Positions 1 to 64,000 of a stretch of DNA of 64,000 bases are shown here, one piece after another; the stretch's first letter is position 1; every line of letters begins with the position of its first letter. This DNA is from Tateyamaria omphalii (GTDB taxonomy: Bacteria > Pseudomonadota > Alphaproteobacteria > Rhodobacterales > Rhodobacteraceae), in NCBI RefSeq assembly GCF_014651375.1, contig NZ_BMWT01000004.1, forward strand, positions 372,001 through 436,000. Direction: 5' to 3'. A program made the translations under genes and the position numbers. The notes under the pieces were generated by a model. The model saw only the letters and a list, made by a program, of their open reading frames with translations. It had not been told where the DNA came from and did not search any database.

Positions 1-45
1 GCAAGTTCTCGTGGCTATATCGGAGCGGCATAACTGACAAGTCAC

Positions 46-77
46 GTGCGCCACATCCTTAAAAGAATGCGGCGCAC
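46..77 (-). terminator. Hairpin 3' of the ExeM-type nuclease gene
   Basis: A 15-bp stem with a very short loop lies just after the stop codon of the nuclease gene. Read on the minus strand the arms are GTGCGCCGCATTCTT and AAGGATGTGGCGCAC; the two non-Watson-Crick positions are G-U pairs only on that strand, which suggests a minus-strand transcript. No clear U tract follows, so this may be a Rho-aided terminator or a 3'-end stabiliser. Confidence 0.5.
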
Positions 78-91
78 TTCCAAACATCGGA

Positions 92-3000
92 TCAGCCAAC
101 CAGAATGTCATCCCGACCGGTGTCGATCCCAATAATCAATGGGTCATGATCAGATGAGGCAAAGCGGCTGTCTTCGAAGAAGTTTGCGTTGTTGAAGGCC
201 GAATTGTAGTTCAGCAGATCCGGTTCGTCCGCATTTATGTGCCATTCCGCGGCCCCGGTGATCAGCTCAGCCATGTCATCGGACGCGATGGCATGATCGA
301 GAGCGCCGCGTTGGCCATCAAAGACAAAACTATACGCTTCGTCTTGGCCGATGAACTGATCAATGAGGTCCACCAGACCTGGATCATCAGTCAGCGATTG
401 CACCGGGTCTTCCTGCGCATAGGCGTTGAGATCGCCCATGATGATGAAGTTGGTCACCCCGCCACCCATATAGTCATTTTCGATCCAGTTCTGGATCTCG
501 ACCGCCGCATCGGCGCGCACTTGGTTCCAAAACGCTTGGCCATCACCCTGATCGTAGTTCGGATCATTGATCAGCGCGTCGATATCAGCCTGGGTGATGT
601 CGGTGCCGCCACCATCCAAGTACTCTTGTGCGGCTTCAACCAGCTCGTCCAGACCGCTTGGCCCTTTTGATTTGAAGTGATTAGAAACGATTGTGAAGGT
701 TTCACCTGTTTCGTTGTCTTCAAAAGTTGCGGCCACTGCAGGGCGGTTTCTCTGGAAATCGCCGACCTGGAGATCGGATGGCACCACGGCATTCAAGACT
801 TCCGCCAGCGCAAACGTTGTAGCGGCAGAGCTTTCATCGAACACAAGAAATTCGGAGTGCACAACCGATACTGCGTTGGCATCATAGACAATGCCCGTTG
901 TAATCGCGTCTGTTCCGATGAAACCAGCGTCGGTTGTTGGGTCGACAAAAGCATAGTTGGCGCCCGATCCGGTGGTTGTTGCTTCTTCATTCAGTGCATC
1001 GACGAGCGTGGCAATGGCGGAGTCCGCGCCAAATCCTGCATTTTCAATCTCTTGCAGTGCAAAAACTTCGGCCCCTGTACCGGTCATCGCGTCGACCAGT
1101 TTGTCGGTTTGGCGTTCGAGGTCTGTTTCACTTCCTGCACCACGTGGATCCAAGCCGTTTGGCCCTGAACCTCCTTCGCCCCGTAGGGTCGAGAAATAGT
1201 TCAACACGTTGACCGACGCGACTTGGATATCGCCTCCGACGTCTGGCGCCGTTTCTTCACGTGCGCCGGAGTTGGTGCTTTCGTCGATGTCAAGCGTCCC
1301 TTCGACCAACATCCGGTATTCGCCAAACCCAAAACTCATGACACCCGTTGTCGGACCGTCAAGTTCCGCCCCGAGGCGGAGAGTTGGACCCTCCTCCGTA
1401 AAGGTATCTTCGGCGTCAAGGAAACCATTGCCATTGTCGCCGGAGGTCGTATTCGGGATGTACTGGAATTCGTCGGGGTTTTCTTCGGAGTTGCCATCGT
1501 CGATGATAAGCCGGTTGTTTTCATTCTCTTCCCGCAGAGCCGCAACATCTTCGGCTTCAGTCTGCGCATCGAAAATCTGGGTTGGCTGAGTTTGAACCCC
1601 AGCCGAAACCGTGATTTCCCCAAAACGGTCAAGGTTAAAGTTTTCAATAACAGTGATGTTTTCGCCTTCTACACCGCTATCGAGTGTAAAGCGCATCCCT
1701 TCGATCGCTTCGAAATTTTGTGCTGCGCCGCTCAGAAGGACGGTGGCTGCAGTCGGCAACTCATTGCCAGAGGACACAATCCGTACCTGATCTTGCGATA
1801 GTTGTGTCTGGCCAAAAAACTCGCCGACCACGCCACGTGTCACGACCAGATCACCCACTGCGGGTTGGTTTGCTCCGCCGGAGAAGACGAAAATTCCTTC
1901 CGAGGTTTGCGCATTGCCATCGCTGTCGGTGTCCTCTTCCTGCAGGAAGTACCCGTTCGAGGTCACGTAGGTGACAACGGCTTCGACCGTGACAACCTGG
2001 TCGACGAGTTCGCTTGCCGCGCCTTCGCCCTGAATGTCAGAGATCAGTACCAGATCGTCGTCGTCCAGTACTTCGACAGACGCGCTTTCGGTTACAATTT
2101 CGCCACCGACCGGGTTGCTCAGTGTGACAGTAAAGGCTTCATCGTCCTCAATCACCGTGTCGCCGTTTACCTCGAACGTGATCGTGGCGCAGGTTTGACC
2201 GGCGGCAAATTCTACGGTGCCTGTTGGCAGAACACCGCCAAAATCGTCCGCATCGACATCTCCGCCAACGGTAAATTCAACGCTGCCAGCTTCCGAGATG
2301 TCCCCATCACGTGTGATTTCAAAGCTGATTTCGGTCACACCATCATCGCCTTCGAACACATCGCCGCTCAAGGCTTCAACCTCATAGGTGGGTGGTTCAG
2401 GCTCATCAGTGCCACCCGTGCCTTCAATGATCAGGTTTTGGAAGGCAAACGCCTCTGCGCCACCATCTGCATTTGCGGTGAACGTCAGGTTCAATGTTGA
2501 GCCTGTGCCTTCAATCGATCCGGTCAAGGTTTGCAAGATATTGGACAGGGTTTCGCCCGACCCAGCCAGGGTGAGCGGATCGTTCAGTGTTTCTACGCTC
2601 CCACCTGCCAAGGTGTAGTCAAGGCTTGCCGCCTCATCCACCACGAAGTCGAACAACGAAATCTCGGCGCCATCGTCGATATTGTAGGTAAAGCTGAAGC
2701 TATCACTGGTTTCGAAATCGCCCATGGCGCCGACATCGACACTGAGGCTAAGGTCATCAGCGCCAGAGATATCGAATGACCAAGTTGCCGAAACATCGCC
2801 GTCGTTGTCGTTGTTCTGCGTATCTGTGACGCCAAAGAAAACATCGGTGTTGCTGTTGCCGTCGATGATGCCCTGATCGTCGCTTGGGAAAGAACCAGCA
2901 CTATCGTCTACTAGGCTGAATGGTACTGAACCGGCACCAACCTGGAAAAAGCCAAACCCATCTCCGGCACTGGAAAAGTCCGGGGCTGTGTTGACAAAGT

Positions 3001-4066
3001 TCAGCACGCCCTGCGATGCGCTACCGACCATGTCAAAGGCGACGACATTTAAGTTGCCAGTGTTTGGTGTTGGCACAACTTGTACGGCCACGCTGCGTGT
3101 TGTGCTTTCGGTTCCATCCGAAACTGTTAGTTCGAGATCATATGTGTTGTCGCCACCCGTATCGAGCGGGTTGGACACATCGGGTGCATCGATGAAGCTG
3201 ATGGCGCCGGTCTCCGCATCAACAGTGAACAACGCGGCATCGTCACCCGACAAGGAAAACGTCAACGTGTCGCCATCGGGATCATCTGCACTGATGACCG
3301 TTTGAAACGTGCTGTTGCCTTCGATCAGGCAGACCTGATCAACGGTCAGCAGGTTGGGAGCGTCATTTTCCCCGGTGATCGTGACAGTCACAGTAGCAGT
3401 GTCAGTGCCGCCGTTCCCGTCATCCACGACATAGGTGAATGTGTCGGTGGCTGTTTCGCCCGCTCCCAGATGCTCAAAAAGCGCACCGGGGTCATAGCTG
3501 ACTTCACCATTTTCAAATGTCACGTTTGCGCCTGCTGCGCTTGTTGCAGAGACCGAAGTGATCGCGATCGTATCCCCATCAAACTCGCGATCATTGGCCA
3601 ATAGTGTATCTGCCGTGATGGTCAGAGCGGCGTTCTCGGATGTCGAGGCTGTGTCGTCGCCTGCGAGTACGGCGTTGTTCATGCCGTTCAGAAAAAGGGT
3701 GTAGTCATCTGCGGCAAAGTAGAGTGCCTCGACGCTATAGAGCTTATCCCGTCCGGCATCTTCGACGCTCGGATCGACGGCCGTCACAACCGTCGGACCC
3801 CACCAACTCCGGACACTGATCGAGTAGTCTTCAATCGAACCACTGTATTGCGCGGTATCAAACCCAAAGCCACCAAAGATAGTATCATTTCCGGCACCAC
3901 CATCGATGACATCATCTCCAGACCCGGCAAAGATGACGTCATTGCCAGCGCCGGAAGTGATGGTGTCGTTTCCACCAAATGCGAAGATGTAGTCTCGTCC
4001 ATCGGTCCCTGTCAGTGTATCAGCGTTCCATGATCCAAATTCAAAATTGCGGTAGTGACGGCTCAT
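92..4066 (-). CDS. Secreted ExeM/NucH-family endonuclease with RTX repeats
   Basis: A 1324-residue extracellular nuclease. Residues about 31-70 carry hemolysin-type calcium-binding nonapeptide repeats (GGNDTI, GNDVIFAGSGDD, GGAGNDTIFGG). A cadherin/VCBS-like Ig repeat follows (about 140-240, ending ITGENDAPN), then a second cadherin-like repeat, a Calx-beta-like region (about 560-670) and an OB-like ExeM segment. The C-terminal third is an endonuclease/exonuclease/phosphatase domain with LQEIEN, NHFKSKG, GDLNAY and SSDHDPL motifs. There is no Sec signal, and the RTX repeats imply type I secretion; they are N-terminal here, whereas type I substrates usually have them at the C terminus. The start is preceded by AAAGGGA. 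Likely role: extracellular DNA use for phosphate or nitrogen. Confidence 0.9.
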   Translation of the reverse strand: MSRHYRNFEFGSWNADTLTGTDGRDYIFAFGGNDTITSGAGNDVIFAGSGDDVIDGGAGNDTIFGGFGFDTAQYSGSIEDYSISVRSWWGPTVVTAVDPSVEDAGRDKLYSVEALYFAADDYTLFLNGMNNAVLAGDDTASTSENAALTITADTLLANDREFDGDTIAITSVSATSAAGANVTFENGEVSYDPGALFEHLGAGETATDTFTYVVDDGNGGTDTATVTVTITGENDAPNLLTVDQVCLIEGNSTFQTVISADDPDGDTLTFSLSGDDAALFTVDAETGAISFIDAPDVSNPLDTGGDNTYDLELTVSDGTESTTRSVAVQVVPTPNTGNLNVVAFDMVGSASQGVLNFVNTAPDFSSAGDGFGFFQVGAGSVPFSLVDDSAGSFPSDDQGIIDGNSNTDVFFGVTDTQNNDNDGDVSATWSFDISGADDLSLSVDVGAMGDFETSDSFSFTYNIDDGAEISLFDFVVDEAASLDYTLAGGSVETLNDPLTLAGSGETLSNILQTLTGSIEGTGSTLNLTFTANADGGAEAFAFQNLIIEGTGGTDEPEPPTYEVEALSGDVFEGDDGVTEISFEITRDGDISEAGSVEFTVGGDVDADDFGGVLPTGTVEFAAGQTCATITFEVNGDTVIEDDEAFTVTLSNPVGGEIVTESASVEVLDDDDLVLISDIQGEGAASELVDQVVTVEAVVTYVTSNGYFLQEEDTDSDGNAQTSEGIFVFSGGANQPAVGDLVVTRGVVGEFFGQTQLSQDQVRIVSSGNELPTAATVLLSGAAQNFEAIEGMRFTLDSGVEGENITVIENFNLDRFGEITVSAGVQTQPTQIFDAQTEAEDVAALREENENNRLIIDDGNSEENPDEFQYIPNTTSGDNGNGFLDAEDTFTEEGPTLRLGAELDGPTTGVMSFGFGEYRMLVEGTLDIDESTNSGAREETAPDVGGDIQVASVNVLNYFSTLRGEGGSGPNGLDPRGAGSETDLERQTDKLVDAMTGTGAEVFALQEIENAGFGADSAIATLVDALNEEATTTGSGANYAFVDPTTDAGFIGTDAITTGIVYDANAVSVVHSEFLVFDESSAATTFALAEVLNAVVPSDLQVGDFQRNRPAVAATFEDNETGETFTIVSNHFKSKGPSGLDELVEAAQEYLDGGGTDITQADIDALINDPNYDQGDGQAFWNQVRADAAVEIQNWIENDYMGGGVTNFIIMGDLNAYAQEDPVQSLTDDPGLVDLIDQFIGQDEAYSFVFDGQRGALDHAIASDDMAELITGAAEWHINADEPDLLNYNSAFNNANFFEDSRFASSDHDPLIIGIDTGRDDILVG

Positions 4067-4410
4067 CTCGATTCCCTTTTTGGTAGGCGCGTGGGTGACG
4101 TGTTCTCATCAAACTGTGAAAGTTTTTGAACAGATGAATCACAATACGTGCGGGCCATGTTTTCGCCAATGGGTTGCATGTCGTACAAAGCGTGGTCGGC
4201 GATTTTCGGCATACGTTTGAGAATGGCAGCTGTCTTTTTAACCAATGCAGGGCAATTGAAGCAGGCGGCACAGCGTAAGGAATTGCTCGCGACTCGTGGG
4301 GCCCATTCAACAGGAAACCAACCTTCATCCATTGGTGTTCGGTACTGTCTGGGCGCGGTCTGGGCCCCGATGTGGGTTGGCTTTTCAGGTTGGTACCGGT
4401 TGAATGCCAT
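4063..4410 (-). CDS. Hypothetical 115-residue protein
   Basis: An open frame whose stop overlaps the nuclease start codon as ATGA, the usual arrangement for translationally coupled genes. The composition is protein-like (GWFPVEW, a CAACFNC cysteine cluster near residue 50, a basic C terminus) but I recognise no family. The nuclease gene has its own good ribosome binding site, so the overlap could be chance. The opposite strand also has an 88-residue frame here, which looks less convincing. Treat it as a possible gene only. Confidence 0.35.
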   Translation of the reverse strand: MAFNRYQPEKPTHIGAQTAPRQYRTPMDEGWFPVEWAPRVASNSLRCAACFNCPALVKKTAAILKRMPKIADHALYDMQPIGENMARTYCDSSVQKLSQFDENTSPTRLPKRESR

Positions 4411-4561
4411 CTAGGGACCCATCGCGGGAGTGTGTGGAATCTTGCTACAAGCGAAAGCCGTCACGTATTCCCTGCATAGCGGATTCAGCGAACGCGCCCA
4501 ATGGTGCAAGTTTTCTACTTCGCAGCGAAGGTCGGCTTAGCATCTCTGTTGGGAGAAATTG

Positions 4562-5017
4562 ATGGAAGCAATGACTGGTTTGGGCGCAATTCGAAGCATA
4601 GATTACGTGATCTTGCTCTGTGACGATGTTGAACGAATGAAGCAGTTCTATCGCGACGTTCTCGGCTTTGAGATTGAAGATGAAGCGGTAGGCACATGGG
4701 TCGGATTTCGAGTTGGCACACTTTACCTTGGCCTTCGACCTCGGGGGCGATCCTACGACGGTAAGCGCATTCCTGAAAAGTCATCAGGAGTACAAATCAG
4801 CTTCCGTGTTCCACCCGCTGATGTTGATGCAGCATATGAAGAACTGTCGGCGAAGGGCGTCAAAGTCATCGAAGGTCCAATGAACCAAGACTGGGCTCAT
4901 CGGACCCTATTTTTTCACGATCCAGAGTACAACATCATCGAGATTTACGCCGATATACATCCGCGTGAGACACTGGCCGGTCCGAGCGGGGTGCATCTGT
5001 TGGTTCAAGAACAGTGA
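4562..5017 (+). CDS. VOC-family (glyoxalase/bleomycin-resistance fold) protein
   Basis: A 151-residue single-unit vicinal-oxygen-chelate protein. The beta-alpha-beta-beta-beta pattern is visible: IDYVILLCDDVERMKQFY at the start, GFEIEDE, then a second half with IEGPMNQDWAHRTLFFHDPE and NIIEIY, whose H and E are candidate metal ligands. ATG at 4562 is chosen because GGGAG lies six bases upstream; an in-frame TTG precedes it and another ATG follows at 4574. It stands alone, so its substrate cannot be read from context. Members include glyoxalases, dioxygenases and antibiotic-binding proteins. Confidence 0.8.
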   Translation: MEAMTGLGAIRSIDYVILLCDDVERMKQFYRDVLGFEIEDEAVGTWVGFRVGTLYLGLRPRGRSYDGKRIPEKSSGVQISFRVPPADVDAAYEELSAKGVKVIEGPMNQDWAHRTLFFHDPEYNIIEIYADIHPRETLAGPSGVHLLVQEQ

Positions 5018-5376
5018 TCGTGACACACTGAAAAGCTGCTGTTCACCCGAGCCATTTCAATGCCAGCTTTGTCCCGCATAGCAGTCTTGGAATGCATGTT
5101 TTGCCCTGCTGCACCGTCACGAGGCTGCAATGAACCTCATTTCGACGAATGCGGAGTTGCGGATGTGCTCACCTTAGCTCAGTGAAGTGTTTCAGAAGAC
5201 ATGAAAGACCCCAAACATTACGGGCCGACAATTTCGCACACTTGTCTTGTCGGCGCAGTGCGACCAAGGCGAGAGGCAAGGCTTAGTACCCTTTGCGACG
5301 GCACTGAAGTGGGAGATGCTGGGGTTACACGAGAAAGAAAAACGTCCGACCCTCCCCGCCGTGAGATGTGCACGGC
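5018..5376. other. Intergenic region, no gene supported
   Basis: About 360 bases between the VOC gene and the TetR gene, which converge here. Short frames exist but none has protein-like composition. It contains one copy of a degenerate dispersed repeat (5075-5116). Nothing else recognisable was found. Confidence 0.5.
5075..5116 (+). repeat. Degenerate dispersed repeat, copy 1
   Basis: A 42-base core beginning CGCATAGCAGTCTTGGAATG and ending CTGCTGCACCG matches 34 of 42 positions of a second copy at 6748-6789 on the same strand. Weaker similarity continues about 35 bases downstream in both. Both copies lie between genes. Confidence 0.6.
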
Positions 5377-5955
5377 TCAACCAGGGACGTTAAGCCAGGC
5401 TTCGAGGTACTCGCAAAGGCGCGCTCGCAGGCCATCGCCGCTGTGGAGTGCGCAGAACTCTAGGCCGACTGAGTGAATCATGAACGCCTGTATCCCATGC
5501 GCGAGGATCGCAGGCGGAACGTCGACGCGGAACCTCCCCTGATCCATCCATACTCTGCTGATGGCCGCGTGACGATGGAAGGCCTGCGCTATGGGGCCGA
5601 TCTGATCGGAAGCGGTGGCGCCGGAATGGCGGATGATAAAATCGAAGGTGTACCTGTCCTGTCTGAGGAACAACAGAAACGGCCAAATGCAGTCTGCGAG
5701 ATCCGCAACCGACGTTGGCGGCGGCAGTCGCTCCATCTCTGCGAGCAAGCGGTCCATCTCGTCACCGACCAGACATTCAAGAATGCCATCTTTGTCCTTG
5801 AAATGCGCGAAGAAGGTTCCCTTGGCCACGCCCGCGCGTGTGACGACATCATCGACGCGCAGCCCGGCATAGCCAACCTTCAAGACCGAAGCACGCGCGC
5901 ACGCAAGAAGATTGGCGCGCGTTTCAAGGGTGCGTTGTTGAGGACGTCTGGGCAT
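5377..5955 (-). CDS. TetR/AcrR-family transcriptional repressor
   Basis: A 192-residue regulator. The N-terminal helix-turn-helix spans about residues 10-55 (ETRANLLACARASV, VDDVVTRAGVAKGTFFAHFKDKDGIL); the rest is an all-helical ligand domain. It is transcribed away from the flavodoxin-fold reductase gene at 6053. The 97-base gap holds two perfect TGACC-NN-GGTCA dyads, so the protein most likely represses itself and the reductase and releases DNA on binding an electrophile or quinone. The inducer is not evident from sequence. Confidence 0.9.
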   Translation of the reverse strand: MPRRPQQRTLETRANLLACARASVLKVGYAGLRVDDVVTRAGVAKGTFFAHFKDKDGILECLVGDEMDRLLAEMERLPPPTSVADLADCIWPFLLFLRQDRYTFDFIIRHSGATASDQIGPIAQAFHRHAAISRVWMDQGRFRVDVPPAILAHGIQAFMIHSVGLEFCALHSGDGLRARLCEYLEAWLNVPG

Positions 5956-5977
5956 CGGCTCATCATAGGAATAAATA

Positions 5978-5989
5978 TGACCATGGTCA
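5978..5989. promoter_or_regulatory. TetR operator, TetR-proximal copy
   Basis: Perfect 12-bp dyad TGACCATGGTCA, followed by AATTTA, 23 bases upstream of the TetR start. The same core and the same AATTTA flank recur 48 bases away, so the two sites form a matched pair between divergent genes. Confidence 0.75.
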
Positions 5990-6025
5990 ATTTAGCGGTT
6001 GACTGGTAGTGGAATGCATTAAAAA

Positions 6026-6037
6026 TGACCGCGGTCA
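6026..6037. promoter_or_regulatory. TetR operator, reductase-proximal copy
   Basis: Perfect 12-bp dyad TGACCGCGGTCA followed by AATTTAAGG, 15 bases upstream of the reductase start codon and abutting its ribosome binding site. The spacing to the first copy (48 bases centre to centre) would let one regulator control both divergent promoters. Confidence 0.75.
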
Positions 6038-6052
6038 ATTTAAGGAGCTAAC

Positions 6053-6646
6053 ATGAACAATCCACGCATACTTGTCTTGAACGGGCACCCTGCCGCCCAG
6101 TCTCTGAATAGGACGCTTGCACAGGCTTACGCCGATGAAGCAGCGCGACACCGGGCCGTCGTTCAAGAGGTCCATCTCTCGGATCTGGCCTTCGACCAGG
6201 ATTTCGGGCGCGCGGGCTACACAGACGTCAAGCCCTTGGAACCGGACTTGGAAGAACTGCTCCAGAGAGTGGAGTGGGCAGACCAGATTGTTCTTACGAC
6301 ACCAATGTGGTGGGGCGGTGTTCCCGGAAAGCTGAAGGGGCTATTCGACCGAATGCTTCTGCCGGGCCGGGCGTTCGACCCCAAAAAGCGCGACCCATTG
6401 GGAATGCCAAAGCCGCTTTTTGTCGGCAAGTGTGCTCGTATTGTCATCACCTCGGATACGCCCGATCCATATTTCGAGGACTATTACGGCAGCGCGATGA
6501 TCCGGCAGTTGAAGGGCCAAATCTTCAACTTTGTTGGGATCAACCCCGTCGAAGTGACCCATTTTGCGGGCGCAAGCCATGCCGATGCAGGGATGGTCGA
6601 TGCCTGGACCGCAGAAATGAAGCGGCTCGCACGGAACGCTGTCTGA
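6053..6646 (+). CDS. NAD(P)H-dependent quinone/flavin oxidoreductase, flavodoxin-like fold
   Basis: A 197-residue protein of the MdaB/KefF/NQO-type family (Flavodoxin_2). The N-terminal phosphate-binding segment ILVLNGHPAAQSLNRTLA binds the flavin phosphate; TTPMWWGGVPGKLKGLFDRML near residue 85 is the family's FMN/quinone-site motif, and a conserved glycine-rich PGRAFDP loop follows. TAAGGAGC lies six bases before the ATG. It is divergent from a TetR gene with a two-operator promoter, typical of reductases induced by electrophiles or quinones. Cytoplasmic; likely two-electron reduction of quinones. Confidence 0.88.
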   Translation: MNNPRILVLNGHPAAQSLNRTLAQAYADEAARHRAVVQEVHLSDLAFDQDFGRAGYTDVKPLEPDLEELLQRVEWADQIVLTTPMWWGGVPGKLKGLFDRMLLPGRAFDPKKRDPLGMPKPLFVGKCARIVITSDTPDPYFEDYYGSAMIRQLKGQIFNFVGINPVEVTHFAGASHADAGMVDAWTAEMKRLARNAV

Positions 6647-6670
6647 GGCGCCGCTGCCGCACCGCTCGGG

Positions 6671-6695
6671 TTCACTGACAATTGTCGCCAGTGAA
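6671..6695. terminator. Hairpin after the reductase gene
   Basis: Arms TTCACTG and CAGTGAA enclose an 11-base loop that itself starts inside a perfect 10-bp dyad GACAATTGTC (6677-6686). It lies 25 bases past the reductase stop. There is no U tract, so termination is only suggested by position. Confidence 0.35.
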
Positions 6696-6747
6696 TGACA
6701 GGTGAAGCGGCCATTTATGTTTGGTGCAGCGAAGGCCTGTTCAGGTT

Positions 6748-6789
6748 CGCGTAGCAGTCTTGGAACGCATGCTTTACGCCGCCGCACCG
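6748..6789 (+). repeat. Degenerate dispersed repeat, copy 2
   Basis: Begins CGCGTAGCAGTCTTGGAACG and matches copy 1 at 5075-5116 at 34 of 42 positions. The preceding GCAGCGAAGGC also resembles GCAGCGAAGGT at about 4522. The 287-base gap 6647-6933 otherwise holds only the hairpin at 6671-6695. Confidence 0.6.
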
Positions 6790-6933
6790 ACATAAGTCCG
6801 CAACGAGCCCAACTCACTGATTGCTGCACTCGGCCCGAATGTCGACTCTCCCACATGGATGGGCGAGAATCCAAATCTGACTTGCGTGTTGCTCGTTTTG
6901 CAGCAAGATGTTTGCAACAGTAGGTTGAGCGAA

Positions 6934-7563
6934 ATGCCAATAGAGACTTGGACGCTATACGTACTTACCGTGTTTGCACTGATGAGCACGCCGGGGCCCA
7001 GTCAGTTGCTGATGTTGACCAACAGTGGTGTGCACGGGTTTAGGCGTTCACTTTCGACTGCTGCAGGTGATCTGTCGGCTAACGCCTTGCAAATGCTGGC
7101 AGCGGGTTTGGGGCTTGCGGCAATCATCGCGGCCTCTGCGACTGCCTTGGCGATGATCAAATGGGCGGGCGTTGCATATCTGGTCTGGTTGGGCATACGG
7201 ATGATCCGCCGCGCCAAACCAGATCACCCGGGCGCGCCGGCACACCACAAGAAGGCTTCGTTCAAAACGCTCTGGCTTCAGGGCTTCCTGACCTCTGCCG
7301 CCAACCCTAAGGCAGTCGTTTTCTTTGCAGCATTTTTTCCACTGTTTATAGCGCCCGACGCAACTTTCTGGCCGCAGTTCTTGATACTATCCGCAACCTA
7401 CATTGTGATGGATGGGCTTTTTCTGTCGGCATACGGCCTGAGTTCAAGTTGGATTGCACGACGCTTTAAGGGCAGTGCGCGGGTCTGGATCGAGCGCATC
7501 GGCGGCGGCTTCATGATCGGGGCGGCGGTGCTTCTTGGGCTCAAATCCATTTCACGCCAGTAG
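6934..7563 (+). CDS. LysE/RhtB-family amino-acid exporter
   Basis: A 209-residue inner-membrane exporter with five to six hydrophobic helices. The family signature is complete near the N terminus: LMSTPGPSQLLMLTNSGVHGFRRSLSTAAGD, then WAGVAYLVWLGIRMIRR at about residue 70 and SAANPKAVVFFAAFFPLF at about 125. ATG at 6934 (MPIETW) is preferred over an upstream in-frame ATG at 6859 because it starts directly at the first membrane helix, as family members do. Substrate unknown; relatives export homoserine, threonine or lysine. Confidence 0.88.
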   Translation: MPIETWTLYVLTVFALMSTPGPSQLLMLTNSGVHGFRRSLSTAAGDLSANALQMLAAGLGLAAIIAASATALAMIKWAGVAYLVWLGIRMIRRAKPDHPGAPAHHKKASFKTLWLQGFLTSAANPKAVVFFAAFFPLFIAPDATFWPQFLILSATYIVMDGLFLSAYGLSSSWIARRFKGSARVWIERIGGGFMIGAAVLLGLKSISRQ

Positions 7564-8273
7564 TAGAAAAGCATGCATTCATCTGGCCGGCGAGTGGGAC
7601 CGCTTTGTCCCGCGTGGCTGTCGTCGTAAGACCAGATCGACTGGCGCAAGTCCCGCGCATTCGTCACTCGACCGGTCTCAACTCGAACACCGGCAACGCT
7701 CTCTTGGAGCCAGGTCGGCAGAGTCTCCCTTTAGCCATATGCGCCGCAATCCCTCTCTTCCAGAGCCAACTCTCACCACGGCGCTGGTCGTTCGCACGAC
7801 CCTGTTTCGTCCCTGTGGGTCACGTGGAGCAACGTGGACCCCTTTCCTCTTGCCCAGTGTTGGCCGTGTTGGAAAGCACAAGATGCTTACTCATATCAGG
7901 GCGAAGGACGTCACCGCCTGCGCAACCATTCCACTGCGTGAAACTCCGACAAGGCCACGATCCTTTAAGTGATGCTGCTCGAGGAGGTGTACGAAAGCTG
8001 TGCCTCCTTTTCCAAGTCGCTCGGCAGAGGAAGCGTGTCCGACTTACGGTGTGCTCTCGGGTCCAAAGTGACGAACCGATATTCGTCGGGTGCCTGCGAC
8101 AATACACCCTTCCCGATGTCCTTATCAAAAACATTGCGCGAATTGGCACCACGGGATGGCTTTTTGTGTCACCCGCGTCTCGATGAGCCAGATTCCCCGG
8201 CCTGTCCTTAGACTGCTTTCCATCTTTGCCTCAAACATTGTGCCATCGCTTTCATTGACGAAGGCCAAGTTCA
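7564..8273. other. 710-base gap, no gene supported
   Basis: Several frames of 60-190 codons overlap on both strands, but none has a recognisable motif, consistent codon use or a convincing start. The fragmented frames resemble a decayed gene that I cannot identify. A stem with arms beginning AGGAGG and ending CCTCCT, followed by four T, lies at about 7982-8012 and could be a weak plus-strand terminator. Confidence 0.4.
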
Positions 8274-8290
8274 TGGATAAAAATTATCCA
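8274..8290. promoter_or_regulatory. Rrf2 autoregulatory operator (predicted)
   Basis: Perfect 17-bp dyad TGGATAAAAATTATCCA, 18 bases upstream of the rrf2-type start codon and just before its ribosome binding site (CGGAG). The position fits autorepression by the downstream regulator. Confidence 0.6.
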
Positions 8291-8308
8291 CGAATCACGG
8301 AGATCAAG

Positions 8309-8821
8309 ATGAAATTAAGCGATGGTGTGGAACAGGCGATCCATTCAGTTGCGATGCTGGCGTCACTGGAGGCTGAACAGGTTCTCTCGGCGGCGGCACT
8401 TGCCGAGTTCCATGGTGTCTCACCAAGTTATCTGCTGAAGCACCTGCAAGCACTGTCCCGGTCCGGCATTCTGGGAACCGTTCCCGGTCCGAAGGGTGGT
8501 TATCATCTTGCACAGACACCGGAAGACATTTCGCTGTTGGATGTCGTCCTTGCCGTTGAAGGCGCTGAACCTGCATTCCGGTGCAAGGAAATCCGGCGCA
8601 ATGGTCCGAACCCGGTGCCTGAAGGTTTCTTCAAGGCACCATGTCAGATCAACGCGGCAATGCTGCGCGCCGAGCGGTCCTATCGAGCTGAGCTCAAGAA
8701 GGTGACAATCGCGGCTCTGCTGGCTGAGGTCCGAGAGGATGACGACGGAACACTTGCCGCCCGCAGCTGCGAATTTCTGGACGCCAATGTCCGCATCACA
8801 AACCAAGGCGGCCAACGCTAG
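8309..8821 (+). CDS. Rrf2-family transcriptional regulator
   Basis: A 170-residue winged-helix regulator opening with the family hallmark MKLSDGVEQAIHSVAMLA, followed by the recognition region (HGVSPSYLLKHLQALSRSGIL) and the wing GPKGGYHLA. The effector segment has two cysteines in CKEIRRNGPNPVPEGFFKAPC where iron-sulfur members such as IscR have three, so metal-cluster binding is uncertain. ATG at 8309 is chosen over longer starts because it fits the family N terminus and has CGGAG nine bases upstream. It leads a probable operon with an HD-domain gene and an AhpD-like gene, so it may sense redox or nitrosative stress. Confidence 0.9.
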   Translation: MKLSDGVEQAIHSVAMLASLEAEQVLSAAALAEFHGVSPSYLLKHLQALSRSGILGTVPGPKGGYHLAQTPEDISLLDVVLAVEGAEPAFRCKEIRRNGPNPVPEGFFKAPCQINAAMLRAERSYRAELKKVTIAALLAEVREDDDGTLAARSCEFLDANVRITNQGGQR

Positions 8822-8868
8822 CCGCGCCCGGTAACGGTGCGATTGCTCAAAAAAGGAAACGAGACCGC

Positions 8869-9654
8869 ATGTCGAAAGTCGGAACACTGGCTTGGGCAAC
8901 GAAAACCAACGGTATTTTGTCACGTGGCGAGTATCTGGGCCTGCACAAACAACTTGTCACTCTGCAGCTCAAAGAACTGCGCGCATGGTTTTCGTCCAAG
9001 GGTTTTGGCCGATCCAGGCCGCTCGACTTTGATGTGGATTCCATTGTCATTCCGGATTCAAGCATCGCTAGCCAGGCTGATGAACTAGTTAGGGATTTGT
9101 CCAGCGCGCCTTTGCACAGCCACTGCGTCAGAACCTATGTATGGGGCTATCTACTGGGAAAAGAGGCGGCCCTAAACTTCGACCCGGAGTTGTTTTATGT
9201 CGCGAGCATCCTTCATGATCTTGGTCTGGTCGAGCCGCATATCCGGAAATCAAGCTGTGCCTGTTTTGCTGTAACCGGGGCGCAAAAAGCTGAAGAATTT
9301 CTTCTGGCAGCTGATTGGGACAGAGCGAAGATCAGCAAGGTGTTTGAATCGATAAGCCTGCATCTGAACCTTGATGTTCGTGCAGAGATACACTTCGCAG
9401 AAGCCCAAATGCTTGCAAATGGGGCTCACCTCGACGTCGTTGGATCGCACTATCGCCGCCTGTCCTGTCAAACCATCGATGCCGTCATTCGGCGTTTTCC
9501 ACGGGATGGATTTGTCGACGACATCAAGGGCCAGATCGACACTCCTCACCACCCAATGACACGGGCAATGATGTTGAATGGCATAGGTTTTTCTAGGCTC
9601 GCCAGTAGCAACCCCCTCAACAAACACCAGGTCGAATGCCATGGGCATCTGTAG
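8869..9654 (+). CDS. HD-domain metal-dependent hydrolase (cyanamide-hydratase-like)
   Basis: A 261-residue cytoplasmic protein. Putative metal ligands are the early histidines in LHSHCVRTYVWGYLLG, the HD pair in ASILHDLGLVEPH at about residue 110, and a later histidine in SISLHLNLD. The layout of a histidine about 30 residues before HDLG matches cyanamide-hydratase-like HD proteins, but the substrate cannot be assigned. It starts 47 bases after the Rrf2 gene and is followed by the AhpD-like gene, so it likely belongs to the Rrf2-controlled unit. Confidence 0.75.
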   Translation: MSKVGTLAWATKTNGILSRGEYLGLHKQLVTLQLKELRAWFSSKGFGRSRPLDFDVDSIVIPDSSIASQADELVRDLSSAPLHSHCVRTYVWGYLLGKEAALNFDPELFYVASILHDLGLVEPHIRKSSCACFAVTGAQKAEEFLLAADWDRAKISKVFESISLHLNLDVRAEIHFAEAQMLANGAHLDVVGSHYRRLSCQTIDAVIRRFPRDGFVDDIKGQIDTPHHPMTRAMMLNGIGFSRLASSNPLNKHQVECHGHL

Positions 9655-9779
9655 AGAAAGTCGGGTGCTTCAAATGCCATGCTCCGCGTCTTCGCATTTT
9701 GGCCGATCTCAAATGGCACGAAGACGCTCACGAAGCCAAAACGAAATTCCGTACACGTCAGAAAGAAAAGGAACGCACA

Positions 9780-10235
9780 ATGGAACCACGTATCGACTAT
9801 ATGAAAGTCTCACCCGAATCCTTCCAGGCAGTCTGGGGTCTTGAACAGTTTGTGTCGCAGAAGGCCGGCATCGAACCACGTTTGCTGCACCTTGTTAAAA
9901 TCCGAGCTTCCCAGATCAATGGCTGTGCCTTCTGCATCGATATGCATGTTAAAGAAGCGCGTAAGGATGGCATGGGGGACCAGTGGCTTTCACTCATCTC
10001 GGCATGGAAAGAGTCGCCTGTCTACAATGAAAAAGAACGCGCAGTTCTGGCTTGGACCGAATCTCTGACCAATGTCGCGCAAACTGGCGCACCTGACGGG
10101 GTTTTCTCAGCGCTGGAACCGCATTTCACGGAAGAGGAAATTACAAAGCTCACCGTTGCCATTGGCACCATCAATATCTGGAACCGTATGGCCCTGGGCT
10201 TCCGCTCCCAGCATGAGGTTGATCCGACGAATTAA
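9780..10235 (+). CDS. Carboxymuconolactone decarboxylase/AhpD-like protein
   Basis: A 151-residue helical protein of the CMD family. The redox motif is intact: INGCAFCIDMH near residue 45 has the AhpD-type CxxC with the partner histidine three residues later. AhpD-type members act as peroxidases or thiol reductants. ATG at 9780 (MEPRIDY) follows AAAGGAACG. The longer frame from 9636 has an unlikely basic leader. Pairing with an Rrf2 regulator is common for this family and supports a peroxide or electrophile defence role. Confidence 0.88.
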   Translation: MEPRIDYMKVSPESFQAVWGLEQFVSQKAGIEPRLLHLVKIRASQINGCAFCIDMHVKEARKDGMGDQWLSLISAWKESPVYNEKERAVLAWTESLTNVAQTGAPDGVFSALEPHFTEEEITKLTVAIGTINIWNRMALGFRSQHEVDPTN

Positions 10236-10332
10236 CACCCCACTCACGAAACAGAAGCTCCTCCTCCGGGCGGGGCATCGCATCTACTGATGAAACAGCT
10301 TCGTCTTCGGGCAGAACTATACATGGAGCCGC

Positions 10333-10665
10333 TCAAGATGTCGCATGGTCCGCGAGCGGCTCTTTCGTGAGGAGGGTCACATCCGTGCGCGTCCAGTCTG
10401 CCAGGATAGCGTCAGTAAGTGCCGGTCGGGCAATTCGATCCCACCACATCACGATTTCGCCGGTGCGTGCGACAGTCGCCTTCCACGCTCTGGCAATCTC
10501 GCTGGCTGGCCCGTCATCTGACACCAGAACGAGGTCGATGTCGCCATAGGCATCTGCCCGCCCGTTGCCATTGCGCCAACCTGCATGGTGGAGAATGATC
10601 TTCAGGCAAAGAAGCGAGTGGAGGTTTGACTCGATCCAGAACCCCGTTACTGCCTGATCGTAGCT
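10333..10665 (-). pseudogene. Truncated nucleotidyltransferase gene remnant
   Basis: A reading frame of 111 codons open to an in-frame TAG (10666-10668) with no start codon at its beginning. It contains GRADAYGDIDLVLVSDDG, which matches the catalytic DxD strand of minimal nucleotidyltransferases. The upstream Gly-Ser of the usual GS-x-DxD motif is missing; the frame has RNGNGRAD instead. The 5' end meets the IS3-family remnant at about 10681, so the gene was probably truncated by insertion. Not expected to be functional. Confidence 0.6.
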
Positions 10666-10680
10666 CTACTCAGAGAGGCT

Positions 10681-11245
10681 GGGCGGTAGATCAACGACAC
10701 GCGTGTCGAACGGCTGTGGTGACGCGCAGGGCACAAACCGCCCATGAAACAGGTTGAGAAAGGGTGGCTCTGGCTGAACGGTGGTTCGTGCATTTAATTG
10801 CGTCCGAAATACCGTAAACATGTCTGGTCTTATGACTTCGTGCATCATCAAACGGATGACGGGAAGACGTTCCGGACAATGAATATCTTGGGCGAATATA
10901 GTCGCGAATGTCTGACGATCCGGGTGAAGCGAAGGTTGAACCCGACCGAGGGCATCGACGCCTGACGAACCTGTTCATCCTGTGAGGCGCTCCTACCTAG
11001 GCCGGGTCCTACCACGGCTCAGAGTTCGTTGATCAAGCTGTCAGGGATTGGCTTGCGGCCGTTTGTGCAAAGACAGCCCACATTGAACCAGGATCTCCTT
11101 GGAAGAATGGAAGTTGTGAAGGCTTCAATGCACGGTTCAGAGATGAGCAATTGAACGGCGGGGCCTTCTGCTCGCTGCCCAAAGCTCAAATCTTCGCCGA
11201 AAGCTGGAGGAAACACGACAATACGAAAACGCCAACACAATTACG
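10681..11245 (+). pseudogene. Decayed IS3-family transposase (OrfB) fragment
   Basis: Conceptual translation gives RVERLW, GWLWLNGGSC, RKHVWSYDFVHHQTDDGKTF, MNILGEYSRECLTIRVKRRL, then after a -1 frameshift near 10962 HGSEFVDQAVRDWLAA, AHIEPGSPWKNGSCEGFNAR and RDEQLNGGAF. These are the integrase-core landmarks of IS3-family OrfB. Stops interrupt at the codons after NGGSCI and ERLW and in the segment before HGSEF, where the second catalytic Asp is also lost. No OrfA or terminal inverted repeats were recognised, so this is a relic and not a mobile element. Confidence 0.85.
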
Positions 11246-11453
11246 CCCGTCAGCTTCTGAAACCATCGTCCAGATGGCTCTCAAGCCAATCATGCACCGA
11301 CATCTAAACTGGAACACGCAGTGTGATTGATCATTGGCCGCGGCGAAAGAGCCGCAACAAAATGACCAATCACTGAAACTATGCGTGCGGGGTAATTCAC
11401 TGGCACTACCCCGTTGGGAATATGGCTTGACTCATTTAAAAAATCCCACAATG

Positions 11454-11489
11454 CTGTATATTAGCACAAATGTGCCGTTATACAGAACA
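11454..11489. promoter_or_regulatory. Composite dyad upstream of aapJ (predicted IclR operator)
   Basis: The site TGTGCCGTTATACAGAACA (11471-11489) lies 14 bases before the aapJ start and resembles motifs at 17484-17502 and 21034-21052. A second copy in the opposite direction overlaps it, so the region reads CTGTATA, TTA, GCAC, AAAT, GTGC, CGT, TATACAG, a symmetrical 32-bp structure (11454-11485). Such an arrangement suggests two regulator dimers or one high-affinity site. Confidence 0.6.
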
Positions 11490-11503
11490 ACAGGGTAGAA
11501 AAG

Positions 11504-12538
11504 ATGATCAAGAAAATGACTCTTTCGGGTGTAGCGGCAGCTGCACTCTCATTGCTCCCAGCCATAGCGATGGCCGAGAGTCCAACCGTTCAACAAATCA
11601 AAGAGCGAGGCACCTTGCTTTGCTCAGGCCACAACGGAAGCTACTTTGGCTTTGTTGAAGTGAATGACAAAAATGAATGGAAAGGCCTCGACATCGACCT
11701 TTGCCGCGCGCTGACAACTGCGATTCTGGGCGACCCTGACGCGAACCAGATTGTGCCGCTTTCATGGGCACAGCGTTTCCCCGCGCTTCAGTCTGGCGAT
11801 GTCGATCTGATCATCAAGGCGACCGGTTGGACAATGGGCCGCGACACAGAGCTTGGCCTGCAATTTAGTCTGCCTTACTTCTTTGGTGGTACACAGTTCA
11901 TGGCCCATGGTGAACTTGGCATTACAGAAGCCAAAGACTTGGATGGTGGCACAATCTGCGTTGAGGCTGGTACGACGATCGAACGCATTGCAGCAAACTA
12001 TCTATCCACCATCGGTGTCGAGCACACTATGGTGTCCTACGAAAGCGCAGCCGAGCTGCGTGCCGCTTATGTAGCGAACCGCTGCGATGCCTTTGCGGGA
12101 TGGGGCCCGAACCTCGCGGTGCTGCGTGCCACCGAAATCGACAATCCGGATGCACATGTGATTCTGAGCGACCAGCTGTCTTCGGAGCCGATCTCTGCGG
12201 CTATGCGCCAAGGCGACGAAGAGTTCGTAGACGTTGTCAATTGGATGTTGGCTGCGATGCTGATCGCCGAAGAAGAAGGTATCACATCCGCCAACGTCGA
12301 AGAGATGGCCGCAAATCCACCCAACCCGCGCGTTGCGCGACTGCTTGGGTCAGAGCCTGGTATGGGCGAACGTCTGGGCCTTCGTGACACCTGGGCCCGC
12401 GAGATGATTGCAGCCGTCGGCAACTTTGCTGAGGTCTATGACCGCAACTTGGGCGCAGAGAGCCCCTACAATCTGGATCGTGGCCTGAACAACCTTTGGA
12501 GCCATGGCGGCGTGCTGTACGCGCCCATTCTGGACTAG
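11504..12538 (+). CDS. aapJ: Amino-acid ABC transporter substrate-binding protein (AapJ-type)
   Basis: A 344-residue periplasmic binding protein of the SBP family 3. A Sec signal peptide (KKMTLSGVAAAALSLLPAIAMA) is followed by TVQQIKERGTLLCSGHNG and GFVEVNDKNEWKGLDIDLCRAL, the AapJ/GltI-like signature. The length of about 340 residues fits AapJ-type rather than the 260-residue HisJ type. It heads the aapJQM operon. Its promoter carries the composite dyad shared with the two other island promoters, so the ligand may be a specialised amino acid rather than amino acids in general. No ATPase gene follows in this operon. Confidence 0.88.
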   Translation: MIKKMTLSGVAAAALSLLPAIAMAESPTVQQIKERGTLLCSGHNGSYFGFVEVNDKNEWKGLDIDLCRALTTAILGDPDANQIVPLSWAQRFPALQSGDVDLIIKATGWTMGRDTELGLQFSLPYFFGGTQFMAHGELGITEAKDLDGGTICVEAGTTIERIAANYLSTIGVEHTMVSYESAAELRAAYVANRCDAFAGWGPNLAVLRATEIDNPDAHVILSDQLSSEPISAAMRQGDEEFVDVVNWMLAAMLIAEEEGITSANVEEMAANPPNPRVARLLGSEPGMGERLGLRDTWAREMIAAVGNFAEVYDRNLGAESPYNLDRGLNNLWSHGGVLYAPILD

Positions 12539-12552
12539 TCCACAACAGCAAA

Positions 12553-12578
12553 TTGGGTCGGCCCATAGGTCGACCCAA
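12553..12578 (+). terminator. Attenuator hairpin between aapJ and aapQ
   Basis: Arms TTGGGTCG and CGACCCAA enclose a 10-base loop and are followed by AATTCT. It sits 15 bases past the aapJ stop. Such partial terminators or stabilisers after binding-protein genes keep the binding protein in excess over the permeases. Confidence 0.6.
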
Positions 12579-12603
12579 AATTCTATCCTTGCGGGGAAAC
12601 GAG

Positions 12604-13740
12604 ATGTCCAAAGCTGATGAGCTGCGCCTGAAGGCGAAGCGACGCAAAATACTCATTCAGACCGGGCTGATCGGTTTATCAATTGTAGTAATTTTCGGTG
12701 CAGTTGTTACCGCCCGCACAAACCTTCAATCGCTCGGACTAACGAGCGGTTTTGGCTTTCTTGCACGTAGCACTGGTTGGGATTACAGCTTTTCGCTTGT
12801 ACCCAAAACGATCATGGACCCTTACTCGCAGACGTTGTTTGTTGGGTTCTTGAATACCCTCTTCGTCGGCTTCATTGCGATTTTTCTTACCACTCTCTTT
12901 GGCTTCATAATCGGTACAGCACGGGACGCGTCGAACATTGCCATCAAGACAGCCGCTACGGTTTATGTCCAGATTTTCCGGAACATACCGCTGATCTTGC
13001 AGCTTGTTTTCCTGTATTCTGTGCTGATCAACATGCCCGGCCCACGCCAAGCGATGTCGATAGCAGACACGGTTTTCCTATCGAACCGAGGGCTGATGTT
13101 GCCGGGCTTGAGCGTAACTCCGGGCGTTGCGGTAGCGCTGTTGCTGGTCTCGCTTGCTTTTGGTGTCTTCCTGATCTGGCGAAAGTCCGATCTACTACGA
13201 GGCCTGCTGACGTGGGGCATTGGGTCCATCCTGATGTGTGTCATTGCAGCCATTGCGGTACGTCCCGAAGGCGCAAGCCTGGTTTCAGTACCGGAGCTCA
13301 AAGGCTTGCGGTTTCGGGGTGGCATAACGATCCCAATTGAGTTGTTAGGTATGATCGTTGCGATCACCCTTTATGGCAGTGCTTACATTGCCGAGGTTGT
13401 GCGTGGTGGCCTAGCGCAAGTGCCGAAAGGACTGACCGAGGCAGGTCAGGCACTTGGGTTGACCAAGGGGGCCATTTGGTCCCGGATCAAGATGCCCATG
13501 GCGCTGCGTTCCATCATTCCACCTTTGGGCAATCAGTGGATATTCATGATGAAGGCGACAACCATTGGTGTGGCGATCGGCTTCAGCGACCTTTTCTACA
13601 TTGTGTCCATCTCAATCACGCAATCGGGCCAGACGCTTGAACTGATTGCCATTCTGGCCGGCGCATTCCTTCTGGTGAACGGAGGCCTTGCTATCTTTAC
13701 CAACTGGCTCAACGCACGCATGAAATTGAAGGCGCATTGA
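12604..13740 (+). CDS. aapQ: Amino-acid ABC transporter permease (AapQ-type)
   Basis: A 378-residue inner-membrane permease of the HisM/AapQ type. The long periplasmic insertion between helices (RQAMSIADTVFLSNRGLMLPGL) is typical of AapQ/BztB. The ATPase-contact EAA loop is visible as RGGLAQVPKGLTEAGQALGLTKGAIWSRIKMPMALR near residue 285. ATG at 12604 follows GGGGAAACGAG; longer frames start inside the attenuator hairpin. It is followed one base later by the second permease gene. Confidence 0.88.
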   Translation: MSKADELRLKAKRRKILIQTGLIGLSIVVIFGAVVTARTNLQSLGLTSGFGFLARSTGWDYSFSLVPKTIMDPYSQTLFVGFLNTLFVGFIAIFLTTLFGFIIGTARDASNIAIKTAATVYVQIFRNIPLILQLVFLYSVLINMPGPRQAMSIADTVFLSNRGLMLPGLSVTPGVAVALLLVSLAFGVFLIWRKSDLLRGLLTWGIGSILMCVIAAIAVRPEGASLVSVPELKGLRFRGGITIPIELLGMIVAITLYGSAYIAEVVRGGLAQVPKGLTEAGQALGLTKGAIWSRIKMPMALRSIIPPLGNQWIFMMKATTIGVAIGFSDLFYIVSISITQSGQTLELIAILAGAFLLVNGGLAIFTNWLNARMKLKAH

Positions 13741-13741
13741 T

Positions 13742-14830
13742 ATGACAGATAAATCTGTAAATACGCCCATTTCCCTGGCTTCTGTTCGTCAAATTCTCAA
13801 GAAACGCGCTTTCTCTACACCAACAGACTCGGTGCTGACGTTTGTCGTGTTCGGTGCGCTCGCCTGGTTGGCCTGGAGCTTGTTCGATTGGGCGATCCTG
13901 CGGGCAGTATGGTCGGCAGAAAACGTCGCACAATGTGGTAAAGAAACGAGCGCGGGTGCCTGTTGGGCAGTCATTGACGCCCGTCACAGGCTGATCCTTT
14001 TTGGGCTTTACCCGTTTGATCAGCATTGGCGCTCGACACTTGCAGCGGTGGCAATCGTTGCGACGGTCGTGCTGTCGTGCATCCCTCTGATGTGGACAGC
14101 AAAGCGGATCATCACGCTTTGGATTCTTGGCTTCACGACTTATTATCTGCTGATGGAAGGCAGTCTGCTGGGGCTGCAACAGGTGACCACGGATGGCTGG
14201 GGCGGATTGTCTCTCACCTTGTTCCTTTTCTCGTCGGTCGTTCTGCTTGGAATGCCCATTGGTTTGGGCCTCGCGCTAATGCGCCGATCAGAAATGCCGT
14301 TTGTTCGAGGCTTTGCAGTCATCCTCATCGATTTCGTACGGTCCTTGCCGTTGCTGGTGACACTGTTTACCGCCGCTGTTGTCATACCAATCATTCTGCC
14401 CAGTTGGCTGGAAGGGGATAAGATCTGGCGTGTCATTGTCGCCTTCGCCCTGTTCTTTGCCTGCTATCAGGCGGAAGTTTTCCGGGGCGGCTTCCAGGCT
14501 ATTCCGAAGGGTCAGTTTGAGGCGGGTGCTGCGCTTGGCCTCACCTATTGGCAGACGCTGGGGCGGATCGTTCTACCTCAGGTGTTCCGTCATGCCCTGC
14601 CGTCAACGATCAATATGGTGGTGATCACCTTCAAGGAGACCGCGCTGGTGATCATCATCGGGTTCTTCGACATCATGGCGTCGGCGAAAGCCGCCTTCGG
14701 TACTGGTGAGTGGGCACCCCACTACCTTGAAGTGTACGTCTTTGTCGCATTTATCTACTGGGCCTTCATTTTCTCACTTGGCCAATATGGTGAGTATCTC
14801 AAAGGTCGTATGGCAATCTCAGAGCGCTAA
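13742..14830 (+). CDS. aapM: Amino-acid ABC transporter permease (AapM-type)
   Basis: A 362-residue permease that pairs with AapQ. It has about eight hydrophobic helices and the EAA loop FRGGFQAIPKGQFEAGAALGLTYWQTLGRIVLPQVFRH near residue 255. The start lies one base after the aapQ stop, so translation is coupled. The operon ends here at a strong terminator without a gene for the ATPase; the matching aapP-type gene lies at 29174, the far end of the island. Confidence 0.88.
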   Translation: MTDKSVNTPISLASVRQILKKRAFSTPTDSVLTFVVFGALAWLAWSLFDWAILRAVWSAENVAQCGKETSAGACWAVIDARHRLILFGLYPFDQHWRSTLAAVAIVATVVLSCIPLMWTAKRIITLWILGFTTYYLLMEGSLLGLQQVTTDGWGGLSLTLFLFSSVVLLGMPIGLGLALMRRSEMPFVRGFAVILIDFVRSLPLLVTLFTAAVVIPIILPSWLEGDKIWRVIVAFALFFACYQAEVFRGGFQAIPKGQFEAGAALGLTYWQTLGRIVLPQVFRHALPSTINMVVITFKETALVIIIGFFDIMASAKAAFGTGEWAPHYLEVYVFVAFIYWAFIFSLGQYGEYLKGRMAISER

Positions 14831-14863
14831 GACGTTTTGTAAATCACCTCTCCCTGAAACTTC

Positions 14864-14890
14864 AAAGGGCTGTCCCATGGCAGCCCTTTT
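14864..14890 (+). terminator. Rho-independent terminator of aapJQM
   Basis: Stem AAAGGGCTG / CAGCCCTTT with an 8-base loop followed by a T run (CCCTTTTCG). It lies 33 bases past the aapM stop. The stem is symmetrical enough to act on both strands, and the decayed gene on the minus strand ends toward it. Confidence 0.85.
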
Positions 14891-14909
14891 CGTAGCGCAT
14901 TTTTGACTC

Positions 14910-15568
14910 CAAAGGTTTGTTGACGGGTATTTTCAACGTCATGTTGCCGCCTCTGTCTTTTGGAACTTCGACTGCACTCATGTTGACCTGTAAAGCTGGG
15001 TTGATCAGCTTTTGCATGGCAAGCTGTGCTTCCCGTTTGGTGTGCATCCTGACAAAGGCACCCGGCTGGCACAGTTTCCGACGTGGACATTCACGTCTCC
15101 TCGTGCACCGATCGTAATTTGCCATTCAATGCGGCATCCCCCCGGCTTACGACCGTGGCTGACAAACAGACGCATGTTCTGGTGTAGTTCCAGCACACGC
15201 TGGATGGAAGCGTGCAATTGCCCGGCATTCCACCGGGTAGTTCGCTGGCGCAGATCCGCCATCTGGAATGAACAGTGTGTCACCCAAGACGGCCCCGTCT
15301 TTCAAGACATGAACCACACTTGTGTGAACATGAATCTCTATGATTTGTTCCAGAGGCGGCTTGCGCTTCTTGGTGACCCGAATGATCTCATCCGGGCACT
15401 GAAAGCTTGGATAACCTGCCGCAGGGTCAAATTCATCATAGCATCAAAAACGGCACATGCGAGGCCAACGAGATCCAACACCACATAGCTGATGCTATTG
15501 GATTGCGCGCTGAAGAATAACGCAACCTCGGCTTTGGCTTGCATCTGGATGGGGCGAAGGATGGTCAT
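14910..15568 (-). pseudogene. Decayed Blh/persulfide-dioxygenase-type metallo-beta-lactamase gene
   Basis: Three-frame conceptual translation of the minus strand recovers the family order of Blh/ETHE1-like enzymes: RPIQMQAKAEVALFFSAQSN and SISYVV; after a one-base loss near 15430 DPAAG, DEII, LEQIIEIHVHTSVVH (from an ancestral ETHVHADH); GDTLFIPDGGSA; after a shift near 15240 LHASIQRVLEL, MRLFVSHGRKPGG, GARGDVNVHVG; after a shift near 15110 REAQLAMQKLINPALQVN and LKIPVN. About 80 residues between the HxH motif and GDTLF are missing. It is thus frameshifted and internally deleted. Intact relatives oxidise persulfides and are often paired with BigR/SqrR regulators. Confidence 0.8.
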
Positions 15569-15586
15569 TCGCCCAGGCCCTTTTGT

Positions 15587-16225
15587 CTAGTCGAGAGTGA
15601 CAAGCCCGTTGGGGCAATCCAGTTCAAACGACAATGCGGCGCGGCCTTTGTAGACTGTGGCCAGATGATCCACGCCGATTTTGGCAAGCGTCTCAGACAG
15701 GGCTGCGGGGTCCGGATGGTGCAGGTTTACATTGGTCAGTTTGACGCCAAGATCTTGTTGGCCGGTCGACGGGTGCGGGCCGGGGGACCATTCAATGAAC
15801 GCAGGCAATAGCCCGCCCATGGGCAGGCCGCCATCCTTGGGTACGGTCAGCCGCCACGACCGATCGCCTCGGGTGAACAAAACGACCTCGCCCAGATCAA
15901 CGGGGCTCGCCGCGATCACTGCGTCCAGATCATCGGTGCCGACAACCCAGCACAGAGCACGTGGGCGGTTCGCGAGGCGGGTTTGCGTTGCAGGGTCATC
16001 CAGTGTGAACCAACGGGTCCGGCCGGGGTCTGGAGCATCTGGATCAATGGCGATCAGTTCAAAGAAGCTTTCGTTGCCTGACTGCATAACGCAATTGTGG
16101 GTGCTCATGGCGTCATGTTTGCCGCCGCGTGGCACCTCGACACCGAGGGCATCCTTCATTGCCGTGACGCCCTGTTCCAGTGTTTCGGCCCCGATGGCAA
16201 AGTGGTCAATTTTGTTGTTGGGCAT
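15587..16225 (-). CDS. Glyoxalase-like (VOC) protein
   Basis: A 212-residue protein of the Glyoxalase_3-like type. NKIDHFAIGAETLEQGVTAMKDALGVEVPRGGKHDAMSTHN at the start carries the first metal-ligand histidine in the family pattern, SGNESFFELIAIDPDAP follows, and a second half ends with LSFELDCPNGLVTLD. It begins 15 bases after the stop of the MetC-like gene on the same strand, so the two form an operon under the shared island operator. It could process a product of C-S bond cleavage, but no substrate can be named. Confidence 0.8.
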   Translation of the reverse strand: MPNNKIDHFAIGAETLEQGVTAMKDALGVEVPRGGKHDAMSTHNCVMQSGNESFFELIAIDPDAPDPGRTRWFTLDDPATQTRLANRPRALCWVVGTDDLDAVIAASPVDLGEVVLFTRGDRSWRLTVPKDGGLPMGGLLPAFIEWSPGPHPSTGQQDLGVKLTNVNLHHPDPAALSETLAKIGVDHLATVYKGRAALSFELDCPNGLVTLD

Positions 16226-16240
16226 AGGATGCGTATCCGT

Positions 16241-17416
16241 TCAAGAGTTCAAAAGGGGGAGTGCTGCGGCAAGATCTGCCTTCAGCGTGTCGGGGTCGTC
16301 CAACCCGATATTGAAGCGGACCAATTGTCCGTCTTCGTCCCAGCGTGTACTGGTGCGTGTGGGGGTGACGGGCAGCACCAGACTTTCATATCCACCCCAA
16401 CTGACGCCGATACCAAAGTGGTGTAATGCGTCAACAAAGGCGCGGATTTGATCGTCAGAACAGGGTTGAAATACCACGCCAAACAAACCAGCGGCACCCG
16501 TGAAATCCCGTTTCCAATGCGCGTGGCCCGGGCAGCTGTCAAAAGCGGGGTGTAGAAGGCGTTTAACCTGCGGTTGCGCGTCAAGCCACGCGGCTATGCC
16601 ACGCCCGGCCTTGTCGATGGCTTCCATCCGCACCTTGAGGGTGCGCAAACCGCGCAGTAACAAGAATATCTCTTGCCCGCCGGTTTTGTCGCCTACCGCC
16701 ATGACAGTGCCGCGAATTTGGTCATGATATGCTTGCGTACTGGCGATCATGCCCAGCATGCAGTCAGAGTGACCGCTCAGATATTTGGAACAGGATGCAA
16801 CAACCACATCCACATCCAACGTCAGCGGCTGGCAAAAAATCGGTGTGGCCCATGTGCTGTCGATGACCGATGGGACCCCAGCGGTGCGTGCCACTTGCGC
16901 AATGGCCGGGATGTCGGGCACTTCTAATGTACCAGATCCCGGGGCTTCAACCATGATGGCGCAGGTTTCATGCGTGATCAAATCAGACAGGCCCGAACCG
17001 ATCATCGGATCAAAGTATTCGATGGTAACATTCTGCCGCGACAGTACCTTGTCACAAAATGCTCGGGTGTTGGCATAGACATTGTCCGCTACAAGCAAAT
17101 GGGTTCCCGGAAGGGCAAAGGTCAGCAATGTCAGCGAAATAGCCGCGACACCGGAAGACGTCAGTGTGACGCCGTCGGCATGGTCCAAATCGGCCAAAGC
17201 GCATTCGAGCTGAAAGCTCGCTTCGTTGCCATAGCGCCCATAATACATGGTGCCGGTTTGATAGCGGGCGTCGCGTGCCGCTTCAAACTTGGCGAGTGAG
17301 TCGAAGACAATCGTCGATCCGAGCTCAATCGGCAGGTTGACATGGCGACCATCAATTTTGGCAGGGCGACCAGCATGTACAAGTTGATCCTGAACGGATT
17401 TGTGTTGAGATGACAT
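16241..17416 (-). CDS. MetC-like PLP-dependent C-S beta-lyase
   Basis: A 391-residue Cys/Met-metabolism PLP enzyme, closest in features to cystathionine beta-lyase. The cofactor-phosphate Tyr/Arg region YYGRYGN is at about residue 50, the PLP-stacking and binding stretch TSSGVAAISLTLL follows, and the Schiff-base lysine is in VASCSKYLSGHSD at about residue 200. ATG at 17416 has GGAAGG seven bases upstream; the longer frame from 17503 crosses the operator. Such enzymes release thiol, pyruvate and ammonia from S-substituted cysteines. Divergence from a BisC-type sulfoxide-reductase gene with an operator between them suggests sequential action on one sulfur compound; the biosynthetic MetC role is an alternative. 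Confidence 0.85.
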   Translation of the reverse strand: MSSQHKSVQDQLVHAGRPAKIDGRHVNLPIELGSTIVFDSLAKFEAARDARYQTGTMYYGRYGNEASFQLECALADLDHADGVTLTSSGVAAISLTLLTFALPGTHLLVADNVYANTRAFCDKVLSRQNVTIEYFDPMIGSGLSDLITHETCAIMVEAPGSGTLEVPDIPAIAQVARTAGVPSVIDSTWATPIFCQPLTLDVDVVVASCSKYLSGHSDCMLGMIASTQAYHDQIRGTVMAVGDKTGGQEIFLLLRGLRTLKVRMEAIDKAGRGIAAWLDAQPQVKRLLHPAFDSCPGHAHWKRDFTGAAGLFGVVFQPCSDDQIRAFVDALHHFGIGVSWGGYESLVLPVTPTRTSTRWDEDGQLVRFNIGLDDPDTLKADLAAALPLLNS

Positions 17417-17483
17417 TTGTGCCTTCCATATGCTAAGTTTTAGCCTGACAGTCTTGTGTAAGTGTGTCAATATTTGGCATATA

Positions 17484-17502
17484 TGTTCTTTATAGCGGAA
17501 CA
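17484..17502. promoter_or_regulatory. Predicted IclR operator between metC-like and bisC-like genes
   Basis: Read on the minus strand it is TGTTCCGCTATAAAGAACA, a dyad with TGTTC and GAACA arms nine bases apart. It is the most symmetrical of three similar sites and sits in the 109-base divergent promoter, 23 bases before the molybdoenzyme start. Confidence 0.65.
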
Positions 17503-17525
17503 ATCAATCCCATGGCGAGGCTCTC

Positions 17526-19826
17526 TTGGCGACAAAGACAACGAAATTGACTGCCAATCATTGGGGGGTTGGAACTGCCGAGGTGCAGGACGGCCGTATC
17601 GTCTCGATTGATGGACATCACGACGACCCAGACCCGTCACCTATCAATGGCAATGTTGCTGATAGCCTGAACGGACGTGCGCGGATCTTGCGTCCAGCGA
17701 TCCGCAAAAGCTGGTTGGACGGAAACCCGACAGCCGTGGCGCGCGGTCGGGATGCGTTTGTTGAGGTGTCTTGGGATCGTGCGCTCGATCTGGTTGCGGA
17801 TGAACTGAATCGCGTCAGGTCAACCCATGGCAATGAGGGCATTTTTGCGGGGTCATATGGCTGGTCAAGCGCAGGTCGTTTTCATCACGCGCAAAGCCAG
17901 CTCAAGCGCTTCCTGAACACCATCGGTGGGTTCTCTTATTCGGAGGGAAACTACAGCTACAACGCGGCACTTGTGATGATGCCATACATCGTCGGCCCGT
18001 TTCGGCAACACATTGCACAAGCGACCCGGTGGACGGTGATTGCCGAACACAGCGAGCTTGTGGTGATGTTTGGTGGCATGGCTATGCGCAACACTCAGGT
18101 CAGTGACGGCGGAGTCGGGACGCATCGTATGCGGGACAATTTGCGCAAATGTGCCGATGCTGGGGTCAAATTTGTCAACATCAGTCCACTTCGCACGGAT
18201 ACGGATGCATTTCTGGAGGCGGAATGGAAACCCGTGCATCCGGGCAGCGACACGGCACTGATGCTGGGTTTGAGTTATGTCCTTTGGTCCGAGGGGTTAA
18301 TGGATGAAGCGTTCTTGGCGAGGTACAGCGTCGGGTTTGATCAGTTCGAGAAATACCTTTCCGGCGATGCAGATGGCACGCCGAAAACGCCCGAATGGGC
18401 TGCCACCCATACCGGGTGGGCCGCCGATGATGTCACAGATCTGGCACGCAAGATGGCGGCGAACCGATGCATGATTTCGGTCGCGGCAGGTGTCCAGCGT
18501 ACAGATTATGGTGAACAGGCTTTGTGGATGGCGGTGACGTTGGCCGCGATGTTGGGTCAGATTGGTTTGCCAGGGGGCGGCTACACGATTGGGTACGGCG
18601 TGAATGCCAACGTGGGCAATATGGAACGCTTGTTCCGATGGGGGACGCTGCCACAAGGAAAGAACCCGGTTGCCAACGTCATCCCGGTTGCCATGATTGG
18701 CGAAATGCTGCGAAATCCGCGCGGCAACTACACCTACAAGGGAGAGACGCGGCAATTTCCCGATGCCCGTCTTGTCTGGTGGGCCGGGGGGAATCCCTTT
18801 CATCACCACCAAGACTTGCTGCGCTTGCACCACGCCTTTCAGTCTCCGGAGACGGTGATTGTCAACGACTTGAATTGGACATCGATGGCCCGGCACGCCG
18901 ACATAGTATTGCCTGTTGCCGCCGCTCAGGAACGCGATGACTTTGGAGCAGGCAAATCAGACAACGCCCTTGTGCCGATGCAAAAGCTTGCCGACCCGCC
19001 GGGTGAAGCGCGTGTTGAATTTGAGATTTTTCACGACTTGGCAGCACGACTGGGCACGGAAGAATTGTTTGCCGAGGGTAGATCGGCAGATGAATGGTTG
19101 CGCCATATTTGGGAGGAAACCCGCGAGGTTGGACAGCGCAATGGCGTGGCCCTGCCGGACTGGGAGACGTTCCATGCTGGCGATGTGATCAAACTGCCGG
19201 ACCCATCCCCCCATCAGGTCTTTCTGTCTGATTTCCGCGCTGATCCAGTTGCGCATCCGTTGCCGACGCCCAGTGGCTTAATCGAGATCTATTCAGAAAC
19301 GCTGGCGGGTTTTGGCCTGCCGGATTGCAAAGGCCACGCAAGCTACTTTGCGCCGCGCGACCTTTCGGCGGACGAAGGCGAGCTGTTCTTGTTGTCCGGC
19401 CAACCAAAGACACGGCTGCATAGTCAGTTGGATAATGGGGCCTACAGTCTAAGCCGCAAAATCAAGGGGCGCGAACCGGTTTTGATCCACCCGTATGATG
19501 CCGAGGTGAGGGGCATATCGGACGGGGATGTTGTGGAGTTGTTCAACGCACGCGGGCGCTGTCTGGCTGGTGCGCGCGTCACGGATGAGGTGCTTGAAGG
19601 GTGTGTGTTTCTCTGGACCGGTGCCTGGTGGGATCCTGATTTTGATGCGCCTCAAGCCCGTGACCGGCACGGCAATCCCAACGCACTGACCCATGACGAA
19701 CGCACCTCCAATTTGTCGCAGTCTCCGGCATCTCATTCTGCGCGCGTATCGCTGCGTCGTTTCGAAGGCACTGTCCCTGAGATCACTGTTCACGCGCCGC
19801 CTGTGCTGTATAGTGAAACAGATTAA
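17526..19826 (+). CDS. BisC/TorZ-type molybdopterin S- or N-oxide reductase
   Basis: A 766-residue DMSO-reductase-family enzyme of the biotin-sulfoxide-reductase type. It lacks the N-terminal iron-sulfur cysteine motif and any Tat signal, so it is cytoplasmic. The molybdenum-ligand serine is in GSYGWSSAGRFHHAQ near residue 120, and molybdopterin contacts include NPFHHHQD and DLNWTSMARHADIVLPVAA. The C-terminal cap has GQPKTRLHSQLDNG. The start is a TTG with GGCGAGG just upstream. The adjacent MetC-like lyase and shared operator favour reduction of a sulfur amino-acid sulfoxide; biotin or methionine sulfoxide are alternatives. It is co-transcribed with the IclR gene. Confidence 0.88.
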   Translation: MATKTTKLTANHWGVGTAEVQDGRIVSIDGHHDDPDPSPINGNVADSLNGRARILRPAIRKSWLDGNPTAVARGRDAFVEVSWDRALDLVADELNRVRSTHGNEGIFAGSYGWSSAGRFHHAQSQLKRFLNTIGGFSYSEGNYSYNAALVMMPYIVGPFRQHIAQATRWTVIAEHSELVVMFGGMAMRNTQVSDGGVGTHRMRDNLRKCADAGVKFVNISPLRTDTDAFLEAEWKPVHPGSDTALMLGLSYVLWSEGLMDEAFLARYSVGFDQFEKYLSGDADGTPKTPEWAATHTGWAADDVTDLARKMAANRCMISVAAGVQRTDYGEQALWMAVTLAAMLGQIGLPGGGYTIGYGVNANVGNMERLFRWGTLPQGKNPVANVIPVAMIGEMLRNPRGNYTYKGETRQFPDARLVWWAGGNPFHHHQDLLRLHHAFQSPETVIVNDLNWTSMARHADIVLPVAAAQERDDFGAGKSDNALVPMQKLADPPGEARVEFEIFHDLAARLGTEELFAEGRSADEWLRHIWEETREVGQRNGVALPDWETFHAGDVIKLPDPSPHQVFLSDFRADPVAHPLPTPSGLIEIYSETLAGFGLPDCKGHASYFAPRDLSADEGELFLLSGQPKTRLHSQLDNGAYSLSRKIKGREPVLIHPYDAEVRGISDGDVVELFNARGRCLAGARVTDEVLEGCVFLWTGAWWDPDFDAPQARDRHGNPNALTHDERTSNLSQSPASHSARVSLRRFEGTVPEITVHAPPVLYSETD

Positions 19827-19843
19827 TCGCAGCAGCGAATGAG

Positions 19844-20623
19844 TTGGAGGATGATCCCATCGCCGAAGTAAAAGAGCCGAAAGTAGACTCAACCCTGTCA
19901 AAAGGCCTTTCTATTTTGGAAACGCTTGCAGGGTCATCTTCGAGTATGGGTGTAACGGAACTTGCCAAGTCCTTGGAACTGACAAAATCCAACACGTTCC
20001 GGCTTTTGCAATCGCTCTCGGTGCTGGGATATGTGCGCCAGAACCCTGATAAGACCTATGCCGCAACTTTAAAGACATGGCAGGTCGGACGAATTCTACT
20101 GGATAACCTCAATCTTAGGGAATTGGCGGCTCCCGAGATGAAGTATTTGTCTTCGGAGACCGGAGAGGCGATTTATCTCGCCGTTCTGGAGGATTTGTCA
20201 GTCATCTATATCGACAAGCGCGACAGCCTGAAGCCCATCAGGTCATGGAACCCGGTTGGTGGATCGGCACCGTTGCACTGTGTCGGCACGGGCAAGGCGA
20301 TCTTGGCGCAGGACTACAAGGAATTGCGACCTCAGATCAGCGGGCGACTGACCCGGCATACAGAGCTGACCCTGACCAACCTCACCGATCTCGATGCAGA
20401 TATGGAAGAAACTCGGCGTCGCGGCTACGCTTATGACAAGGGCGAGTTTCGCGACAAAATATTGAGTGTCGGTGCTGCTGTTTGCTTGCCAAATGGCAAA
20501 CCGATTGCGGCACTTGGTATATCGCTCCCGATTGTGAACATGCCGGACAAAGGCATCGACTGGCTGGGGTCACTTGTGGCGCATGCCGCCACAAGTGTTT
20601 CGAGTAAGGTCGCAAAGACCTGA
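19844..20623 (+). CDS. IclR-family transcriptional regulator of the island
   Basis: A 259-residue regulator. The winged helix (STLSKGLSILETLAGSSSSMGVTELAKSLELTKSNTFRLLQSLSVLGYV) occupies about residues 15-65, and the effector domain shows the family pattern LHCVGTGKAILA, RRRGYAYDKGEF and ALGISLP. The start appears to be a TTG at 19844, 17 bases after the molybdoenzyme stop, so the genes are one transcript. It is the only regulator inside the island, and IclR proteins bind short dyads near promoters, so it is the natural candidate to bind the three TGTKCC...GAACA sites. Confidence 0.9.
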   Translation: MEDDPIAEVKEPKVDSTLSKGLSILETLAGSSSSMGVTELAKSLELTKSNTFRLLQSLSVLGYVRQNPDKTYAATLKTWQVGRILLDNLNLRELAAPEMKYLSSETGEAIYLAVLEDLSVIYIDKRDSLKPIRSWNPVGGSAPLHCVGTGKAILAQDYKELRPQISGRLTRHTELTLTNLTDLDADMEETRRRGYAYDKGEFRDKILSVGAAVCLPNGKPIAALGISLPIVNMPDKGIDWLGSLVAHAATSVSSKVAKT

Positions 20624-20626
20624 GCG

Positions 20627-21028
20627 CTACTTCTTTTTGATTTCCTCGATAGGGCCGCCCTTTTCCGCCCAGGTCGAAAAGCCTTCTTTGAGGTGCGCGG
20701 CTTCAAAACCCATGTCCTTAAGGGTGGCCACCGTCAGCGCAGAGCGCCAGCCTGATGCGCAGTGGAACACGTATTTCTTGCCCTCCTGGCCAAAGACTTC
20801 CTTGAAGTAGGGGCTATCGGGATCAACCCAGAACTCGATCATGCCACGCGGCGCGTGGACAGATCCCGGAATCGCGCCGCTGCGCTGCCGCTCTCGGATG
20901 TCGCGGATGTCAACGATGACGACATTCGGGTCCTGCAACATTCCAATGAGGTCTGCGGTTTCAATCTCAGCGATGCGGCTACGCGCCGCTTTCACCATTT
21001 CCGCCGCAGTGGTTTTTAGCTTCTTCAT
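20627..21028 (-). CDS. Single-domain rhodanese (sulfurtransferase)
   Basis: A 133-residue cytoplasmic protein with one rhodanese domain. VVIVDIRDIRERQRSGAIPGSVHAPRG marks the first half, and the active loop FHCASGWRSA at about residue 90 carries the persulfide cysteine. Such proteins move sulfane sulfur from thiosulfate or persulfides to acceptors. It converges with the IclR gene (3 bases between stops), and its start codon is six bases from one of the island operators, so it is likely controlled with the divergent amine-oxidase operon. This fits handling of the thiol or persulfide released by a C-S lyase. Confidence 0.9.
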   Translation of the reverse strand: MKKLKTTAAEMVKAARSRIAEIETADLIGMLQDPNVVIVDIRDIRERQRSGAIPGSVHAPRGMIEFWVDPDSPYFKEVFGQEGKKYVFHCASGWRSALTVATLKDMGFEAAHLKEGFSTWAEKGGPIEEIKKK

Positions 21029-21033
21029 GTCAA

Positions 21034-21052
21034 TGTGCCATTATTTAGAACA
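21034..21052. promoter_or_regulatory. Predicted IclR operator between rhodanese and amine-oxidase operon
   Basis: TGTGCCATTATTTAGAACA, matching the site before aapJ at 15 of 19 positions (19 of 22 counting the identical preceding AA and the bases around it was not used). It lies five bases before the rhodanese start and 92 bases before the oxidase start. Confidence 0.6.
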
Positions 21053-21144
21053 GATATTTCACATATTGACACGACTGCACCTCTGTTGCAACCTCTTGGA
21101 ATACTGCCCGTTCTGACAGTCATTACTTTTAATAGGGTGCCTCC

Positions 21145-22419
21145 ATGACCAAAGAAGCTGCTATTTCGTTGTGGGATTCCTCTTCGGCCGAGGAAGATTA
21201 CTCGAATGAAGACCTCGGTGATGTGACTGTCGACGTTGCCATTGTTGGTGGCGGTTTCACCGGCCTTTCGACAGCGTTGCACTGCGCGGAAACAGGGCTC
21301 TCTGCGCACGTCATTGAAGCCAAGCAGATCGGTTTTGGTGGGTCTGGACGGAACTGTGGGCTGGTCAATGCTGCCCTTTGGTTGCCGCCACAAAAGGTCC
21401 GTGAGAAGTTAGGCACAACTTACGGCCCCCGGTTCATCAAGAAGTTTGGTAGCGGCCCAGAATATGTCTTTTCGCTGATCGAGAAGCATCAGATTCGGTG
21501 TGAAGTCACACGCACCGGAACAATCCATGCGGCGCACGGTCCAAGCGGCTTTGTTGATTTAAAGGAGCGACACAAGGAGTGGGTTCGATTGGGAGAACCG
21601 GTCGATCTGCTTACCCGCTCCGAAGTCTCGGAGATGATCGGGACCAAGCGTTTTTTTGGCGGTCTCTTGGACCACCGATGTGGCACGATCAATCCAATGG
21701 GGTACTGCCGGGGCCTTGCACGTGCAGCCTTGGGTGCCGGGGCAAAGATCAGCACAGGAATACGGGCTAAGAAGCTCGTTCGGGATGGTGATTTGTGGAG
21801 AGTAGAAACCGATAAAGGAACGTTGACCGCCAAGGCAGTGGTTTTGGGCACAAACGCCTACACCGACGAGCTTTGGCCTGATCTCAACCGCATTTTCACC
21901 ATGATCCATTACTTTCAACTGGCGACAAAGCCCATGGGACCGGAAGCGGATCATATTCTGCCGGGTAAGCAGGGCCTTTGGGATACCGGACAAATCATGT
22001 TCAATATCCGCCGCGATGCGTTCGATCGTTTGCTTGTCGGATCAATGGGAAAGGTTGTGGGCAGCAAGGATCGCGGTCTGTCCCACCGTTGGGCGAAGAG
22101 GCAGATCGAGCGGATTTTCCCGGATCTGGGACCGGTTGAATTTGACGAGGCCTGGCATGGTCAGATTGCTATGACACCGGATCACCTGCCGCGTATCTAC
22201 GAACTTGAAACCAACCTGTTCACGCCAATTGGATACAACGGGCGCGGCATAACAACCGGAACGATGTTTGGTGAAACGATGGCCGGGCTTTTGACGGGCA
22301 TGGATCGCACTGATCTGCCTTTGCCTATGACCGATATGAGGACTGTACGCTCAGCGCCGATCTTTTCGCGCATCTATCAATCAGCGTTTACAGCCAACCA
22401 AGTACTCAAGGCGATCTAG
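21145..22419 (+). CDS. FAD-dependent amine/D-amino-acid-type oxidoreductase
   Basis: A 424-residue DAO-superfamily flavoprotein. The Rossmann dinucleotide motif is VDVAIVGGGFTGLSTALHCAETG at about residue 32, GSGRNCGLVNA follows, and the C-terminal FAD contact is PIGYNGRGITTGTMFGE at about 370. The overall form resembles gamma-glutamylputrescine oxidase or glycine/sarcosine oxidase-like enzymes, which oxidise amines or N-alkyl amino acids to imines. It is the first gene of a tight operon with hyuA, hyuB, an SDR, an acyl-CoA synthetase, ridA and aapP. RidA in the same operon fits imine formation by this enzyme. Confidence 0.87.
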   Translation: MTKEAAISLWDSSSAEEDYSNEDLGDVTVDVAIVGGGFTGLSTALHCAETGLSAHVIEAKQIGFGGSGRNCGLVNAALWLPPQKVREKLGTTYGPRFIKKFGSGPEYVFSLIEKHQIRCEVTRTGTIHAAHGPSGFVDLKERHKEWVRLGEPVDLLTRSEVSEMIGTKRFFGGLLDHRCGTINPMGYCRGLARAALGAGAKISTGIRAKKLVRDGDLWRVETDKGTLTAKAVVLGTNAYTDELWPDLNRIFTMIHYFQLATKPMGPEADHILPGKQGLWDTGQIMFNIRRDAFDRLLVGSMGKVVGSKDRGLSHRWAKRQIERIFPDLGPVEFDEAWHGQIAMTPDHLPRIYELETNLFTPIGYNGRGITTGTMFGETMAGLLTGMDRTDLPLPMTDMRTVRSAPIFSRIYQSAFTANQVLKAI

Positions 22420-22422
22420 GAT

Positions 22423-24510
22423 ATGACGTATTTCAAGACCCGTGTCGGTGTGGATATCGGCGGAACTTTCACCGATGTGGCTCTGGATCATGGGGGGAAT
22501 TTGTCCACCTGCAAGGTGCTTACCAACTACAGTCAACCAGAACAGGCCATTTTGGATGGGATCGCGCTTGCTGCCTCTCAGGCGGGAGTTGGTTTGGGGG
22601 AGATTGAACAAGTCATTCATGGTACAACGCTTGTGACCAACGCGTTGATCGAACGCCGTGGGGCGAAGCTGGCTTTTATCACGACCGAAGGGTTTCGGGA
22701 TGTGATCGAGATGCGGTCTGAAAACCGGTTTGAGCAATATGACCTGAACCTGACGTTGCCCACGCCGCTGGTTCCGCGACAGGATCGATTTACGCTGAAT
22801 GAACGTATGGGGCCGTCGGGCGAAGTTTTACTTCCGCTTGATGCCGGTGAAGTTCAGCAGATGGTGCAGCAAGTTTTGGATGGCGGGTATGAGGCCGTCG
22901 CCATCGGGTTGATGCATTCCTACGCCAATGACGTCCATGAAGTTGCAATGGCGGAAGCTTTGCAGGCCGAAGCACCGGAGCTTTCTGTCTCGATCTCCTC
23001 AGTTATCTCGCCACAGATGCGCGAGTTACCCCGGTTCAATACGGTGATCGCGAACGCCTATGTACAGCCACAAGTTGCCGACTACTTGGGTCGCCTCGTG
23101 AGCCGTCTGCGTGACAAGGGCGTGTCTGCGCCGGTCTACATGCTGCATTCGGGAGGCGGGTTGATGTCTGTACAAGATGCGTCCGAGCAACCTGTCCGCT
23201 TGCTGGAGTCCGGGCCGGCGGGGGGGGCGATATTTGCTGCAGACTTCGCTCGTGCGCATGGACTGAATAAGGTGCTGAGCTTTGATATGGGCGGCACCAC
23301 TGCCAAGATTTGCTTAATCGAGGAAGGCACGCCCAAGACAGCAAACACCTTTGAAGTTGCGCGCACCTATCGGTTCAAGAAAGGGTCGGGCATGACCGTT
23401 TCGACTCCAGTGGTCGAGATGGTGGAAATTGGCGCCGGTGGTGGGTCAATTGCTTCCATTGATGCCATGGGGCGCATTCAGGTGGGTCCAAAGTCAGCCG
23501 CCTCAGAACCCGGTCCCGCCTGCTATGGGCGCGGTGGAAAAGAGCCGACAGTCACAGATTCGAACCTGTTACTGGGCCGACTTGATCCGACTTTTTTTGC
23601 GGGCGGCGCGATCCCGCTGCACCCCTCTGCCTCAAACGCTGCAGTCACCGCGCGACTGACGGAACTGACGGGGCTTAGCGTGCAAGACGCTGCCTTTGGT
23701 GTGACTGAGATGGTCGATGAAAACATGGCCAATGCCGCGCGTGTTCACACCGTCGAGAATGGTCGTGACATCGAGCACTTCACTTTGGTGGGTTTTGGCG
23801 GAGGCGCGCCATTGCATGCCTGCAGGCTGTGCGAAAAGCTGGGGATTAACGCTTTGCTGATCCCGCCAGGCGCGGGCGTGGGTTCTGCCATTGGGTTTTT
23901 GAAAGCGCCATTCAGCTATGAGGCCTCGCGCGGGATGTTCCAGCGGTTGTCGGCCTTTGATGCGGGCGCCGTAAACAGATTACTGACTGAGCTCGAGGCC
24001 GAGGCCCGCACCTTTGTCGAGGCGGGCGCTACGGGGCAGCCGATCAAGACGAAACTCACCGCCTTCATGCGCTATTCAGGTCAGGGTTGGGAAATCCCAG
24101 TCTCTCTATCGCACAAGACGTTTGAAGACAGTGATAGCGCCACGATCTTGGCGGCTTTTGAAGATGCCTACCGTGTACTGTTCGGACGCACCATTGATGG
24201 GTTGGCCTGCGAAATTACCAACTGGTCCTTGATCGTGTCGACGGTTTTGGAAGACGTTTCAAAGGCCGATGGGCACCGCAGCGGAACACCCATTGCTATT
24301 TTGCGCGAGCGTGAGTTTTACGACGCAGCCCTGCGTCGCACGGTCACCGCTCAGGAGGTTGCCCGCGAAGCATTGACTCCTGGCACCGCAGTCGACGGGC
24401 CGGCCATTGTCGTAGAGCGTGAAACGACCACAATTGTAACGTCTGCTTTCCGCGTGGTGGGGCAAGGCGACGGCAGCTTATTGCTCTTGCGTAAGGAGAC
24501 GGCGGCATGA
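22423..24510 (+). CDS. hyuA: Hydantoinase/oxoprolinase subunit A (ATP-dependent amidohydrolase)
   Basis: A 695-residue HyuA-type subunit. RVGVDIGGTFTDVALDH at the start is the acetate/sugar-kinase-type phosphate loop of the N-terminal Hydant_A_N domain, followed by VIHGTTLVTNALIERRGAKLAFITTEGFRD. The central hydantoinase_A domain has LLESGPAGGA and LSFDMGGTTAKICLIEEG, then the glycine-rich VEIGAGGGSIA. HyuA and HyuB together open a hydantoin, 5-oxoproline or related lactam ring using ATP. It begins three bases after the oxidase stop. The presence of this pair implies that the substrate or an intermediate is cyclic. Confidence 0.92.
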   Translation: MTYFKTRVGVDIGGTFTDVALDHGGNLSTCKVLTNYSQPEQAILDGIALAASQAGVGLGEIEQVIHGTTLVTNALIERRGAKLAFITTEGFRDVIEMRSENRFEQYDLNLTLPTPLVPRQDRFTLNERMGPSGEVLLPLDAGEVQQMVQQVLDGGYEAVAIGLMHSYANDVHEVAMAEALQAEAPELSVSISSVISPQMRELPRFNTVIANAYVQPQVADYLGRLVSRLRDKGVSAPVYMLHSGGGLMSVQDASEQPVRLLESGPAGGAIFAADFARAHGLNKVLSFDMGGTTAKICLIEEGTPKTANTFEVARTYRFKKGSGMTVSTPVVEMVEIGAGGGSIASIDAMGRIQVGPKSAASEPGPACYGRGGKEPTVTDSNLLLGRLDPTFFAGGAIPLHPSASNAAVTARLTELTGLSVQDAAFGVTEMVDENMANAARVHTVENGRDIEHFTLVGFGGGAPLHACRLCEKLGINALLIPPGAGVGSAIGFLKAPFSYEASRGMFQRLSAFDAGAVNRLLTELEAEARTFVEAGATGQPIKTKLTAFMRYSGQGWEIPVSLSHKTFEDSDSATILAAFEDAYRVLFGRTIDGLACEITNWSLIVSTVLEDVSKADGHRSGTPIAILREREFYDAALRRTVTAQEVAREALTPGTAVDGPAIVVERETTTIVTSAFRVVGQGDGSLLLLRKETAA

Positions 24511-26153
24511 GTACCCCTAGCAGCATCGACCTTCAGATCATGTGGAACCGCCTGATCGCGGTTGTCGAAGAACAGGCCACAACACTGATCCGAACCGCCT
24601 TCTCAACCTCGGTCCGTGAGGCAGGCGATCTTTCGGCAGGTCTTTTTGATCGTCAAGGTCGGATGATCGCGCAAGCTGTGACAGGAACGCCGGGCCATGT
24701 GAATGCCATGGCCGAAAGTGTGACGCACTTCGTCGCCGAAATTGGTGTGCAGGATATTTTCGAAGGCGATGTCCTGATCACCAACGACCCATGGATGGGT
24801 ACAGGGCATCTGCACGATATCACCATTGTTAGTCCGGTGTTCCGCAAAGGCACCCATATCGGCTATTTCGCCTGCACGGCCCATGTGGTCGACATCGGTG
24901 GGCGCGGTTTTGGGCCGGACGGGAATGAGGTTTTTGAAGAAGGTCTGCTGATCCCGATCATGAAATTTGCCGAACGGGGGCAGGTGTCAAAGGACTTGGT
25001 CCGCCTGATCCGGGCCAATGTGCGGACACCGGATCAAACAGTAGGAGACATCTATTCGCTTGCGGCGTGTAACGAAGCCGGTGACCGACGCCTGCAGGCG
25101 ATGCTGGATGAGTTTGGCAGTGATGACATTGATGCGCTGTCGGAGTTCATCATCGAGACCAGCCGCAAAGCCACGCTAGCGGCCATCGCCAAAGTGCCGG
25201 ATGGCAGCTTTGACCACGCCATGCAGGTCGATGGTTACGATGCGCCGGTGGACATGCAGGTGCGGCTGGACATCAAAGGCGACAGTCTGATTGCGGATTT
25301 TGCGGGCACATCGGGAATGAGTAAATTCGGCGTCAACTGCCCCGAAGTTTATACCCGTGCCTATGCCTGCTACGGGCTGAAATGCGCAATTGCGCCGCAG
25401 GTGCCCAACAACACCGGCTCGCTCGAACCGTTCCAGATCACCGCACCCGAAGGCTGCATACTGGCGGCCAAACGGCCCGCACCCGTTTCCGTGCGCCACG
25501 TCATGGGGCATTTGGTGCCCGACGTGGTTTTGGGAGCCCTACATAAAGCGTTGCCGAATACCGTGCCTGCCGAAGGGGCGTCGGCCTTGTGGAATATCCA
25601 GATATCGGCGCGCGCCAGTGATCCAGCCAGTAATCTACCCCGCAGGGAGATCCTGATGTTCAATTCAGGCGGTACCGGTGCGCGGCCGTCCCACGACGGG
25701 TTGTCCGCGACGGCGTTTCCCTCTGGCGTATCCACGATGAGCGTTGAGGCCACAGAGCATGTTGGGCCGATCACCGTCTGGCGCAAGGATTTGCGGGCAG
25801 GATCTGGCGGGGCTGGTGCACAGAGGGGCGGGCTTGGCCAAACAATCGAGATTGAAGCGCGTGAGGGGTATGATTTCTACTTCAATGCTATGTTTGACCG
25901 GGTCAAGAATGCGGCCCGTGGGCGCGATGGCGGCAGTCCGGGTGCTGCAGGCAAAGTTGAATTGTCAGACGGAACCGAACTGCCATCCAAGGGGCGGCAG
26001 CTGGTGAAGAATGGCCAACGCCTGCGCCTCAGCCTGCCCGGTGGTGGTGGGTTTGGTGCCGCGTCCGAACGGCCCAAAGACCAAGTGGTAGCAGATTTGA
26101 AAGCTGGGTTCATCACGCCCGAACAGGCCAAATCAAATTACGGATATGAATGA
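24507..26153 (+). CDS. hyuB: Hydantoinase/oxoprolinase subunit B
   Basis: A 548-residue HyuB-type subunit overlapping hyuA as ATGA. IMWNRLIAVVEEQATTLIRTAFSTSVREAGDLSAGLFDRQGRMIAQA is the N-terminal family signature. DVLITNDPWMGTGHLHDITIVSP near residue 90 is the conserved core, and GGTGARPSHDGLSATAFPSG lies in the last third. The protein ends in a glycine-rich SLPGGGGFG segment typical of the family. It works with HyuA; substrates in the family include hydantoins, N-methylhydantoin, 5-oxoproline and acetophenone derivatives, so the pair alone does not fix the substrate. Confidence 0.92.
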   Translation: MSTPSSIDLQIMWNRLIAVVEEQATTLIRTAFSTSVREAGDLSAGLFDRQGRMIAQAVTGTPGHVNAMAESVTHFVAEIGVQDIFEGDVLITNDPWMGTGHLHDITIVSPVFRKGTHIGYFACTAHVVDIGGRGFGPDGNEVFEEGLLIPIMKFAERGQVSKDLVRLIRANVRTPDQTVGDIYSLAACNEAGDRRLQAMLDEFGSDDIDALSEFIIETSRKATLAAIAKVPDGSFDHAMQVDGYDAPVDMQVRLDIKGDSLIADFAGTSGMSKFGVNCPEVYTRAYACYGLKCAIAPQVPNNTGSLEPFQITAPEGCILAAKRPAPVSVRHVMGHLVPDVVLGALHKALPNTVPAEGASALWNIQISARASDPASNLPRREILMFNSGGTGARPSHDGLSATAFPSGVSTMSVEATEHVGPITVWRKDLRAGSGGAGAQRGGLGQTIEIEAREGYDFYFNAMFDRVKNAARGRDGGSPGAAGKVELSDGTELPSKGRQLVKNGQRLRLSLPGGGGFGAASERPKDQVVADLKAGFITPEQAKSNYGYE

Positions 26154-26164
26154 GGAAAAGACGC

Positions 26165-26911
26165 ATGAGTGACACGCCAATTGCATTGATTTCCGGTGCG
26201 GCACAAGGCATCGGGCTGGCCTGCGCCGAGGCTCTGGCCGAAGATGGCTACAAGGTTATTCTGGCTGACATCAAGCCAGAAGTCGAAGCCGAAGGCACGC
26301 GTCTGGGTGGTGCAGGCTATGTTTGTGATTTTGGCGATGTGGATGCGATTGGTACACTTTTTGACGCCATCGAGGCCGACCATGGCCCGGTCAGTGCGCT
26401 GGTCAACAATGCAGGCATTGCGATACCCGGTGATTTCCTGTCTTACGATCTGGCTGCCTTTGACGCCGTTTTGGGTGTCAATCTACGTGGGGTTTTTGTG
26501 GCCACTCAGCGGGCTGCGAAAACAATGGTAGACGAGGGCATCGAAGGCGCCATCGTCAATATGTCTTCGATCAACGCACAAGTCGCAATCCCGGCGATCC
26601 CGGCCTATTGCGCCTCCAAAGGCGGGGTCATGCAACTGACCAAAGTGGCTGCACTTGCACTCGCCAAGAATAACATCCGCGTAAACGCTGTTGGCCCTGG
26701 TTCGATTGATACCGAGATGATGGCAGGCGTAAACGCCAACCCGCAAGCCTACAAAATGGCCATGTCGCGCACCCCACTGGGCCGGGCTGGCAGCGCGCGC
26801 GAAATCGCCGATGTCGTAGCATTTCTTTGTTCGTCCAAGTCCAGCTATGTGACGGGCGAGACGATCTATGTCGATGGCGGCCGACTTGGGCTCAACTACG
26901 TGATGTCATGA
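26165..26911 (+). CDS. Short-chain dehydrogenase/reductase
   Basis: A 248-residue classical SDR. Cofactor motif SGAAQGIGLACAEALAEDG at about residue 8 and DIKPE after the second strand (an acidic residue favouring NAD); NNAG at about 83; catalytic Ser in NMSSINAQ and YCASK (Y-x-x-x-K) at about 145-149; the C terminus is VTGETIYVDGG. ATG at 26165 follows GAGGAAAAG. It overlaps the acyl-CoA synthetase gene as ATGA. It likely interconverts an alcohol and a carbonyl in the pathway, for example a hydroxy-acid intermediate before CoA activation. Confidence 0.88.
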   Translation: MSDTPIALISGAAQGIGLACAEALAEDGYKVILADIKPEVEAEGTRLGGAGYVCDFGDVDAIGTLFDAIEADHGPVSALVNNAGIAIPGDFLSYDLAAFDAVLGVNLRGVFVATQRAAKTMVDEGIEGAIVNMSSINAQVAIPAIPAYCASKGGVMQLTKVAALALAKNNIRVNAVGPGSIDTEMMAGVNANPQAYKMAMSRTPLGRAGSAREIADVVAFLCSSKSSYVTGETIYVDGGRLGLNYVMS

Positions 26912-28809
26912 GCTACGAAGACGCATATTCCGCTTGGCAATCGAACCCTGTCAGCTTTTGGGAAGAGGCAGGCCAGCAGATCGATTGGTTTACGCCCGCC
27001 ACATCCGTCTTCAATGCAGAAAAAGGCGTGTATGGTCGCTGGTTCGACGGCGCGACCTGCAACACCTGCTACAATTGCCTTGACCGACATGTCGGGGCCG
27101 GACATGGCGACCGTATCGCCCTGATCCATGACAGCCCGGTCACCGACAGCGTGAGCCGGTTCACCTTTGCCGAGGCCACGGCCCATGTGAGTGCGTTGGC
27201 CCATGTACTGAGGGGCATGGGTGTGGGGCACGGAGACCGGGTCATCATCTATATGCCGATGGTGCCAGAGGCGGTTTTTGCCATGCTGGCCTGTGCTCGT
27301 CTCGGCGCGATCCATTCGGTGGTTTTTGGGGGCTTTGCCGCCAACGAACTGGCCACTCGTATTGATGATGCTGCGCCCAAGGTCATTATCTCTGCCTCTT
27401 GCGGGATCGAACCGGGACGCGTGATTGCCTATAAACCGCTATTGGACGAGGCAATTGACATCGTTGATGAAAAGCCAAGTGGCTGTTTGATCCTTCAACG
27501 CGATGTCCACCCGTGCGACCTGATCGAAGGCCGTGATCTGGACTATGCGGAGCATGTCGATGCTGCAGTGGCAGCAGGGCAGGGCACCGAATGTGTCCCG
27601 GTTCTGGCAACGGACCCGGCCTATATTCTCTATACCTCCGGCACCACGGGGCAGCCCAAGGGTGTTGTCCGCGATACCGGCGGGCATATGGTGGCGTTGA
27701 AATGGACGATGGAGCATCACTACGGCCTGAAGCCTGGCGAGGTGTTCTGGGCCGCTTCCGATGTGGGCTGGGTCGTGGGGCATTCCTACATCTGCTATGG
27801 CCCGCTGCTTCATGGTTGCGCCACGGTCATGTATGAAGGCAAACCTGTCGGGACCCCCGACGCCGGCGCATTCTGGCGGGTCATTCAGGATCACAAGGTC
27901 ACGGCATTGTTTACCGCGCCGACCGCGTTTCGGGCAATTAAGAAAGAAGACCCGCACGGCAAGCTGATCGGCGACTACGACCTCTGCCATTTCCGCACGC
28001 TGTTTCTTGCGGGCGAACGGTCAGACCCGGCGACCATTGAATGGGCGCAGCAGAAGCTGGACCGTCCGGTAATCGACCATTGGTGGCAAACGGAAACTGG
28101 ATGGGCCATGTCCGGCAACCCTGTGGGTCTTGGCGCCTTTCCGATCAGGGTCGGTTCTCCGGGCAAGCCTATGCCGGGCTATGATGTTCAAGTGCTTGAT
28201 GATGAGGGCAACCCGGTTCCGCCGGGCACCCTTGGTAACATCGTTTGCAAACTGCCCTTGCCGCCCTCCGGCTTTCCGACGCTCTGGAATGCGCCGGAGC
28301 GCTTTCTGTCGTCCTATATGGAAGAGTTTCCGGGCTACTACGCCACCTCGGATGCCGGGATCATTGATGAGGATGGCTATGTCTTCATCATGGCGCGCAC
28401 CGATGACATCATCAATGTGGCGGGGCACCGCCTGTCCACCGGCGCCATGGAGGAGGTGCTGGCCAGCCACCCTGACATCGCCGAATGCGCCGTGGTCGGC
28501 AAGGCGGATCCGTTGAAAGGCCAGATGCCTCTTGGATTCTATGTCACCAACGACGGGGTAACGATGCCCGCGCCAGAGCTTGAAAAAGAGCTGGTTCAAC
28601 TGGTCCGCAGCAAGATTGGCGCCGTTGCTGCATTTAAGACCGCGTTGCGGGTAAAGCGCCTGCCCAAAACCCGTTCGGGCAAAGTGCTACGTGGCACCAT
28701 GCAAAAGATCGCGGATGGTGCGGAATACAAGACGCCGGCGGCGATTGATGACCCCGCTATTCTTGATGAAATCACTGAGGCGCTCGGCGCCCGTGAGTTA
28801 ATTGGATAA
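26908..28809 (+). CDS. PrpE-like acyl-CoA synthetase (AMP-forming)
   Basis: A 633-residue ANL-superfamily enzyme close in form to propionyl-CoA synthetase. The nucleotide loop is YILYTSGTTGQPKG at about residue 240, the A5-like motif is WWQTETGW at about 395, the hinge region is MARTDDIINVAGHRLSTGAMEEVL at about 495, and the catalytic C-terminal lysine is in KTRSGKVLRGTM at about 590. It overlaps the SDR gene as ATGA. It would activate a short-chain acid, such as propionate or a sulfur-containing propionate, produced by the upstream enzymes. Confidence 0.9.
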   Translation: MSYEDAYSAWQSNPVSFWEEAGQQIDWFTPATSVFNAEKGVYGRWFDGATCNTCYNCLDRHVGAGHGDRIALIHDSPVTDSVSRFTFAEATAHVSALAHVLRGMGVGHGDRVIIYMPMVPEAVFAMLACARLGAIHSVVFGGFAANELATRIDDAAPKVIISASCGIEPGRVIAYKPLLDEAIDIVDEKPSGCLILQRDVHPCDLIEGRDLDYAEHVDAAVAAGQGTECVPVLATDPAYILYTSGTTGQPKGVVRDTGGHMVALKWTMEHHYGLKPGEVFWAASDVGWVVGHSYICYGPLLHGCATVMYEGKPVGTPDAGAFWRVIQDHKVTALFTAPTAFRAIKKEDPHGKLIGDYDLCHFRTLFLAGERSDPATIEWAQQKLDRPVIDHWWQTETGWAMSGNPVGLGAFPIRVGSPGKPMPGYDVQVLDDEGNPVPPGTLGNIVCKLPLPPSGFPTLWNAPERFLSSYMEEFPGYYATSDAGIIDEDGYVFIMARTDDIINVAGHRLSTGAMEEVLASHPDIAECAVVGKADPLKGQMPLGFYVTNDGVTMPAPELEKELVQLVRSKIGAVAAFKTALRVKRLPKTRSGKVLRGTMQKIADGAEYKTPAAIDDPAILDEITEALGARELIG

Positions 28810-28812
28810 AAT

Positions 28813-29157
28813 ATGATTGAACGCCTTCACACATCCGACCGGATGAGCAAAATCGTCAAACACAACGGTGTCGTCTATCTCTGCGGGCAGGTTGGGGTCG
28901 GGGACAATGTGACCGAACAGACCCAAGACTGCCTTGCCCGCGTTGACGCCTTGTTGGGGGAGGCCGGGTCTGACCGCTCTCACATCCTGCAAGCGACCAT
29001 CTGGCTCGCCAATATGGCGGATTTCCAGGAAATGAACGCTGTTTGGGATGCCTGGATTCCTTCCGAACATGCCCCAGCGCGGGCCTGCGGTGAAGCGAAA
29101 CTCGCCAGAGACATATTGAAAGTTGAAATCATCGTAACCGCGGCCATCAAGCCATAG
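28813..29157 (+). CDS. RidA-family enamine/imine deaminase
   Basis: A 114-residue RidA/YjgF-type protein. The conserved Arg that binds the substrate carboxylate is in [14 protein letters not shown] (about residue 93-97), and LCGQVG precedes the trimer interface; [15 protein letters not shown] is the family's central helix. RidA hydrolyses reactive 2-aminoacrylate and other imines made by PLP lyases and amine oxidases. It lies three bases after the synthetase gene and is followed by aapP. Its presence fits both the MetC-like lyase and the FAD oxidase of this island. Confidence 0.9.
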
Positions 29158-29173
29158 CGATAGGGAGAGTATC

Positions 29174-29911
29174 ATGCAGTCAGCGGTAGAAATGCAACTG
29201 GTCAACAAGTGGTATGGGACATATCACGCGCTGCGCGATGTGAACCTCTCCGTCGCCAAAGGTGAAGTGCTCGTTGTTTGCGGACCGTCAGGTTCCGGAA
29301 AGTCTACTATGATCCGCACCATCAATCAGTTGGAGGAGCATCAGTCCGGCGCCATCTTGATCAATGGCGAGGAAATCAGTGCGGACGCCCCTAACATCGA
29401 AGAAATGCGTAGAGAGGTTGGTATGTGCTTCCAACACTTCAACTTGTTCCCGCATCTCAGCATCATGGAGAATTGCACTCTGGCGCCGATGCTTGCACGA
29501 AAGATTTCCAAAGAAGAGGCCGAGGAAACGGCTATGGAATTTCTGACCAAGGTGCAGATCGCCAATCAGGCGGAAAAATACCCCGGACAATTGTCAGGCG
29601 GTCAGCAACAGCGTGTGGCCATCGCCAGAGCGTTGTGCATGAAGCCGGAAATCCTGCTGTTTGATGAACCGACCTCGGCGCTTGATCCGGAAATGATTGG
29701 TGAAGTGCTCGACGTGATGGTGACGCTGGCACAGGAAGGTATGACGATGATCTGCGTCACACATGAAATGGGGTTTGCCCGCAAAGTTGCGGACCGCGTA
29801 ATCTTCATGGACGCTGGCGAAATCATCGAAGAAGGTGACCCCGAGAGCTTTTTCAATAGTCCGAAAAGCGAGCGGACGAAGGTTTTCTTGGATCAGGTTC
29901 TCAGTCACTAG
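29174..29911 (+). CDS. aapP: Amino-acid ABC transporter ATPase (AapP/GlnQ-type)
   Basis: A 245-residue ATP-binding subunit. Walker A is [11 protein letters not shown] at about residue 37, the Q-loop region is [13 protein letters not shown], the signature is [16 protein letters not shown], Walker B is [15 protein letters not shown], and the H-loop is [11 protein letters not shown]. It is a polar amino-acid transport type. It stands alone among catabolic genes and is the only such ATPase in the window, so it most likely energises AapJ/Q/M encoded 14 kb away, whose operon lacks an ATPase gene. A 16-base gap separates it from ridA. Confidence 0.92.
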
Positions 29912-29927
29912 TGTGCGAGGTTTACCA

Positions 29928-29955
29928 TAAGTGAGAACACCACCCATCTCACTTA
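29928..29955 (+). terminator. Hairpin after aapP
   Basis: Perfect 9-bp arms TAAGTGAGA and TCTCACTTA with a 10-base loop, 16 bases past the aapP stop. A T-rich stretch (GTCTTTTG) follows a few bases later but is not adjacent, so it is a probable but not classic terminator of the seven-gene operon. Confidence 0.5.
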
Positions 29956-30920
29956 GATGTCTTTTGAAGCCCAAACATTGGACATGGCGATCCAAACCAA
30001 TATTCGGAAGAACCATTGCCGATGTTATAGGAGCCTGCAGGTGCTGCTGTCGACGGCGGCTTGTACGGTAAAGGGCGCGTTTGTCAAAGCTGCGTCCATC
30101 GTGATGCCAGTCGGTCTGATATTGGTTCTTTTCGGGTTCGGTGGCGCTCTCGCTGGGCGAAATAAAGAGACAGTGTTCTCGGTGGATTTGGCGTCCAAAC
30201 CGATGCCAAACCGAGTGGTGTTCCAGATCGCAGGACATAGTGATTTACGAAGTCTGTACTAGACCAACCAGACTTTGTGCCCACTTCATCGATGGATGGG
30301 TGAAAAAACCATGATTTTTCAGGAGGCTATGGTTTTGTGGTGCATCGACAGTTGTAGACCTCAGCAAGGTGACATCCCAACGATGTGGATCGTCCCATGC
30401 AAAAAAACCTGTCTTTCTCGGTCCACATGTAATGCGCCAACTTGACCGTCATTTCGGATGCGCAAAATGTGGTAGTTGGTTGCGCTTGTTTGGTGGAGAT
30501 ATCGATGAGCGTCCTCCTGTGAGCACAGGCTTCAAACGCTTGTTTACCAACTCTAATCGACGAGCATCGTGGGGCCACCCTTGTTTCGACGTTGCCGCCT
30601 AGGCTCGTTCTGAGCAGTGAAATTTCTGTCAACCAACCGAACGCCCGGCATCCTGCACCAAAACAATTCTCCGGTCGCTCTTTATGCCACATCGCCATAC
30701 TCCTTTGGGAGCCCATGCACGGTTCAAGGGTCCCCAATTGTGCCACCCAGAGTGGCGGAATTGCCGAATTCAACAATGCGCTCTGAATGCGTCCACCAGC
30801 GCCTGAAGCGTTGCGAGAGGCACGCCAAATCGCTGGCACAGAAACACGGGGATAGATGGCCGTTGTCGCCCCCTGAATGCCCGCAACTGAACGCAGAATG
30901 CTCTGCTCCAAGTGCAATAC
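29956..30920. other. 965-base gap, no gene supported
   Basis: Frames up to 196 codons exist on both strands but show no family motif, and their boundaries conflict. A minus-strand frame near 30770-30990 contains FLCQRFGVPLATLQALVDAFRAH, which looks protein-like but is unidentified. The region separates the catabolic island from the ureide genes and probably holds decayed sequence. Confidence 0.4.
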
Positions 30921-31280
30921 TCAACTGCCCCGATAGGTCGAATACCCGTAAGGGGACAGCAACAGCGGAACGTGGTAGTGCGCGTCATCATCAGCCACGC
31001 CGAACCTGATCGGTACCTGGTCGAGAAATTTGATCGTGTCCGTGCTGAGGTTGTGCCGATCGAGATAGTCGTTGCAAAAAAAGATCAGCTCGTAATGTCC
31101 CTGCTTGAGCTTGCCTTGCGGCAGGATGGGCCCATCGGTGCGGCCATCTGCATTTGTCTCAGCCTCGGCGATCTTTTTGTGGCTGTTGCCGGACACGCGG
31201 TAGAGCGCGATCTTGATGCCCGCTGCGGGCAAGCCTCTCGCGGTGTCGAGGACATGGGTGGTGAGGTATCCGGTGGCCAT
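30921..31280 (-). CDS. uraH: 5-hydroxyisourate hydrolase (transthyretin-like)
   Basis: A 119-residue transthyretin-related protein. The N-terminal TTHVLDTARGLPAAGIKIALYR holds the catalytic histidine, an Arg sits in ADGRTDGP at about 47, and the protein ends with the diagnostic YHVPLLLSPYGYSTYRGS tetrapeptide YRGS. It hydrolyses 5-hydroxyisourate, the product of urate oxidation, to OHCU. ATG at 31280 has AAGGGG seven bases upstream. It is divergent from the puuE-uraD fusion with 62 bases between the start codons. Confidence 0.95.
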   Translation of the reverse strand: MATGYLTTHVLDTARGLPAAGIKIALYRVSGNSHKKIAEAETNADGRTDGPILPQGKLKQGHYELIFFCNDYLDRHNLSTDTIKFLDQVPIRFGVADDDAHYHVPLLLSPYGYSTYRGS

Positions 31281-31342
31281 TGCATATCCCCTTGTTTGGT
31301 CGCAGATTGGTGGCATCTCACCTTGATTGTCTGGGGAAGTCC

Positions 31343-32764
31343 ATGGCCGAGTTGCCACCGCGCTATCCGCGCGATTTTCATGGCCATGGGGCCGATAGAC
31401 CGGATGCGGCGTGGCCGGGTGGTGCGCGCATCGCGGTGTCCTTTGTTCTGAACTACGAGGAGGGCGGCGAGAATTGCCTGCTGCATGGTGATGCGGCCTC
31501 TGAGGCGTTTCTGTCAGAGATTGTGGGGGCAGCACCCTGGCCCGGGCAGCGGCATTGGAACATGGAATCCATTTACGACTACGGCGCGCGTGCCGGGTTC
31601 TGGCGGTTGCATCGTTTTTTCACCGAGGCGCGCGTGCCGGTGACCGTTTATGGCGTGGCGACGGCCCTGGCGCGTTCGCCTGCGCAGGTGGAGGCGATGC
31701 AGGAGGCCGAGTGGGAGATCGCGTCACACGGGCTGAAGTGGATCGACTACAAGGATCATTCGGTTGAGGATGAGGCGGCGGACATGGATGCCGCCATTGC
31801 GCTGCACACGCAGGTGACAGGGCACCGCCCGCGCGGCTGGTACACGGGTCGGTGTTCCGAAAATACGGTCTGGTTGGCGGCCGAGCGGGGCATGGACTGG
31901 ATCAGCGACACCTATGACGATGATCTGCCTTATTGGGCGCGGTTGGGTGCGCGGGATCAGCTGATTTTGCCCTACACGCTTGATTGCAACGACATGCGCT
32001 TTGCCACGCCGCAGGGATTTAATGCGGGCGATCAGTTCTTTGCCTATCTGCGGGATACGTTTGATGCGCTCTATGCCGAGGGGGCGGCGGGACGGCCCGC
32101 GATGATGTCCATTGGTCTGCACTGTCGCCTTGTCGGGCGGCCCGGTCGTGTGCAGGCGCTGCGCCGCTTCATCGAATATGTTCAGGGGCATGAGGGCGTG
32201 TGGTGTGCCCGGCGGCAGGATATTGCGGCGCATTGGGCCGAGGTTCATCCGCCCAAGCCTGAGCGCGGGTGGATTCATCTGGATCGTACCGCTTTTGTCG
32301 AGGCGTTTGGTGGCGTGTTTGAGCATTCGCCCTGGATTGCCGAAGGCGCCTATGCGCTTGAATTGGGGCCTGCGCATGACACCCCGCAGGGGCTGCACAA
32401 TGCGCTCTGCCGGGTGTTTCGCGCAGCAACACAAGACAAGCGGTTGGATGTCTTGCGGGCGCATCCCGATCTGGCGGGCAAGCTGGCTGCGGCCAAGCGT
32501 TTGACGGCTGAGAGCACCGAAGAACAGGCGAGTGCGGGTCTGGATGCGCTGACAGACGAGGAACGCAGCAGTTTCGAGCGGCTCAATGCCAGCTATACAG
32601 AAAAGCACGGCTTTCCCTTCATCATCGCGGTCAAGGATCACGACAAGGCGGGCATTTTGCGCGCCTTTGAGCGGCGTATTGGCAATGAAACGGATGTTGA
32701 GATGGCTGAGGCCTGCCGTCAGGTTGAACGCATTGCCCGGATACGGCTGGAGGCGATGGAATGA
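31343..32764 (+). CDS. puuE-uraD: Allantoinase PuuE fused to OHCU decarboxylase UraD
   Basis: A 473-residue bifunctional protein. Residues 1 to about 310 are a PuuE-type cofactor-independent allantoinase of the polysaccharide-deacetylase fold (RYPRDFHGHG, SFVLNYEEGGENCLLHGD, YGARAGFWRLHRFF, ASHGLKWIDY). Residues about 315-473 are UraD (FVEAFGGVFEHSPWIAEGA with the catalytic histidine, LRAHPDLAGKLA, FPFIIAVKDHDK). UraD makes (S)-allantoin and PuuE opens it to allantoate, so the fusion joins consecutive steps. ATG at 31343 follows GGGGAAG. It overlaps the next gene as ATGA. Confidence 0.93.
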   Translation: MAELPPRYPRDFHGHGADRPDAAWPGGARIAVSFVLNYEEGGENCLLHGDAASEAFLSEIVGAAPWPGQRHWNMESIYDYGARAGFWRLHRFFTEARVPVTVYGVATALARSPAQVEAMQEAEWEIASHGLKWIDYKDHSVEDEAADMDAAIALHTQVTGHRPRGWYTGRCSENTVWLAAERGMDWISDTYDDDLPYWARLGARDQLILPYTLDCNDMRFATPQGFNAGDQFFAYLRDTFDALYAEGAAGRPAMMSIGLHCRLVGRPGRVQALRRFIEYVQGHEGVWCARRQDIAAHWAEVHPPKPERGWIHLDRTAFVEAFGGVFEHSPWIAEGAYALELGPAHDTPQGLHNALCRVFRAATQDKRLDVLRAHPDLAGKLAAAKRLTAESTEEQASAGLDALTDEERSSFERLNASYTEKHGFPFIIAVKDHDKAGILRAFERRIGNETDVEMAEACRQVERIARIRLEAME

Positions 32765-33570
32765 CCTACGCCTTTCCCCCGGGCGGCTTGCCCAGCCAGA
32801 ACGAACACCCCGAAAGCACGGCCATCTTCACCGAAGCCTATGCCGTGATCCCTGCCTCGGTTCAGCGGGACATCGTCACGTCATTTCTGCCTGGATGGGA
32901 CGGCACGCGGGCCTGGATCCTCGCCCGGCCTCTGAGCGGGTTTGCAGAGACCTTTGCCCAATACGCGGTGGAGCTGGCCCCAGAAGGTGGCAGCAACGCC
33001 CCGGAGCCGGACATGGATGCGCAGGCCATTCTGTTCGTGGCCCACGGCACGGTCCACCTGACGCTCGGTGCGGACCTGCATGAACTGCGCTCCGGTAGTT
33101 TTGCCTATATCCCGCCGGGGGCGCGGTGGACGCTGTGGAACCGATCGAACCAGGCCTGCGGCGTGCATTGGATCCGCAAGAAATATGTCGGGGCCGAGGG
33201 GCTGAGCCTGCCCGAACCCGTGGTGACTCACGACCTCGATGTACCCCCGGCACCGATGCCCGACTGTGGCGATCTGTGGGCCACGCAGCGGTTTCTGGAC
33301 CCGCTGGATCTGCGCTACGACTGCCACGTGAACATCGTGAACTTCCAGCCGGGCGGGCGCATCCCCTTTGCCGAGACGCATGTGATGGAACATGGGCTGT
33401 ATGTGCTGGAGGGCACGGCGGACTACCTGCTGAACAAGGAGTGGGTCACTGTCGGCCCCGGCGACTTCATGTGGCTGCGCGCCTTCTGCCCGCAGGCCTG
33501 CATCGCCACCGGCGATGGGCCGTTCCGCTATCTGCTCTACAAGGACGTGAACCGGCATGTCCCGCTTTGA
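32761..33570 (+). CDS. allE: (S)-ureidoglycine aminohydrolase, bicupin
   Basis: A 269-residue two-cupin protein of the UGHY/YlbA type. The first cupin holds QAILFVAHGTVHLTLG and AYIPPGARWTLWNRS; the second carries the manganese site, with NIVNFQPGGRIPFAETHVMEHGLYVLEG (Glu and His ligands) and FCPQACIATGDG. It converts (S)-ureidoglycine, formed from allantoate, to ureidoglycolate and ammonia. It overlaps puuE-uraD by four bases and allA by 14 bases. Confidence 0.92.
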   Translation: MTYAFPPGGLPSQNEHPESTAIFTEAYAVIPASVQRDIVTSFLPGWDGTRAWILARPLSGFAETFAQYAVELAPEGGSNAPEPDMDAQAILFVAHGTVHLTLGADLHELRSGSFAYIPPGARWTLWNRSNQACGVHWIRKKYVGAEGLSLPEPVVTHDLDVPPAPMPDCGDLWATQRFLDPLDLRYDCHVNIVNFQPGGRIPFAETHVMEHGLYVLEGTADYLLNKEWVTVGPGDFMWLRAFCPQACIATGDGPFRYLLYKDVNRHVPL

Positions 33571-34048
33571 GATCAAGGCGCTGCCCCTGACGGCAGAGGC
33601 TTTTGCCCCCTTCGGCGACGTGCTGGACTGCGCGGGTGAGCCCGACAAGATCATCAATGCGGGCAAATGCGGGCGGTATCACGACCGGGCGCAAGTGGAC
33701 TTTGGCGATGGTCGGGCAGGGATCAACCTGTTCAACGCTGAACCGCGCAGCCTGCCTTACACGCTAGACCTGCTGGAACGGCACCCGGACGGATCGCAAT
33801 GCTTCGTGCCTATGTCGGAACACCCGTTTTTGGTCATTGTGGCCCCGGACCAAGGCGGTACACCCGGCACCCCACTGGCCTTCCTCACGGCCCCCGGCCA
33901 GGCGATCAACTTTCATCGTGGGACCTGGCACGGTGTTCTCACGCCATTGCACGCACCGGGCTTGTTTGCGGTGATTGACCGCATCTGTGAGGGCGCCAAC
34001 CTCGAAGAAGTGCACCTCGATCCGCCCTACACCATTTCTTCTGGCTGA
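33557..34048 (+). CDS. allA: Ureidoglycolate lyase
   Basis: A 163-residue AllA-family cupin-like protein. LTAEAFAPFGDVLDC near the start, the core LLERHPDGSQCFVPMSEHPFLVIVAPD with the conserved H-P-D and S-Q residues, and NFHRGTWHGVLTPL with the lyase histidines are all present. It splits ureidoglycolate to glyoxylate and urea, ending the pathway started by UraH. Its start is inside the end of allE, so translation is coupled. No urease or uricase gene lies in this window. Confidence 0.93.
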   Translation: MSRFEIKALPLTAEAFAPFGDVLDCAGEPDKIINAGKCGRYHDRAQVDFGDGRAGINLFNAEPRSLPYTLDLLERHPDGSQCFVPMSEHPFLVIVAPDQGGTPGTPLAFLTAPGQAINFHRGTWHGVLTPLHAPGLFAVIDRICEGANLEEVHLDPPYTISSG

Positions 34049-34114
34049 AAATACCTCGGGGTTTGGGGCAGAGCCCCAAGCAAAAAATGTCGTCGCCGCT
34101 AGGCGGCCTTTGGA

Positions 34115-34876
34115 TCACGTCGGATTGCGCTCCGCCCAGCCGGCAAAGACCTTTTCCAGCGCCACCACCACATAATACAGGACGATGCCCATCAGCGCCA
34201 AAGCAATGAGAACCGCGAACATCAGGGGGTAGTCTGCACTGATCTTGCCGCTGTCGAACAGGTGACCCAGGCCGCGGCCGTGGGGTTCTACAATCTCCAT
34301 CAGGTTGGTGCCGATGAAAGCGAGGGTGACGGCCACTTTCAACGCACCGAAGAACTCGGGCAGAGTTTTTGGCAGGGCGATTTTCCAGAAGATCGTGAAC
34401 TTGGACGCCCCCAGTGAGGCGAGGATGTCGCGGTATTCCGGCTCCAGCGTTGACAGGCCGATGCTGACCGACACGGCGATGGGGAAAAAGCTGATCAGGA
34501 AAGCGATCAGGATCGTGTTCATGTCGTGCTGGCCCACGAACATCAGGGCAATGATCGGCACGACAGTCGCCTTGGGGATTGCGTTGAAGCCCACCAACAA
34601 AGGGTAGAGCGCCTCGCGCATGGTGCGTGACAGGCCCATGATCATGCCTAGGAAGACGCCGAAGACCACCGACAACAGCAGGCCCACAACGGTCCGCCAT
34701 AGCGTGTCCCAGCCGTATTCGAGGAACAGGCCCCGGAATTTCCAAAAGGCGGGCCAGATGTCGGAAGGCGAGGCCATCTTGTAGTTGGGCCAGCCGTTGA
34801 CCCAGACAAGCCATTCCCAGAAAAGGCCAAAGAGGATGAGGGCGGCGAGCGGCACGCCAATCTGGCGGAGGGTCAT
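34115..34876 (-). CDS. ABC transporter permease (SsuC/TauC/ThiX-type)
   Basis: A 253-residue inner-membrane permease with about six helices. The EAA loop is LSTLEPEYRDILASLGASKFTIFWKIALPKTLPEF at about residue 145. It is the last gene of a three-gene operon (binding protein, ATPase, permease) convergent with the ureide genes. The family imports nitrate, sulfonates, thiamine precursors or related small organics. Its ATG overlaps the stop of the ATPase gene by four bases. Confidence 0.9.
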   Translation of the reverse strand: MTLRQIGVPLAALILFGLFWEWLVWVNGWPNYKMASPSDIWPAFWKFRGLFLEYGWDTLWRTVVGLLLSVVFGVFLGMIMGLSRTMREALYPLLVGFNAIPKATVVPIIALMFVGQHDMNTILIAFLISFFPIAVSVSIGLSTLEPEYRDILASLGASKFTIFWKIALPKTLPEFFGALKVAVTLAFIGTNLMEIVEPHGRGLGHLFDSGKISADYPLMFAVLIALALMGIVLYYVVVALEKVFAGWAERNPT

Positions 34877-35655
34877 GCGGCGTCCCTTCCTTGGGCGATG
34901 CGGATTTGCTGGCGCAGGATGTTCAGCGCGTCTGCGGACTCAGCGGTGTAGAGCATTTCGATGTCACGTTCGCCTGTTAGGTGAACGTCCATCACGTATT
35001 GCGTTTTGGCGGGGCGGCCTGACAGCACGATCACCTGATCGGCGAGGAAGATGCTCTCGCGAAGGTCGTGGGTGATCAGGACGCCAGTAAACGGCTCCTC
35101 GGCTTTGACCTTGTGCATGGTCTGCCAGAGGTCTTCGCGCGTGAAGGCGTCAAGCGCACCGAAGGGCTCATCCAGGATCAGCACTTCGGGTTTGTGCACG
35201 ATAGATCGGCAAAGCGAGGCGCGTTGGCGCATCCCGCCGGACAGCTCTGACGGGCGTTTGTCTTCGAAACCGGACAAGCCCACGAGATCGAGAAGGTGCC
35301 GCGCGCGGGCCTCCTGTTGGCGTTTGGACATGCCGGTCGAAACGATTTCAAGCGGCAGCATGACGTTTTGCAGAATGGTCCGCCATTCAAGTAGGACGGG
35401 GTTCTGAAAGGCCATGCCAACAGTGGATTTGGGGCCTTTGACCAGATCGCCGTGGAGCCAGACCTCGCCCTCGTCCGGCTTCATCAGTCCGGCGACCAGC
35501 CGTGTCAGAGTGGACTTGCCGCAGCCAGAGGGGCCGACGACGGCGGCAAAGCCGCCTTCGGGCACGGACAGTTCCAGCCCGTCCAGCACGGGCAACGGGC
35601 CAGAGGGTGTTTTGTAGGCGTGGCGCACGCCCTTGATGTTGATGAGATTGCTCAT
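34873..35655 (-). CDS. ABC transporter ATPase (NitT/TauT type)
   Basis: A 260-residue ATP-binding subunit. Walker A is VVGPSGCGKSTLTR at about residue 38, the signature is ELSGGMRQRASLCRS, Walker B is VLILDEPFGALDAFTR and the H-loop is LITHDLRESIFLAD. ATG at 35655 (MSNLINIKG) is chosen because it starts directly at the first strand; the upstream frame overlaps the binding-protein gene. It sits between that gene and the permease gene, 19 bases after the former. Confidence 0.92.
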   Translation of the reverse strand: MSNLINIKGVRHAYKTPSGPLPVLDGLELSVPEGGFAAVVGPSGCGKSTLTRLVAGLMKPDEGEVWLHGDLVKGPKSTVGMAFQNPVLLEWRTILQNVMLPLEIVSTGMSKRQQEARARHLLDLVGLSGFEDKRPSELSGGMRQRASLCRSIVHKPEVLILDEPFGALDAFTREDLWQTMHKVKAEEPFTGVLITHDLRESIFLADQVIVLSGRPAKTQYVMDVHLTGERDIEMLYTAESADALNILRQQIRIAQGRDAA

Positions 35656-35674
35656 AGGGGCGTGCGCTGTCTTC

Positions 35675-36682
35675 TTACTGGAGTTTCCGCGCGTCCGCGG
35701 CGGGCAGGTACGCGTCGGTGAAGTACAGGCTGGCGTCAGGTGCGTTCTGGAACTCGTAGGTTTCAGCCAATTGCTCCAGCGCCGTTGCCATGCGTGCGGA
35801 ATCCACTGCGCCCATGCCGTTTGCCTCAACCGCATCCGTCAGCACGTTGGCATCGATGGCCAGTTGCAGGCGGCGTTGTTCCAATGCTGCGTCGGCGGCA
35901 GGGTTGCGCTCGACCAGGCTTTCGATGGCCTTGGCCGGGTCTGCGATGGCGTCTTTCCAACCGGCAGCGACGGCCGTCAGGAAGCCGGTGACGATCTCGG
36001 GATTCTCAGCAGCGAAGTCGGTGTTGGCGATGATCGCGTTACCGTAAAGCTCAAGCCCATAGTCGGCCATGAGGATGGTCGAGATGTCTTCTTCGGGCAC
36101 GCCCAGGCGCACGAGGTTCAGGAAGGACGAGAACGAAAAACCGGTGACAGCCGCCACGTTGCCTTCTGCCAGCATCGGCTCGCGTGTGGGGAAGCCTACG
36201 GGTTCCACCGTGATCTTGTCCACGTCGAGATTGTTGGCGGTGGCAAAGGCCGGGAACTGTGCCCATGCGCCATCGGGGGGCGGGGCGCCCAGCACGCGGC
36301 CTTCGAGATCTTTGGGCTCGGATACGCCCAGCGACTTGCGGCCTACGATGGCGAAGGGCGGCTTGCCATAGACCATCATCACGGCGGTCACTGGTGCGCC
36401 GGGGTTCTGATCCAGGAATTTTACGAGGCTGTTGATGTCGGCAAAGCCCATCGGGAACGCACCGGAGGCCACTTTCGGTATCGCGTCGAGCGAGCCCTGG
36501 CCCGCAGAGATTTCAACATTCAGGTCGGCTGCACCGAAATGACCGTTGTCGATGGCGGCGAAATAGGGTGCGGCTGGCCCTTCGAATTTCCAGTCGAGTG
36601 CAAAGGGCACTTGCGTTTCGGCCATGGCGGCACCGGCCAGCGCGGCGGTCGCAGCAAAGGCGGCGAGGGTACGTTTGAGCAT
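35675..36682 (-). CDS. NMT1/THI5-type ABC substrate-binding protein
   Basis: A 335-residue periplasmic protein. A Sec signal (KRTLAAFAATAALAGAAMA) precedes VPFALDWKFEGPAAPYFAAIDNGHFGAADLNVEI, the NMT1-like opening, and VGRKSLGVSEPKDLEGRVLGAPPPDGA in the second lobe. Relatives bind pyrimidine thiamine precursors, riboflavin precursors, nitrate or sulfonates; next to ureide genes a purine, allantoin or related heterocycle is plausible but unproven. It is divergent from the aminotransferase gene, and the gap holds a perfect GTTCCG-GGA-CGGAAC dyad. Confidence 0.88.
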   Translation of the reverse strand: MLKRTLAAFAATAALAGAAMAETQVPFALDWKFEGPAAPYFAAIDNGHFGAADLNVEISAGQGSLDAIPKVASGAFPMGFADINSLVKFLDQNPGAPVTAVMMVYGKPPFAIVGRKSLGVSEPKDLEGRVLGAPPPDGAWAQFPAFATANNLDVDKITVEPVGFPTREPMLAEGNVAAVTGFSFSSFLNLVRLGVPEEDISTILMADYGLELYGNAIIANTDFAAENPEIVTGFLTAVAAGWKDAIADPAKAIESLVERNPAADAALEQRRLQLAIDANVLTDAVEANGMGAVDSARMATALEQLAETYEFQNAPDASLYFTDAYLPAADARKLQ

Positions 36683-36724
36683 AGGTTTCTCCCAGGTGGT
36701 GACCGCGTGACGTTAGGGGCTGTT

Positions 36725-36739
36725 GTTCCGGGACGGAAC
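36725..36739. promoter_or_regulatory. Perfect dyad in the ABC/aminotransferase divergent promoter
   Basis: GTTCCGGGACGGAAC, a 15-bp perfect dyad 43 bases before the binding-protein start and 138 bases before the aminotransferase start. The form resembles IclR/AllR-type operators, but no regulator gene of that family is adjacent. Confidence 0.5.
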
Positions 36740-36877
36740 GGATGGCCCCCCGCCACGTCGCTTTCTCTGGGTCGAGAATGTGCGGCGTGCTGAAAAATTA
36801 TGCAATTGCTTTCGATCAGCATTGTGTGGGCGTTCGGTTCGTGGCCTTGTGGTGGTGAACCCAGAGGGAGGCCCGAG

Positions 36878-38227
36878 ATGAAAGACGACAATTTCCTACG
36901 CGCCAACAATGCCCGCCACATGTGGCACCCGATGGGGCATCCGGGCGAGGCGACGGCCCATGCACCGACCATCATCACAGGGGCTGAAGGCTCGGTGATT
37001 GAGGATATTGACGGTCATAAAACGGTCGACGCAGTTGGGGGGCTGTGGTGCGTGAACCTTGGCTATTCCAACGATGCCGTGAAAGACGCGATTGCCAAGC
37101 AACTTTATGATCTGCCCTACTATTCCGCCTTCTTTGGCACGTCGAACCCGACAGCGATCGAGGCGTCTTATGCTGTCCGTTCGTTCTTTGAGGATGACGG
37201 CATGGCGCGGGTGTTCTTTACCTCGGGCGGGTCGGATTCGGTGGAGACATGCCTGCGTCTTGCGCGGCAATACCATCGCATCAAGGGGGAGCCGGGGCGG
37301 ACGAAGTTCCTGTCGCTGAAGAAAGGCTATCACGGCACGCATTTCGGCGGAGCGTCGGTCAACGGGAACAATCGGTTTCGCATCGCTTACGAGCCGCTGA
37401 TGCCGGGCTGTTTTCACCTGCCCTCGCCGTATCCCTATCGCAATCCGTTTGATGAAACGGACCCGGCGCTGCTGGCCCAGCATGTTGCTGCGGCGATGGA
37501 GGACGAGATCCAGTTTCAGGGGCCGGGCAGCATTGCCGCCTTTATCATGGAGCCTATTCAGGGGGCGGGCGGTGTCATCGTTCCGCATGACACCTTCATG
37601 CCGCTGATGCGTGAAATTTGCGACCGGCATGGTATCCTGATGATCGCGGATGAAGTGATCACAGGCTTTGGCCGCACGGGTGATTGGAGTGGGTCACGCC
37701 ATTGGGGCGTGCAGCCGGACATGATGAGCTGTGCCAAGGGCATCACCTCGGGTTATTTCCCCGTTGGGGCCGCGCTGATGAGCGAAGCGGTGGCCGAGGT
37801 GTTTGAGAAAGCGGATGCCGATGGCGCGATTTTCCACGGCTACACCTATTCGGCGCATCCGGTGGGAGCGGCAGCTGTGACGGCCTGTCTGGAGGAAACG
37901 TTGCGGTTGGACACCAAAGCCAATGCGGTTCCGCGCGGCACTCAGCTTTATGATGGCTGTGTGTCCTTGATGGAGAAGTATGACATTGTCGGGGATGTCC
38001 GTGGCGGGCACGGGTTGATGACGGGTGTGGAACTGGTCAGTGATCGGGCGTCCAAAACCCCGCTGGATACCGAGGCGATGAAGCGCATGCACAAGGCCAC
38101 TTACGAGGCTGGTGCAATGGTGCGGATCGGAGGCAATAACATCATGATGTCGCCGCCGCTGGTGGTGACGGAAGATGAGATTGCCCGCGTACTGAGTGCG
38201 TTGGATGCTGGATTGGCGGCGGTATGA
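36878..38227 (+). CDS. Class III omega-aminotransferase
   Basis: A 449-residue PLP enzyme of the omega-amino acid:pyruvate type. TSGGSDSVETCLRLARQY binds the cofactor phosphate, KKGYHGTHFGG follows, ILMIADEVITGFGRTG holds the PLP-pyridine aspartate, and the Schiff-base lysine is in SCAKGITSGYFPVGA at about residue 287. ATG at 36878 follows AGAGGGAGG. It could act on taurine, beta-alanine, putrescine or another omega-amine; these subgroups cannot be told apart from the motifs. It is divergent from the NMT1-type transporter and convergent with the response regulator gene. Confidence 0.9.
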   Translation: MKDDNFLRANNARHMWHPMGHPGEATAHAPTIITGAEGSVIEDIDGHKTVDAVGGLWCVNLGYSNDAVKDAIAKQLYDLPYYSAFFGTSNPTAIEASYAVRSFFEDDGMARVFFTSGGSDSVETCLRLARQYHRIKGEPGRTKFLSLKKGYHGTHFGGASVNGNNRFRIAYEPLMPGCFHLPSPYPYRNPFDETDPALLAQHVAAAMEDEIQFQGPGSIAAFIMEPIQGAGGVIVPHDTFMPLMREICDRHGILMIADEVITGFGRTGDWSGSRHWGVQPDMMSCAKGITSGYFPVGAALMSEAVAEVFEKADADGAIFHGYTYSAHPVGAAAVTACLEETLRLDTKANAVPRGTQLYDGCVSLMEKYDIVGDVRGGHGLMTGVELVSDRASKTPLDTEAMKRMHKATYEAGAMVRIGGNNIMMSPPLVVTEDEIARVLSALDAGLAAV

Positions 38228-38304
38228 AAAAAGTGAGTGATGTGCTGGGCACTTGAGACAGTGCTGAAGCTGGTTGGTGGTTGGCACCTGTCGCGCAAAT
38301 TTTG

Positions 38305-38934
38305 CTACTTTGAAACCAGACCAGCGGTGATGAGCAGGTGAACGAGTTCCGCGACCGACGCGACTTGCATCTTCTCGAGAATGCGGGCGCGGTGATGATC
38401 CACTGTTCGCGGACTGATGTTCAAACTAAGGCCGATTTGCTTGCTTGAAGTGTTGGATGAATCCTGTGCCATCATGTGCGCGATTTCCCATTCGCGCTTT
38501 GTCAGCGTGTCAACTCGCGCGTGAACACTGTTCATCCTTGCCCGAGAAGCCCGTGCTTTTTGGTCCTCCTTGAGTGCGGCATCGATGTGTTCAAGCAGCA
38601 ACGATTGTCGAAACGGTTTTTCCAGAAAGTCGATTGCTCCGGCCTTGATGGCTTGAACGGATTCCGGAACGCCTCCATGCCCAGTTATGAAGATGATCGG
38701 AAGCAAATAGTCTTTTTGCGCTAACCGTTCTTGCAACTGGAGGCCATTCATACCCGGCATTCCGTAGTCAAGGACAAGGCAACCGGATTGATCCGGGTCA
38801 TATGCGTTCAAGAAAACATCCGCGGATTCAAATGATTTCACATTGTAGCCGCGCTTGGTCAGCGCACGTGACAGAGACGAACGAATGTCTTCGTCGTCAT
38901 CTACAATGAATACAATTTGATCCTGTTCACTCAT
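38305..38934 (-). CDS. FixJ-type response regulator
   Basis: A 209-residue two-domain regulator. The receiver has the acid pocket VDDDED near residue 12, the phosphoacceptor aspartate in CLVLDYGMPGMNG at about 57, Thr in IIFITGHGG and Lys in DFLEKPF. The output is a LuxR-type helix-turn-helix (LTKREWEIAHMMAQ, ISPRTVDHHRARILEKM). It lies 70 bases after the kinase gene on the same strand, its evident partner. Targets are unknown; the neighbouring aminotransferase gene is a candidate. Confidence 0.92.
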   Translation of the reverse strand: MSEQDQIVFIVDDDEDIRSSLSRALTKRGYNVKSFESADVFLNAYDPDQSGCLVLDYGMPGMNGLQLQERLAQKDYLLPIIFITGHGGVPESVQAIKAGAIDFLEKPFRQSLLLEHIDAALKEDQKARASRARMNSVHARVDTLTKREWEIAHMMAQDSSNTSSKQIGLSLNISPRTVDHHRARILEKMQVASVAELVHLLITAGLVSK

Positions 38935-39004
38935 CCATCTGTTCCCATACAGCTAATTCGGAGCTTTCGGTGAGTTGAAGAAAGTATTGTTGTCCCATGT
39001 AGCT

Positions 39005-41374
39005 TCACACGTGTGCCGTCGTCAGTTGACTGTTGTCTGGCTTATCAGCCTCTTGGGGGTCGTCCAGAGCCTGGGCCAGTTTGAGAGAAAACGCAAAGCA
39101 TGCCCCGCCATCATCTGTGTCTTTGAGCCAGAGCTGACCGCCGTTGTCCTCTACAATTGATCTGCTGATGTTGAGGCCGAGGCCCATGCCGCCGGTTTTT
39201 GTCGTTTCGAATTGTGCAAATGCATCGAAGTCAGGTGAAATCCCAGGGCCGCTGTCGCGCACCGAAATCTCTGCAAAGTCACCGGCACGCTTGGCATACA
39301 CCGTGATTTGCCTCCTGTCAGGTGCGTGTTCGGCGATGGCTTCAATGGCATTGTTCAGCAGGTTGACGAGAACCTGAGCCACGTGAATGCGGATCGCAAT
39401 CACCGAGGGGACATCGTCAATGGAACAAGAAATATCGATTTTGTTCGACGTGGCTTCGGGTTGTATCAACCTCAGGGATTGTTGGATGAGCTCGTCCAGA
39501 TTGAACACCGTCGCCGCGCCATCATCTTTTCTGACGAAACTGCGCAGAGCGCGGATGATGTCGCCGGCCCGATGTGCCTGTTGGTCCAGTTCCGACAGAA
39601 TCTCGACAAGAGCAGGATCGCTGCTTTCTGTTTCGTTTATGGTTGAAATGGCGGCATCTACATTCTGCGTGATCGCAGTCAGTGGCTGGTTCAGTTCATG
39701 GGCCAACCCGGTGGCCATTTGGCCCATCACGTTCACTCTGGCGTAGTGAGACAGATCGCGGTTCAGGTCTCGTATTTTTTCTTCAGTATCCCGCCTTTGT
39801 GTCACATCATCCATAGTTGCGACGGCGTGGATCGGGTTTCCTTGATCATCCCGTACCATGATTGCATTGACGCGGAGCCAAACAACTTTTCCGTCGCTGC
39901 GGATGTACCTCATATCCTGGGAGTATTCGTAGTCGTCGTGTGCCATTTCTGCGAATACCGGGAATGCATTTGCATCATCCGGGTGCAGGACATCGTGGAT
40001 GGTCAACTTTTGCATGTCTTCTGTTGAATGACCCAACATATCTGCAAACTGAGCGTTTACACGGATGAATTCGCCCGTTTCCGGCATGATCTGTGCCATT
40101 CCACGCGAAGCAAGTTCGAAGGTTCGGCCATATTCCCGTTCGGATTTCCGCCGCCTTGCGATTTCCTGAACTAGCGCTTCGTTCGTTGCCTCAAGCTCTT
40201 GATAGGTTTTCGGCAAGGGGTCGGATGCCGACACCTCGCCCTGAGACACCAGTGCTGCACGCACGGCAAAGGCGCGCACGGGCTTGTGGATACGATTTGC
40301 CAGAAGAAGACCAATGCCAGCTGCAGCAAGAGTGATTGCCGTCGCAATCCAAATGTTTTGCAGCCGGTTTTCTTTGATGCCGCCAATGAAGTCGTCTTCG
40401 GGTGCGTAAACTGCAATTGTCCAGGGCAGATCTTCGCTGATCGCCGGCATCAGGGTCGACACATAGGTTTTGCCATCATGCTGAAACTTTGATGAAGTTT
40501 CTTCCTCGACAGAAATTGTGCCACCTTCCGCAAGGCCGGCAAAGGCGGATCGAGCGATCGGGTCACCCAGTTCGTCGATACTTGCAAATCGCAGCGTACC
40601 GTCTTCGTCCATGGTTTTGATCAGCTGGGCATCTGGGTGGGCGATGACATCACCGTTCCTGTTGAGAATGAACGCGACGCCGTTCTGGCCGATGGATAGT
40701 TGTGCCAGAAAGCTGGAGATAGCACTGATTTCGATGTCAACGCCAATGACACCTTGAATGACGCCGGAGCCGTTCACCACGGGGGATGCGACGGTAATCC
40801 CGGGCTGGCGAGAAGAAAAAAAGATGTATGGATCGGTCCATATACTGTCCCATCCTGCGCTGGCCCGTTTGAACCAAGGACGCGTTCGGGGGTCAAAGTT
40901 ATCATTGGGGTCATTGGCTTGGTCGACAATGGCATAATCATCCGCACGCCAGATTAACTCCGTACTGCGTGCGTCGCCGTCTCTTACGATGATCTTTGAA
41001 CGATATGTGCCGGATTCCTCTGTGCGCATAACGTAGACGAAGTTGCCGTTCTGATCGCCGAAAAAAATGCCGGCGAACTGGGGCGCGATGTGCAGTTGCT
41101 GGAACAGCAACGCTTCAAGCATTTCACGATTGTCGCTTGCAACAATCCTGTTTTCGGCAAGGCGGGTCGCAAGATCTGCGGCGACGTATGCAGGCTCAAG
41201 AAACCCCTTTGAATGCTCGATGGTGTTGGTGCCCACATCACTCAGCAGGTCATGGGCGTGATTTAGAAGCGCTTTTTCAGATGTCAGGTATGACGAGAAA
41301 ACGACGGTCATGATCGCGATGAATTGTAACCCGGCCAGGCAAATGGCCAGTATGGCACCAAGAGAGATCCTCAT
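39005..41374 (-). CDS. Membrane sensor histidine kinase with Cache and PAS domains
   Basis: A 789-residue kinase. A first membrane helix at about residues 7-28 and a second at about 345-365 flank a periplasmic double-Cache domain (FDPRTRPWFKRASAGWDSIWTDPYIF, VIGVDIEISAI). A cytoplasmic PAS domain lies at about 420-545. The phosphoacceptor is in HELNQPLTAITQNVDAAIS at about 575, and the ATPase has LLNNAIEAI, RDSGPGISPD and GMGLGLNISRSIVEDNGG, a FixL/DctB-like pattern. It senses a small periplasmic ligand, such as an organic acid or amino acid, and would phosphorylate the FixJ-type regulator downstream. Confidence 0.92.
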   Translation of the reverse strand: MRISLGAILAICLAGLQFIAIMTVVFSSYLTSEKALLNHAHDLLSDVGTNTIEHSKGFLEPAYVAADLATRLAENRIVASDNREMLEALLFQQLHIAPQFAGIFFGDQNGNFVYVMRTEESGTYRSKIIVRDGDARSTELIWRADDYAIVDQANDPNDNFDPRTRPWFKRASAGWDSIWTDPYIFFSSRQPGITVASPVVNGSGVIQGVIGVDIEISAISSFLAQLSIGQNGVAFILNRNGDVIAHPDAQLIKTMDEDGTLRFASIDELGDPIARSAFAGLAEGGTISVEEETSSKFQHDGKTYVSTLMPAISEDLPWTIAVYAPEDDFIGGIKENRLQNIWIATAITLAAAGIGLLLANRIHKPVRAFAVRAALVSQGEVSASDPLPKTYQELEATNEALVQEIARRRKSEREYGRTFELASRGMAQIMPETGEFIRVNAQFADMLGHSTEDMQKLTIHDVLHPDDANAFPVFAEMAHDDYEYSQDMRYIRSDGKVVWLRVNAIMVRDDQGNPIHAVATMDDVTQRRDTEEKIRDLNRDLSHYARVNVMGQMATGLAHELNQPLTAITQNVDAAISTINETESSDPALVEILSELDQQAHRAGDIIRALRSFVRKDDGAATVFNLDELIQQSLRLIQPEATSNKIDISCSIDDVPSVIAIRIHVAQVLVNLLNNAIEAIAEHAPDRRQITVYAKRAGDFAEISVRDSGPGISPDFDAFAQFETTKTGGMGLGLNISRSIVEDNGGQLWLKDTDDGGACFAFSLKLAQALDDPQEADKPDNSQLTTAHV

Positions 41375-41525
41375 TCGCGACCCCTGCTTTTGCTCCCAAG
41401 CGACGCAAAGTCACATCTTGCGCATGCATCCCTGCAACGTGCACTTGTGATCATTGTTCTTACCCCTAGGCGACGACGCGTGACCCGTCCGATGTACAGG
41501 CATAGTGCCCGCTTGGCTCAAACAA

Positions 41526-42140
41526 TTATGATGTATCGTTGCCTGAACGTTGCGTCGCACTGAGGTATGCTGTCGTTGATTTCAGCATTTCTTCAATTCT
41601 AGACGCTGCAGCATTGATGTCCTCGACCTCTTCATCTGTCCAGCGATGCATCCTGAGTTTGGTCGCATAAACAACTCCAACGACCCTGTTGCTTGTGCCG
41701 AAAACAGGTGCGCCGACGAATGAAGCCAAACCGTATTGCCGAACAGCTGCGCTTCCGCTGACAAGCGGATGATAGAATGCGTCACAGATTATGAGGGTCT
41801 TTTTCAACCCAACAACATGGGCGCACACTTCCTCCATCGCAGACGGAGCCGCCCCACCCGGAAAGTAGTATTGAAGACCAGAACTGTGCGGATACACTAA
41901 GCCGCTCGTGCCGGTGTTGTGTGCCGCAAGCACCCTGTTAGAAGTATCTTGGCCGCCATGCATATTTCGTTCAAGGTCATTGCCGTCGAGGCTGGTTCGG
42001 TCACCAGGACTGATACTGGAACCAGCTTTTTCATTGGGGATGGTCGACAGCAAATCGACTGGAAGATCGTGGTTTGGAGCAGCAATCATCAAGTTCCTTA
42101 CCATCGAACGGGCTGACATGGGGCCAAGATACTGACGCAT
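41526..42140 (-). CDS. GAF-domain protein
   Basis: A protein of about 204 residues if ATG at 42140 is used; a GTG at 42254 would give 242. The GAF domain spans roughly residues 60-190: RVLAAHNTGTSGLVYPHSSGLQYYF, CAHVVGLKKTLIICDAFYHPLV, YGLASFVGAPVFGTSNRVVGVVYAT and the closing helix EEVEDINAAASRIEEML. There is no output domain, so it may act as a soluble sensor subunit or a redox (methionine-sulfoxide-type) protein. It lies upstream of the kinase gene on the same strand, 151 bases away. The start is uncertain. Confidence 0.65.
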   Translation of the reverse strand: MRQYLGPMSARSMVRNLMIAAPNHDLPVDLLSTIPNEKAGSSISPGDRTSLDGNDLERNMHGGQDTSNRVLAAHNTGTSGLVYPHSSGLQYYFPGGAAPSAMEEVCAHVVGLKKTLIICDAFYHPLVSGSAAVRQYGLASFVGAPVFGTSNRVVGVVYATKLRMHRWTDEEVEDINAAASRIEEMLKSTTAYLSATQRSGNDTS

Positions 42141-42422
42141 AACCACCGGCACATGCAGGCGGCCAAAGCCGCCAGCATGGAACGTCGTGACTGGTAACGA
42201 ACTGTGTCTGGCAGCAATCACCAGACCGGTGATTAAACATCTTAACAACGGCACGCTACGTTAGAACGAGACCGCCTGTAAATTCGCGTGATCACCTAAG
42301 TAAATTCACCTATGTCCGCCATGGCGCGCCCAAATATCCGAGCCTTCGCCTTCGTATTCTGCAGCTCGATCAAGGGTTGCCTGCATTAGAAAACAAGCTG
42401 GCAGTTACGGCGGTATTGACCG

Positions 42423-43436
42423 CTAGTTGGGTGACCGAAGCAGGGCGGCCTCGCGGCGACGCAGGCACATCCGCACGGTTGGACCATAGCTGCCCGTCCT
42501 GTGTTCAAGTTCGGGAAACAGTGCCAGCACTTCCTCCCTGATGTCTTCTTCTATCGAATTCATCGTTGTCGCGCCGGGGTAGTAGCTTTCGCTTGGACAC
42601 CCTTCCGCCATAACGATCTGGTGTTGATCAAACATCAGATGAAAATACGTGATCTCGTCGCAAGGCTCGGAGAATATGGTGTCGCCATCGACAAGGTGCT
42701 TGGCGCAAACAAGCACCTCGGATTCTCCAAACATCAACTCTGCCCGCAACCCGCAGATCAGCATTCTATGCAGCGGCGACACACGCAAATCGCGCGAGTT
42801 TCCCAAAGCCCCTTCCTTTATCATGATGGGTGCAAACCGGTCTTTACCGACGGTTTTGGTCTGACCAAGCCAGCGAAGTGGTTGTGCGCCGTCGTCACGT
42901 GTCATGATCAGGTCGCCTTCGCGTAACTCTTCAATTGCCACCGGACCATCAACGGTTTCAATTCGTGTGCCTTGAACAAAACACGTCAGAAAGTCGTCGT
43001 AGCTTGTTGTTGGAAGCCCGGTGGTCCGTGTGACCGAGTATGTTTCGCCGGGGACCAGTTCGAAGGTTGTGACGTAACCCTGAAGAGATGAAAAAGCTGC
43101 CGAGTTTGCGTTGTGTAAATCGTAGATGAAGCCAACTGACGCACCCGAGGAATCGAAAACTTCAAACTCGTTTTCCGGGTTTGTAGGTGCATTTGTGAAC
43201 ACGGTCCCATCTATGGTGCCGTTCAAAAGTTGGGTTGGTGCCGCAGCGAAGTTGCCTGGCACACCGTCATTGAAAATGTTGTCCTGAGAATCTGTGTCTG
43301 TAACTGTCGCCGCAGTTGGTGCAGCCGCCGCAGATGCCGTGAACGTGCCCCCTGTCGCAATGGTTCCGAAATTGTAGTTGGCAGCAGTAATGCCAAGGTC
43401 TGAAAGGGAGTAAACAAGGATTGTTCTGTCTGGCAT
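42423..43436 (-). CDS. Hint (Hedgehog/intein)-domain protein
   Basis: A 337-residue protein common in type to Rhodobacterales. Residues 1 to about 150 are Ala/Thr-rich and beta-structured (TATVTDTDSQDNIFNDG). The Hint domain begins at about residue 153 with CFVQGTRIETVDGPVAIEELREGDLIMTRDDG, whose leading cysteine is the splicing or cleavage nucleophile, and has the block-B-like SPLHRMLI with TH replaced by LH. The end has no downstream extein, so autocleavage or secretion anchoring is more likely than splicing. No signal peptide is visible; its role is unknown. Confidence 0.82.
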   Translation of the reverse strand: MPDRTILVYSLSDLGITAANYNFGTIATGGTFTASAAAAPTAATVTDTDSQDNIFNDGVPGNFAAAPTQLLNGTIDGTVFTNAPTNPENEFEVFDSSGASVGFIYDLHNANSAAFSSLQGYVTTFELVPGETYSVTRTTGLPTTSYDDFLTCFVQGTRIETVDGPVAIEELREGDLIMTRDDGAQPLRWLGQTKTVGKDRFAPIMIKEGALGNSRDLRVSPLHRMLICGLRAELMFGESEVLVCAKHLVDGDTIFSEPCDEITYFHLMFDQHQIVMAEGCPSESYYPGATTMNSIEEDIREEVLALFPELEHRTGSYGPTVRMCLRRREAALLRSPN

Positions 43437-43519
43437 GGGGGCGTTCCTCTCCCTTGGGGGCTTGCTGGAAACAACAGTGCTCTACCTGTTCTGTGTGGCA
43501 GCCACTGTGACAATCGACG

Positions 43520-43545
43520 AGTTTACCATTACGATTCAGTAAACT
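43520..43545. promoter_or_regulatory. Inverted repeat upstream of the Hint gene
   Basis: Arms AGTTTAC and GTAAACT are separated by 12 bases, starting 84 bases upstream of the Hint start codon. The geometry suits a helix-turn-helix dimer. No matching second copy was found, so the regulator is unknown. Confidence 0.4.
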
Positions 43546-43603
43546 TGGGTGTTCCGCAGACCGAGACTTCTTTCTTCAATTGCGTGACCAGGATGGCCCC
43601 CCA

Positions 43604-44005
43604 CTAGTTTTCGATTCTATGGCGCGCGATGAGAGTGTAATGCACCTTGGAATCAAACAGCTGCGGCAGTCCGAAATACATGTCTGGGATGTCTTCATTC
43701 AAAGACGCCAAGACAAAAGCAGTCACCAATTCCGCCCGATCGTTCAAAAGCAGAATCCGTTCGGTCAGGCAAAGCAATTGTTCCGCCGTTTCGATGAGGC
43801 GAAAGCACTGACCGTCGAAGATGAAAGATGCATAGTTGTCCGGGGGAAGCTGCGGAAAAACGTAAGTGTCGCCAAGGTGCAGGCAATCTTCTTGAGATAG
43901 CTCGCAGTTAACCATCAAGCCATCGACAACGCGGACATCCTGAGCCCGGATCAGATGGGAGTGACCCACGAGATTGCCTTTCAGTGTGCTCGGCCAATGT
44001 TCCAT
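43604..44005 (-). CDS. Hypothetical 133-residue protein
   Basis: An unrecognised protein with balanced, protein-like composition (LTERILLLNDRAELVTAFVLASLNEDIPDMYFGLPQLFD) and no signal peptide or membrane helix. No strong ribosome binding site precedes the ATG at 44005. It lies 167 bases upstream of the Hint gene on the same strand, so the two might be linked. No function can be suggested. Confidence 0.55.
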   Translation of the reverse strand: MEHWPSTLKGNLVGHSHLIRAQDVRVVDGLMVNCELSQEDCLHLGDTYVFPQLPPDNYASFIFDGQCFRLIETAEQLLCLTERILLLNDRAELVTAFVLASLNEDIPDMYFGLPQLFDSKVHYTLIARHRIEN

Positions 44006-44386
44006 TGAGTGTCAAACTCCGTTTTAGCGACCACTCGCGATCAGCCAACTCAATCCAATCAAGCTTTTGCAGCCTGGTTCGGTTTCTGTTGGGGGTGGAA
44101 GCCCATATCGCCCGTTCCCCTCGTATTTTTTACGTCCCGTGCATTCAGGCACTCCTTCACAAGTCCAAGTGGGCAGAGTGAAACATGGATTGCGCAGGGC
44201 ATGGGACCTCGCACAAAACCCAAGAGTGATTTAGTTGTTGTGCTGCATATTCGTGATCACGTGGCAGCGATATGCGTGTCGTTGCCTACGAAAATCATTT
44301 GGCAAGTTGCCAGCCAAGGCCGGTGTTCTTCGAATCTTTTGCAGACATACCAGATTATTGGACTTGTACCCGTTCCAAAGATATAA
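44006..44386. other. Intergenic region before the sox-linked metallohydrolase
   Basis: About 380 bases with only short overlapping frames and no recognisable gene. It holds the promoter region of the divergent genes on both sides and ends at the predicted sulfide-responsive operator at 44387. Confidence 0.45.
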
Positions 44387-44408
44387 CAAATTCGTATATA
44401 AGAATTTG
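44387..44408. promoter_or_regulatory. SoxR/SqrR/BigR-type operator
   Basis: Perfect inverted repeat CAAATTC, GTATATAA, GAATTTG. It contains ATTC-N8-GAAT, the recognition pattern reported for the persulfide-sensing repressor SqrR. It lies 15 bases before the start codon of the Tat-type metallohydrolase gene and would block its transcription or 5' leader when bound. Confidence 0.75.
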
Positions 44409-44423
44409 ATGATGGAGAGAGCA

Positions 44424-45338
44424 ATGAATTTCGACCGACGCGCGTTTCTTACGCGATGTGGTGCGTTTTCAGCGGTGACTCTGACGGGTTCACCTGTTCT
44501 GGCCGAAACGCGGTTGGGCTCCGGGACGCTCACAACAGTGAGTGATGGCAGTTTGGTCTTGCCGGGCAGTTTCGTGTTTGAACCAATGCCCCAAGACAAG
44601 TTGGCACCAGTTCTGGGCGAGTTTGGCGTGGCGCCAGATCGCCTTGAGCCCGAATGCAATCTCGCGCTTTATCGTGATGAAGAGCTGACAGTGTTGTTCG
44701 ACGTTGGGTCCGGGCCTGATTTCATGCCGACCGCTGGCGCGGTGCTCGAAAGCCTGGATGCGGCAGGGCTGTCACCAGACGATATCACCCATGTTGTTTT
44801 TACACATGCACACCCAGATCACATTTGGGGCCTGTTGGATGAATTTGATGACCCGCTATTTCTGAATGCGACATATTTGATGGGCCGAGCCGAGTGGGAT
44901 TATTGGTGGAACCCGGAAACCGTGGACACAATCGGTGATGCAAGGGCGGCGTTCGCCGTGGGGGCCAAGCGACGCATGGAAATGATAGAAGACAGCGTCG
45001 AATTCTTCAACGATGGCCAGGAAATATTGCCGGGCATTGCTGCGATTGGGACCCATGGGCACACTCCGGGACATATGAGTTTTGAAATCCGCAATGGATC
45101 ACAAAGCGCACTTATTCTGGGCGACGCCATTGGAAATCATCACGTCGCCTTCCGAAAACCTGAATGGATAAGCGGTTCGGATCAGGATGGTGCACGCGCT
45201 GCGGATACGCGCAAAACCTTGTTTGACCGGATCATCGCCGACCAGATGCAAATTGTCGGTTTTCATCTGCCGCAAGGTGGGATCGGACGTGTTGATCGTG
45301 CGACGGAGGGGTACGTGTTCGTGCCAGACGCAGGATGA
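44424..45338 (+). CDS. Tat-exported metallo-beta-lactamase-fold hydrolase of the sox region
   Basis: A 304-residue periplasmic enzyme. FDRRAFLTRCGAFSAVTLTGSPVLA is a Tat-type signal. The zinc site is intact: THAHPDHIWG at about residue 127, GTHGHTPGHMS and LGDAI further on. ATG at 44424 follows GGAGAGAG and removes an unlikely long leader. It overlaps the SoxH-like gene as ATGA, and its promoter has an ATTC-N8-GAAT operator, so it belongs to the sulfur regulon. It may correspond to the SoxG position of Paracoccus; a periplasmic thiol or thioester hydrolase role is possible. Confidence 0.85.
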   Translation: MNFDRRAFLTRCGAFSAVTLTGSPVLAETRLGSGTLTTVSDGSLVLPGSFVFEPMPQDKLAPVLGEFGVAPDRLEPECNLALYRDEELTVLFDVGSGPDFMPTAGAVLESLDAAGLSPDDITHVVFTHAHPDHIWGLLDEFDDPLFLNATYLMGRAEWDYWWNPETVDTIGDARAAFAVGAKRRMEMIEDSVEFFNDGQEILPGIAAIGTHGHTPGHMSFEIRNGSQSALILGDAIGNHHVAFRKPEWISGSDQDGARAADTRKTLFDRIIADQMQIVGFHLPQGGIGRVDRATEGYVFVPDAG

Positions 45339-46279
45339 AGTGGGCCTTGGCTGCATGCGCATTTATCGCTGGTCCAGCAATCGCAAGCGAAGACATCGCC
45401 GATCAATATCCGGGCTCGGTTCTGTATTCCAAACCTATCGAAGTCATCCCGCATGTCTGGTCCGCCATCGGGGCCACCGCGCCGCCGACCTATGAAAACA
45501 GCGGGCACAACAACAACCTGAGCTTCATCGTGACAGGCGACGGGGTGGTCGTGATCAATGGCGGTGCCGCGTACCTTCTGGCCAAGGCGCTGCATGACGA
45601 GATCAAGGTGATCACCGATCAGCCAGTAAAGCTGGTGATTGACGAAAACGGGCAGGGCCATGCAATGCTTGGCAATTCCTATTGGGCTGAGCAGAGCGTG
45701 CCGATCCTGGCCCATGTGGATGCGGCCCATGAGATCGAGGAGCGGGGCAACCGCATTCTCGAGAACATGAAACAGTACAATCGTGACAAGGCCGAGGGCA
45801 CGTTCGTCGCGCCGCCCACGCGGACCTTCGAAGATAAGGAGGTCATCGAGATGGGGGATTTCCGGATCGAGGTCCTGCACCTCGGTCCGGCCCATGGCCC
45901 CGGCGATACGCAAGTGTGGTTGCCCGAGCAGGGGATGGTGATCGCGGGCGACATGGCCTTTCACGAGCGGATGTTGCCGATCTTCGAGGACACCATCGTG
46001 CTTGATTGGATCGAGACGTGGGAGTGCTGTTTCGAAGCGTTGAATGCCACCTACGTGATTCCCGGCCATGGCCATCCGACCAACATGGCGCAGGTGCGTC
46101 GCTATACGCGCGACTACCTGCTCCATCTGCGCGAGGTGGTGGGCGTACATCTGGAGGAGGGAGGTGACTTGGCGGAGGCGTATTATGTCGACCAGTCCGC
46201 CTATGTCCAACTGGATACGTTTGAACAACTCGCCACCCGCAATGCGGGCCGCGTATACGAGCAGATGGAGTTTGAGTGA
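45335..46279 (+). CDS. soxH: SoxH-like metallo-beta-lactamase-fold protein with altered metal site
   Basis: A 314-residue exported protein with signal KWALAACAFIAGPAIA. The MBL fold is clear (NNLSFIVTGDGVVVINGG, LGPAHGPGDTQVWLP, IAGDMAFHERML, VIPGHGHPTN), but the first metal motif, HxHxDH in relatives, reads VIDENGQGHAMLG, so the ligands are replaced by N, Q, H and A. The later HGPGD, GD and GHG ligands remain. It is coupled to the preceding gene by ATGA. SoxH is not essential for thiosulfate oxidation in Paracoccus, and its substrate is unknown. Gene symbol assigned by similarity and position. Confidence 0.8.
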   Translation: MKWALAACAFIAGPAIASEDIADQYPGSVLYSKPIEVIPHVWSAIGATAPPTYENSGHNNNLSFIVTGDGVVVINGGAAYLLAKALHDEIKVITDQPVKLVIDENGQGHAMLGNSYWAEQSVPILAHVDAAHEIEERGNRILENMKQYNRDKAEGTFVAPPTRTFEDKEVIEMGDFRIEVLHLGPAHGPGDTQVWLPEQGMVIAGDMAFHERMLPIFEDTIVLDWIETWECCFEALNATYVIPGHGHPTNMAQVRRYTRDYLLHLREVVGVHLEEGGDLAEAYYVDQSAYVQLDTFEQLATRNAGRVYEQMEFE

Positions 46280-46362
46280 AGGCTCCAAGTTTGCCCTGCG
46301 TCAAAGCGGCGCTGCGCCAGCCCTGCCAGAGTGTCGGCAGATTCGCCTGACAGGAGCGCAAC

Positions 46363-47424
46363 GTGTTGGAAGCCGTGATTGATCGGATAGGAGATCCTGC
46401 GGTGATATGCGCTGCGGGATTGGTGGTCGGGCTGATCTTTGGTGTGGCAGCGCTTCAGTCACAGTTTTGCCTGCGTGCAGCGGCTGTCGAGGTGGCCGAT
46501 GGTCGGCCCGGGCCGCGTCTTGCCATCTGGCAGGTTGCGTTCTTTGCAGCGCTTGTCACGGTGCAACTCGCCACAATGGGCGGCGTACTGGACACCGGTG
46601 AGGCCCGACAATTGGCGGCGACAGGCAGCCTGTCGGGGGCAATCATCGGCGGGCTGATGTTTGGTGCGGGCATGATCTTGGCCCGTGGATGCGTCAGCCG
46701 CCTGCTTGTCCTGTCCGCCACCGGGAATTTGCGCGCCATTGTGACAGGTCTGGTTGTAACCATCGTGGCGCAGGCGGCGCTGAGCGGTGTGCTGTCGCCC
46801 GTGCGTGAGAACCTGGCGCTGATCTGGACCGTTCCGGGCGGGGTGGGGCGCAGTGTAATGGCGGTGATGGGGCTAGATGTCCGCGTGTTGGTCGGTGTTG
46901 CGGCGCTTGCGTTTCTGGCGGCGATCCTGTTCGGGCGGCATCAGCGGGTGCCGGTCTCTGAGCTTGCAGCCGCGGCTCTTGTTGGGGTTGCTGTATTCGC
47001 CGGGTGGTTGCTGACCCATGCCGTCGCCCAAGTGTCGTTCGAGGTGACCCCGGTGCAGTCGGTCACGTTTACTGGTCCGTCAACCGACACGCTTATGGCG
47101 TTGGTCACTTCCGCCGATGTGCGCCCCAGCTTTGGCCTTGGTCTTGTGCCGGGGGTGTTCGTGGGTGCGCTGGTCGTCTCGCTGATCAAGGGGCAGGCCC
47201 GTATTCAGCGGTTCGAGGCGGACACGCCGATGGAACGATATCTGCTGGGCGGCGCGATGATGGGCTTTGGCAGCATGCTTGCTGGTGGTTGCGCGGTGGG
47301 GGCAGGCATGGCGGGCGGGTCAATCATGGCCCTGACCGCCTGGATTGCCGTGTTCTGCATGTGGGTGGGCGCGATGCTGACCCACCGATTTATGAAGCGG
47401 GGCGCGCAAGTGGAAGCGGCCTGA
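46363..47424 (+). CDS. soxT2: YeeE/YedE (SoxT-type) sulfur-compound transporter
   Basis: A 353-residue polytopic membrane protein with about nine helices. The three transport cysteines typical of the YeeE/TsuA fold are present in QSQFCLRAA (about residue 35), LARGCVSR (about 106) and AGGCAVGAGMAGGS (about 310). Relatives import thiosulfate or related reduced sulfur through these cysteines. The start is a GTG with CAGGAG upstream. It converges with hemA, with four bases between the stops. A second family member lies at 60025. Confidence 0.87.
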   Translation: MLEAVIDRIGDPAVICAAGLVVGLIFGVAALQSQFCLRAAAVEVADGRPGPRLAIWQVAFFAALVTVQLATMGGVLDTGEARQLAATGSLSGAIIGGLMFGAGMILARGCVSRLLVLSATGNLRAIVTGLVVTIVAQAALSGVLSPVRENLALIWTVPGGVGRSVMAVMGLDVRVLVGVAALAFLAAILFGRHQRVPVSELAAAALVGVAVFAGWLLTHAVAQVSFEVTPVQSVTFTGPSTDTLMALVTSADVRPSFGLGLVPGVFVGALVVSLIKGQARIQRFEADTPMERYLLGGAMMGFGSMLAGGCAVGAGMAGGSIMALTAWIAVFCMWVGAMLTHRFMKRGAQVEAA

Positions 47425-47428
47425 CCGT

Positions 47429-48658
47429 CTACTGTGCCGCGATGGACCGCCGCGCCAGTTGGCACTGGGTCCACAGGCTTTCGAGAGCCGCGACGAGGTG
47501 ATCGACATCTGCAGCCGAATGTACGGGCGAAGGCGTGATGCGTAGCCGCTCTGTCCCCGCGGGGACAGTTGGGTAGTTGATCGGCTGGATATAGATCCCA
47601 TGATCGCGCAAGAGCGTGTCCGAGATGAATTTGCATTTGACCGGATCGCCCACCATCACCGGGATGATGTGGCTGGGATTATCGATATGCGGCAGGCCGA
47701 TGGCGTCGAGCTGGGCGCGGACATCAGCCACGCGTGCCTTGTGTTCGGCGCGCTCGGCGATGCTGGTTTTCAAGTGCCTGACAGCGGCCGCAGCGCCCGC
47801 AGCAACGGCAGGGGGAATGGCGGTGGTGAAGATGAAGCCAGAGGCAAAGGAGCGGACGAAGTCGCACAGTTCCGCGCTGGCTGCGATATAGCCGCCCATA
47901 ACGCCAAAGGCTTTGCCAAGGGTGCCTTCGATCACCGTCAGGCGATCCATCAGCCGCTCGCGTTCGGCAATGCCGCCGCCGCGCGGGCCGTAGAGTCCGA
48001 CGGCGTGCACCTCGTCAAGATAGGTCATCGCATTATAGCGGTCGGCGAGATCGCAAATCTCGGCAATGGGGGCGATGTCCCCGTCCATGGAATAGACGGA
48101 TTCAAAGGCGATGAGTTTGGGCGCGTTTAGGGGCAGGGCCGCAAGTTTGGCCTCGAGATCGACGAGGTCGTTGTGCTTCCAGATCTGCCGCGCCGCCCTG
48201 GATTGGCGGATACCTTCGATCATCGACGCGTGGTTGAGCGCGTCAGACAGGATCGTCAGGCCCGGAATGCGCGCGCCGAGGGTGCCCAGCGTTGCCAAGT
48301 TCGATACATAGCCGGACGTGAAGAGCAGGGCTGCCTCTTTGCCGTGCAAGTTGGCAAGTTCGGCTTCGAGGAGCACGTGATCATGCGTGGTGCCAGAGAT
48401 GTTGCGCGTGCCGCCCGCTCCTGCACCAGTGCGATCGAGGGCGTTGTGCATCGCGGCAAGTACCTTGGGATGCTGACCCATGCCCAGATAGTCGTTCGAA
48501 CACCAGATGGTGACGTCGCCAGGCGTGTCGTTGGGTCCGTTGTGGCAGAGGGCGGTGGGAAAGGCGCCACGATGACGCTCAAGTTCGGCAAATTCGCGGT
48601 AGTTTCCGGCATCGCGCAACTGGTCTAGCGCGGACTGGAAGAAGTCTTGGTAATTCAT
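47429..48658 (-). CDS. hemA: 5-aminolevulinate synthase
   Basis: A 409-residue alpha-oxoamine synthase. [13 protein letters not shown] opens the core, [13 protein letters not shown] and [14 protein letters not shown] follow, the cofactor aspartate is in [12 protein letters not shown], and the PLP lysine is in [15 protein letters not shown] at about residue 243. It condenses glycine and succinyl-CoA, the first step of heme synthesis in alphaproteobacteria. Its ATG overlaps the stop of the DUF302 gene (TGATG), so it is translated from the end of the sox transcript. A second hemA elsewhere would be expected; this copy likely supports the heme demand of the Sox cytochromes. Confidence 0.95.
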
Positions 48659-49089
48659 CAGTTTTCGACAGCCTCGGCGACAATGCTTTGAAGCAGGTCC
48701 TCGACCTTGGACATCTCCCCTTCTGGATAGTCACGGTATCCCACTAGGACCTCGCCCTCGCGTTCGGCCACGAAGATGCCATAGGGGCAATGCGCGATGT
48801 TCATCGGGTCAGCCTCCATCACCTCGCGGGAGATGACGGCTGAGCAGAAGATGAAGATGTCGGCGGCATCAAACAGCTTCGTGTTGCTGCCGACATCCGT
48901 GCCCGTCCGGTTCAGCATGTCGCCCACATGGCTGACATAATCGATGACCAGTCCGCGATCGACGATGGCGCTTTCGACCGCAAAGGTGGCGTCATCAAAG
49001 CTGCCGTCGAAAGGTACAACGATGGGGCCTTCGGCATGAGCTGCGGCACCGGCAAGGCCGAGTGAGATGGCAAGAATGGTCTGTTTCAT
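48658..49089 (-). CDS. Exported DUF302 protein
   Basis: A 143-residue protein with Sec signal [18 protein letters not shown] and a DUF302 domain ([62 protein letters not shown]). Two cysteines (IFCSAV and AHCPYG) could bind metal, heme or sulfur. ATG at 49089 replaces a longer basic frame. It lies 79 bases after soxF and overlaps hemA by one base, so it is part of the sox operon. DUF302 proteins often lie near sulfur-oxidation genes; the function is unknown. Confidence 0.85.
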
Positions 49090-49168
49090 CTTATCTTCCT
49101 GACAATGCTGCCGTGTCGCCCGATGTGGGGGCAGGGCACTGAGATGTGTCAACGCCAGACCCTTACTT

Positions 49169-50437
49169 TCAGGCTTTTGCGCCGAACATGTCGGCGGTGA
49201 TGCCCGCGTACCAGCCCTCGGATTCCTCGTAGGTGGCCTTGCGCACATCCGCGTTCTCGCCCGTTTGCGAGATGAATCCGTCGACCTTTGAGATCTTCTC
49301 TTCCGTCGCCTCGTAGGTTGCGCCGACCTTGACGCCGTCATTGGTGTCTATCAGCGACCAGCACGTGTTCGAGAACTTGGCGGGGAAGACCTTGGACCCT
49401 GTCAACGCGCCGCGCACGGCGTTGGCGCAGACCTTGGCCTGACTGTTGGCCGAGAAGCCGGATTTTGGCATGTCGCCTTGTTGGCTGGCATCGCCCAGCA
49501 CGTAGACATCCGGGTCCGCCTTCGTCGACATGTCAGCCGCGTTTACAGGAGCCCAGTTACCGTCTGTTACACCCGCAATCTCTGCAATGCGGCCCGCCTT
49601 CATAGCGGGGATGACGTTGCAGACATCGACGCTTGTTTCTTCGCCATCAATGGTCACCGTCATGGCCGCCGGATCGACCGACACGTTACCGCCGCCAAAG
49701 TCGTCACCAATCCAATCGACCATGCCAGCGTAGTGGTTGTTCCAACCTTCTTGGAACAGCGCCATTTTCGAGAATTTCGGCTTGGGGTCGGCGACTATGA
49801 TCTTGGCGGTCGGATTGTTGTTCTTAAGGTAGTGCGCGACCATAGATACACGTTCGTATGGTCCGGGTGGGCAGCGATAGGGGTTCGGTGGGGCGACCAT
49901 TGCAAAGGTCCCGCCTTCGGGCATCGCCGCCAACTGTGCCCTGAGCAGTTCGGTCTGTGAGCCTGCCTTGTAGGCGTGCGGCATCGCGTTTTGCGCGGAT
50001 AGGTCCCAGCCCTCGACCGCCCCTTCGACAAAGTCGATACCGGGTGACAGGATCAGTTTGTCGTAAGGCAGGTTTGCGCCACCTGCGAGCGTCACCGTCT
50101 TAGCCTCGCGGTCTACGTCGACGGCCCAGTCGTGCACAACGTTCACGCCACCTGCGGCAAGCCCGCCATAACTGTGGCCGATGTCGTCAATCTTCTTGAA
50201 CCCACCAAGGTAAAGATTCGAGAAAAAGCAGGTGTAGTAGGTACGCGTGGGTTCAATCAGTGTGACGTCGATGCTGCCCTTGCTGTCCTTGGCGATGTAG
50301 CGGGCCGCCGTCGCCCCGCCTGCGCCGCCGCCAATGACCACCACGCGTGGTTTTCCTTGCGCGCGAACCATGGGGGCGGCGAGCGTCGCAGCCGCGATGG
50401 CGGATGTGCCCAGGAATGTCCTTCTGTTCAATGTCAT
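49169..50437 (-). CDS. soxF: SoxF, sulfide dehydrogenase flavoprotein subunit
   Basis: A 422-residue flavocytochrome-c-type flavoprotein. A Tat signal (NRRTFLGTSAIAAATLAAPMVRA) precedes the dinucleotide motif VVVIGGGAGGATAARYIA. The redox cysteine sits in TYYTCFFSNLYLGG at about residue 79, and the second one in RCPPGPYERVSMVAHYL. The C-terminal FAD contact is VYVLGDASQQ. It oxidises sulfide and raises the activity of the Sox system. ATG at 50437 follows GGAGGAG within 10 bases. Its partner heme protein is SoxE, encoded just upstream. Confidence 0.93.
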   Translation of the reverse strand: MTLNRRTFLGTSAIAAATLAAPMVRAQGKPRVVVIGGGAGGATAARYIAKDSKGSIDVTLIEPTRTYYTCFFSNLYLGGFKKIDDIGHSYGGLAAGGVNVVHDWAVDVDREAKTVTLAGGANLPYDKLILSPGIDFVEGAVEGWDLSAQNAMPHAYKAGSQTELLRAQLAAMPEGGTFAMVAPPNPYRCPPGPYERVSMVAHYLKNNNPTAKIIVADPKPKFSKMALFQEGWNNHYAGMVDWIGDDFGGGNVSVDPAAMTVTIDGEETSVDVCNVIPAMKAGRIAEIAGVTDGNWAPVNAADMSTKADPDVYVLGDASQQGDMPKSGFSANSQAKVCANAVRGALTGSKVFPAKFSNTCWSLIDTNDGVKVGATYEATEEKISKVDGFISQTGENADVRKATYEESEGWYAGITADMFGAKA

Positions 50438-50459
50438 TTTAGTCTCCTCCCAATGCGCC

Positions 50460-51164
50460 TCAGTTTTCGAGGTCTTTAAAATACGCGGCCAGCGCCGCGA
50501 TCTCTTCGTCGCCCAGCCGCCCCGCAATCATTTGCATGACCGGGTGGTTGCGCTTTTTGCTTTTGTAGGCGTGCATGGCGACGACGAACTGATCCTCGGG
50601 CCAGAGCGTGATAGACGGGATGCCGTCATCGCTGCCCGCCGCCTGGTGGCAGGTGGTGCATTCGCCGCTGAGATACGCGCCGTATTCCGGGTCGCCCACG
50701 AGGGCGAGGATGGCCGGGTCAAGATCGTGGTCGATGCCTTGTGCTGTTGGGTCTGCCTCCGGGATGTTTGCCGGGTCGTCGGAAAACTGTCTCAGGAATG
50801 CAATCAGGTGAGTGCGATCTTCGGCCTTCTTCACACCACGAAAACTCATCCGTGTGCCGCTGGTCATTGCGCGCGGGTTTTCGAGGAAGGTGTCCAACGT
50901 TTCGGCGTGCCATTCGAGGCCACCGACCCCTGCGCGCTGGAAACTTTTGGAGTAGCGGAAGTCGTCCAGACCAGCCGCCTTGCGCCCGAACAGCCCATTG
51001 AGATGCGGGCCGCTGCGGTTCGTGGCCCCGGCGCCGATCTGGTGGCAGCCTTTGCACTGCTGGAACAGTTTTTCGCCTTTTTCCACGTCACCGGCTTCGG
51101 CTAGGGCGGGGGCGGGCAGGGCGGCCAGGGTCGCCGCTGCGAGATATGTGGCGACCGTCTTCAC
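50460..51164 (-). CDS. soxE: SoxE, diheme cytochrome c
   Basis: A 234-residue periplasmic cytochrome with signal KTVATYLAAATLAALPAPALA and two heme sites, CKGCH (about residue 37) and CTTCH (about 168), with a methionine ligand candidate in GTRMSFRGV. It accepts electrons from SoxF. The start is a GTG whose last base overlaps the stop of soxD as GTGA, so the two are translationally coupled. Confidence 0.93.
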   Translation of the reverse strand: MKTVATYLAAATLAALPAPALAEAGDVEKGEKLFQQCKGCHQIGAGATNRSGPHLNGLFGRKAAGLDDFRYSKSFQRAGVGGLEWHAETLDTFLENPRAMTSGTRMSFRGVKKAEDRTHLIAFLRQFSDDPANIPEADPTAQGIDHDLDPAILALVGDPEYGAYLSGECTTCHQAAGSDDGIPSITLWPEDQFVVAMHAYKSKKRNHPVMQMIAGRLGDEEIAALAAYFKDLEN

Positions 51165-52471
51165 TCAGCAAAGCTTTCAAGATAGGCGGTGATGGCCGTC
51201 AGGTCTTCTTCCTTTTTCAGACCGGCAAAGGCCATCTTGGTGCCTTTCATGTACGCCTTGGGTTTGGCGAGGAAGGCGGCGAGTTCTTCGGCGGTCCATG
51301 TGCGGCCTTCGGCATTGGCCTCTTGGAAAACGCTCGAATACTTGAAGCCGTCGGCCGAGCCGATGGCACGGCCCATAACGCCGTTGAGTTGGGGCCCGGA
51401 CTTGTGTTTGGCCCCGTCGCCGACCGCGTGGCAGGCAGAGCATTTGCGGAAGACCTTTTTACCGTGCGCCAACAGCGCGTCGTCGTCATTTACAGCTGCC
51501 TTGGTGACCGTCGGGGCAGGGGCGGCGGGTTTGGGGGCTGCTTCGGGGATGAAGGATGGGCCGCTTGCCGAAAAGGTCGGCAGGTCGTCAACCGTTCTCG
51601 CGTGGTTCATGACGGAGTTGGAGCCACCCTCCGGCGGGGTTTCGACGAGGAAAACCGAGCGCATGGTGACTGCAACCTCTTCCTTGCAGTTTTCCATACA
51701 GGGTTCAGTCCGCCATTTGGCGTATTCTTGTTCGACCCGGTCATCGACGATGAAGCCATCGGCGTTGTGCATGGGCACATCAAGGAACGTTTCGCGGCTG
51801 AGCACGAAATCATCGTCCACGAGGTCGTTGGAATAGAGAATGTAGGCGACGATGGCGTAGGTGTCGTCGGGCGTCAGCGTGCCCGCCGCGCCGAAGGGCA
51901 TGGAGCGGTGGACGTAATCCCACACGGTCGACAGGTACGGCCAATAGCTGCCCACTGTCTTGACCGGGTCCTTGTCGCCCAGCGTGTCGAAACCACCCGC
52001 AAGTACGGGCCAGTTGTCGACCCCCTCGGCAAAATCACCGTGGCAGGAAGCGCAGTTTTCGACATAGACCTCCTCGCCTGTCCAGACATTGCCGCTGCCT
52101 TCGGGCAAACCACGCCCGTCGGGCAGGACGTCAACATCCCAGGCTGCGATTTCCTCGGGGTGCGCGGCCCGACCAAGGCCATAGCGCTCATCCATCTGCG
52201 GCGCTGGTTGGGTGGCATTGGCGGTCAGAAGCTGTTCCTTTGCTTTGGCTTGGATTTCGGCTACCTTTGCCTCCAGTTCGGCGGCGCGGGTCGCTGCGGC
52301 TGTTGCCTTGTCCGCTGCGGTGCTGGCGTTTTCCGTGCTTTGCGCCACGCGGGTTTCCAGCATCTCGATCTTGTCGGCAGCATAGTCGCGGTTCATCACG
52401 CCAAAGGCGACGCCCAGAACCAGTGCCGTGGCCCCGAGCGCGGGGAGGAGGAGGTTAGGAGACTTCGACAT
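51161..52471 (-). CDS. soxD: SoxD, diheme cytochrome subunit of sulfane dehydrogenase
   Basis: A 436-residue protein. An N-terminal helix (LLLPALGATALVLGVAFGV) acts as signal or anchor and is followed by an alanine-rich predicted coiled coil at about residues 30-80. Two heme sites are CASCH (about 135) and CSACH (about 345), joined by an Ala/Pro linker (AAPKPAAPAPTV). It takes electrons from the SoxC molybdenum centre during six-electron sulfane oxidation. It overlaps soxC by 17 bases. Confidence 0.94.
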   Translation of the reverse strand: MSKSPNLLLPALGATALVLGVAFGVMNRDYAADKIEMLETRVAQSTENASTAADKATAAATRAAELEAKVAEIQAKAKEQLLTANATQPAPQMDERYGLGRAAHPEEIAAWDVDVLPDGRGLPEGSGNVWTGEEVYVENCASCHGDFAEGVDNWPVLAGGFDTLGDKDPVKTVGSYWPYLSTVWDYVHRSMPFGAAGTLTPDDTYAIVAYILYSNDLVDDDFVLSRETFLDVPMHNADGFIVDDRVEQEYAKWRTEPCMENCKEEVAVTMRSVFLVETPPEGGSNSVMNHARTVDDLPTFSASGPSFIPEAAPKPAAPAPTVTKAAVNDDDALLAHGKKVFRKCSACHAVGDGAKHKSGPQLNGVMGRAIGSADGFKYSSVFQEANAEGRTWTAEELAAFLAKPKAYMKGTKMAFAGLKKEEDLTAITAYLESFAE

Positions 52472-53717
52472 TCTCGGCGATCCCTTCAGCGTTCACGTAC
52501 CAGGTCTGGATACAGTTGTTGTGATAGACGGAGTTCTCGCCCCGCTTTTCGCGCAGCTGCGCCTTGGTCGGCTGGACATATCCGGTGTCGTCCATGGCAC
52601 GGGATTGCAGCAGCATCGGCGCGCCGTCCCAATCCATATCGAGGTAGAAGCGGGTGAGCGCCTTGGTGTCGCCCTGCTTACCCAGACGGGCGGTTTCCCA
52701 CGTGATGCCGCCGTCTTTCGACACGTCTACACGCGTGATCTTACCATGGCCGGACCACGCGAGGCCCGAGATAACGAGAGGTCCTTTGCCATGGGTGATT
52801 GGCATTTGGGGGCTGGGGGAGGTGATGACGGATTTGGCGTCCATCTCCCATGTCCATTTGCGGGCGGTACCGTCTTCCAGCACATCGGTGTATTTCGAAG
52901 TCTCCTCGCGGCTTTCCACGGCCATGTCAGTCACTTCGATGCGGCGCAGCCACTTGACCCACATGTTGCCTTCCCAACCCGGCACGACGAGGCGGACGGG
53001 GTAGCCGTGTTCCATGCGCAGCGCCTCGCCATTGGCCTTGAAGGCGACAAGCACGTCGTCGAGCGCTTTCTCCATCGGGATCGAGCGGCCGTTTGAGGAG
53101 GCGTCGGCACCCTCCACGTAAACCCATTTGTCGGCGCTGATGTCCGTGCCCGCCTCTTGCAGCAGGGACCGCAGGGGAACGCCGGTGTATTCCATGTTGT
53201 GGATCATGCCATGGGTGAACTGTACGCCGTTGAGCTGCGCGCCTGCCCACTCCATGCCGGTGTTCGCCGCGCATTCGCAAAAATAGATGTGGTTTTCGCG
53301 TGGGAAACGCATCAGGTCGTCATAGGTGAAGACCAAGGGCTGATCGACAAGACCGTTGATCATCAGACGGTAGTCGGGTTTCGACAGCTCGATCGCGCCC
53401 GAATGGTGCCGTTCGAACGCGCAACCTTGCGGCGTGATCGTGCCGTCGAGCGCGTGGATGGGCGTGAAGTTGATGGACGAGATGGGGGAGGCGGTCAGCC
53501 ATTCCACATTGCGGCGCACCACGTGGCTCTCGAAGCTGATCGGCATGCCATAGGGTGTTTCATCGACACCCACGCCTGTATAACTGGCCCAGTCCTGCAA
53601 TTCGGTGATCAATGGATCGGGTCCGCTCGCAGATGCGCCCCCCGCGACACTGCCCGCCGCTACTGCAGCAGAGCCGCGAAGGAAAGCCCGGCGGGATGGT
53701 TTGAACATGTCATCCAT
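52455..53717 (-). CDS. soxC: SoxC, molybdenum subunit of sulfane dehydrogenase
   Basis: A 420-residue sulfite-oxidase-fold enzyme. The Tat signal is SRRAFLRGSAAVAAGSVAGGASA. The molybdenum cysteine is in FCECAANTGMEW at about residue 150, and the cofactor pocket is extended by HGYPVRLVVPGWEGNMWVKWLRRIE. It oxidises the SoxY-bound sulfane sulfur in the complete Sox cycle, so thiosulfate should be converted to sulfate without sulfur globules. Partner: SoxD. Confidence 0.94.
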   Translation of the reverse strand: MDDMFKPSRRAFLRGSAAVAAGSVAGGASASGPDPLITELQDWASYTGVGVDETPYGMPISFESHVVRRNVEWLTASPISSINFTPIHALDGTITPQGCAFERHHSGAIELSKPDYRLMINGLVDQPLVFTYDDLMRFPRENHIYFCECAANTGMEWAGAQLNGVQFTHGMIHNMEYTGVPLRSLLQEAGTDISADKWVYVEGADASSNGRSIPMEKALDDVLVAFKANGEALRMEHGYPVRLVVPGWEGNMWVKWLRRIEVTDMAVESREETSKYTDVLEDGTARKWTWEMDAKSVITSPSPQMPITHGKGPLVISGLAWSGHGKITRVDVSKDGGITWETARLGKQGDTKALTRFYLDMDWDGAPMLLQSRAMDDTGYVQPTKAQLREKRGENSVYHNNCIQTWYVNAEGIAENVEVS

Positions 53718-53735
53718 GGGTTCGGTGTCTCCTCG

Positions 53736-55436
53736 TTAAACGCCTGTGACGACGACACTGTTGTTGTCTTGATTGACCGAGACGGTGCCCATTTTGGCGA
53801 TGTGGTTTTCAACCACGTCCCAGATCTGCGGGCCCTCGGTGTCCTCGTTGACGGATGCCCAGCCGGCGACCACGTAAGACCGCGCCGGATCAATCGCCTC
53901 GCCCGTCCTGAGCAATGTCATGTTGCTGATCCGGCTGCCTTGCGGTTGGCTCACATCAATGTGGTAGCCAAGCCCACCGGTGCGCACCATGTCGCCGCCT
54001 TGCTGGTAATAGGGGTCGGGGTTGAAGATGTTGTCAGCGACGTCTTCCAGCACAACCTTCAGGAATTCGCCGGTCATTTCCGTGCGATAGGCTTTGCCGT
54101 AGGTCATGGAGGTCACATTGAAGATGTCTTCGCGCGTGATGTCCTGACCCGGGATCAGAGACGGCCCCCAACGCACGCCAGGGCTCAGCGCGATCTCGGC
54201 ATCCCGTTCGCTGAGCAGCGCATCGCAGATCAGGTCGTCCCATGTACCGTTGAAGTTGCCGCGCCGGTAGAGCAGGCTGTCGGTCTGGCCGATCACTTCG
54301 GACAATTCCGCCTCAAACGGTGCGCGCTGGGCGTCGATCAGTGTGGTCATGTCCTCGTCGGGCGTGATCACGTCGGAAAAGATCGGGATCAGCTTGGACT
54401 TGTAGCCCAGCACGCGCCCATCGCGGATATCAAGGTCTATGCGGGTGACAAACTTGCCGTTGGAGCCTGACGGGAAGATCAGCGTCTCGCCCGACACCAC
54501 GGGTTCGGGCAGCGCGTCATGGGTGTGGCCCGACAGGATCACGTCTATGCCCGTCACGACCGTGGCCATTTTCTTGTCGACGTCAAAGCCGTTGTGGCTG
54601 AGCACAACGACGCATTCCGCGCCCGCGGCACGCACCTCGTCCACCATGGCCTGCATGTTCTCGTCCCGGATACCAAAAGCGTATTCGGGGAACATCCAGC
54701 CGGGGTTGGCGATGGGCATGTAAGGGAACGCTTGGCCAATGACCGCGATCTTGGTGCCGCCGCGTTCGAACATTTTGTAGGGCGGGAAGAGGTCGGTCGG
54801 TTCGTCCCATTCGACGTCAAAGATGTTTTGGCCGAGGGCGGCGAAGGGCAGGTTTTCGACCAACTCGTTCACACGGTCGGAGCCGAGGGTGAATTCCCAG
54901 TGGAAGGTCATGGCGTCGGGTTCGAGTGCGTTCATGACATTGACCATGTCTTGCCCTTGCGTCTTGAGGCAGGTGTAGGAGCCGTGCCACGTGTCGCCGC
55001 CGTCGAGCAGGATCGCGTCGGGGCGGTCGGCGCGGATCGCCTTGATCACCGTGGCGACCCGGTCCATGCCGCCGACGCGGCCGTAGCCTTGCGCGAGGGC
55101 AGAGAAGTCGCCGGAAGACAGCGCGTAGTGGCTAGGGCTGCCGTCTTCGATGCCGTAGAGCTTGCGGAAGTCGGTGCCTGTCACGTGCGGTACAGCACCC
55201 TTGTTGCCGCCTACGCCGATGTTGATAGACGGTTCGCGGAAATAGATGGGCTTCAGCTGCGCGTGGATGTCCGTGACGTGGATGAGGGACACGTTGCCGA
55301 AGGTGTCGAACTGCAAAAGCTGGTTCTGCGTCAGCTTTTGTTGTGCCGCCAGTCGCGCCCAGTTGCCGAAGCCCGATGTGCCCAAAAGGGCGGCGGCCGC
55401 CATGCCCACCTGCAGAAAATCACGCCGCGAGATCAT
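53736..55436 (-). CDS. soxB: SoxB, sulfate thiol esterase
   Basis: A 566-residue dimanganese hydrolase of the 5'-nucleotidase type. The Tat signal is SRRDFLQVGMAAAALLGTSGFG. Metal ligands sit in HVTDIHAQL at about residue 55, LLDGGDTWHGS at about 173, and SHNGF and LSGHTHD in the middle. It releases sulfate from the SoxY-linked cysteine-S-sulfonate. It is preceded by a terminator-like hairpin and its own dyad (55462-55483), which suggests partly independent expression from the soxXYZA genes. Confidence 0.94.
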   Translation of the reverse strand: MISRRDFLQVGMAAAALLGTSGFGNWARLAAQQKLTQNQLLQFDTFGNVSLIHVTDIHAQLKPIYFREPSINIGVGGNKGAVPHVTGTDFRKLYGIEDGSPSHYALSSGDFSALAQGYGRVGGMDRVATVIKAIRADRPDAILLDGGDTWHGSYTCLKTQGQDMVNVMNALEPDAMTFHWEFTLGSDRVNELVENLPFAALGQNIFDVEWDEPTDLFPPYKMFERGGTKIAVIGQAFPYMPIANPGWMFPEYAFGIRDENMQAMVDEVRAAGAECVVVLSHNGFDVDKKMATVVTGIDVILSGHTHDALPEPVVSGETLIFPSGSNGKFVTRIDLDIRDGRVLGYKSKLIPIFSDVITPDEDMTTLIDAQRAPFEAELSEVIGQTDSLLYRRGNFNGTWDDLICDALLSERDAEIALSPGVRWGPSLIPGQDITREDIFNVTSMTYGKAYRTEMTGEFLKVVLEDVADNIFNPDPYYQQGGDMVRTGGLGYHIDVSQPQGSRISNMTLLRTGEAIDPARSYVVAGWASVNEDTEGPQIWDVVENHIAKMGTVSVNQDNNSVVVTGV

Positions 55437-55461
55437 CTGTGATCTATCCCTATATACATAT

Positions 55462-55483
55462 GCGTATGTTTGAATTTATACGC
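55462..55483. promoter_or_regulatory. Inverted repeat upstream of soxB
   Basis: Arms GCGTAT and ATACGC are separated by 10 bases (GTTTGAATTT), 25 bases before the soxB start. The spacer contains one GAAT half-site of the SqrR/SoxR pattern but no matching partner at eight bases. It may be a soxB-specific promoter element. Confidence 0.4.
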
Positions 55484-55487
55484 TAAG

Positions 55488-55509
55488 AAAAAGCCCCGCG
55501 CCGCGAGAC
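55488..55509 (-). terminator. Terminator-like hairpin between soxA and soxB
   Basis: On the minus strand GTCTCGC and GCGGGGC pair (with G-U pairs) around a three-base loop and are followed by TTTTTC. It lies about 20 bases past the soxA stop. It would lower read-through from soxXYZA into soxBCDEF. Confidence 0.6.
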
Positions 55510-55527
55510 GCCAGGCCCAAGACTGGA

Positions 55528-56358
55528 TTAGTTGCGCACCGACGGTGTTTCGACCGACAGGCCTTCGCCACGCGATGCGAGATACAGTTCAAGTGCCTTG
55601 AACTCGTCGCCGCCCTCGGCAAACGGGGTGGCGCGGATGTTCTTCATGCAGCCCTTAAAGCGCCCGTGGATCGAGTTCAGCTTGGCGTTTTTCAGGCGGT
55701 ATGTCGGAAAGCCGTTGATCTGGCCCTGGCTCAGGTGGTCCGCCCGGATCATCACGCCGTAGTTGTCCTCGTGACAATTCGAGCACGACATGTCTAGTTG
55801 GCCCACGCGAGTGTAATAAAGCTCTTTGCCCTGCTCCCAGAACGGAGCGGCTTCACCATCAATGGTCACGTTCATCGGCATACCGCGGGATTGCAATCCG
55901 ATCAGCGCCGTCATTGCCGTCATCGGACCCTTTGACCATTTCCACGGCTCTGCGCCCATGCGCTCGGTCCGGCAATCGTTGATCAGGTTTTCCATGGTGA
56001 CCAATTCACCATCCTGAACACGCGGAAGTTGGGTGCGCAGACCGGCAAAATCCTCAACGTTTTCATGGCATGACGAACAGGCCTTGTTCTCGGTGCCGTC
56101 CACCTTGTCGAAAAGGTCAATGCCCTGGTCGACAAACACGAAGGCGGGGTTGTCGAAATCGTCTGTCTCCAACGCCTGGGTTTCGGCAGAACGGAACCGC
56201 CAACCGGAGTAGATCGTGTCGAGGTTTTCGACATGTGCCGGAGCCGCGACTTCGGTCACCATGGGTTCACCATCGATACTGAGTGTGTTGCTGTCCTGTG
56301 CAGACGCCGCGCCTGCGACGCCAGCAACAAGAACTGCAATCCAAGGTTTCAAGTTCAT
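55528..56358 (-). CDS. soxA: SoxA, diheme subunit of the SoxAX thiosulfate-binding cytochrome
   Basis: A 276-residue periplasmic protein with signal NLKPWIAVLVAGVAGAASA. Two heme sites, CSSCH at about residue 91 and CSNCH at about 194, mark the diheme form. The catalytic persulfide-carrying cysteine is in FKGCMKNIRA near 234. With SoxX it couples thiosulfate to the SoxY cysteine. A hairpin at 56403-56421 separates it from soxZ. Confidence 0.94.
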   Translation of the reverse strand: MNLKPWIAVLVAGVAGAASAQDSNTLSIDGEPMVTEVAAPAHVENLDTIYSGWRFRSAETQALETDDFDNPAFVFVDQGIDLFDKVDGTENKACSSCHENVEDFAGLRTQLPRVQDGELVTMENLINDCRTERMGAEPWKWSKGPMTAMTALIGLQSRGMPMNVTIDGEAAPFWEQGKELYYTRVGQLDMSCSNCHEDNYGVMIRADHLSQGQINGFPTYRLKNAKLNSIHGRFKGCMKNIRATPFAEGGDEFKALELYLASRGEGLSVETPSVRN

Positions 56359-56402
56359 ATTATCCCTCCCTGGGTGACCCCGTTGGGGCCTGGCTGGATC
56401 GT

Positions 56403-56421
56403 GCCTCCTTTTTCAGGAGGC
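56403..56421 (-). promoter_or_regulatory. Hairpin spanning the soxZ stop codon
   Basis: Arms GCCTCCT and AGGAGGC with a five-base loop overlap the soxZ stop and are not followed by a U tract on the minus strand. Its position suggests mRNA processing or stabilisation that allows soxYZ to be expressed at a higher level than soxA. Confidence 0.5.
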
Positions 56422-56742
56422 TTCGATCTTCTTGCTGGTTTCGTAGACGTCGCCGTCGTCATCGTACCATGTGAATGTGAACTCTCCGGACTCGGGCACA
56501 ACGGCCTCGAACTGGAAGTAGGGGTTGGTCGAAATCGCAGGCTCCAACGTCACGTCGATGACGTTCTGACCGTTAAAGTCTGCCGTAAAACGATTGATGA
56601 TCGACCGGGGAATGACGTTGCCGTCATCGTCCTTGCGCTGACCGCTTTCCATCTTGTGGCTGATCAGGGTCTTGATCGTGATCGTATCGCCGGTTGCTGC
56701 GGTTTTGGGGACCTTGACGCGGGGTTTTACACCGGATGCCAT
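56413..56742 (-). CDS. soxZ: SoxZ, sulfur-carrier partner
   Basis: A 109-residue Ig-like protein without a signal peptide, exported with SoxY. GVKPRVKVPKTAATGDTITIKTLISHKMESGQRKD is the family N terminus, and NPYFQFEAVVPESGEFTFTWYDDDG is the conserved C-terminal half. It forms the SoxYZ heterodimer that carries pathway intermediates on SoxY. Confidence 0.95.
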   Translation of the reverse strand: MASGVKPRVKVPKTAATGDTITIKTLISHKMESGQRKDDDGNVIPRSIINRFTADFNGQNVIDVTLEPAISTNPYFQFEAVVPESGEFTFTWYDDDGDVYETSKKIEAS

Positions 56743-56766
56743 GTTTTCTCTCCTCGTCTTGTCTGA

Positions 56767-57189
56767 TCAGCCGCCGCAGCCGCCGATGGTCACTTTCACA
56801 TTGGCCGATGCCTTCTGGAACGAGCCGTCTTCCATCTTTGCGATGGCGACGACGTTCTGGGTGGTGGCCAGACGAATGCGGGTGGAGGCGCTGCGCGATG
56901 CGCTGAGCGGGCCGAAGTTGAAGGTCGCCACGTTTGGAACTGGGTTTCCATCCGCAAAAAGCGTGATGGCAACCGCGCCGGGTGCGCTCACTTCGATTGG
57001 AACCGTGTTGCCGTTCTCCGCGATCTCGGGGGCAGTAAGGGTGATGGCACCCTCGCCAAGTTCCGCGCCACCGGTCAGTTCCGCGATTGCATCATCGGTC
57101 AGCGAGGCAAAAGCGGGCAGCGACCCCATTGCCGTTGCCGCTGCGCTTGCCGAGCTGAGGATCAGCAGATTGCGCCTTGTCAGTTTCAT
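56767..57189 (-). CDS. soxY: SoxY, sulfur-carrier protein
   Basis: A 140-residue protein with Tat signal TRRNLLILSSASAAATAMGSLPAFA. The last residues are GGCGG, the swinging arm whose cysteine holds the intermediates of thiosulfate oxidation. Other features are the Ig-like core PIEVSAPGAVAITLFADGNPVPNVATFNFGP. Because SoxZ lacks a signal, the heterodimer is co-exported by this Tat signal. Confidence 0.95.
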   Translation of the reverse strand: MKLTRRNLLILSSASAAATAMGSLPAFASLTDDAIAELTGGAELGEGAITLTAPEIAENGNTVPIEVSAPGAVAITLFADGNPVPNVATFNFGPLSASRSASTRIRLATTQNVVAIAKMEDGSFQKASANVKVTIGGCGG

Positions 57190-57213
57190 TTTTCGTCTCC
57201 TCGGATCAGGAAA

Positions 57214-57669
57214 TTATTGCTCTTTGAGCGTCAGCAGATACGCGACCACGTCTTCGACCTGCTGAGCGGTCAGGATACTCTTGCCTGCAAAGTCTTCGAG
57301 CGGGCGCTCGTAGCCTTTGTCGACATAGAAGGCTGGCATGATTGTCCCTTCGAACATCATTTTCGAGTTGGTCACGATGCCACGCAGTTCGGCTTCGTTC
57401 CAACGATCGGCGACGCCGTCCATGGGCGGGCCGACCTCACCGTGAAAGCTTTCTTCGGCCAGATCGGCGTTCGTGTGGCACGCAAGGCAATTCCCCTGCT
57501 TACGGTTTGCAAAAACCTTGCGCCCCTCTGCTGGATCGCCGGCTTGCCCCGTCAAGGACTGCTCAACCGTACCATCCACAAAAGATACAGCCGTTGGTTT
57601 GATTTCTTCCGCAAAAGCAGCCGACGCAGTCATTGCCACGGCGAACGCTCCTCCCAGTACGTATTTCAT
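57214..57669 (-). CDS. soxX: SoxX, monoheme subunit of SoxAX
   Basis: A 151-residue cytochrome c with signal KYVLGGAFAVAMTASAAFA. The heme site is NCLACH at about residue 58, and the axial methionine candidate is in SKMMFEGTIMPAFY. It passes electrons from SoxA to the respiratory chain. The promoter 74 bases upstream holds a perfect ATTC-N8-GAAT site, the likely main control point of the sox operon. Confidence 0.94.
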   Translation of the reverse strand: MKYVLGGAFAVAMTASAAFAEEIKPTAVSFVDGTVEQSLTGQAGDPAEGRKVFANRKQGNCLACHTNADLAEESFHGEVGPPMDGVADRWNEAELRGIVTNSKMMFEGTIMPAFYVDKGYERPLEDFAGKSILTAQQVEDVVAYLLTLKEQ

Positions 57670-57742
57670 GTGCCCTCCCTAGGTCGATTCTTTACCTTGG
57701 TTGACGGCACACTACTGTACACATTCGCAATCACGCAATATC

Positions 57743-57762
57743 AAATTCAACTACTTGAATTT
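57743..57762. promoter_or_regulatory. SoxR/SqrR-type operator upstream of soxX
   Basis: CAAATTC, AACTACTT, GAATTTT: ATTC-N8-GAAT with six-base arms AAATTC and GAATTT. It lies 74 bases before the soxX start, within the soxW/soxX gap. It would bind the ArsR-type SoxR encoded at 59608. Confidence 0.75.
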
Positions 57763-57823
57763 TTGTATTTGTTCGGAACTGCAGAAAGCTTGGCAGGATT
57801 GCTTCGCACACGCGGAGGAAGGG

Positions 57824-58384
57824 TCACCCCTTTTGTTCTTCAAATTTTCGAGCGTGGTACTTCTGGAAAGGCTCATCGCCGTCATATCCCTTCTCAACCA
57901 CCCAGTTGAGCATATTGAAAGTGGTCCAGCGCCCAAACGCCCCGGGCATATTGGCGACCGCGGCCTGGGTCGCCATGACGTCGTCGCTAACCTCTTCCGG
58001 AAAAAAGTAGATGCTTGGTGTGAACAAGGCTCCCCACCGTTTGACCATGTCCTTTTCGGGCAAGGCGGTGCCATCAAAATCGGTTACCTCGATGTCACCG
58101 AACATGTTGATCTGAACGACAAAGAAGTTATCCTGGATGAATTGCTCGATTTCAGGGATCACGAACACTTCTTCATGCATCTTGGTGCAATAAATGCAGC
58201 CGCGTTGCTCGACCATGATCATCAGGCGCTTGCCTTCAGAATTGGCTTCTTCAAGATCTTCGGTCAGGTCCTTGAACGTGTCACGCATCCACGGTGTCTT
58301 GTGCAATCCATCGTCGCCAAGTTCAGCGGCAGTTGCTGGCAACACCAGCCAAAATGCAGTCAATAAAGTAATCAGTCGAAGCAT
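57824..58384 (-). CDS. soxW: SoxW, periplasmic thioredoxin
   Basis: A 186-residue exported thioredoxin-fold protein with signal LRLITLLTAFWLVLPATA. The redox motif CIYC is in VEQRGCIYCTKMHEEVF at about residue 60, and a Pro before the cis-turn appears in FTPSIYFF. It is reduced by SoxV and keeps SoxY and other periplasmic cysteines in the reduced state. It lies 15 bases after soxV and upstream of the soxX promoter. Confidence 0.92.
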   Translation of the reverse strand: MLRLITLLTAFWLVLPATAAELGDDGLHKTPWMRDTFKDLTEDLEEANSEGKRLMIMVEQRGCIYCTKMHEEVFVIPEIEQFIQDNFFVVQINMFGDIEVTDFDGTALPEKDMVKRWGALFTPSIYFFPEEVSDDVMATQAAVANMPGAFGRWTTFNMLNWVVEKGYDGDEPFQKYHARKFEEQKG

Positions 58385-58399
58385 TGTATCCTCCCGAAA

Positions 58400-59140
58400 T
58401 TACCCAACGGTGCTGAACCACGGGATGTGCTCCAGCATCCATTGCGCGATGTAATTGATGGAATTGGTGGCGATCAGAACGCCGAACAGGATCAGCAGGG
58501 CGCCCATCGCCTTTTCGATCAGGCCAAGATGACGGCGGAACCGGGCCATCCATGCCATAAAGGGTCCAATGAACAATGCCGCCGCGATAAAGGGCAGGGT
58601 CATGCCCAAACCGTAGACAAACAACAGGCTCGCCCCCTGGCTGGCGGTGTCCTGACCCGCCGCAGTGAACAGTATGGCGGCAAGTACGGGACCAACACAG
58701 GGCGTCCATCCAAAGGCAAAGGCAAGACCAATGACAAACGCGCCGATCAAACCGACATTCGATGTGTTCCCAGCATCTGCACGGAATTGACGGTAGAGAA
58801 AGCCGATGCGGATCACACCAAGGAAATGCAACCCCATCGCGATGATGATGGCGGCCGCAATCCACCGCAGCAGATCAAAATACTCGCGCACCATCTGTCC
58901 GAATGCAGTTGCTGTTGCACCAAGACCCATGAAAACCGTAATGACACCTAACGAAAAGCAGCAGGCTGCCAAAAACGCACGAATCCTAACGTCGTGCGAA
59001 ATCTCTGCCTCTGCCGAGATCTGGTTCATCCCGACACCTGCGAGGTAGCTGAGATAGAAGGGCACAATCGGCAGTATACATGGTGACAGAAAAGACAGCA
59101 GTCCCGCGACCAAGGCGCCCAAAATAGTCACATCGAACAT
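58400..59140 (-). CDS. soxV: SoxV, CcdA/DsbD-type thiol-electron transporter
   Basis: A 246-residue membrane protein with six helices. The two reactive cysteines are in SFLSPCILPIVPFYLSYLAG at about residue 20 and GWTPCVGPVLAAILF at about 142, as in CcdA. It transfers reducing power from cytoplasmic thioredoxin across the membrane to SoxW. The gene is divergent from soxS with 80 bases between, where a near-operator is found. Confidence 0.94.
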   Translation of the reverse strand: MFDVTILGALVAGLLSFLSPCILPIVPFYLSYLAGVGMNQISAEAEISHDVRIRAFLAACCFSLGVITVFMGLGATATAFGQMVREYFDLLRWIAAAIIIAMGLHFLGVIRIGFLYRQFRADAGNTSNVGLIGAFVIGLAFAFGWTPCVGPVLAAILFTAAGQDTASQGASLLFVYGLGMTLPFIAAALFIGPFMAWMARFRRHLGLIEKAMGALLILFGVLIATNSINYIAQWMLEHIPWFSTVG

Positions 59141-59164
59141 GTTCAGGCGGCTCCTTGTCTTGAG

Positions 59165-59184
59165 ATATTCAAGAATTAGATTAT
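59165..59184. promoter_or_regulatory. Imperfect SoxR/SqrR-type site in the soxV/soxS gap
   Basis: ATATTC, AAGAATTA, GATTAT: ATTC-N8-GATT, one base off the ATTC-N8-GAAT pattern. It lies between the divergent soxV and soxS starts, where a single site could control both transcripts. Confidence 0.5.
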
Positions 59185-59220
59185 GATAAGATGTGAAACG
59201 ACGTCAATCGGAGTAGTGGC

Positions 59221-59589
59221 GTGACGCGACTGCGCATTCTGTGTGTCCTGGCATTGTCATGGCTGTCCTTGGGGGCATCGGCCCAGACCTATCTGCTCAT
59301 GGCGGAAGAAGATGGCTGTTACTGGTGCGCCAAATGGAATGAAGAAATCGCGCACATTTACCCCAAGACAACCGAAGGGCAGGTCGCCCCGCTGCAACGC
59401 TATGATCTGCATAGCGAAACACCTGATGTTGTGTTTGAGAAGCGCGTGCATTTCACCCCGACGTTCGTGCTGGTGCAAGACGGCGCCGAAGTCGGCCGGA
59501 TCGAAGGTTATCCGGGAGATGAATTCTTCTGGAGCCTTCTCACAATGATGTTCGAGCGCGCGAACATCCCCTTGGAAAAAAGTGGATAA
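59221..59589 (+). CDS. soxS: SoxS, periplasmic thiol-disulfide protein
   Basis: A 122-residue thioredoxin-like protein with signal RLRILCVLALSWLSLGASA and the redox pair CYWC in EDGCYWCAKWNEEI at about residue 37. VHFTPTFVLVQDG holds the cis-proline. In Paracoccus, SoxS is the periplasmic thiol switch needed for full sox expression and SoxY activation. The start is a GTG. It leads the soxS-soxR-soxT operon. Confidence 0.9.
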   Translation: MTRLRILCVLALSWLSLGASAQTYLLMAEEDGCYWCAKWNEEIAHIYPKTTEGQVAPLQRYDLHSETPDVVFEKRVHFTPTFVLVQDGAEVGRIEGYPGDEFFWSLLTMMFERANIPLEKSG

Positions 59590-59607
59590 ATCGATAAGTC
59601 GCTGGAT

Positions 59608-59982
59608 ATGTCAACGGAAACGGACACACAGGCGAGCACGCCTTCACGACTTCCAGTCTTCGACGCGGATATGTGTCAGGAAGACATGGACAAGATGATG
59701 CGCAATGCGCAAGCCGCATCCAATTTTCTCAAGGCGATCAGCCACGAGGGGCGTTTGATGATCCTGTGTCATCTGGCCTCCGGTGAGAAATCGGTGACCG
59801 AGCTTGAAGATCTGCTATCTGCGCGCCAAGCCGCCGTGTCCCAACAGCTGTCCCGCTTGCGCCTCGAAGGGCTGGTCAAACCCCGCCGTGATGGCAAGGC
59901 GATCTACTACAGCTTGACAGATGACCGGCCCAGGCAAATCATGGAAGTCGTCTACGACCTGTTTTGCAGGGACGAAGACTGA
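59608..59982 (+). CDS. soxR: SoxR, ArsR-family persulfide-sensing repressor
   Basis: A 124-residue winged-helix repressor. The two conserved cysteines of the SqrR/BigR/SoxR group are in LMILCHLASG (about residue 54) and VYDLFCRDED (about 119); they form a tetrasulfide bridge in SqrR. The recognition helix is SARQAAVSQQLSRLRLEGLV. It releases DNA on oxidation by sulfane sulfur. Sites with ATTC-N8-GAAT lie before soxX and the metallohydrolase gene and, in weaker form, before its own operon. Confidence 0.93.
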   Translation: MSTETDTQASTPSRLPVFDADMCQEDMDKMMRNAQAASNFLKAISHEGRLMILCHLASGEKSVTELEDLLSARQAAVSQQLSRLRLEGLVKPRRDGKAIYYSLTDDRPRQIMEVVYDLFCRDED

Positions 59983-60024
59983 CCGGTTGCCTCGCCAACA
60001 ATCGGTCTTCGAGAGGAAGCCGAT

Positions 60025-61080
60025 ATGCTGGAACTGCTTGGTGAAGCCAACACTGTTGCGCTGATTGGTCTATTGGGCGGTATCGCCCTTGGTCTTGCCG
60101 CGCGCATTGGTCGGTTTTGTACGCTTGGCGCGATCGAAGATGTTCTTTACGGGTCTGACGATAGACGCATGCGTATGTGGGCTCTGGCCATTGGCGTGGC
60201 CATCATCGGCACCCATGTGACCATGGCACTGGACGGGTTTGATGCATCGCAGTCGGCTTATCTGGACAGGGTCTGGAACCCGGCTGGCACAATTGTCGGG
60301 GGCCTTATGTTTGGCTACGGCATGGCCCTTAGCGGGAATTGTGGCTATGGCGCATTGGCCCGGCTTGGGGGCGGAGACCTGCGGTCTTTTGTAATTGTCA
60401 TCGTTATGGGGTTATCCGCTTATTTTGTTATGTCGGGCCCGTTGGCGCACGCGCGCGTATGGGTTTTCCCGGTCGAAACAGGTGCCACCAAGCCCCAAGG
60501 TTTCAGTCAGTTGGCAGATGCATATTTTGGCGTTTCGCCACTTGTGACCGGTCTGGTGATCGGCGCGCTGATTGTTGCTGTCGGCTTGGGCAGCGCTGAC
60601 ATGCGCCGATCTGCAAAACACATTCTGTGGGGCTGCGTTGTCGGTCTGGCGATCCTTTCGGGTTGGATCGGCACGTATTGGGTGGCCATGACAGGGTTCG
60701 AACCGGAACCGATTGAAACGCACAGTTTCGTGGCCCCCATTGGTGACACGATCATTTACGTGATGACAGCGTCTGGAAACACGCTCTCATTCAGTGTTGG
60801 CTCGGTCGTCGGCGTGATGATCGGCGCAGCCCTCGGGTCATACTCGAAGGGTCACTTTCGCTGGGAGGCGTGCGAAGACCCGCGAGAGTTAAAACGGCAG
60901 ATCGCCGGGGCCGCCATCATGGGGCCCGGTGCAATTCTTGCCGTTGGATGCAGCGTTGGACAGGGTATTTCCGCGTTTTCAACGCTTGCATTCAGCGCGC
61001 CCGTTGCGTTTATCGCGATCTTCCTGGGCGCAAGCATCGGCCTGAAGCAGCTCATCGCCGGCTTTTCTCCCGCCGAATGA
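60025..61080 (+). CDS. soxT: SoxT, YeeE/YedE-type sulfur-compound transporter
   Basis: A 351-residue polytopic protein with about nine helices. The cysteine motifs of the family are GRFCTLGAIED (about residue 34), LSGNCGYGAL (about 110) and AVGCSVGQGIS (about 313). It is the second member of this family here, with the other at 46363, and it is the third gene of the soxSR operon. It may import sulfur into the cytoplasm to inform SoxR. It ends 19 bases from the convergent serine hydrolase gene. Confidence 0.88.
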   Translation: MLELLGEANTVALIGLLGGIALGLAARIGRFCTLGAIEDVLYGSDDRRMRMWALAIGVAIIGTHVTMALDGFDASQSAYLDRVWNPAGTIVGGLMFGYGMALSGNCGYGALARLGGGDLRSFVIVIVMGLSAYFVMSGPLAHARVWVFPVETGATKPQGFSQLADAYFGVSPLVTGLVIGALIVAVGLGSADMRRSAKHILWGCVVGLAILSGWIGTYWVAMTGFEPEPIETHSFVAPIGDTIIYVMTASGNTLSFSVGSVVGVMIGAALGSYSKGHFRWEACEDPRELKRQIAGAAIMGPGAILAVGCSVGQGISAFSTLAFSAPVAFIAIFLGASIGLKQLIAGFSPAE

Positions 61081-61099
61081 GTGCCGGTCTGGTCCGAAC

Positions 61100-64000
61100 T
61101 CAGTCAGGTGCGATGTCCCAGCCCGGCCACGCGTTTGGCGGCACCATGTCGATCAAATCATCAATTACCTCTTCTAGCAGGTCGCGCCCGCGCGGGATAT
61201 AAAATGGCGTAGAGGACGCGCCCTGCGCAAAGAACAGCGCCCAGGAGATTCCGTCGCCACGACGGCGTGCCAACGTATCGACGCCGGGCAAGGCACCACC
61301 ATGTTCCAAATCAACGACCACGGGCCATTCCCGACTGTCGCCAACACGCCCGATTTCGACAAAGGCGGGATCATTTGGTCCGACTGTGCCTAGCGCTTCA
61401 CCCGGCAGGAACGACCCTTGTCCCTTTCCTTGGAGTGTCAGGGTCGAGCTGCCGGACGCACTGGTCAACGCCGTGACATTGGCAGAGGCCTGACTGACCG
61501 CGCCCACAATTTCGAACAGTGGGATCGGGGCAGACAGGTTCGTTACGTCCAATGTCCATGTGCTGGGTGACGTGGCAAACGCCATCGCCCGCCGGACATG
61601 GCCGCCCACCGACACCCGATCGAGTACAGGTGTTGTGCCCGGCACATCGCCGAACCGGAGGATGACCCAGAACCGGGACTGGGTTTCGCCGTCACGGGCT
61701 TGTGCTGACCAGTCGGACGGCATGTCGAACGTTATGGTGCCGTTCTGGGTCAACCCTTGGGTGCCATCATCTGTGATCTCGAGCGACAGCAGCGCGTTTC
61801 CGGGACCGGAATAGCTGGCCGTGATCGGGATGGGCCCTCCGGTCGCCGGAGCGGCAAGTTCAATGTCGATGCTGTCGAACGTGTTGTACCCCAGTCCGAC
61901 AAAAACGCGCGTGCCGGTTGGAATGGTGGACAGGTCCAGCCCCGAGGTGCCGCTTGGATGTCGACCGCGCGCCAGTTGATAAGTGTGGTCAATGTTTGGA
62001 TTGCCCGGTTCGGTTTGCTGATAGATGCGGGTTTCGCGCCCCACCGGGCGGGCAACCATCTGTCGAAAGGCGTTCTCGCTCATCAAATTCGGGACTTGGG
62101 AAAACAGGCGCGCCGTCGCAAGCGTATCGGCGATCCAGCCTCCGTGCGAGTCCATCAAACCGGTGTTGTAAAGCCCGCTGGTTCGAAGATGGCGATCCGC
62201 ATGAGTGCTGTTGCACCCCTCTCTCAGGGGATGTGTCTGAAGCGGCGGTACCCCCATGACCGAGGTGACCAGCGGGTTGCGCACATCGTAGCCCAGAAAC
62301 ACGTCAACCGGTTCCTCGTTGGCAAGTGGAAAGCGGCTGGGTGCCATTGCGTAGCGGGCGCTGATTTCCGGCGGCAGAATGTGCTCAAGCACGAATTCTT
62401 CATAGCTTTGCCCGGTTACGGCTTCGATCACACGGCCTAGAATGGTGTAGCCGAAATTGGAGTAAGCGTGTTTGACACCCGGTTCCCATGCCACCGGTTC
62501 TTGCTGGGCAAGCGCGAACATCCCCGCCATGTCGGCAGGAAGTTCAGAGGACATGAGATCGCAAATCTCGAAATCGCGGCTCAGGCTGATTTCCTGATCA
62601 ATGCCTCGGTCCCATCCCCCAATGTGATACAACAGCATCCGCGTCGTAAGTTGCGAGATGTCGATATTCGCCCAATTGGTGCCAATCAGGTCAGACACAC
62701 CCGGCACGTCGGTGAGCGGCATTTCCAGATCAAGCGCCCCAGTGTCAACCAAACGTATGATAGCCAACGCGGTGATGGGTTTTGAAATGCTTGCAATGTG
62801 AAAAGGGGTGTCCGGGCGCACTGTCGTGTCTGCAAGGAAGTTTTCCGGAACCATCGAATACCGCCGTGCGGTCAAAACACGCCCGTCAACGGCAATGGCA
62901 AGGGTCGCATGCGGAATCCGCCGCCCGCGCATATGCGCGAGGATCGCAGAGTCAAAATCAGGAAGGGCGTTATGCAGAGCAACGTCGCTGGCGCTTCCGC
63001 CGTTCTCGGGCTCCAAGTCTTCTGTTCTGGAAAACCGTGCGTCCTGACCCACCCATGTGCTGCTGATCCGTTTGTTCCCGTTGTCGAGGTGCGCATCCGT
63101 GGCCAGTGGTGCGTACCGATCCGGAAGAAAGCCCTCGCGTTTTATCTCTCGCCACACCTCTTCGGTCGCGTCCCATGCAAGGGCAATGCGATTGTGAAAC
63201 TGGGTCAGTCGCATGGTCTGACCGGTGCACCCCGACAACAGGGCGTTAAAGCGACAGGCATCGTCGTTGTCGACATCCGTGTTGGAGACACCTCCGCCCA
63301 CGTTCCAGCGACGCAGCCTGATGTTCCCGTCCAGAATGTCCGCCAGCCCCGGCGGCGGGTTCTCGGGTTCGAATGTCGGCAAATGAACGTCCAGCAGGGA
63401 CACCCTGCCGGGTGCCGCAAGCTGTAGTATAGCAATTGTGCCATCAGCAGGCGTGCCTTGCGGTATGATGCGTAACAAGTCCGCGTTGTCGCTTGCCTGA
63501 AGATGCCCCACCGACAACAGCCCGGGAAGATCATCGAGATCCACTTCGATCTCACGGTCATTTATGAAATGGCGGGTGGGTCTCACCATTTGCGCCACCA
63601 GTGTTGTTTCGAACGTCACCGGGCTGTCTGCCGTAAACGCGGCCCATGGGCGACCATCGCAAGTTGGGTTGTCCGTTTGCCAGACCGACATGCGTCGGGT
63701 TTCGGTATTGTTGCTGTCGCCGTCTATGTTCACTTCGAACTGCGTCATGCGCAGCATGCGCTGCCCTTCGTCCGTTCGATCTTCCCACGCATCTGTGGCC
63801 GCATCGGGATCAAGCGGTCGCAGATCCATCTCTGCGGTGATGCCATCATCAACCCAGATCGCAGAGTAACGCGTGTTGTCGCCATTGTGGAATCCGTCAA
63901 TCCAGACTGGACGGTGCCCTGCATTCCGGTGTGTTTCATCGTCATCCTGCAAGGTGGATCTGGTCACACCGACAGAGAATTCAGCAGTGAGCCCGTCGTT
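61100..64000 (-). CDS. Serine hydrolase with bacterial tandem repeats, 5' truncated by the window
   Basis: At least 966 codons; the frame is open to the edge, so the true start lies beyond it. The N-terminal part repeats units such as VWIDGFHNGDNTRYSAIWVDDG and STWVGQDARF, typical of the bacterial tandem repeat domain of polyglycine-hydrolase-like proteins. A beta-lactamase/class-C-type domain follows, with SISKPITALAIIR (Ser-x-x-Lys), YSNFGYTILGRVIEAVTG (Tyr-x-Asn) and a late HSGGW-like motif replaced by MDSHGGW. The C-terminal 250 residues look beta-rich and may be a carbohydrate- or protein-binding module. Probably secreted; substrate unknown. Confidence 0.8.
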   Translation of the reverse strand, partial: NDGLTAEFSVGVTRSTLQDDDETHRNAGHRPVWIDGFHNGDNTRYSAIWVDDGITAEMDLRPLDPDAATDAWEDRTDEGQRMLRMTQFEVNIDGDSNNTETRRMSVWQTDNPTCDGRPWAAFTADSPVTFETTLVAQMVRPTRHFINDREIEVDLDDLPGLLSVGHLQASDNADLLRIIPQGTPADGTIAILQLAAPGRVSLLDVHLPTFEPENPPPGLADILDGNIRLRRWNVGGGVSNTDVDNDDACRFNALLSGCTGQTMRLTQFHNRIALAWDATEEVWREIKREGFLPDRYAPLATDAHLDNGNKRISSTWVGQDARFSRTEDLEPENGGSASDVALHNALPDFDSAILAHMRGRRIPHATLAIAVDGRVLTARRYSMVPENFLADTTVRPDTPFHIASISKPITALAIIRLVDTGALDLEMPLTDVPGVSDLIGTNWANIDISQLTTRMLLYHIGGWDRGIDQEISLSRDFEICDLMSSELPADMAGMFALAQQEPVAWEPGVKHAYSNFGYTILGRVIEAVTGQSYEEFVLEHILPPEISARYAMAPSRFPLANEEPVDVFLGYDVRNPLVTSVMGVPPLQTHPLREGCNSTHADRHLRTSGLYNTGLMDSHGGWIADTLATARLFSQVPNLMSENAFRQMVARPVGRETRIYQQTEPGNPNIDHTYQLARGRHPSGTSGLDLSTIPTGTRVFVGLGYNTFDSIDIELAAPATGGPIPITASYSGPGNALLSLEITDDGTQGLTQNGTITFDMPSDWSAQARDGETQSRFWVILRFGDVPGTTPVLDRVSVGGHVRRAMAFATSPSTWTLDVTNLSAPIPLFEIVGAVSQASANVTALTSASGSSTLTLQGKGQGSFLPGEALGTVGPNDPAFVEIGRVGDSREWPVVVDLEHGGALPGVDTLARRRGDGISWALFFAQGASSTPFYIPRGRDLLEEVIDDLIDMVPPNAWPGWDIAPD

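Follow-up and report, generated by a model that had tools for sequence, protein, structure and literature searches.

Known IclR-family systems and the island regulator

The closest described systems belong to the IclR family of bacterial regulators. The E. coli IclR protein works as a tetramer, and BhcR of Paracoccus denitrificans is a reported activator, with a proposed dual role, of the β-hydroxyaspartate cycle genes; a potential palindrome lies upstream of the bhcA −35 element (available excerpts of PMC11323563). The IclR group 1 motif is given as a 17–18 bp palindrome, GKTYCRYW3-4RYGRAMC, and tandem IclR-family sites with 18–22 nt between centres are reported in 94 orthologous groups and interpreted as tetramer binding (Suvorova and Gelfand 2021; PMC8222616, in the parts available). 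PheR of Sphingobium is an IclR-family repressor of a catabolic operon, with a 44-bp footprint from +23 to −21 (PMC13273656, excerpted text).

Here we describe an 18-kb island of Tateyamaria omphalii, lying within the window (the whole 64-kb stretch of DNA that was analysed), in which 19-bp dyads form predicted tandem operators for the island's own IclR-family protein. The island is a well-supported new example of an already known type of control, since tandem IclR-family sites with centres 18–22 nt apart have already been published (PMC8222616, in the parts available). A run of genes with family-level names thereby becomes one defined predicted regulon of three operator pairs, five units and one regulator. 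For IclR biology, this adds one more predicted tandem operator, shared between genera of one family, which we call Roseobacter-like on the basis of named relatives (Roseobacter, Tateyamaria, Shimia and Actibacterium).

By eye, the 17-bp cores of the island sites agree with the group 1 motif at 15, 15 and 14 of 17 positions; they differ in that the left half has G more commonly than T as its third base, and the right half has A in place of G. The island's tandem centres, 21 nt apart, fall within the published 18–22 nt range. Unlike the published sites, the island pair is asymmetric, with one strong site and one weak site that includes a predicted −35 hexamer (comparisons with PMC8222616, in the parts available). 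The PheR footprint is about the size of the island's 40-bp pairs and is placed like the pair at aapJ, but its operator sequence and pathway differ (PMC13273656, excerpted text). Like BhcR, the island protein is an alphaproteobacterial IclR-family member with a potential palindrome upstream of a −35 element; the target genes differ (PMC11323563, excerpts). The term Rhodobact is absent from the main text of PMC8222616, as far as that text is available. The open-licence literature yielded nothing linking IclR and pipecolate in Roseobacter, no Rhodobacteraceae GAACA motif, and nothing on a BlcR tetramer with inverted repeats; among the titles listed for caprolactamase, pipecolate and cystathionine, none concerned this island.

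The island protein satisfies both family domain models (PF09339 at 59.4 bits, cut-off 22; PF01614 at 120.1 bits, cut-off 24). More specific assignments were rejected: BhcR, the best NCBIfam score, reached 156.7 bits against a cut-off of 350 (NF045644), and the KdgR, IclR and PcaR-PcaU-PobR models reached 132.1, 129 and 111.5 bits against 275, 380 and 284.75. The acetate operon repressor IclR, KdgR and the blcABC repressor (PDB 2o99, 1ysp, 3mq0) are distant sequence relatives. A preliminary description of this DNA held that the island encodes a single regulator, and the IclR protein is indeed the sole regulator recognised among the island proteins searched; the genome as a whole encodes six IclR_C proteins.

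Gene content of the island

The island comprises the following genes, whose names are family-level only.

11504–14830, plus strand: aapJQM, an amino-acid-type ABC transporter (binding protein and two permeases); aapJ and aapM from profile searches, aapQ named from its position and the preliminary description
15587–16225, minus strand: Glyoxalase_3-domain protein (profile search)
16241–17413, minus strand: metC-like C-S lyase (profile search; β-lyase model passed at 389.2, cut-off 365.9)
17526–19826, plus strand: bisC-type molybdopterin S/N-oxide reductase (bisC_fam 883.7 bits, below the cut-off of 1017.55)
19844–20623, plus strand: iclR, IclR-family regulator with HTH_IclR and IclR_C domains (domain and profile searches)
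20627–21028, minus strand: rhodanese-domain protein (profile search)
21145–29911, plus strand: amaA-like FAD oxidase, capA/capB-like pair, SDR, acyl-CoA synthetase, RidA and aapP ATPase (profile searches)

The capA/capB-like pair is of the ATP-dependent lactamase or hydantoinase type. Both it and the oxidase score below the NCBIfam cut-offs (AmaA-like, 446.5 of 600; CapAB-like, 441 of 1000 and 207.4 of 1000). The ATPase gene aapP lies at the end of the amaA unit, while the remaining Aap subunits are encoded in another unit.

Strong sites in the window and the genome

The preliminary description had drawn a dyad motif from three 19-mers in promoter gaps, each of which lies at the position and on the strand assigned to it.

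11471–11489, plus strand: predicted strong operator site before aapJ; exact match to the preliminary pattern, rank 1 with both matrix and de novo motif
17484–17502, minus strand: predicted strong operator site in the divergent metC/bisC gap; exact match, rank 2 with both
21034–21052, plus strand: predicted strong operator site in the divergent rhodanese/amaA gap; exact match, rank 3 with both

The copy at 17484 has the perfect TGTTC/GAACA arms attributed to it. Pairwise identity, put earlier at 15–16 of 19, is 16 for two of the pairs, but the third pair matches at only 14 of 19. These three exact matches are circular as evidence, because the consensus was derived from those very sites. With up to three mismatches allowed, the window contains five matches against 0.18 expected from shuffles, and none of 100 shuffles reached five. 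A scan of the complete genome (4.75 Mb) found no exact match beyond the three window dyads. At up to three mismatches it gave 21 matches against 12 for the reversed pattern, and matches with three mismatches are therefore mostly background. Exactly two mismatches occur in two places only, the window site at 19802 described below and C2:226912. Neither C2:226912 nor C8:16189 was accepted as a further regulon member, since they lie inside open reading frames of 298 and 579 aa, respectively. For a broader pattern with at most one mismatch, five of the eight genome-wide matches lie in the island (reversed control, one). The genome-wide scan suggested in the preliminary description thus did not turn up many equally good matches in unrelated promoters.

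Because the initial matching in relatives used the preliminary pattern, we added matrix and de novo controls. The scoring matrix, trained solely on sites from other genomes, ranks the four main sites (the three above and 19802) first to fourth in the window, with scores of 29.5, 26.5, 26.3 and 19.4; the highest value reached in 20 random sequences of 64 kb was 17.1. When one promoter class was omitted from training, the window site of that class still ranked among the first four. The de novo search covered 33 intergenic regions from other genomes, with no seed from the preliminary pattern. Its best motif, TGTTCtATATAtCaGCACA, is the same as the dyad motif, and its top seven places in the 64-kb window are the four main sites and three partner sites lying 21 bp from the strong ones. 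A further candidate at 59403–59421 (minus strand), between DsbD_TM and Sulf_transp genes, was not accepted; its score of 15.2 was reached by two of the 20 random sequences.

Partner sites and 21-bp tandem pairs

The three partner sites were previously unreported and had been missed in the preliminary description.

11450–11468, minus strand: weaker partner 21 bp from the strong aapJ site, overlapping a predicted −10; rank 5 by matrix, 4 by de novo motif
17463–17481, plus strand: weaker partner 21 bp from the strong site in the metC/bisC gap; rank 6 by both
21055–21073, minus strand: weaker partner 21 bp from the strong site in the rhodanese/amaA gap; rank 8 by matrix, 7 by de novo motif

Their matrix scores are 18.0, 16.9 and 14.9, of which the last two lie inside the range of the 20 random sequences, so the case for the window partners rests on their exact 21-bp spacing. 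Among 34 strong sites, of which the window supplied three, 18 have a partner with a matrix score of 10 or more at +21 and six have one at −21; the remaining 50 offsets examined (15 to 40, either side) gave no such partner. Ten of the 34 strong sites have no such partner. The working unit would then be a tandem of two sites, one strong (19 bp) and one weaker, which share a face of the DNA, have centres 21 bp (two helical turns) apart and could be filled by two dimers of one tetramer. From the 21-bp spacing alone, we infer a tetramer that binds DNA as a dimer of dimers. The TTGACAC within the weak site may be conserved as a −35 element and not as an operator.

A fourth site before iclR

An additional site, overlooked in the preliminary description, lies within the 3′ end of the bisC coding sequence, 23 bp before the iclR start codon at 19844. 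It played no part in building the original consensus.

19802–19820, minus strand: predicted fourth site, two mismatches; rank 4 by matrix, 5 by de novo motif

This site lacks the 21-bp tandem arrangement that holds at the other three promoters. Among 21 iclR leaders of 120 bp, the window's included, five contain a site scoring at least 13.7 (the window, G063, MH60115, G313 and G144), and the other 16 hold nothing scoring above 1.0. A single site before iclR would give autoregulation in the window's lineage, and because only five of 21 leaders carry one, such autoregulation is likely confined to part of the group.

Conservation in relatives

An ortholog of this IclR (E 1e-60 or better) is encoded in 17 of the 394 family genomes examined, own genome included; six relative loci from named records (Roseobacter, Tateyamaria, Shimia and Actibacterium) were also compared. 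The motif stands at equivalent places in 18 of 20 relative islands; those of G007 and G110 contain no motif at up to four mismatches. By promoter class, a site is found in all eight aapJ leaders extracted from relatives (at most four mismatches), in 12 of 14 bisC-upstream gaps (G345 included; G126 and G110 have at most degenerate sites), and in all 16 rhodanese/amaA or iclR/amaA gaps (G127 included). Beyond these 16, the amaA-gap site also occurs in G193 and in a second cluster of G269.

Co-distribution of the tandem pair with this IclR

We scanned the 394 family genomes for the 39-bp composite pair at up to three mismatches. It occurs at 21 places in 13 genomes, and the reversed-pattern control at none. 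All 13 are among the 17 genomes with an IclR ortholog, and none is among the 377 without one (Fisher p ∼3e-21, a value that ignores relatedness). Of the four ortholog-bearing genomes without the composite, G255 and G313 still have recognisable single sites, G110 has at most a degenerate pair by eye, and none was seen in G007. Of the 21 places, 20 lie inside iclR islands, and the other belongs to G269, where it falls in the gap between rhodanese and amaA of a distinct metC..amaA-capAB-SDR-acs cluster. The island of this genome is split, with a composite at the bisC/iclR half and another at the metC..amaA-capAB half, ∼559 kb apart. In G269 the site thus accompanies the genes, and control of the detached half would be in trans.

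The pattern holds among the 22 genomes with a capA of at least 65% identity, in which the composite occurs in 11 of 13 genomes with an IclR ortholog versus none of nine without (p 2e-4, relatedness ignored). In those nine genomes, the best relatives of this IclR are 27–31% identical, and three have none at E 1e-20. Eight of the nine capA regions have no convincing site; their best score, 10.7, lies outside the cluster. Next to capA, amaA was found in six of these eight, the exceptions being G014 and G065. In the ninth, G174, even a cut-off of E 1e-20 yields no IclR ortholog, and this genome carries a degenerate pair scoring 15.0, with TTGAC in the partner, and a second weak site scoring 14.6. 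A different IclR-like gene, recognised by eye (L131:11278-12078), lies beside the amaA-capAB cluster with this degenerate pair, and regulator replacement is possible there. The single predicted IclR regulon proposed earlier is the best-supported reading, in view of the sites in 18 of 20 relative islands, a composite that tracks the IclR ortholog over 394 genomes, its presence at both halves of the split G269 island, and its absence from the nine capA genomes without the ortholog.

Promoter architecture and regulatory logic

The pairs overlap predicted core promoters.

11428–11456, plus strand: predicted aapJ core promoter TTGACT-N17-AATGCT, by eye
21066–21094, plus strand: predicted amaA core promoter TTGACA-N17-CAACCT, conserved in a 17-sequence comparison

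In the 17 amaA gaps compared, TTGACA is present in 16, CAA after a 17-bp spacer in 16, and the final T in 13. The weak site at 21055–21073 holds the predicted amaA −35 TTGACA, and the weak site at 17463–17481 holds that predicted for metC on the minus strand; by eye, the predicted metC promoter is a mirror image of the amaA arrangement. The aapJ pair extends over the predicted −10 and the region of the start. The divergent bisC and rhodanese genes begin just past the strong sites. Three pairs would serve five predicted units: aapJQM; metC with the Glyoxalase_3 gene; bisC-iclR; rhodanese; and amaA-capAB-SDR-acs-ridA-aapP. The rhodanese gene and bisC would join the regulon by adjacency only.

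The paired sites are very probably targets of this IclR, so that transporter and enzymes would be switched together. We consider it highly likely that the dyads are operators of the island's own regulator, arranged as tandem pairs that serve five units under repression relieved by a metabolite. A ligand-responsive tetramer, most likely a repressor, would occupy the pairs until a pathway metabolite relieved repression and co-induced the transporter and enzymes. This is the simplest single logic, because the pairs overlap the predicted −35 elements of amaA and metC and the predicted −10 and start of aapJ. Judged from the position of the sites, repression by a tetramer is favoured. What the sequences themselves establish is that the sites are present, regularly spaced, conserved and co-distributed with this IclR; from this we infer binding, the tetramer, the promoters, the operon limits and repression.

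The serious rival to repression keeps the same regulator and sites but gives them opposite signs, with activation of amaA and metC and repression of aapJ, bisC, rhodanese and iclR, because BhcR is a reported activator for which a dual role has been proposed, with a potential palindrome upstream of the bhcA −35 (PMC11323563, excerpts). We regard such dual control as possible, if rather unlikely. The upstream position of the pairs at amaA and metC also suits an activator: with the start assumed 7 bp after the predicted −10, the amaA sites have their centres near −58 (strong) and −37 (weak), and the predicted amaA −10 is conserved yet poor. However, the aapJ pair covers the predicted −10 and start, so that induction there would need release, and opposite signs would be odd for a transporter whose subunits are split between the aapJ and amaA units.

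It is much less probable that another factor, an IclR paralog or an unlinked global regulator, reads the motif and that the linked IclR is incidental. The genome offers six IclR_C proteins, and G174 has its degenerate pair without a close ortholog of this one; against this, the composite is absent from all 377 sampled genomes lacking the ortholog, both halves of the split G269 island carry it, and the iclR leaders of G313 and G144 contain sites of their own. Least credible of all, and in our view barely worth entertaining, is a likeness of intergenic DNA through chance or shared ancestry, with no regulatory meaning. The relatives do share descent, and the consensus was originally built from the sites themselves, but across genera the motif recurs at three separate promoters, paired at exactly 21 bp, the leave-one-class-out matrix still places the omitted window site in the first four, and the four main sites outscore the best of 20 random sequences.

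Candidate pathway and island variants

Co-control by the predicted IclR repressor would link the Aap transporter with the S/N-oxide reductase, the C-S lyase and the lactamase-type operon, and so help to narrow down the substrate. As a speculation that we think improbable as a whole, the regulon could mark out an undescribed pathway whose substrate is an oxidised cyclic amino acid that contains sulfur. After Aap uptake, the BisC-type enzyme would reduce the S-oxide and the pipecolate-oxidase-like AmaA would oxidise the product; the CapAB-like ATP-dependent lactamase would then open the ring, MetC would cleave the C-S bond, and the rhodanese would handle the sulfur. Either this cyclic compound or its imine might be the IclR ligand. 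One candidate class of substrate is the thiomorpholine-type algal amino acids, chondrine among them.

Several relatives have altered islands. In G342 (L062/L063) and Roseobacter sp. WL0113 (L042), tblastn matches for aap, metC and acs are partial or broken, as is that for bisC in G342; those for iclR, amaA and capAB are full-length and the operator sites are kept. These two islands look like island decay. Four reduced islands (L058, L059, L066/L067 and L056/L057, from G313, G126, G144 and G255) keep iclR, amaA and capAB, with a site before amaA. Within the stretches fetched, rhodanese is present in two of the four (G313 and G255), an SDR gene next to capB in three, bisC next to iclR in one (G126), and aapJQM and metC in none. 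Ten neighbour proteins of the reduced islands, among them CoxE, XdhC, a MoCo-binding protein and a TRAP transporter, gave no clearer idea of the substrate. A TRAP transporter lies near the reduced island of G255. A second, remoter capA-like group (∼49–62% identity) is widespread in the family, and capA-like matches at E 1e-200 occur in 129 of the 394 genomes, the 22 close ones included.
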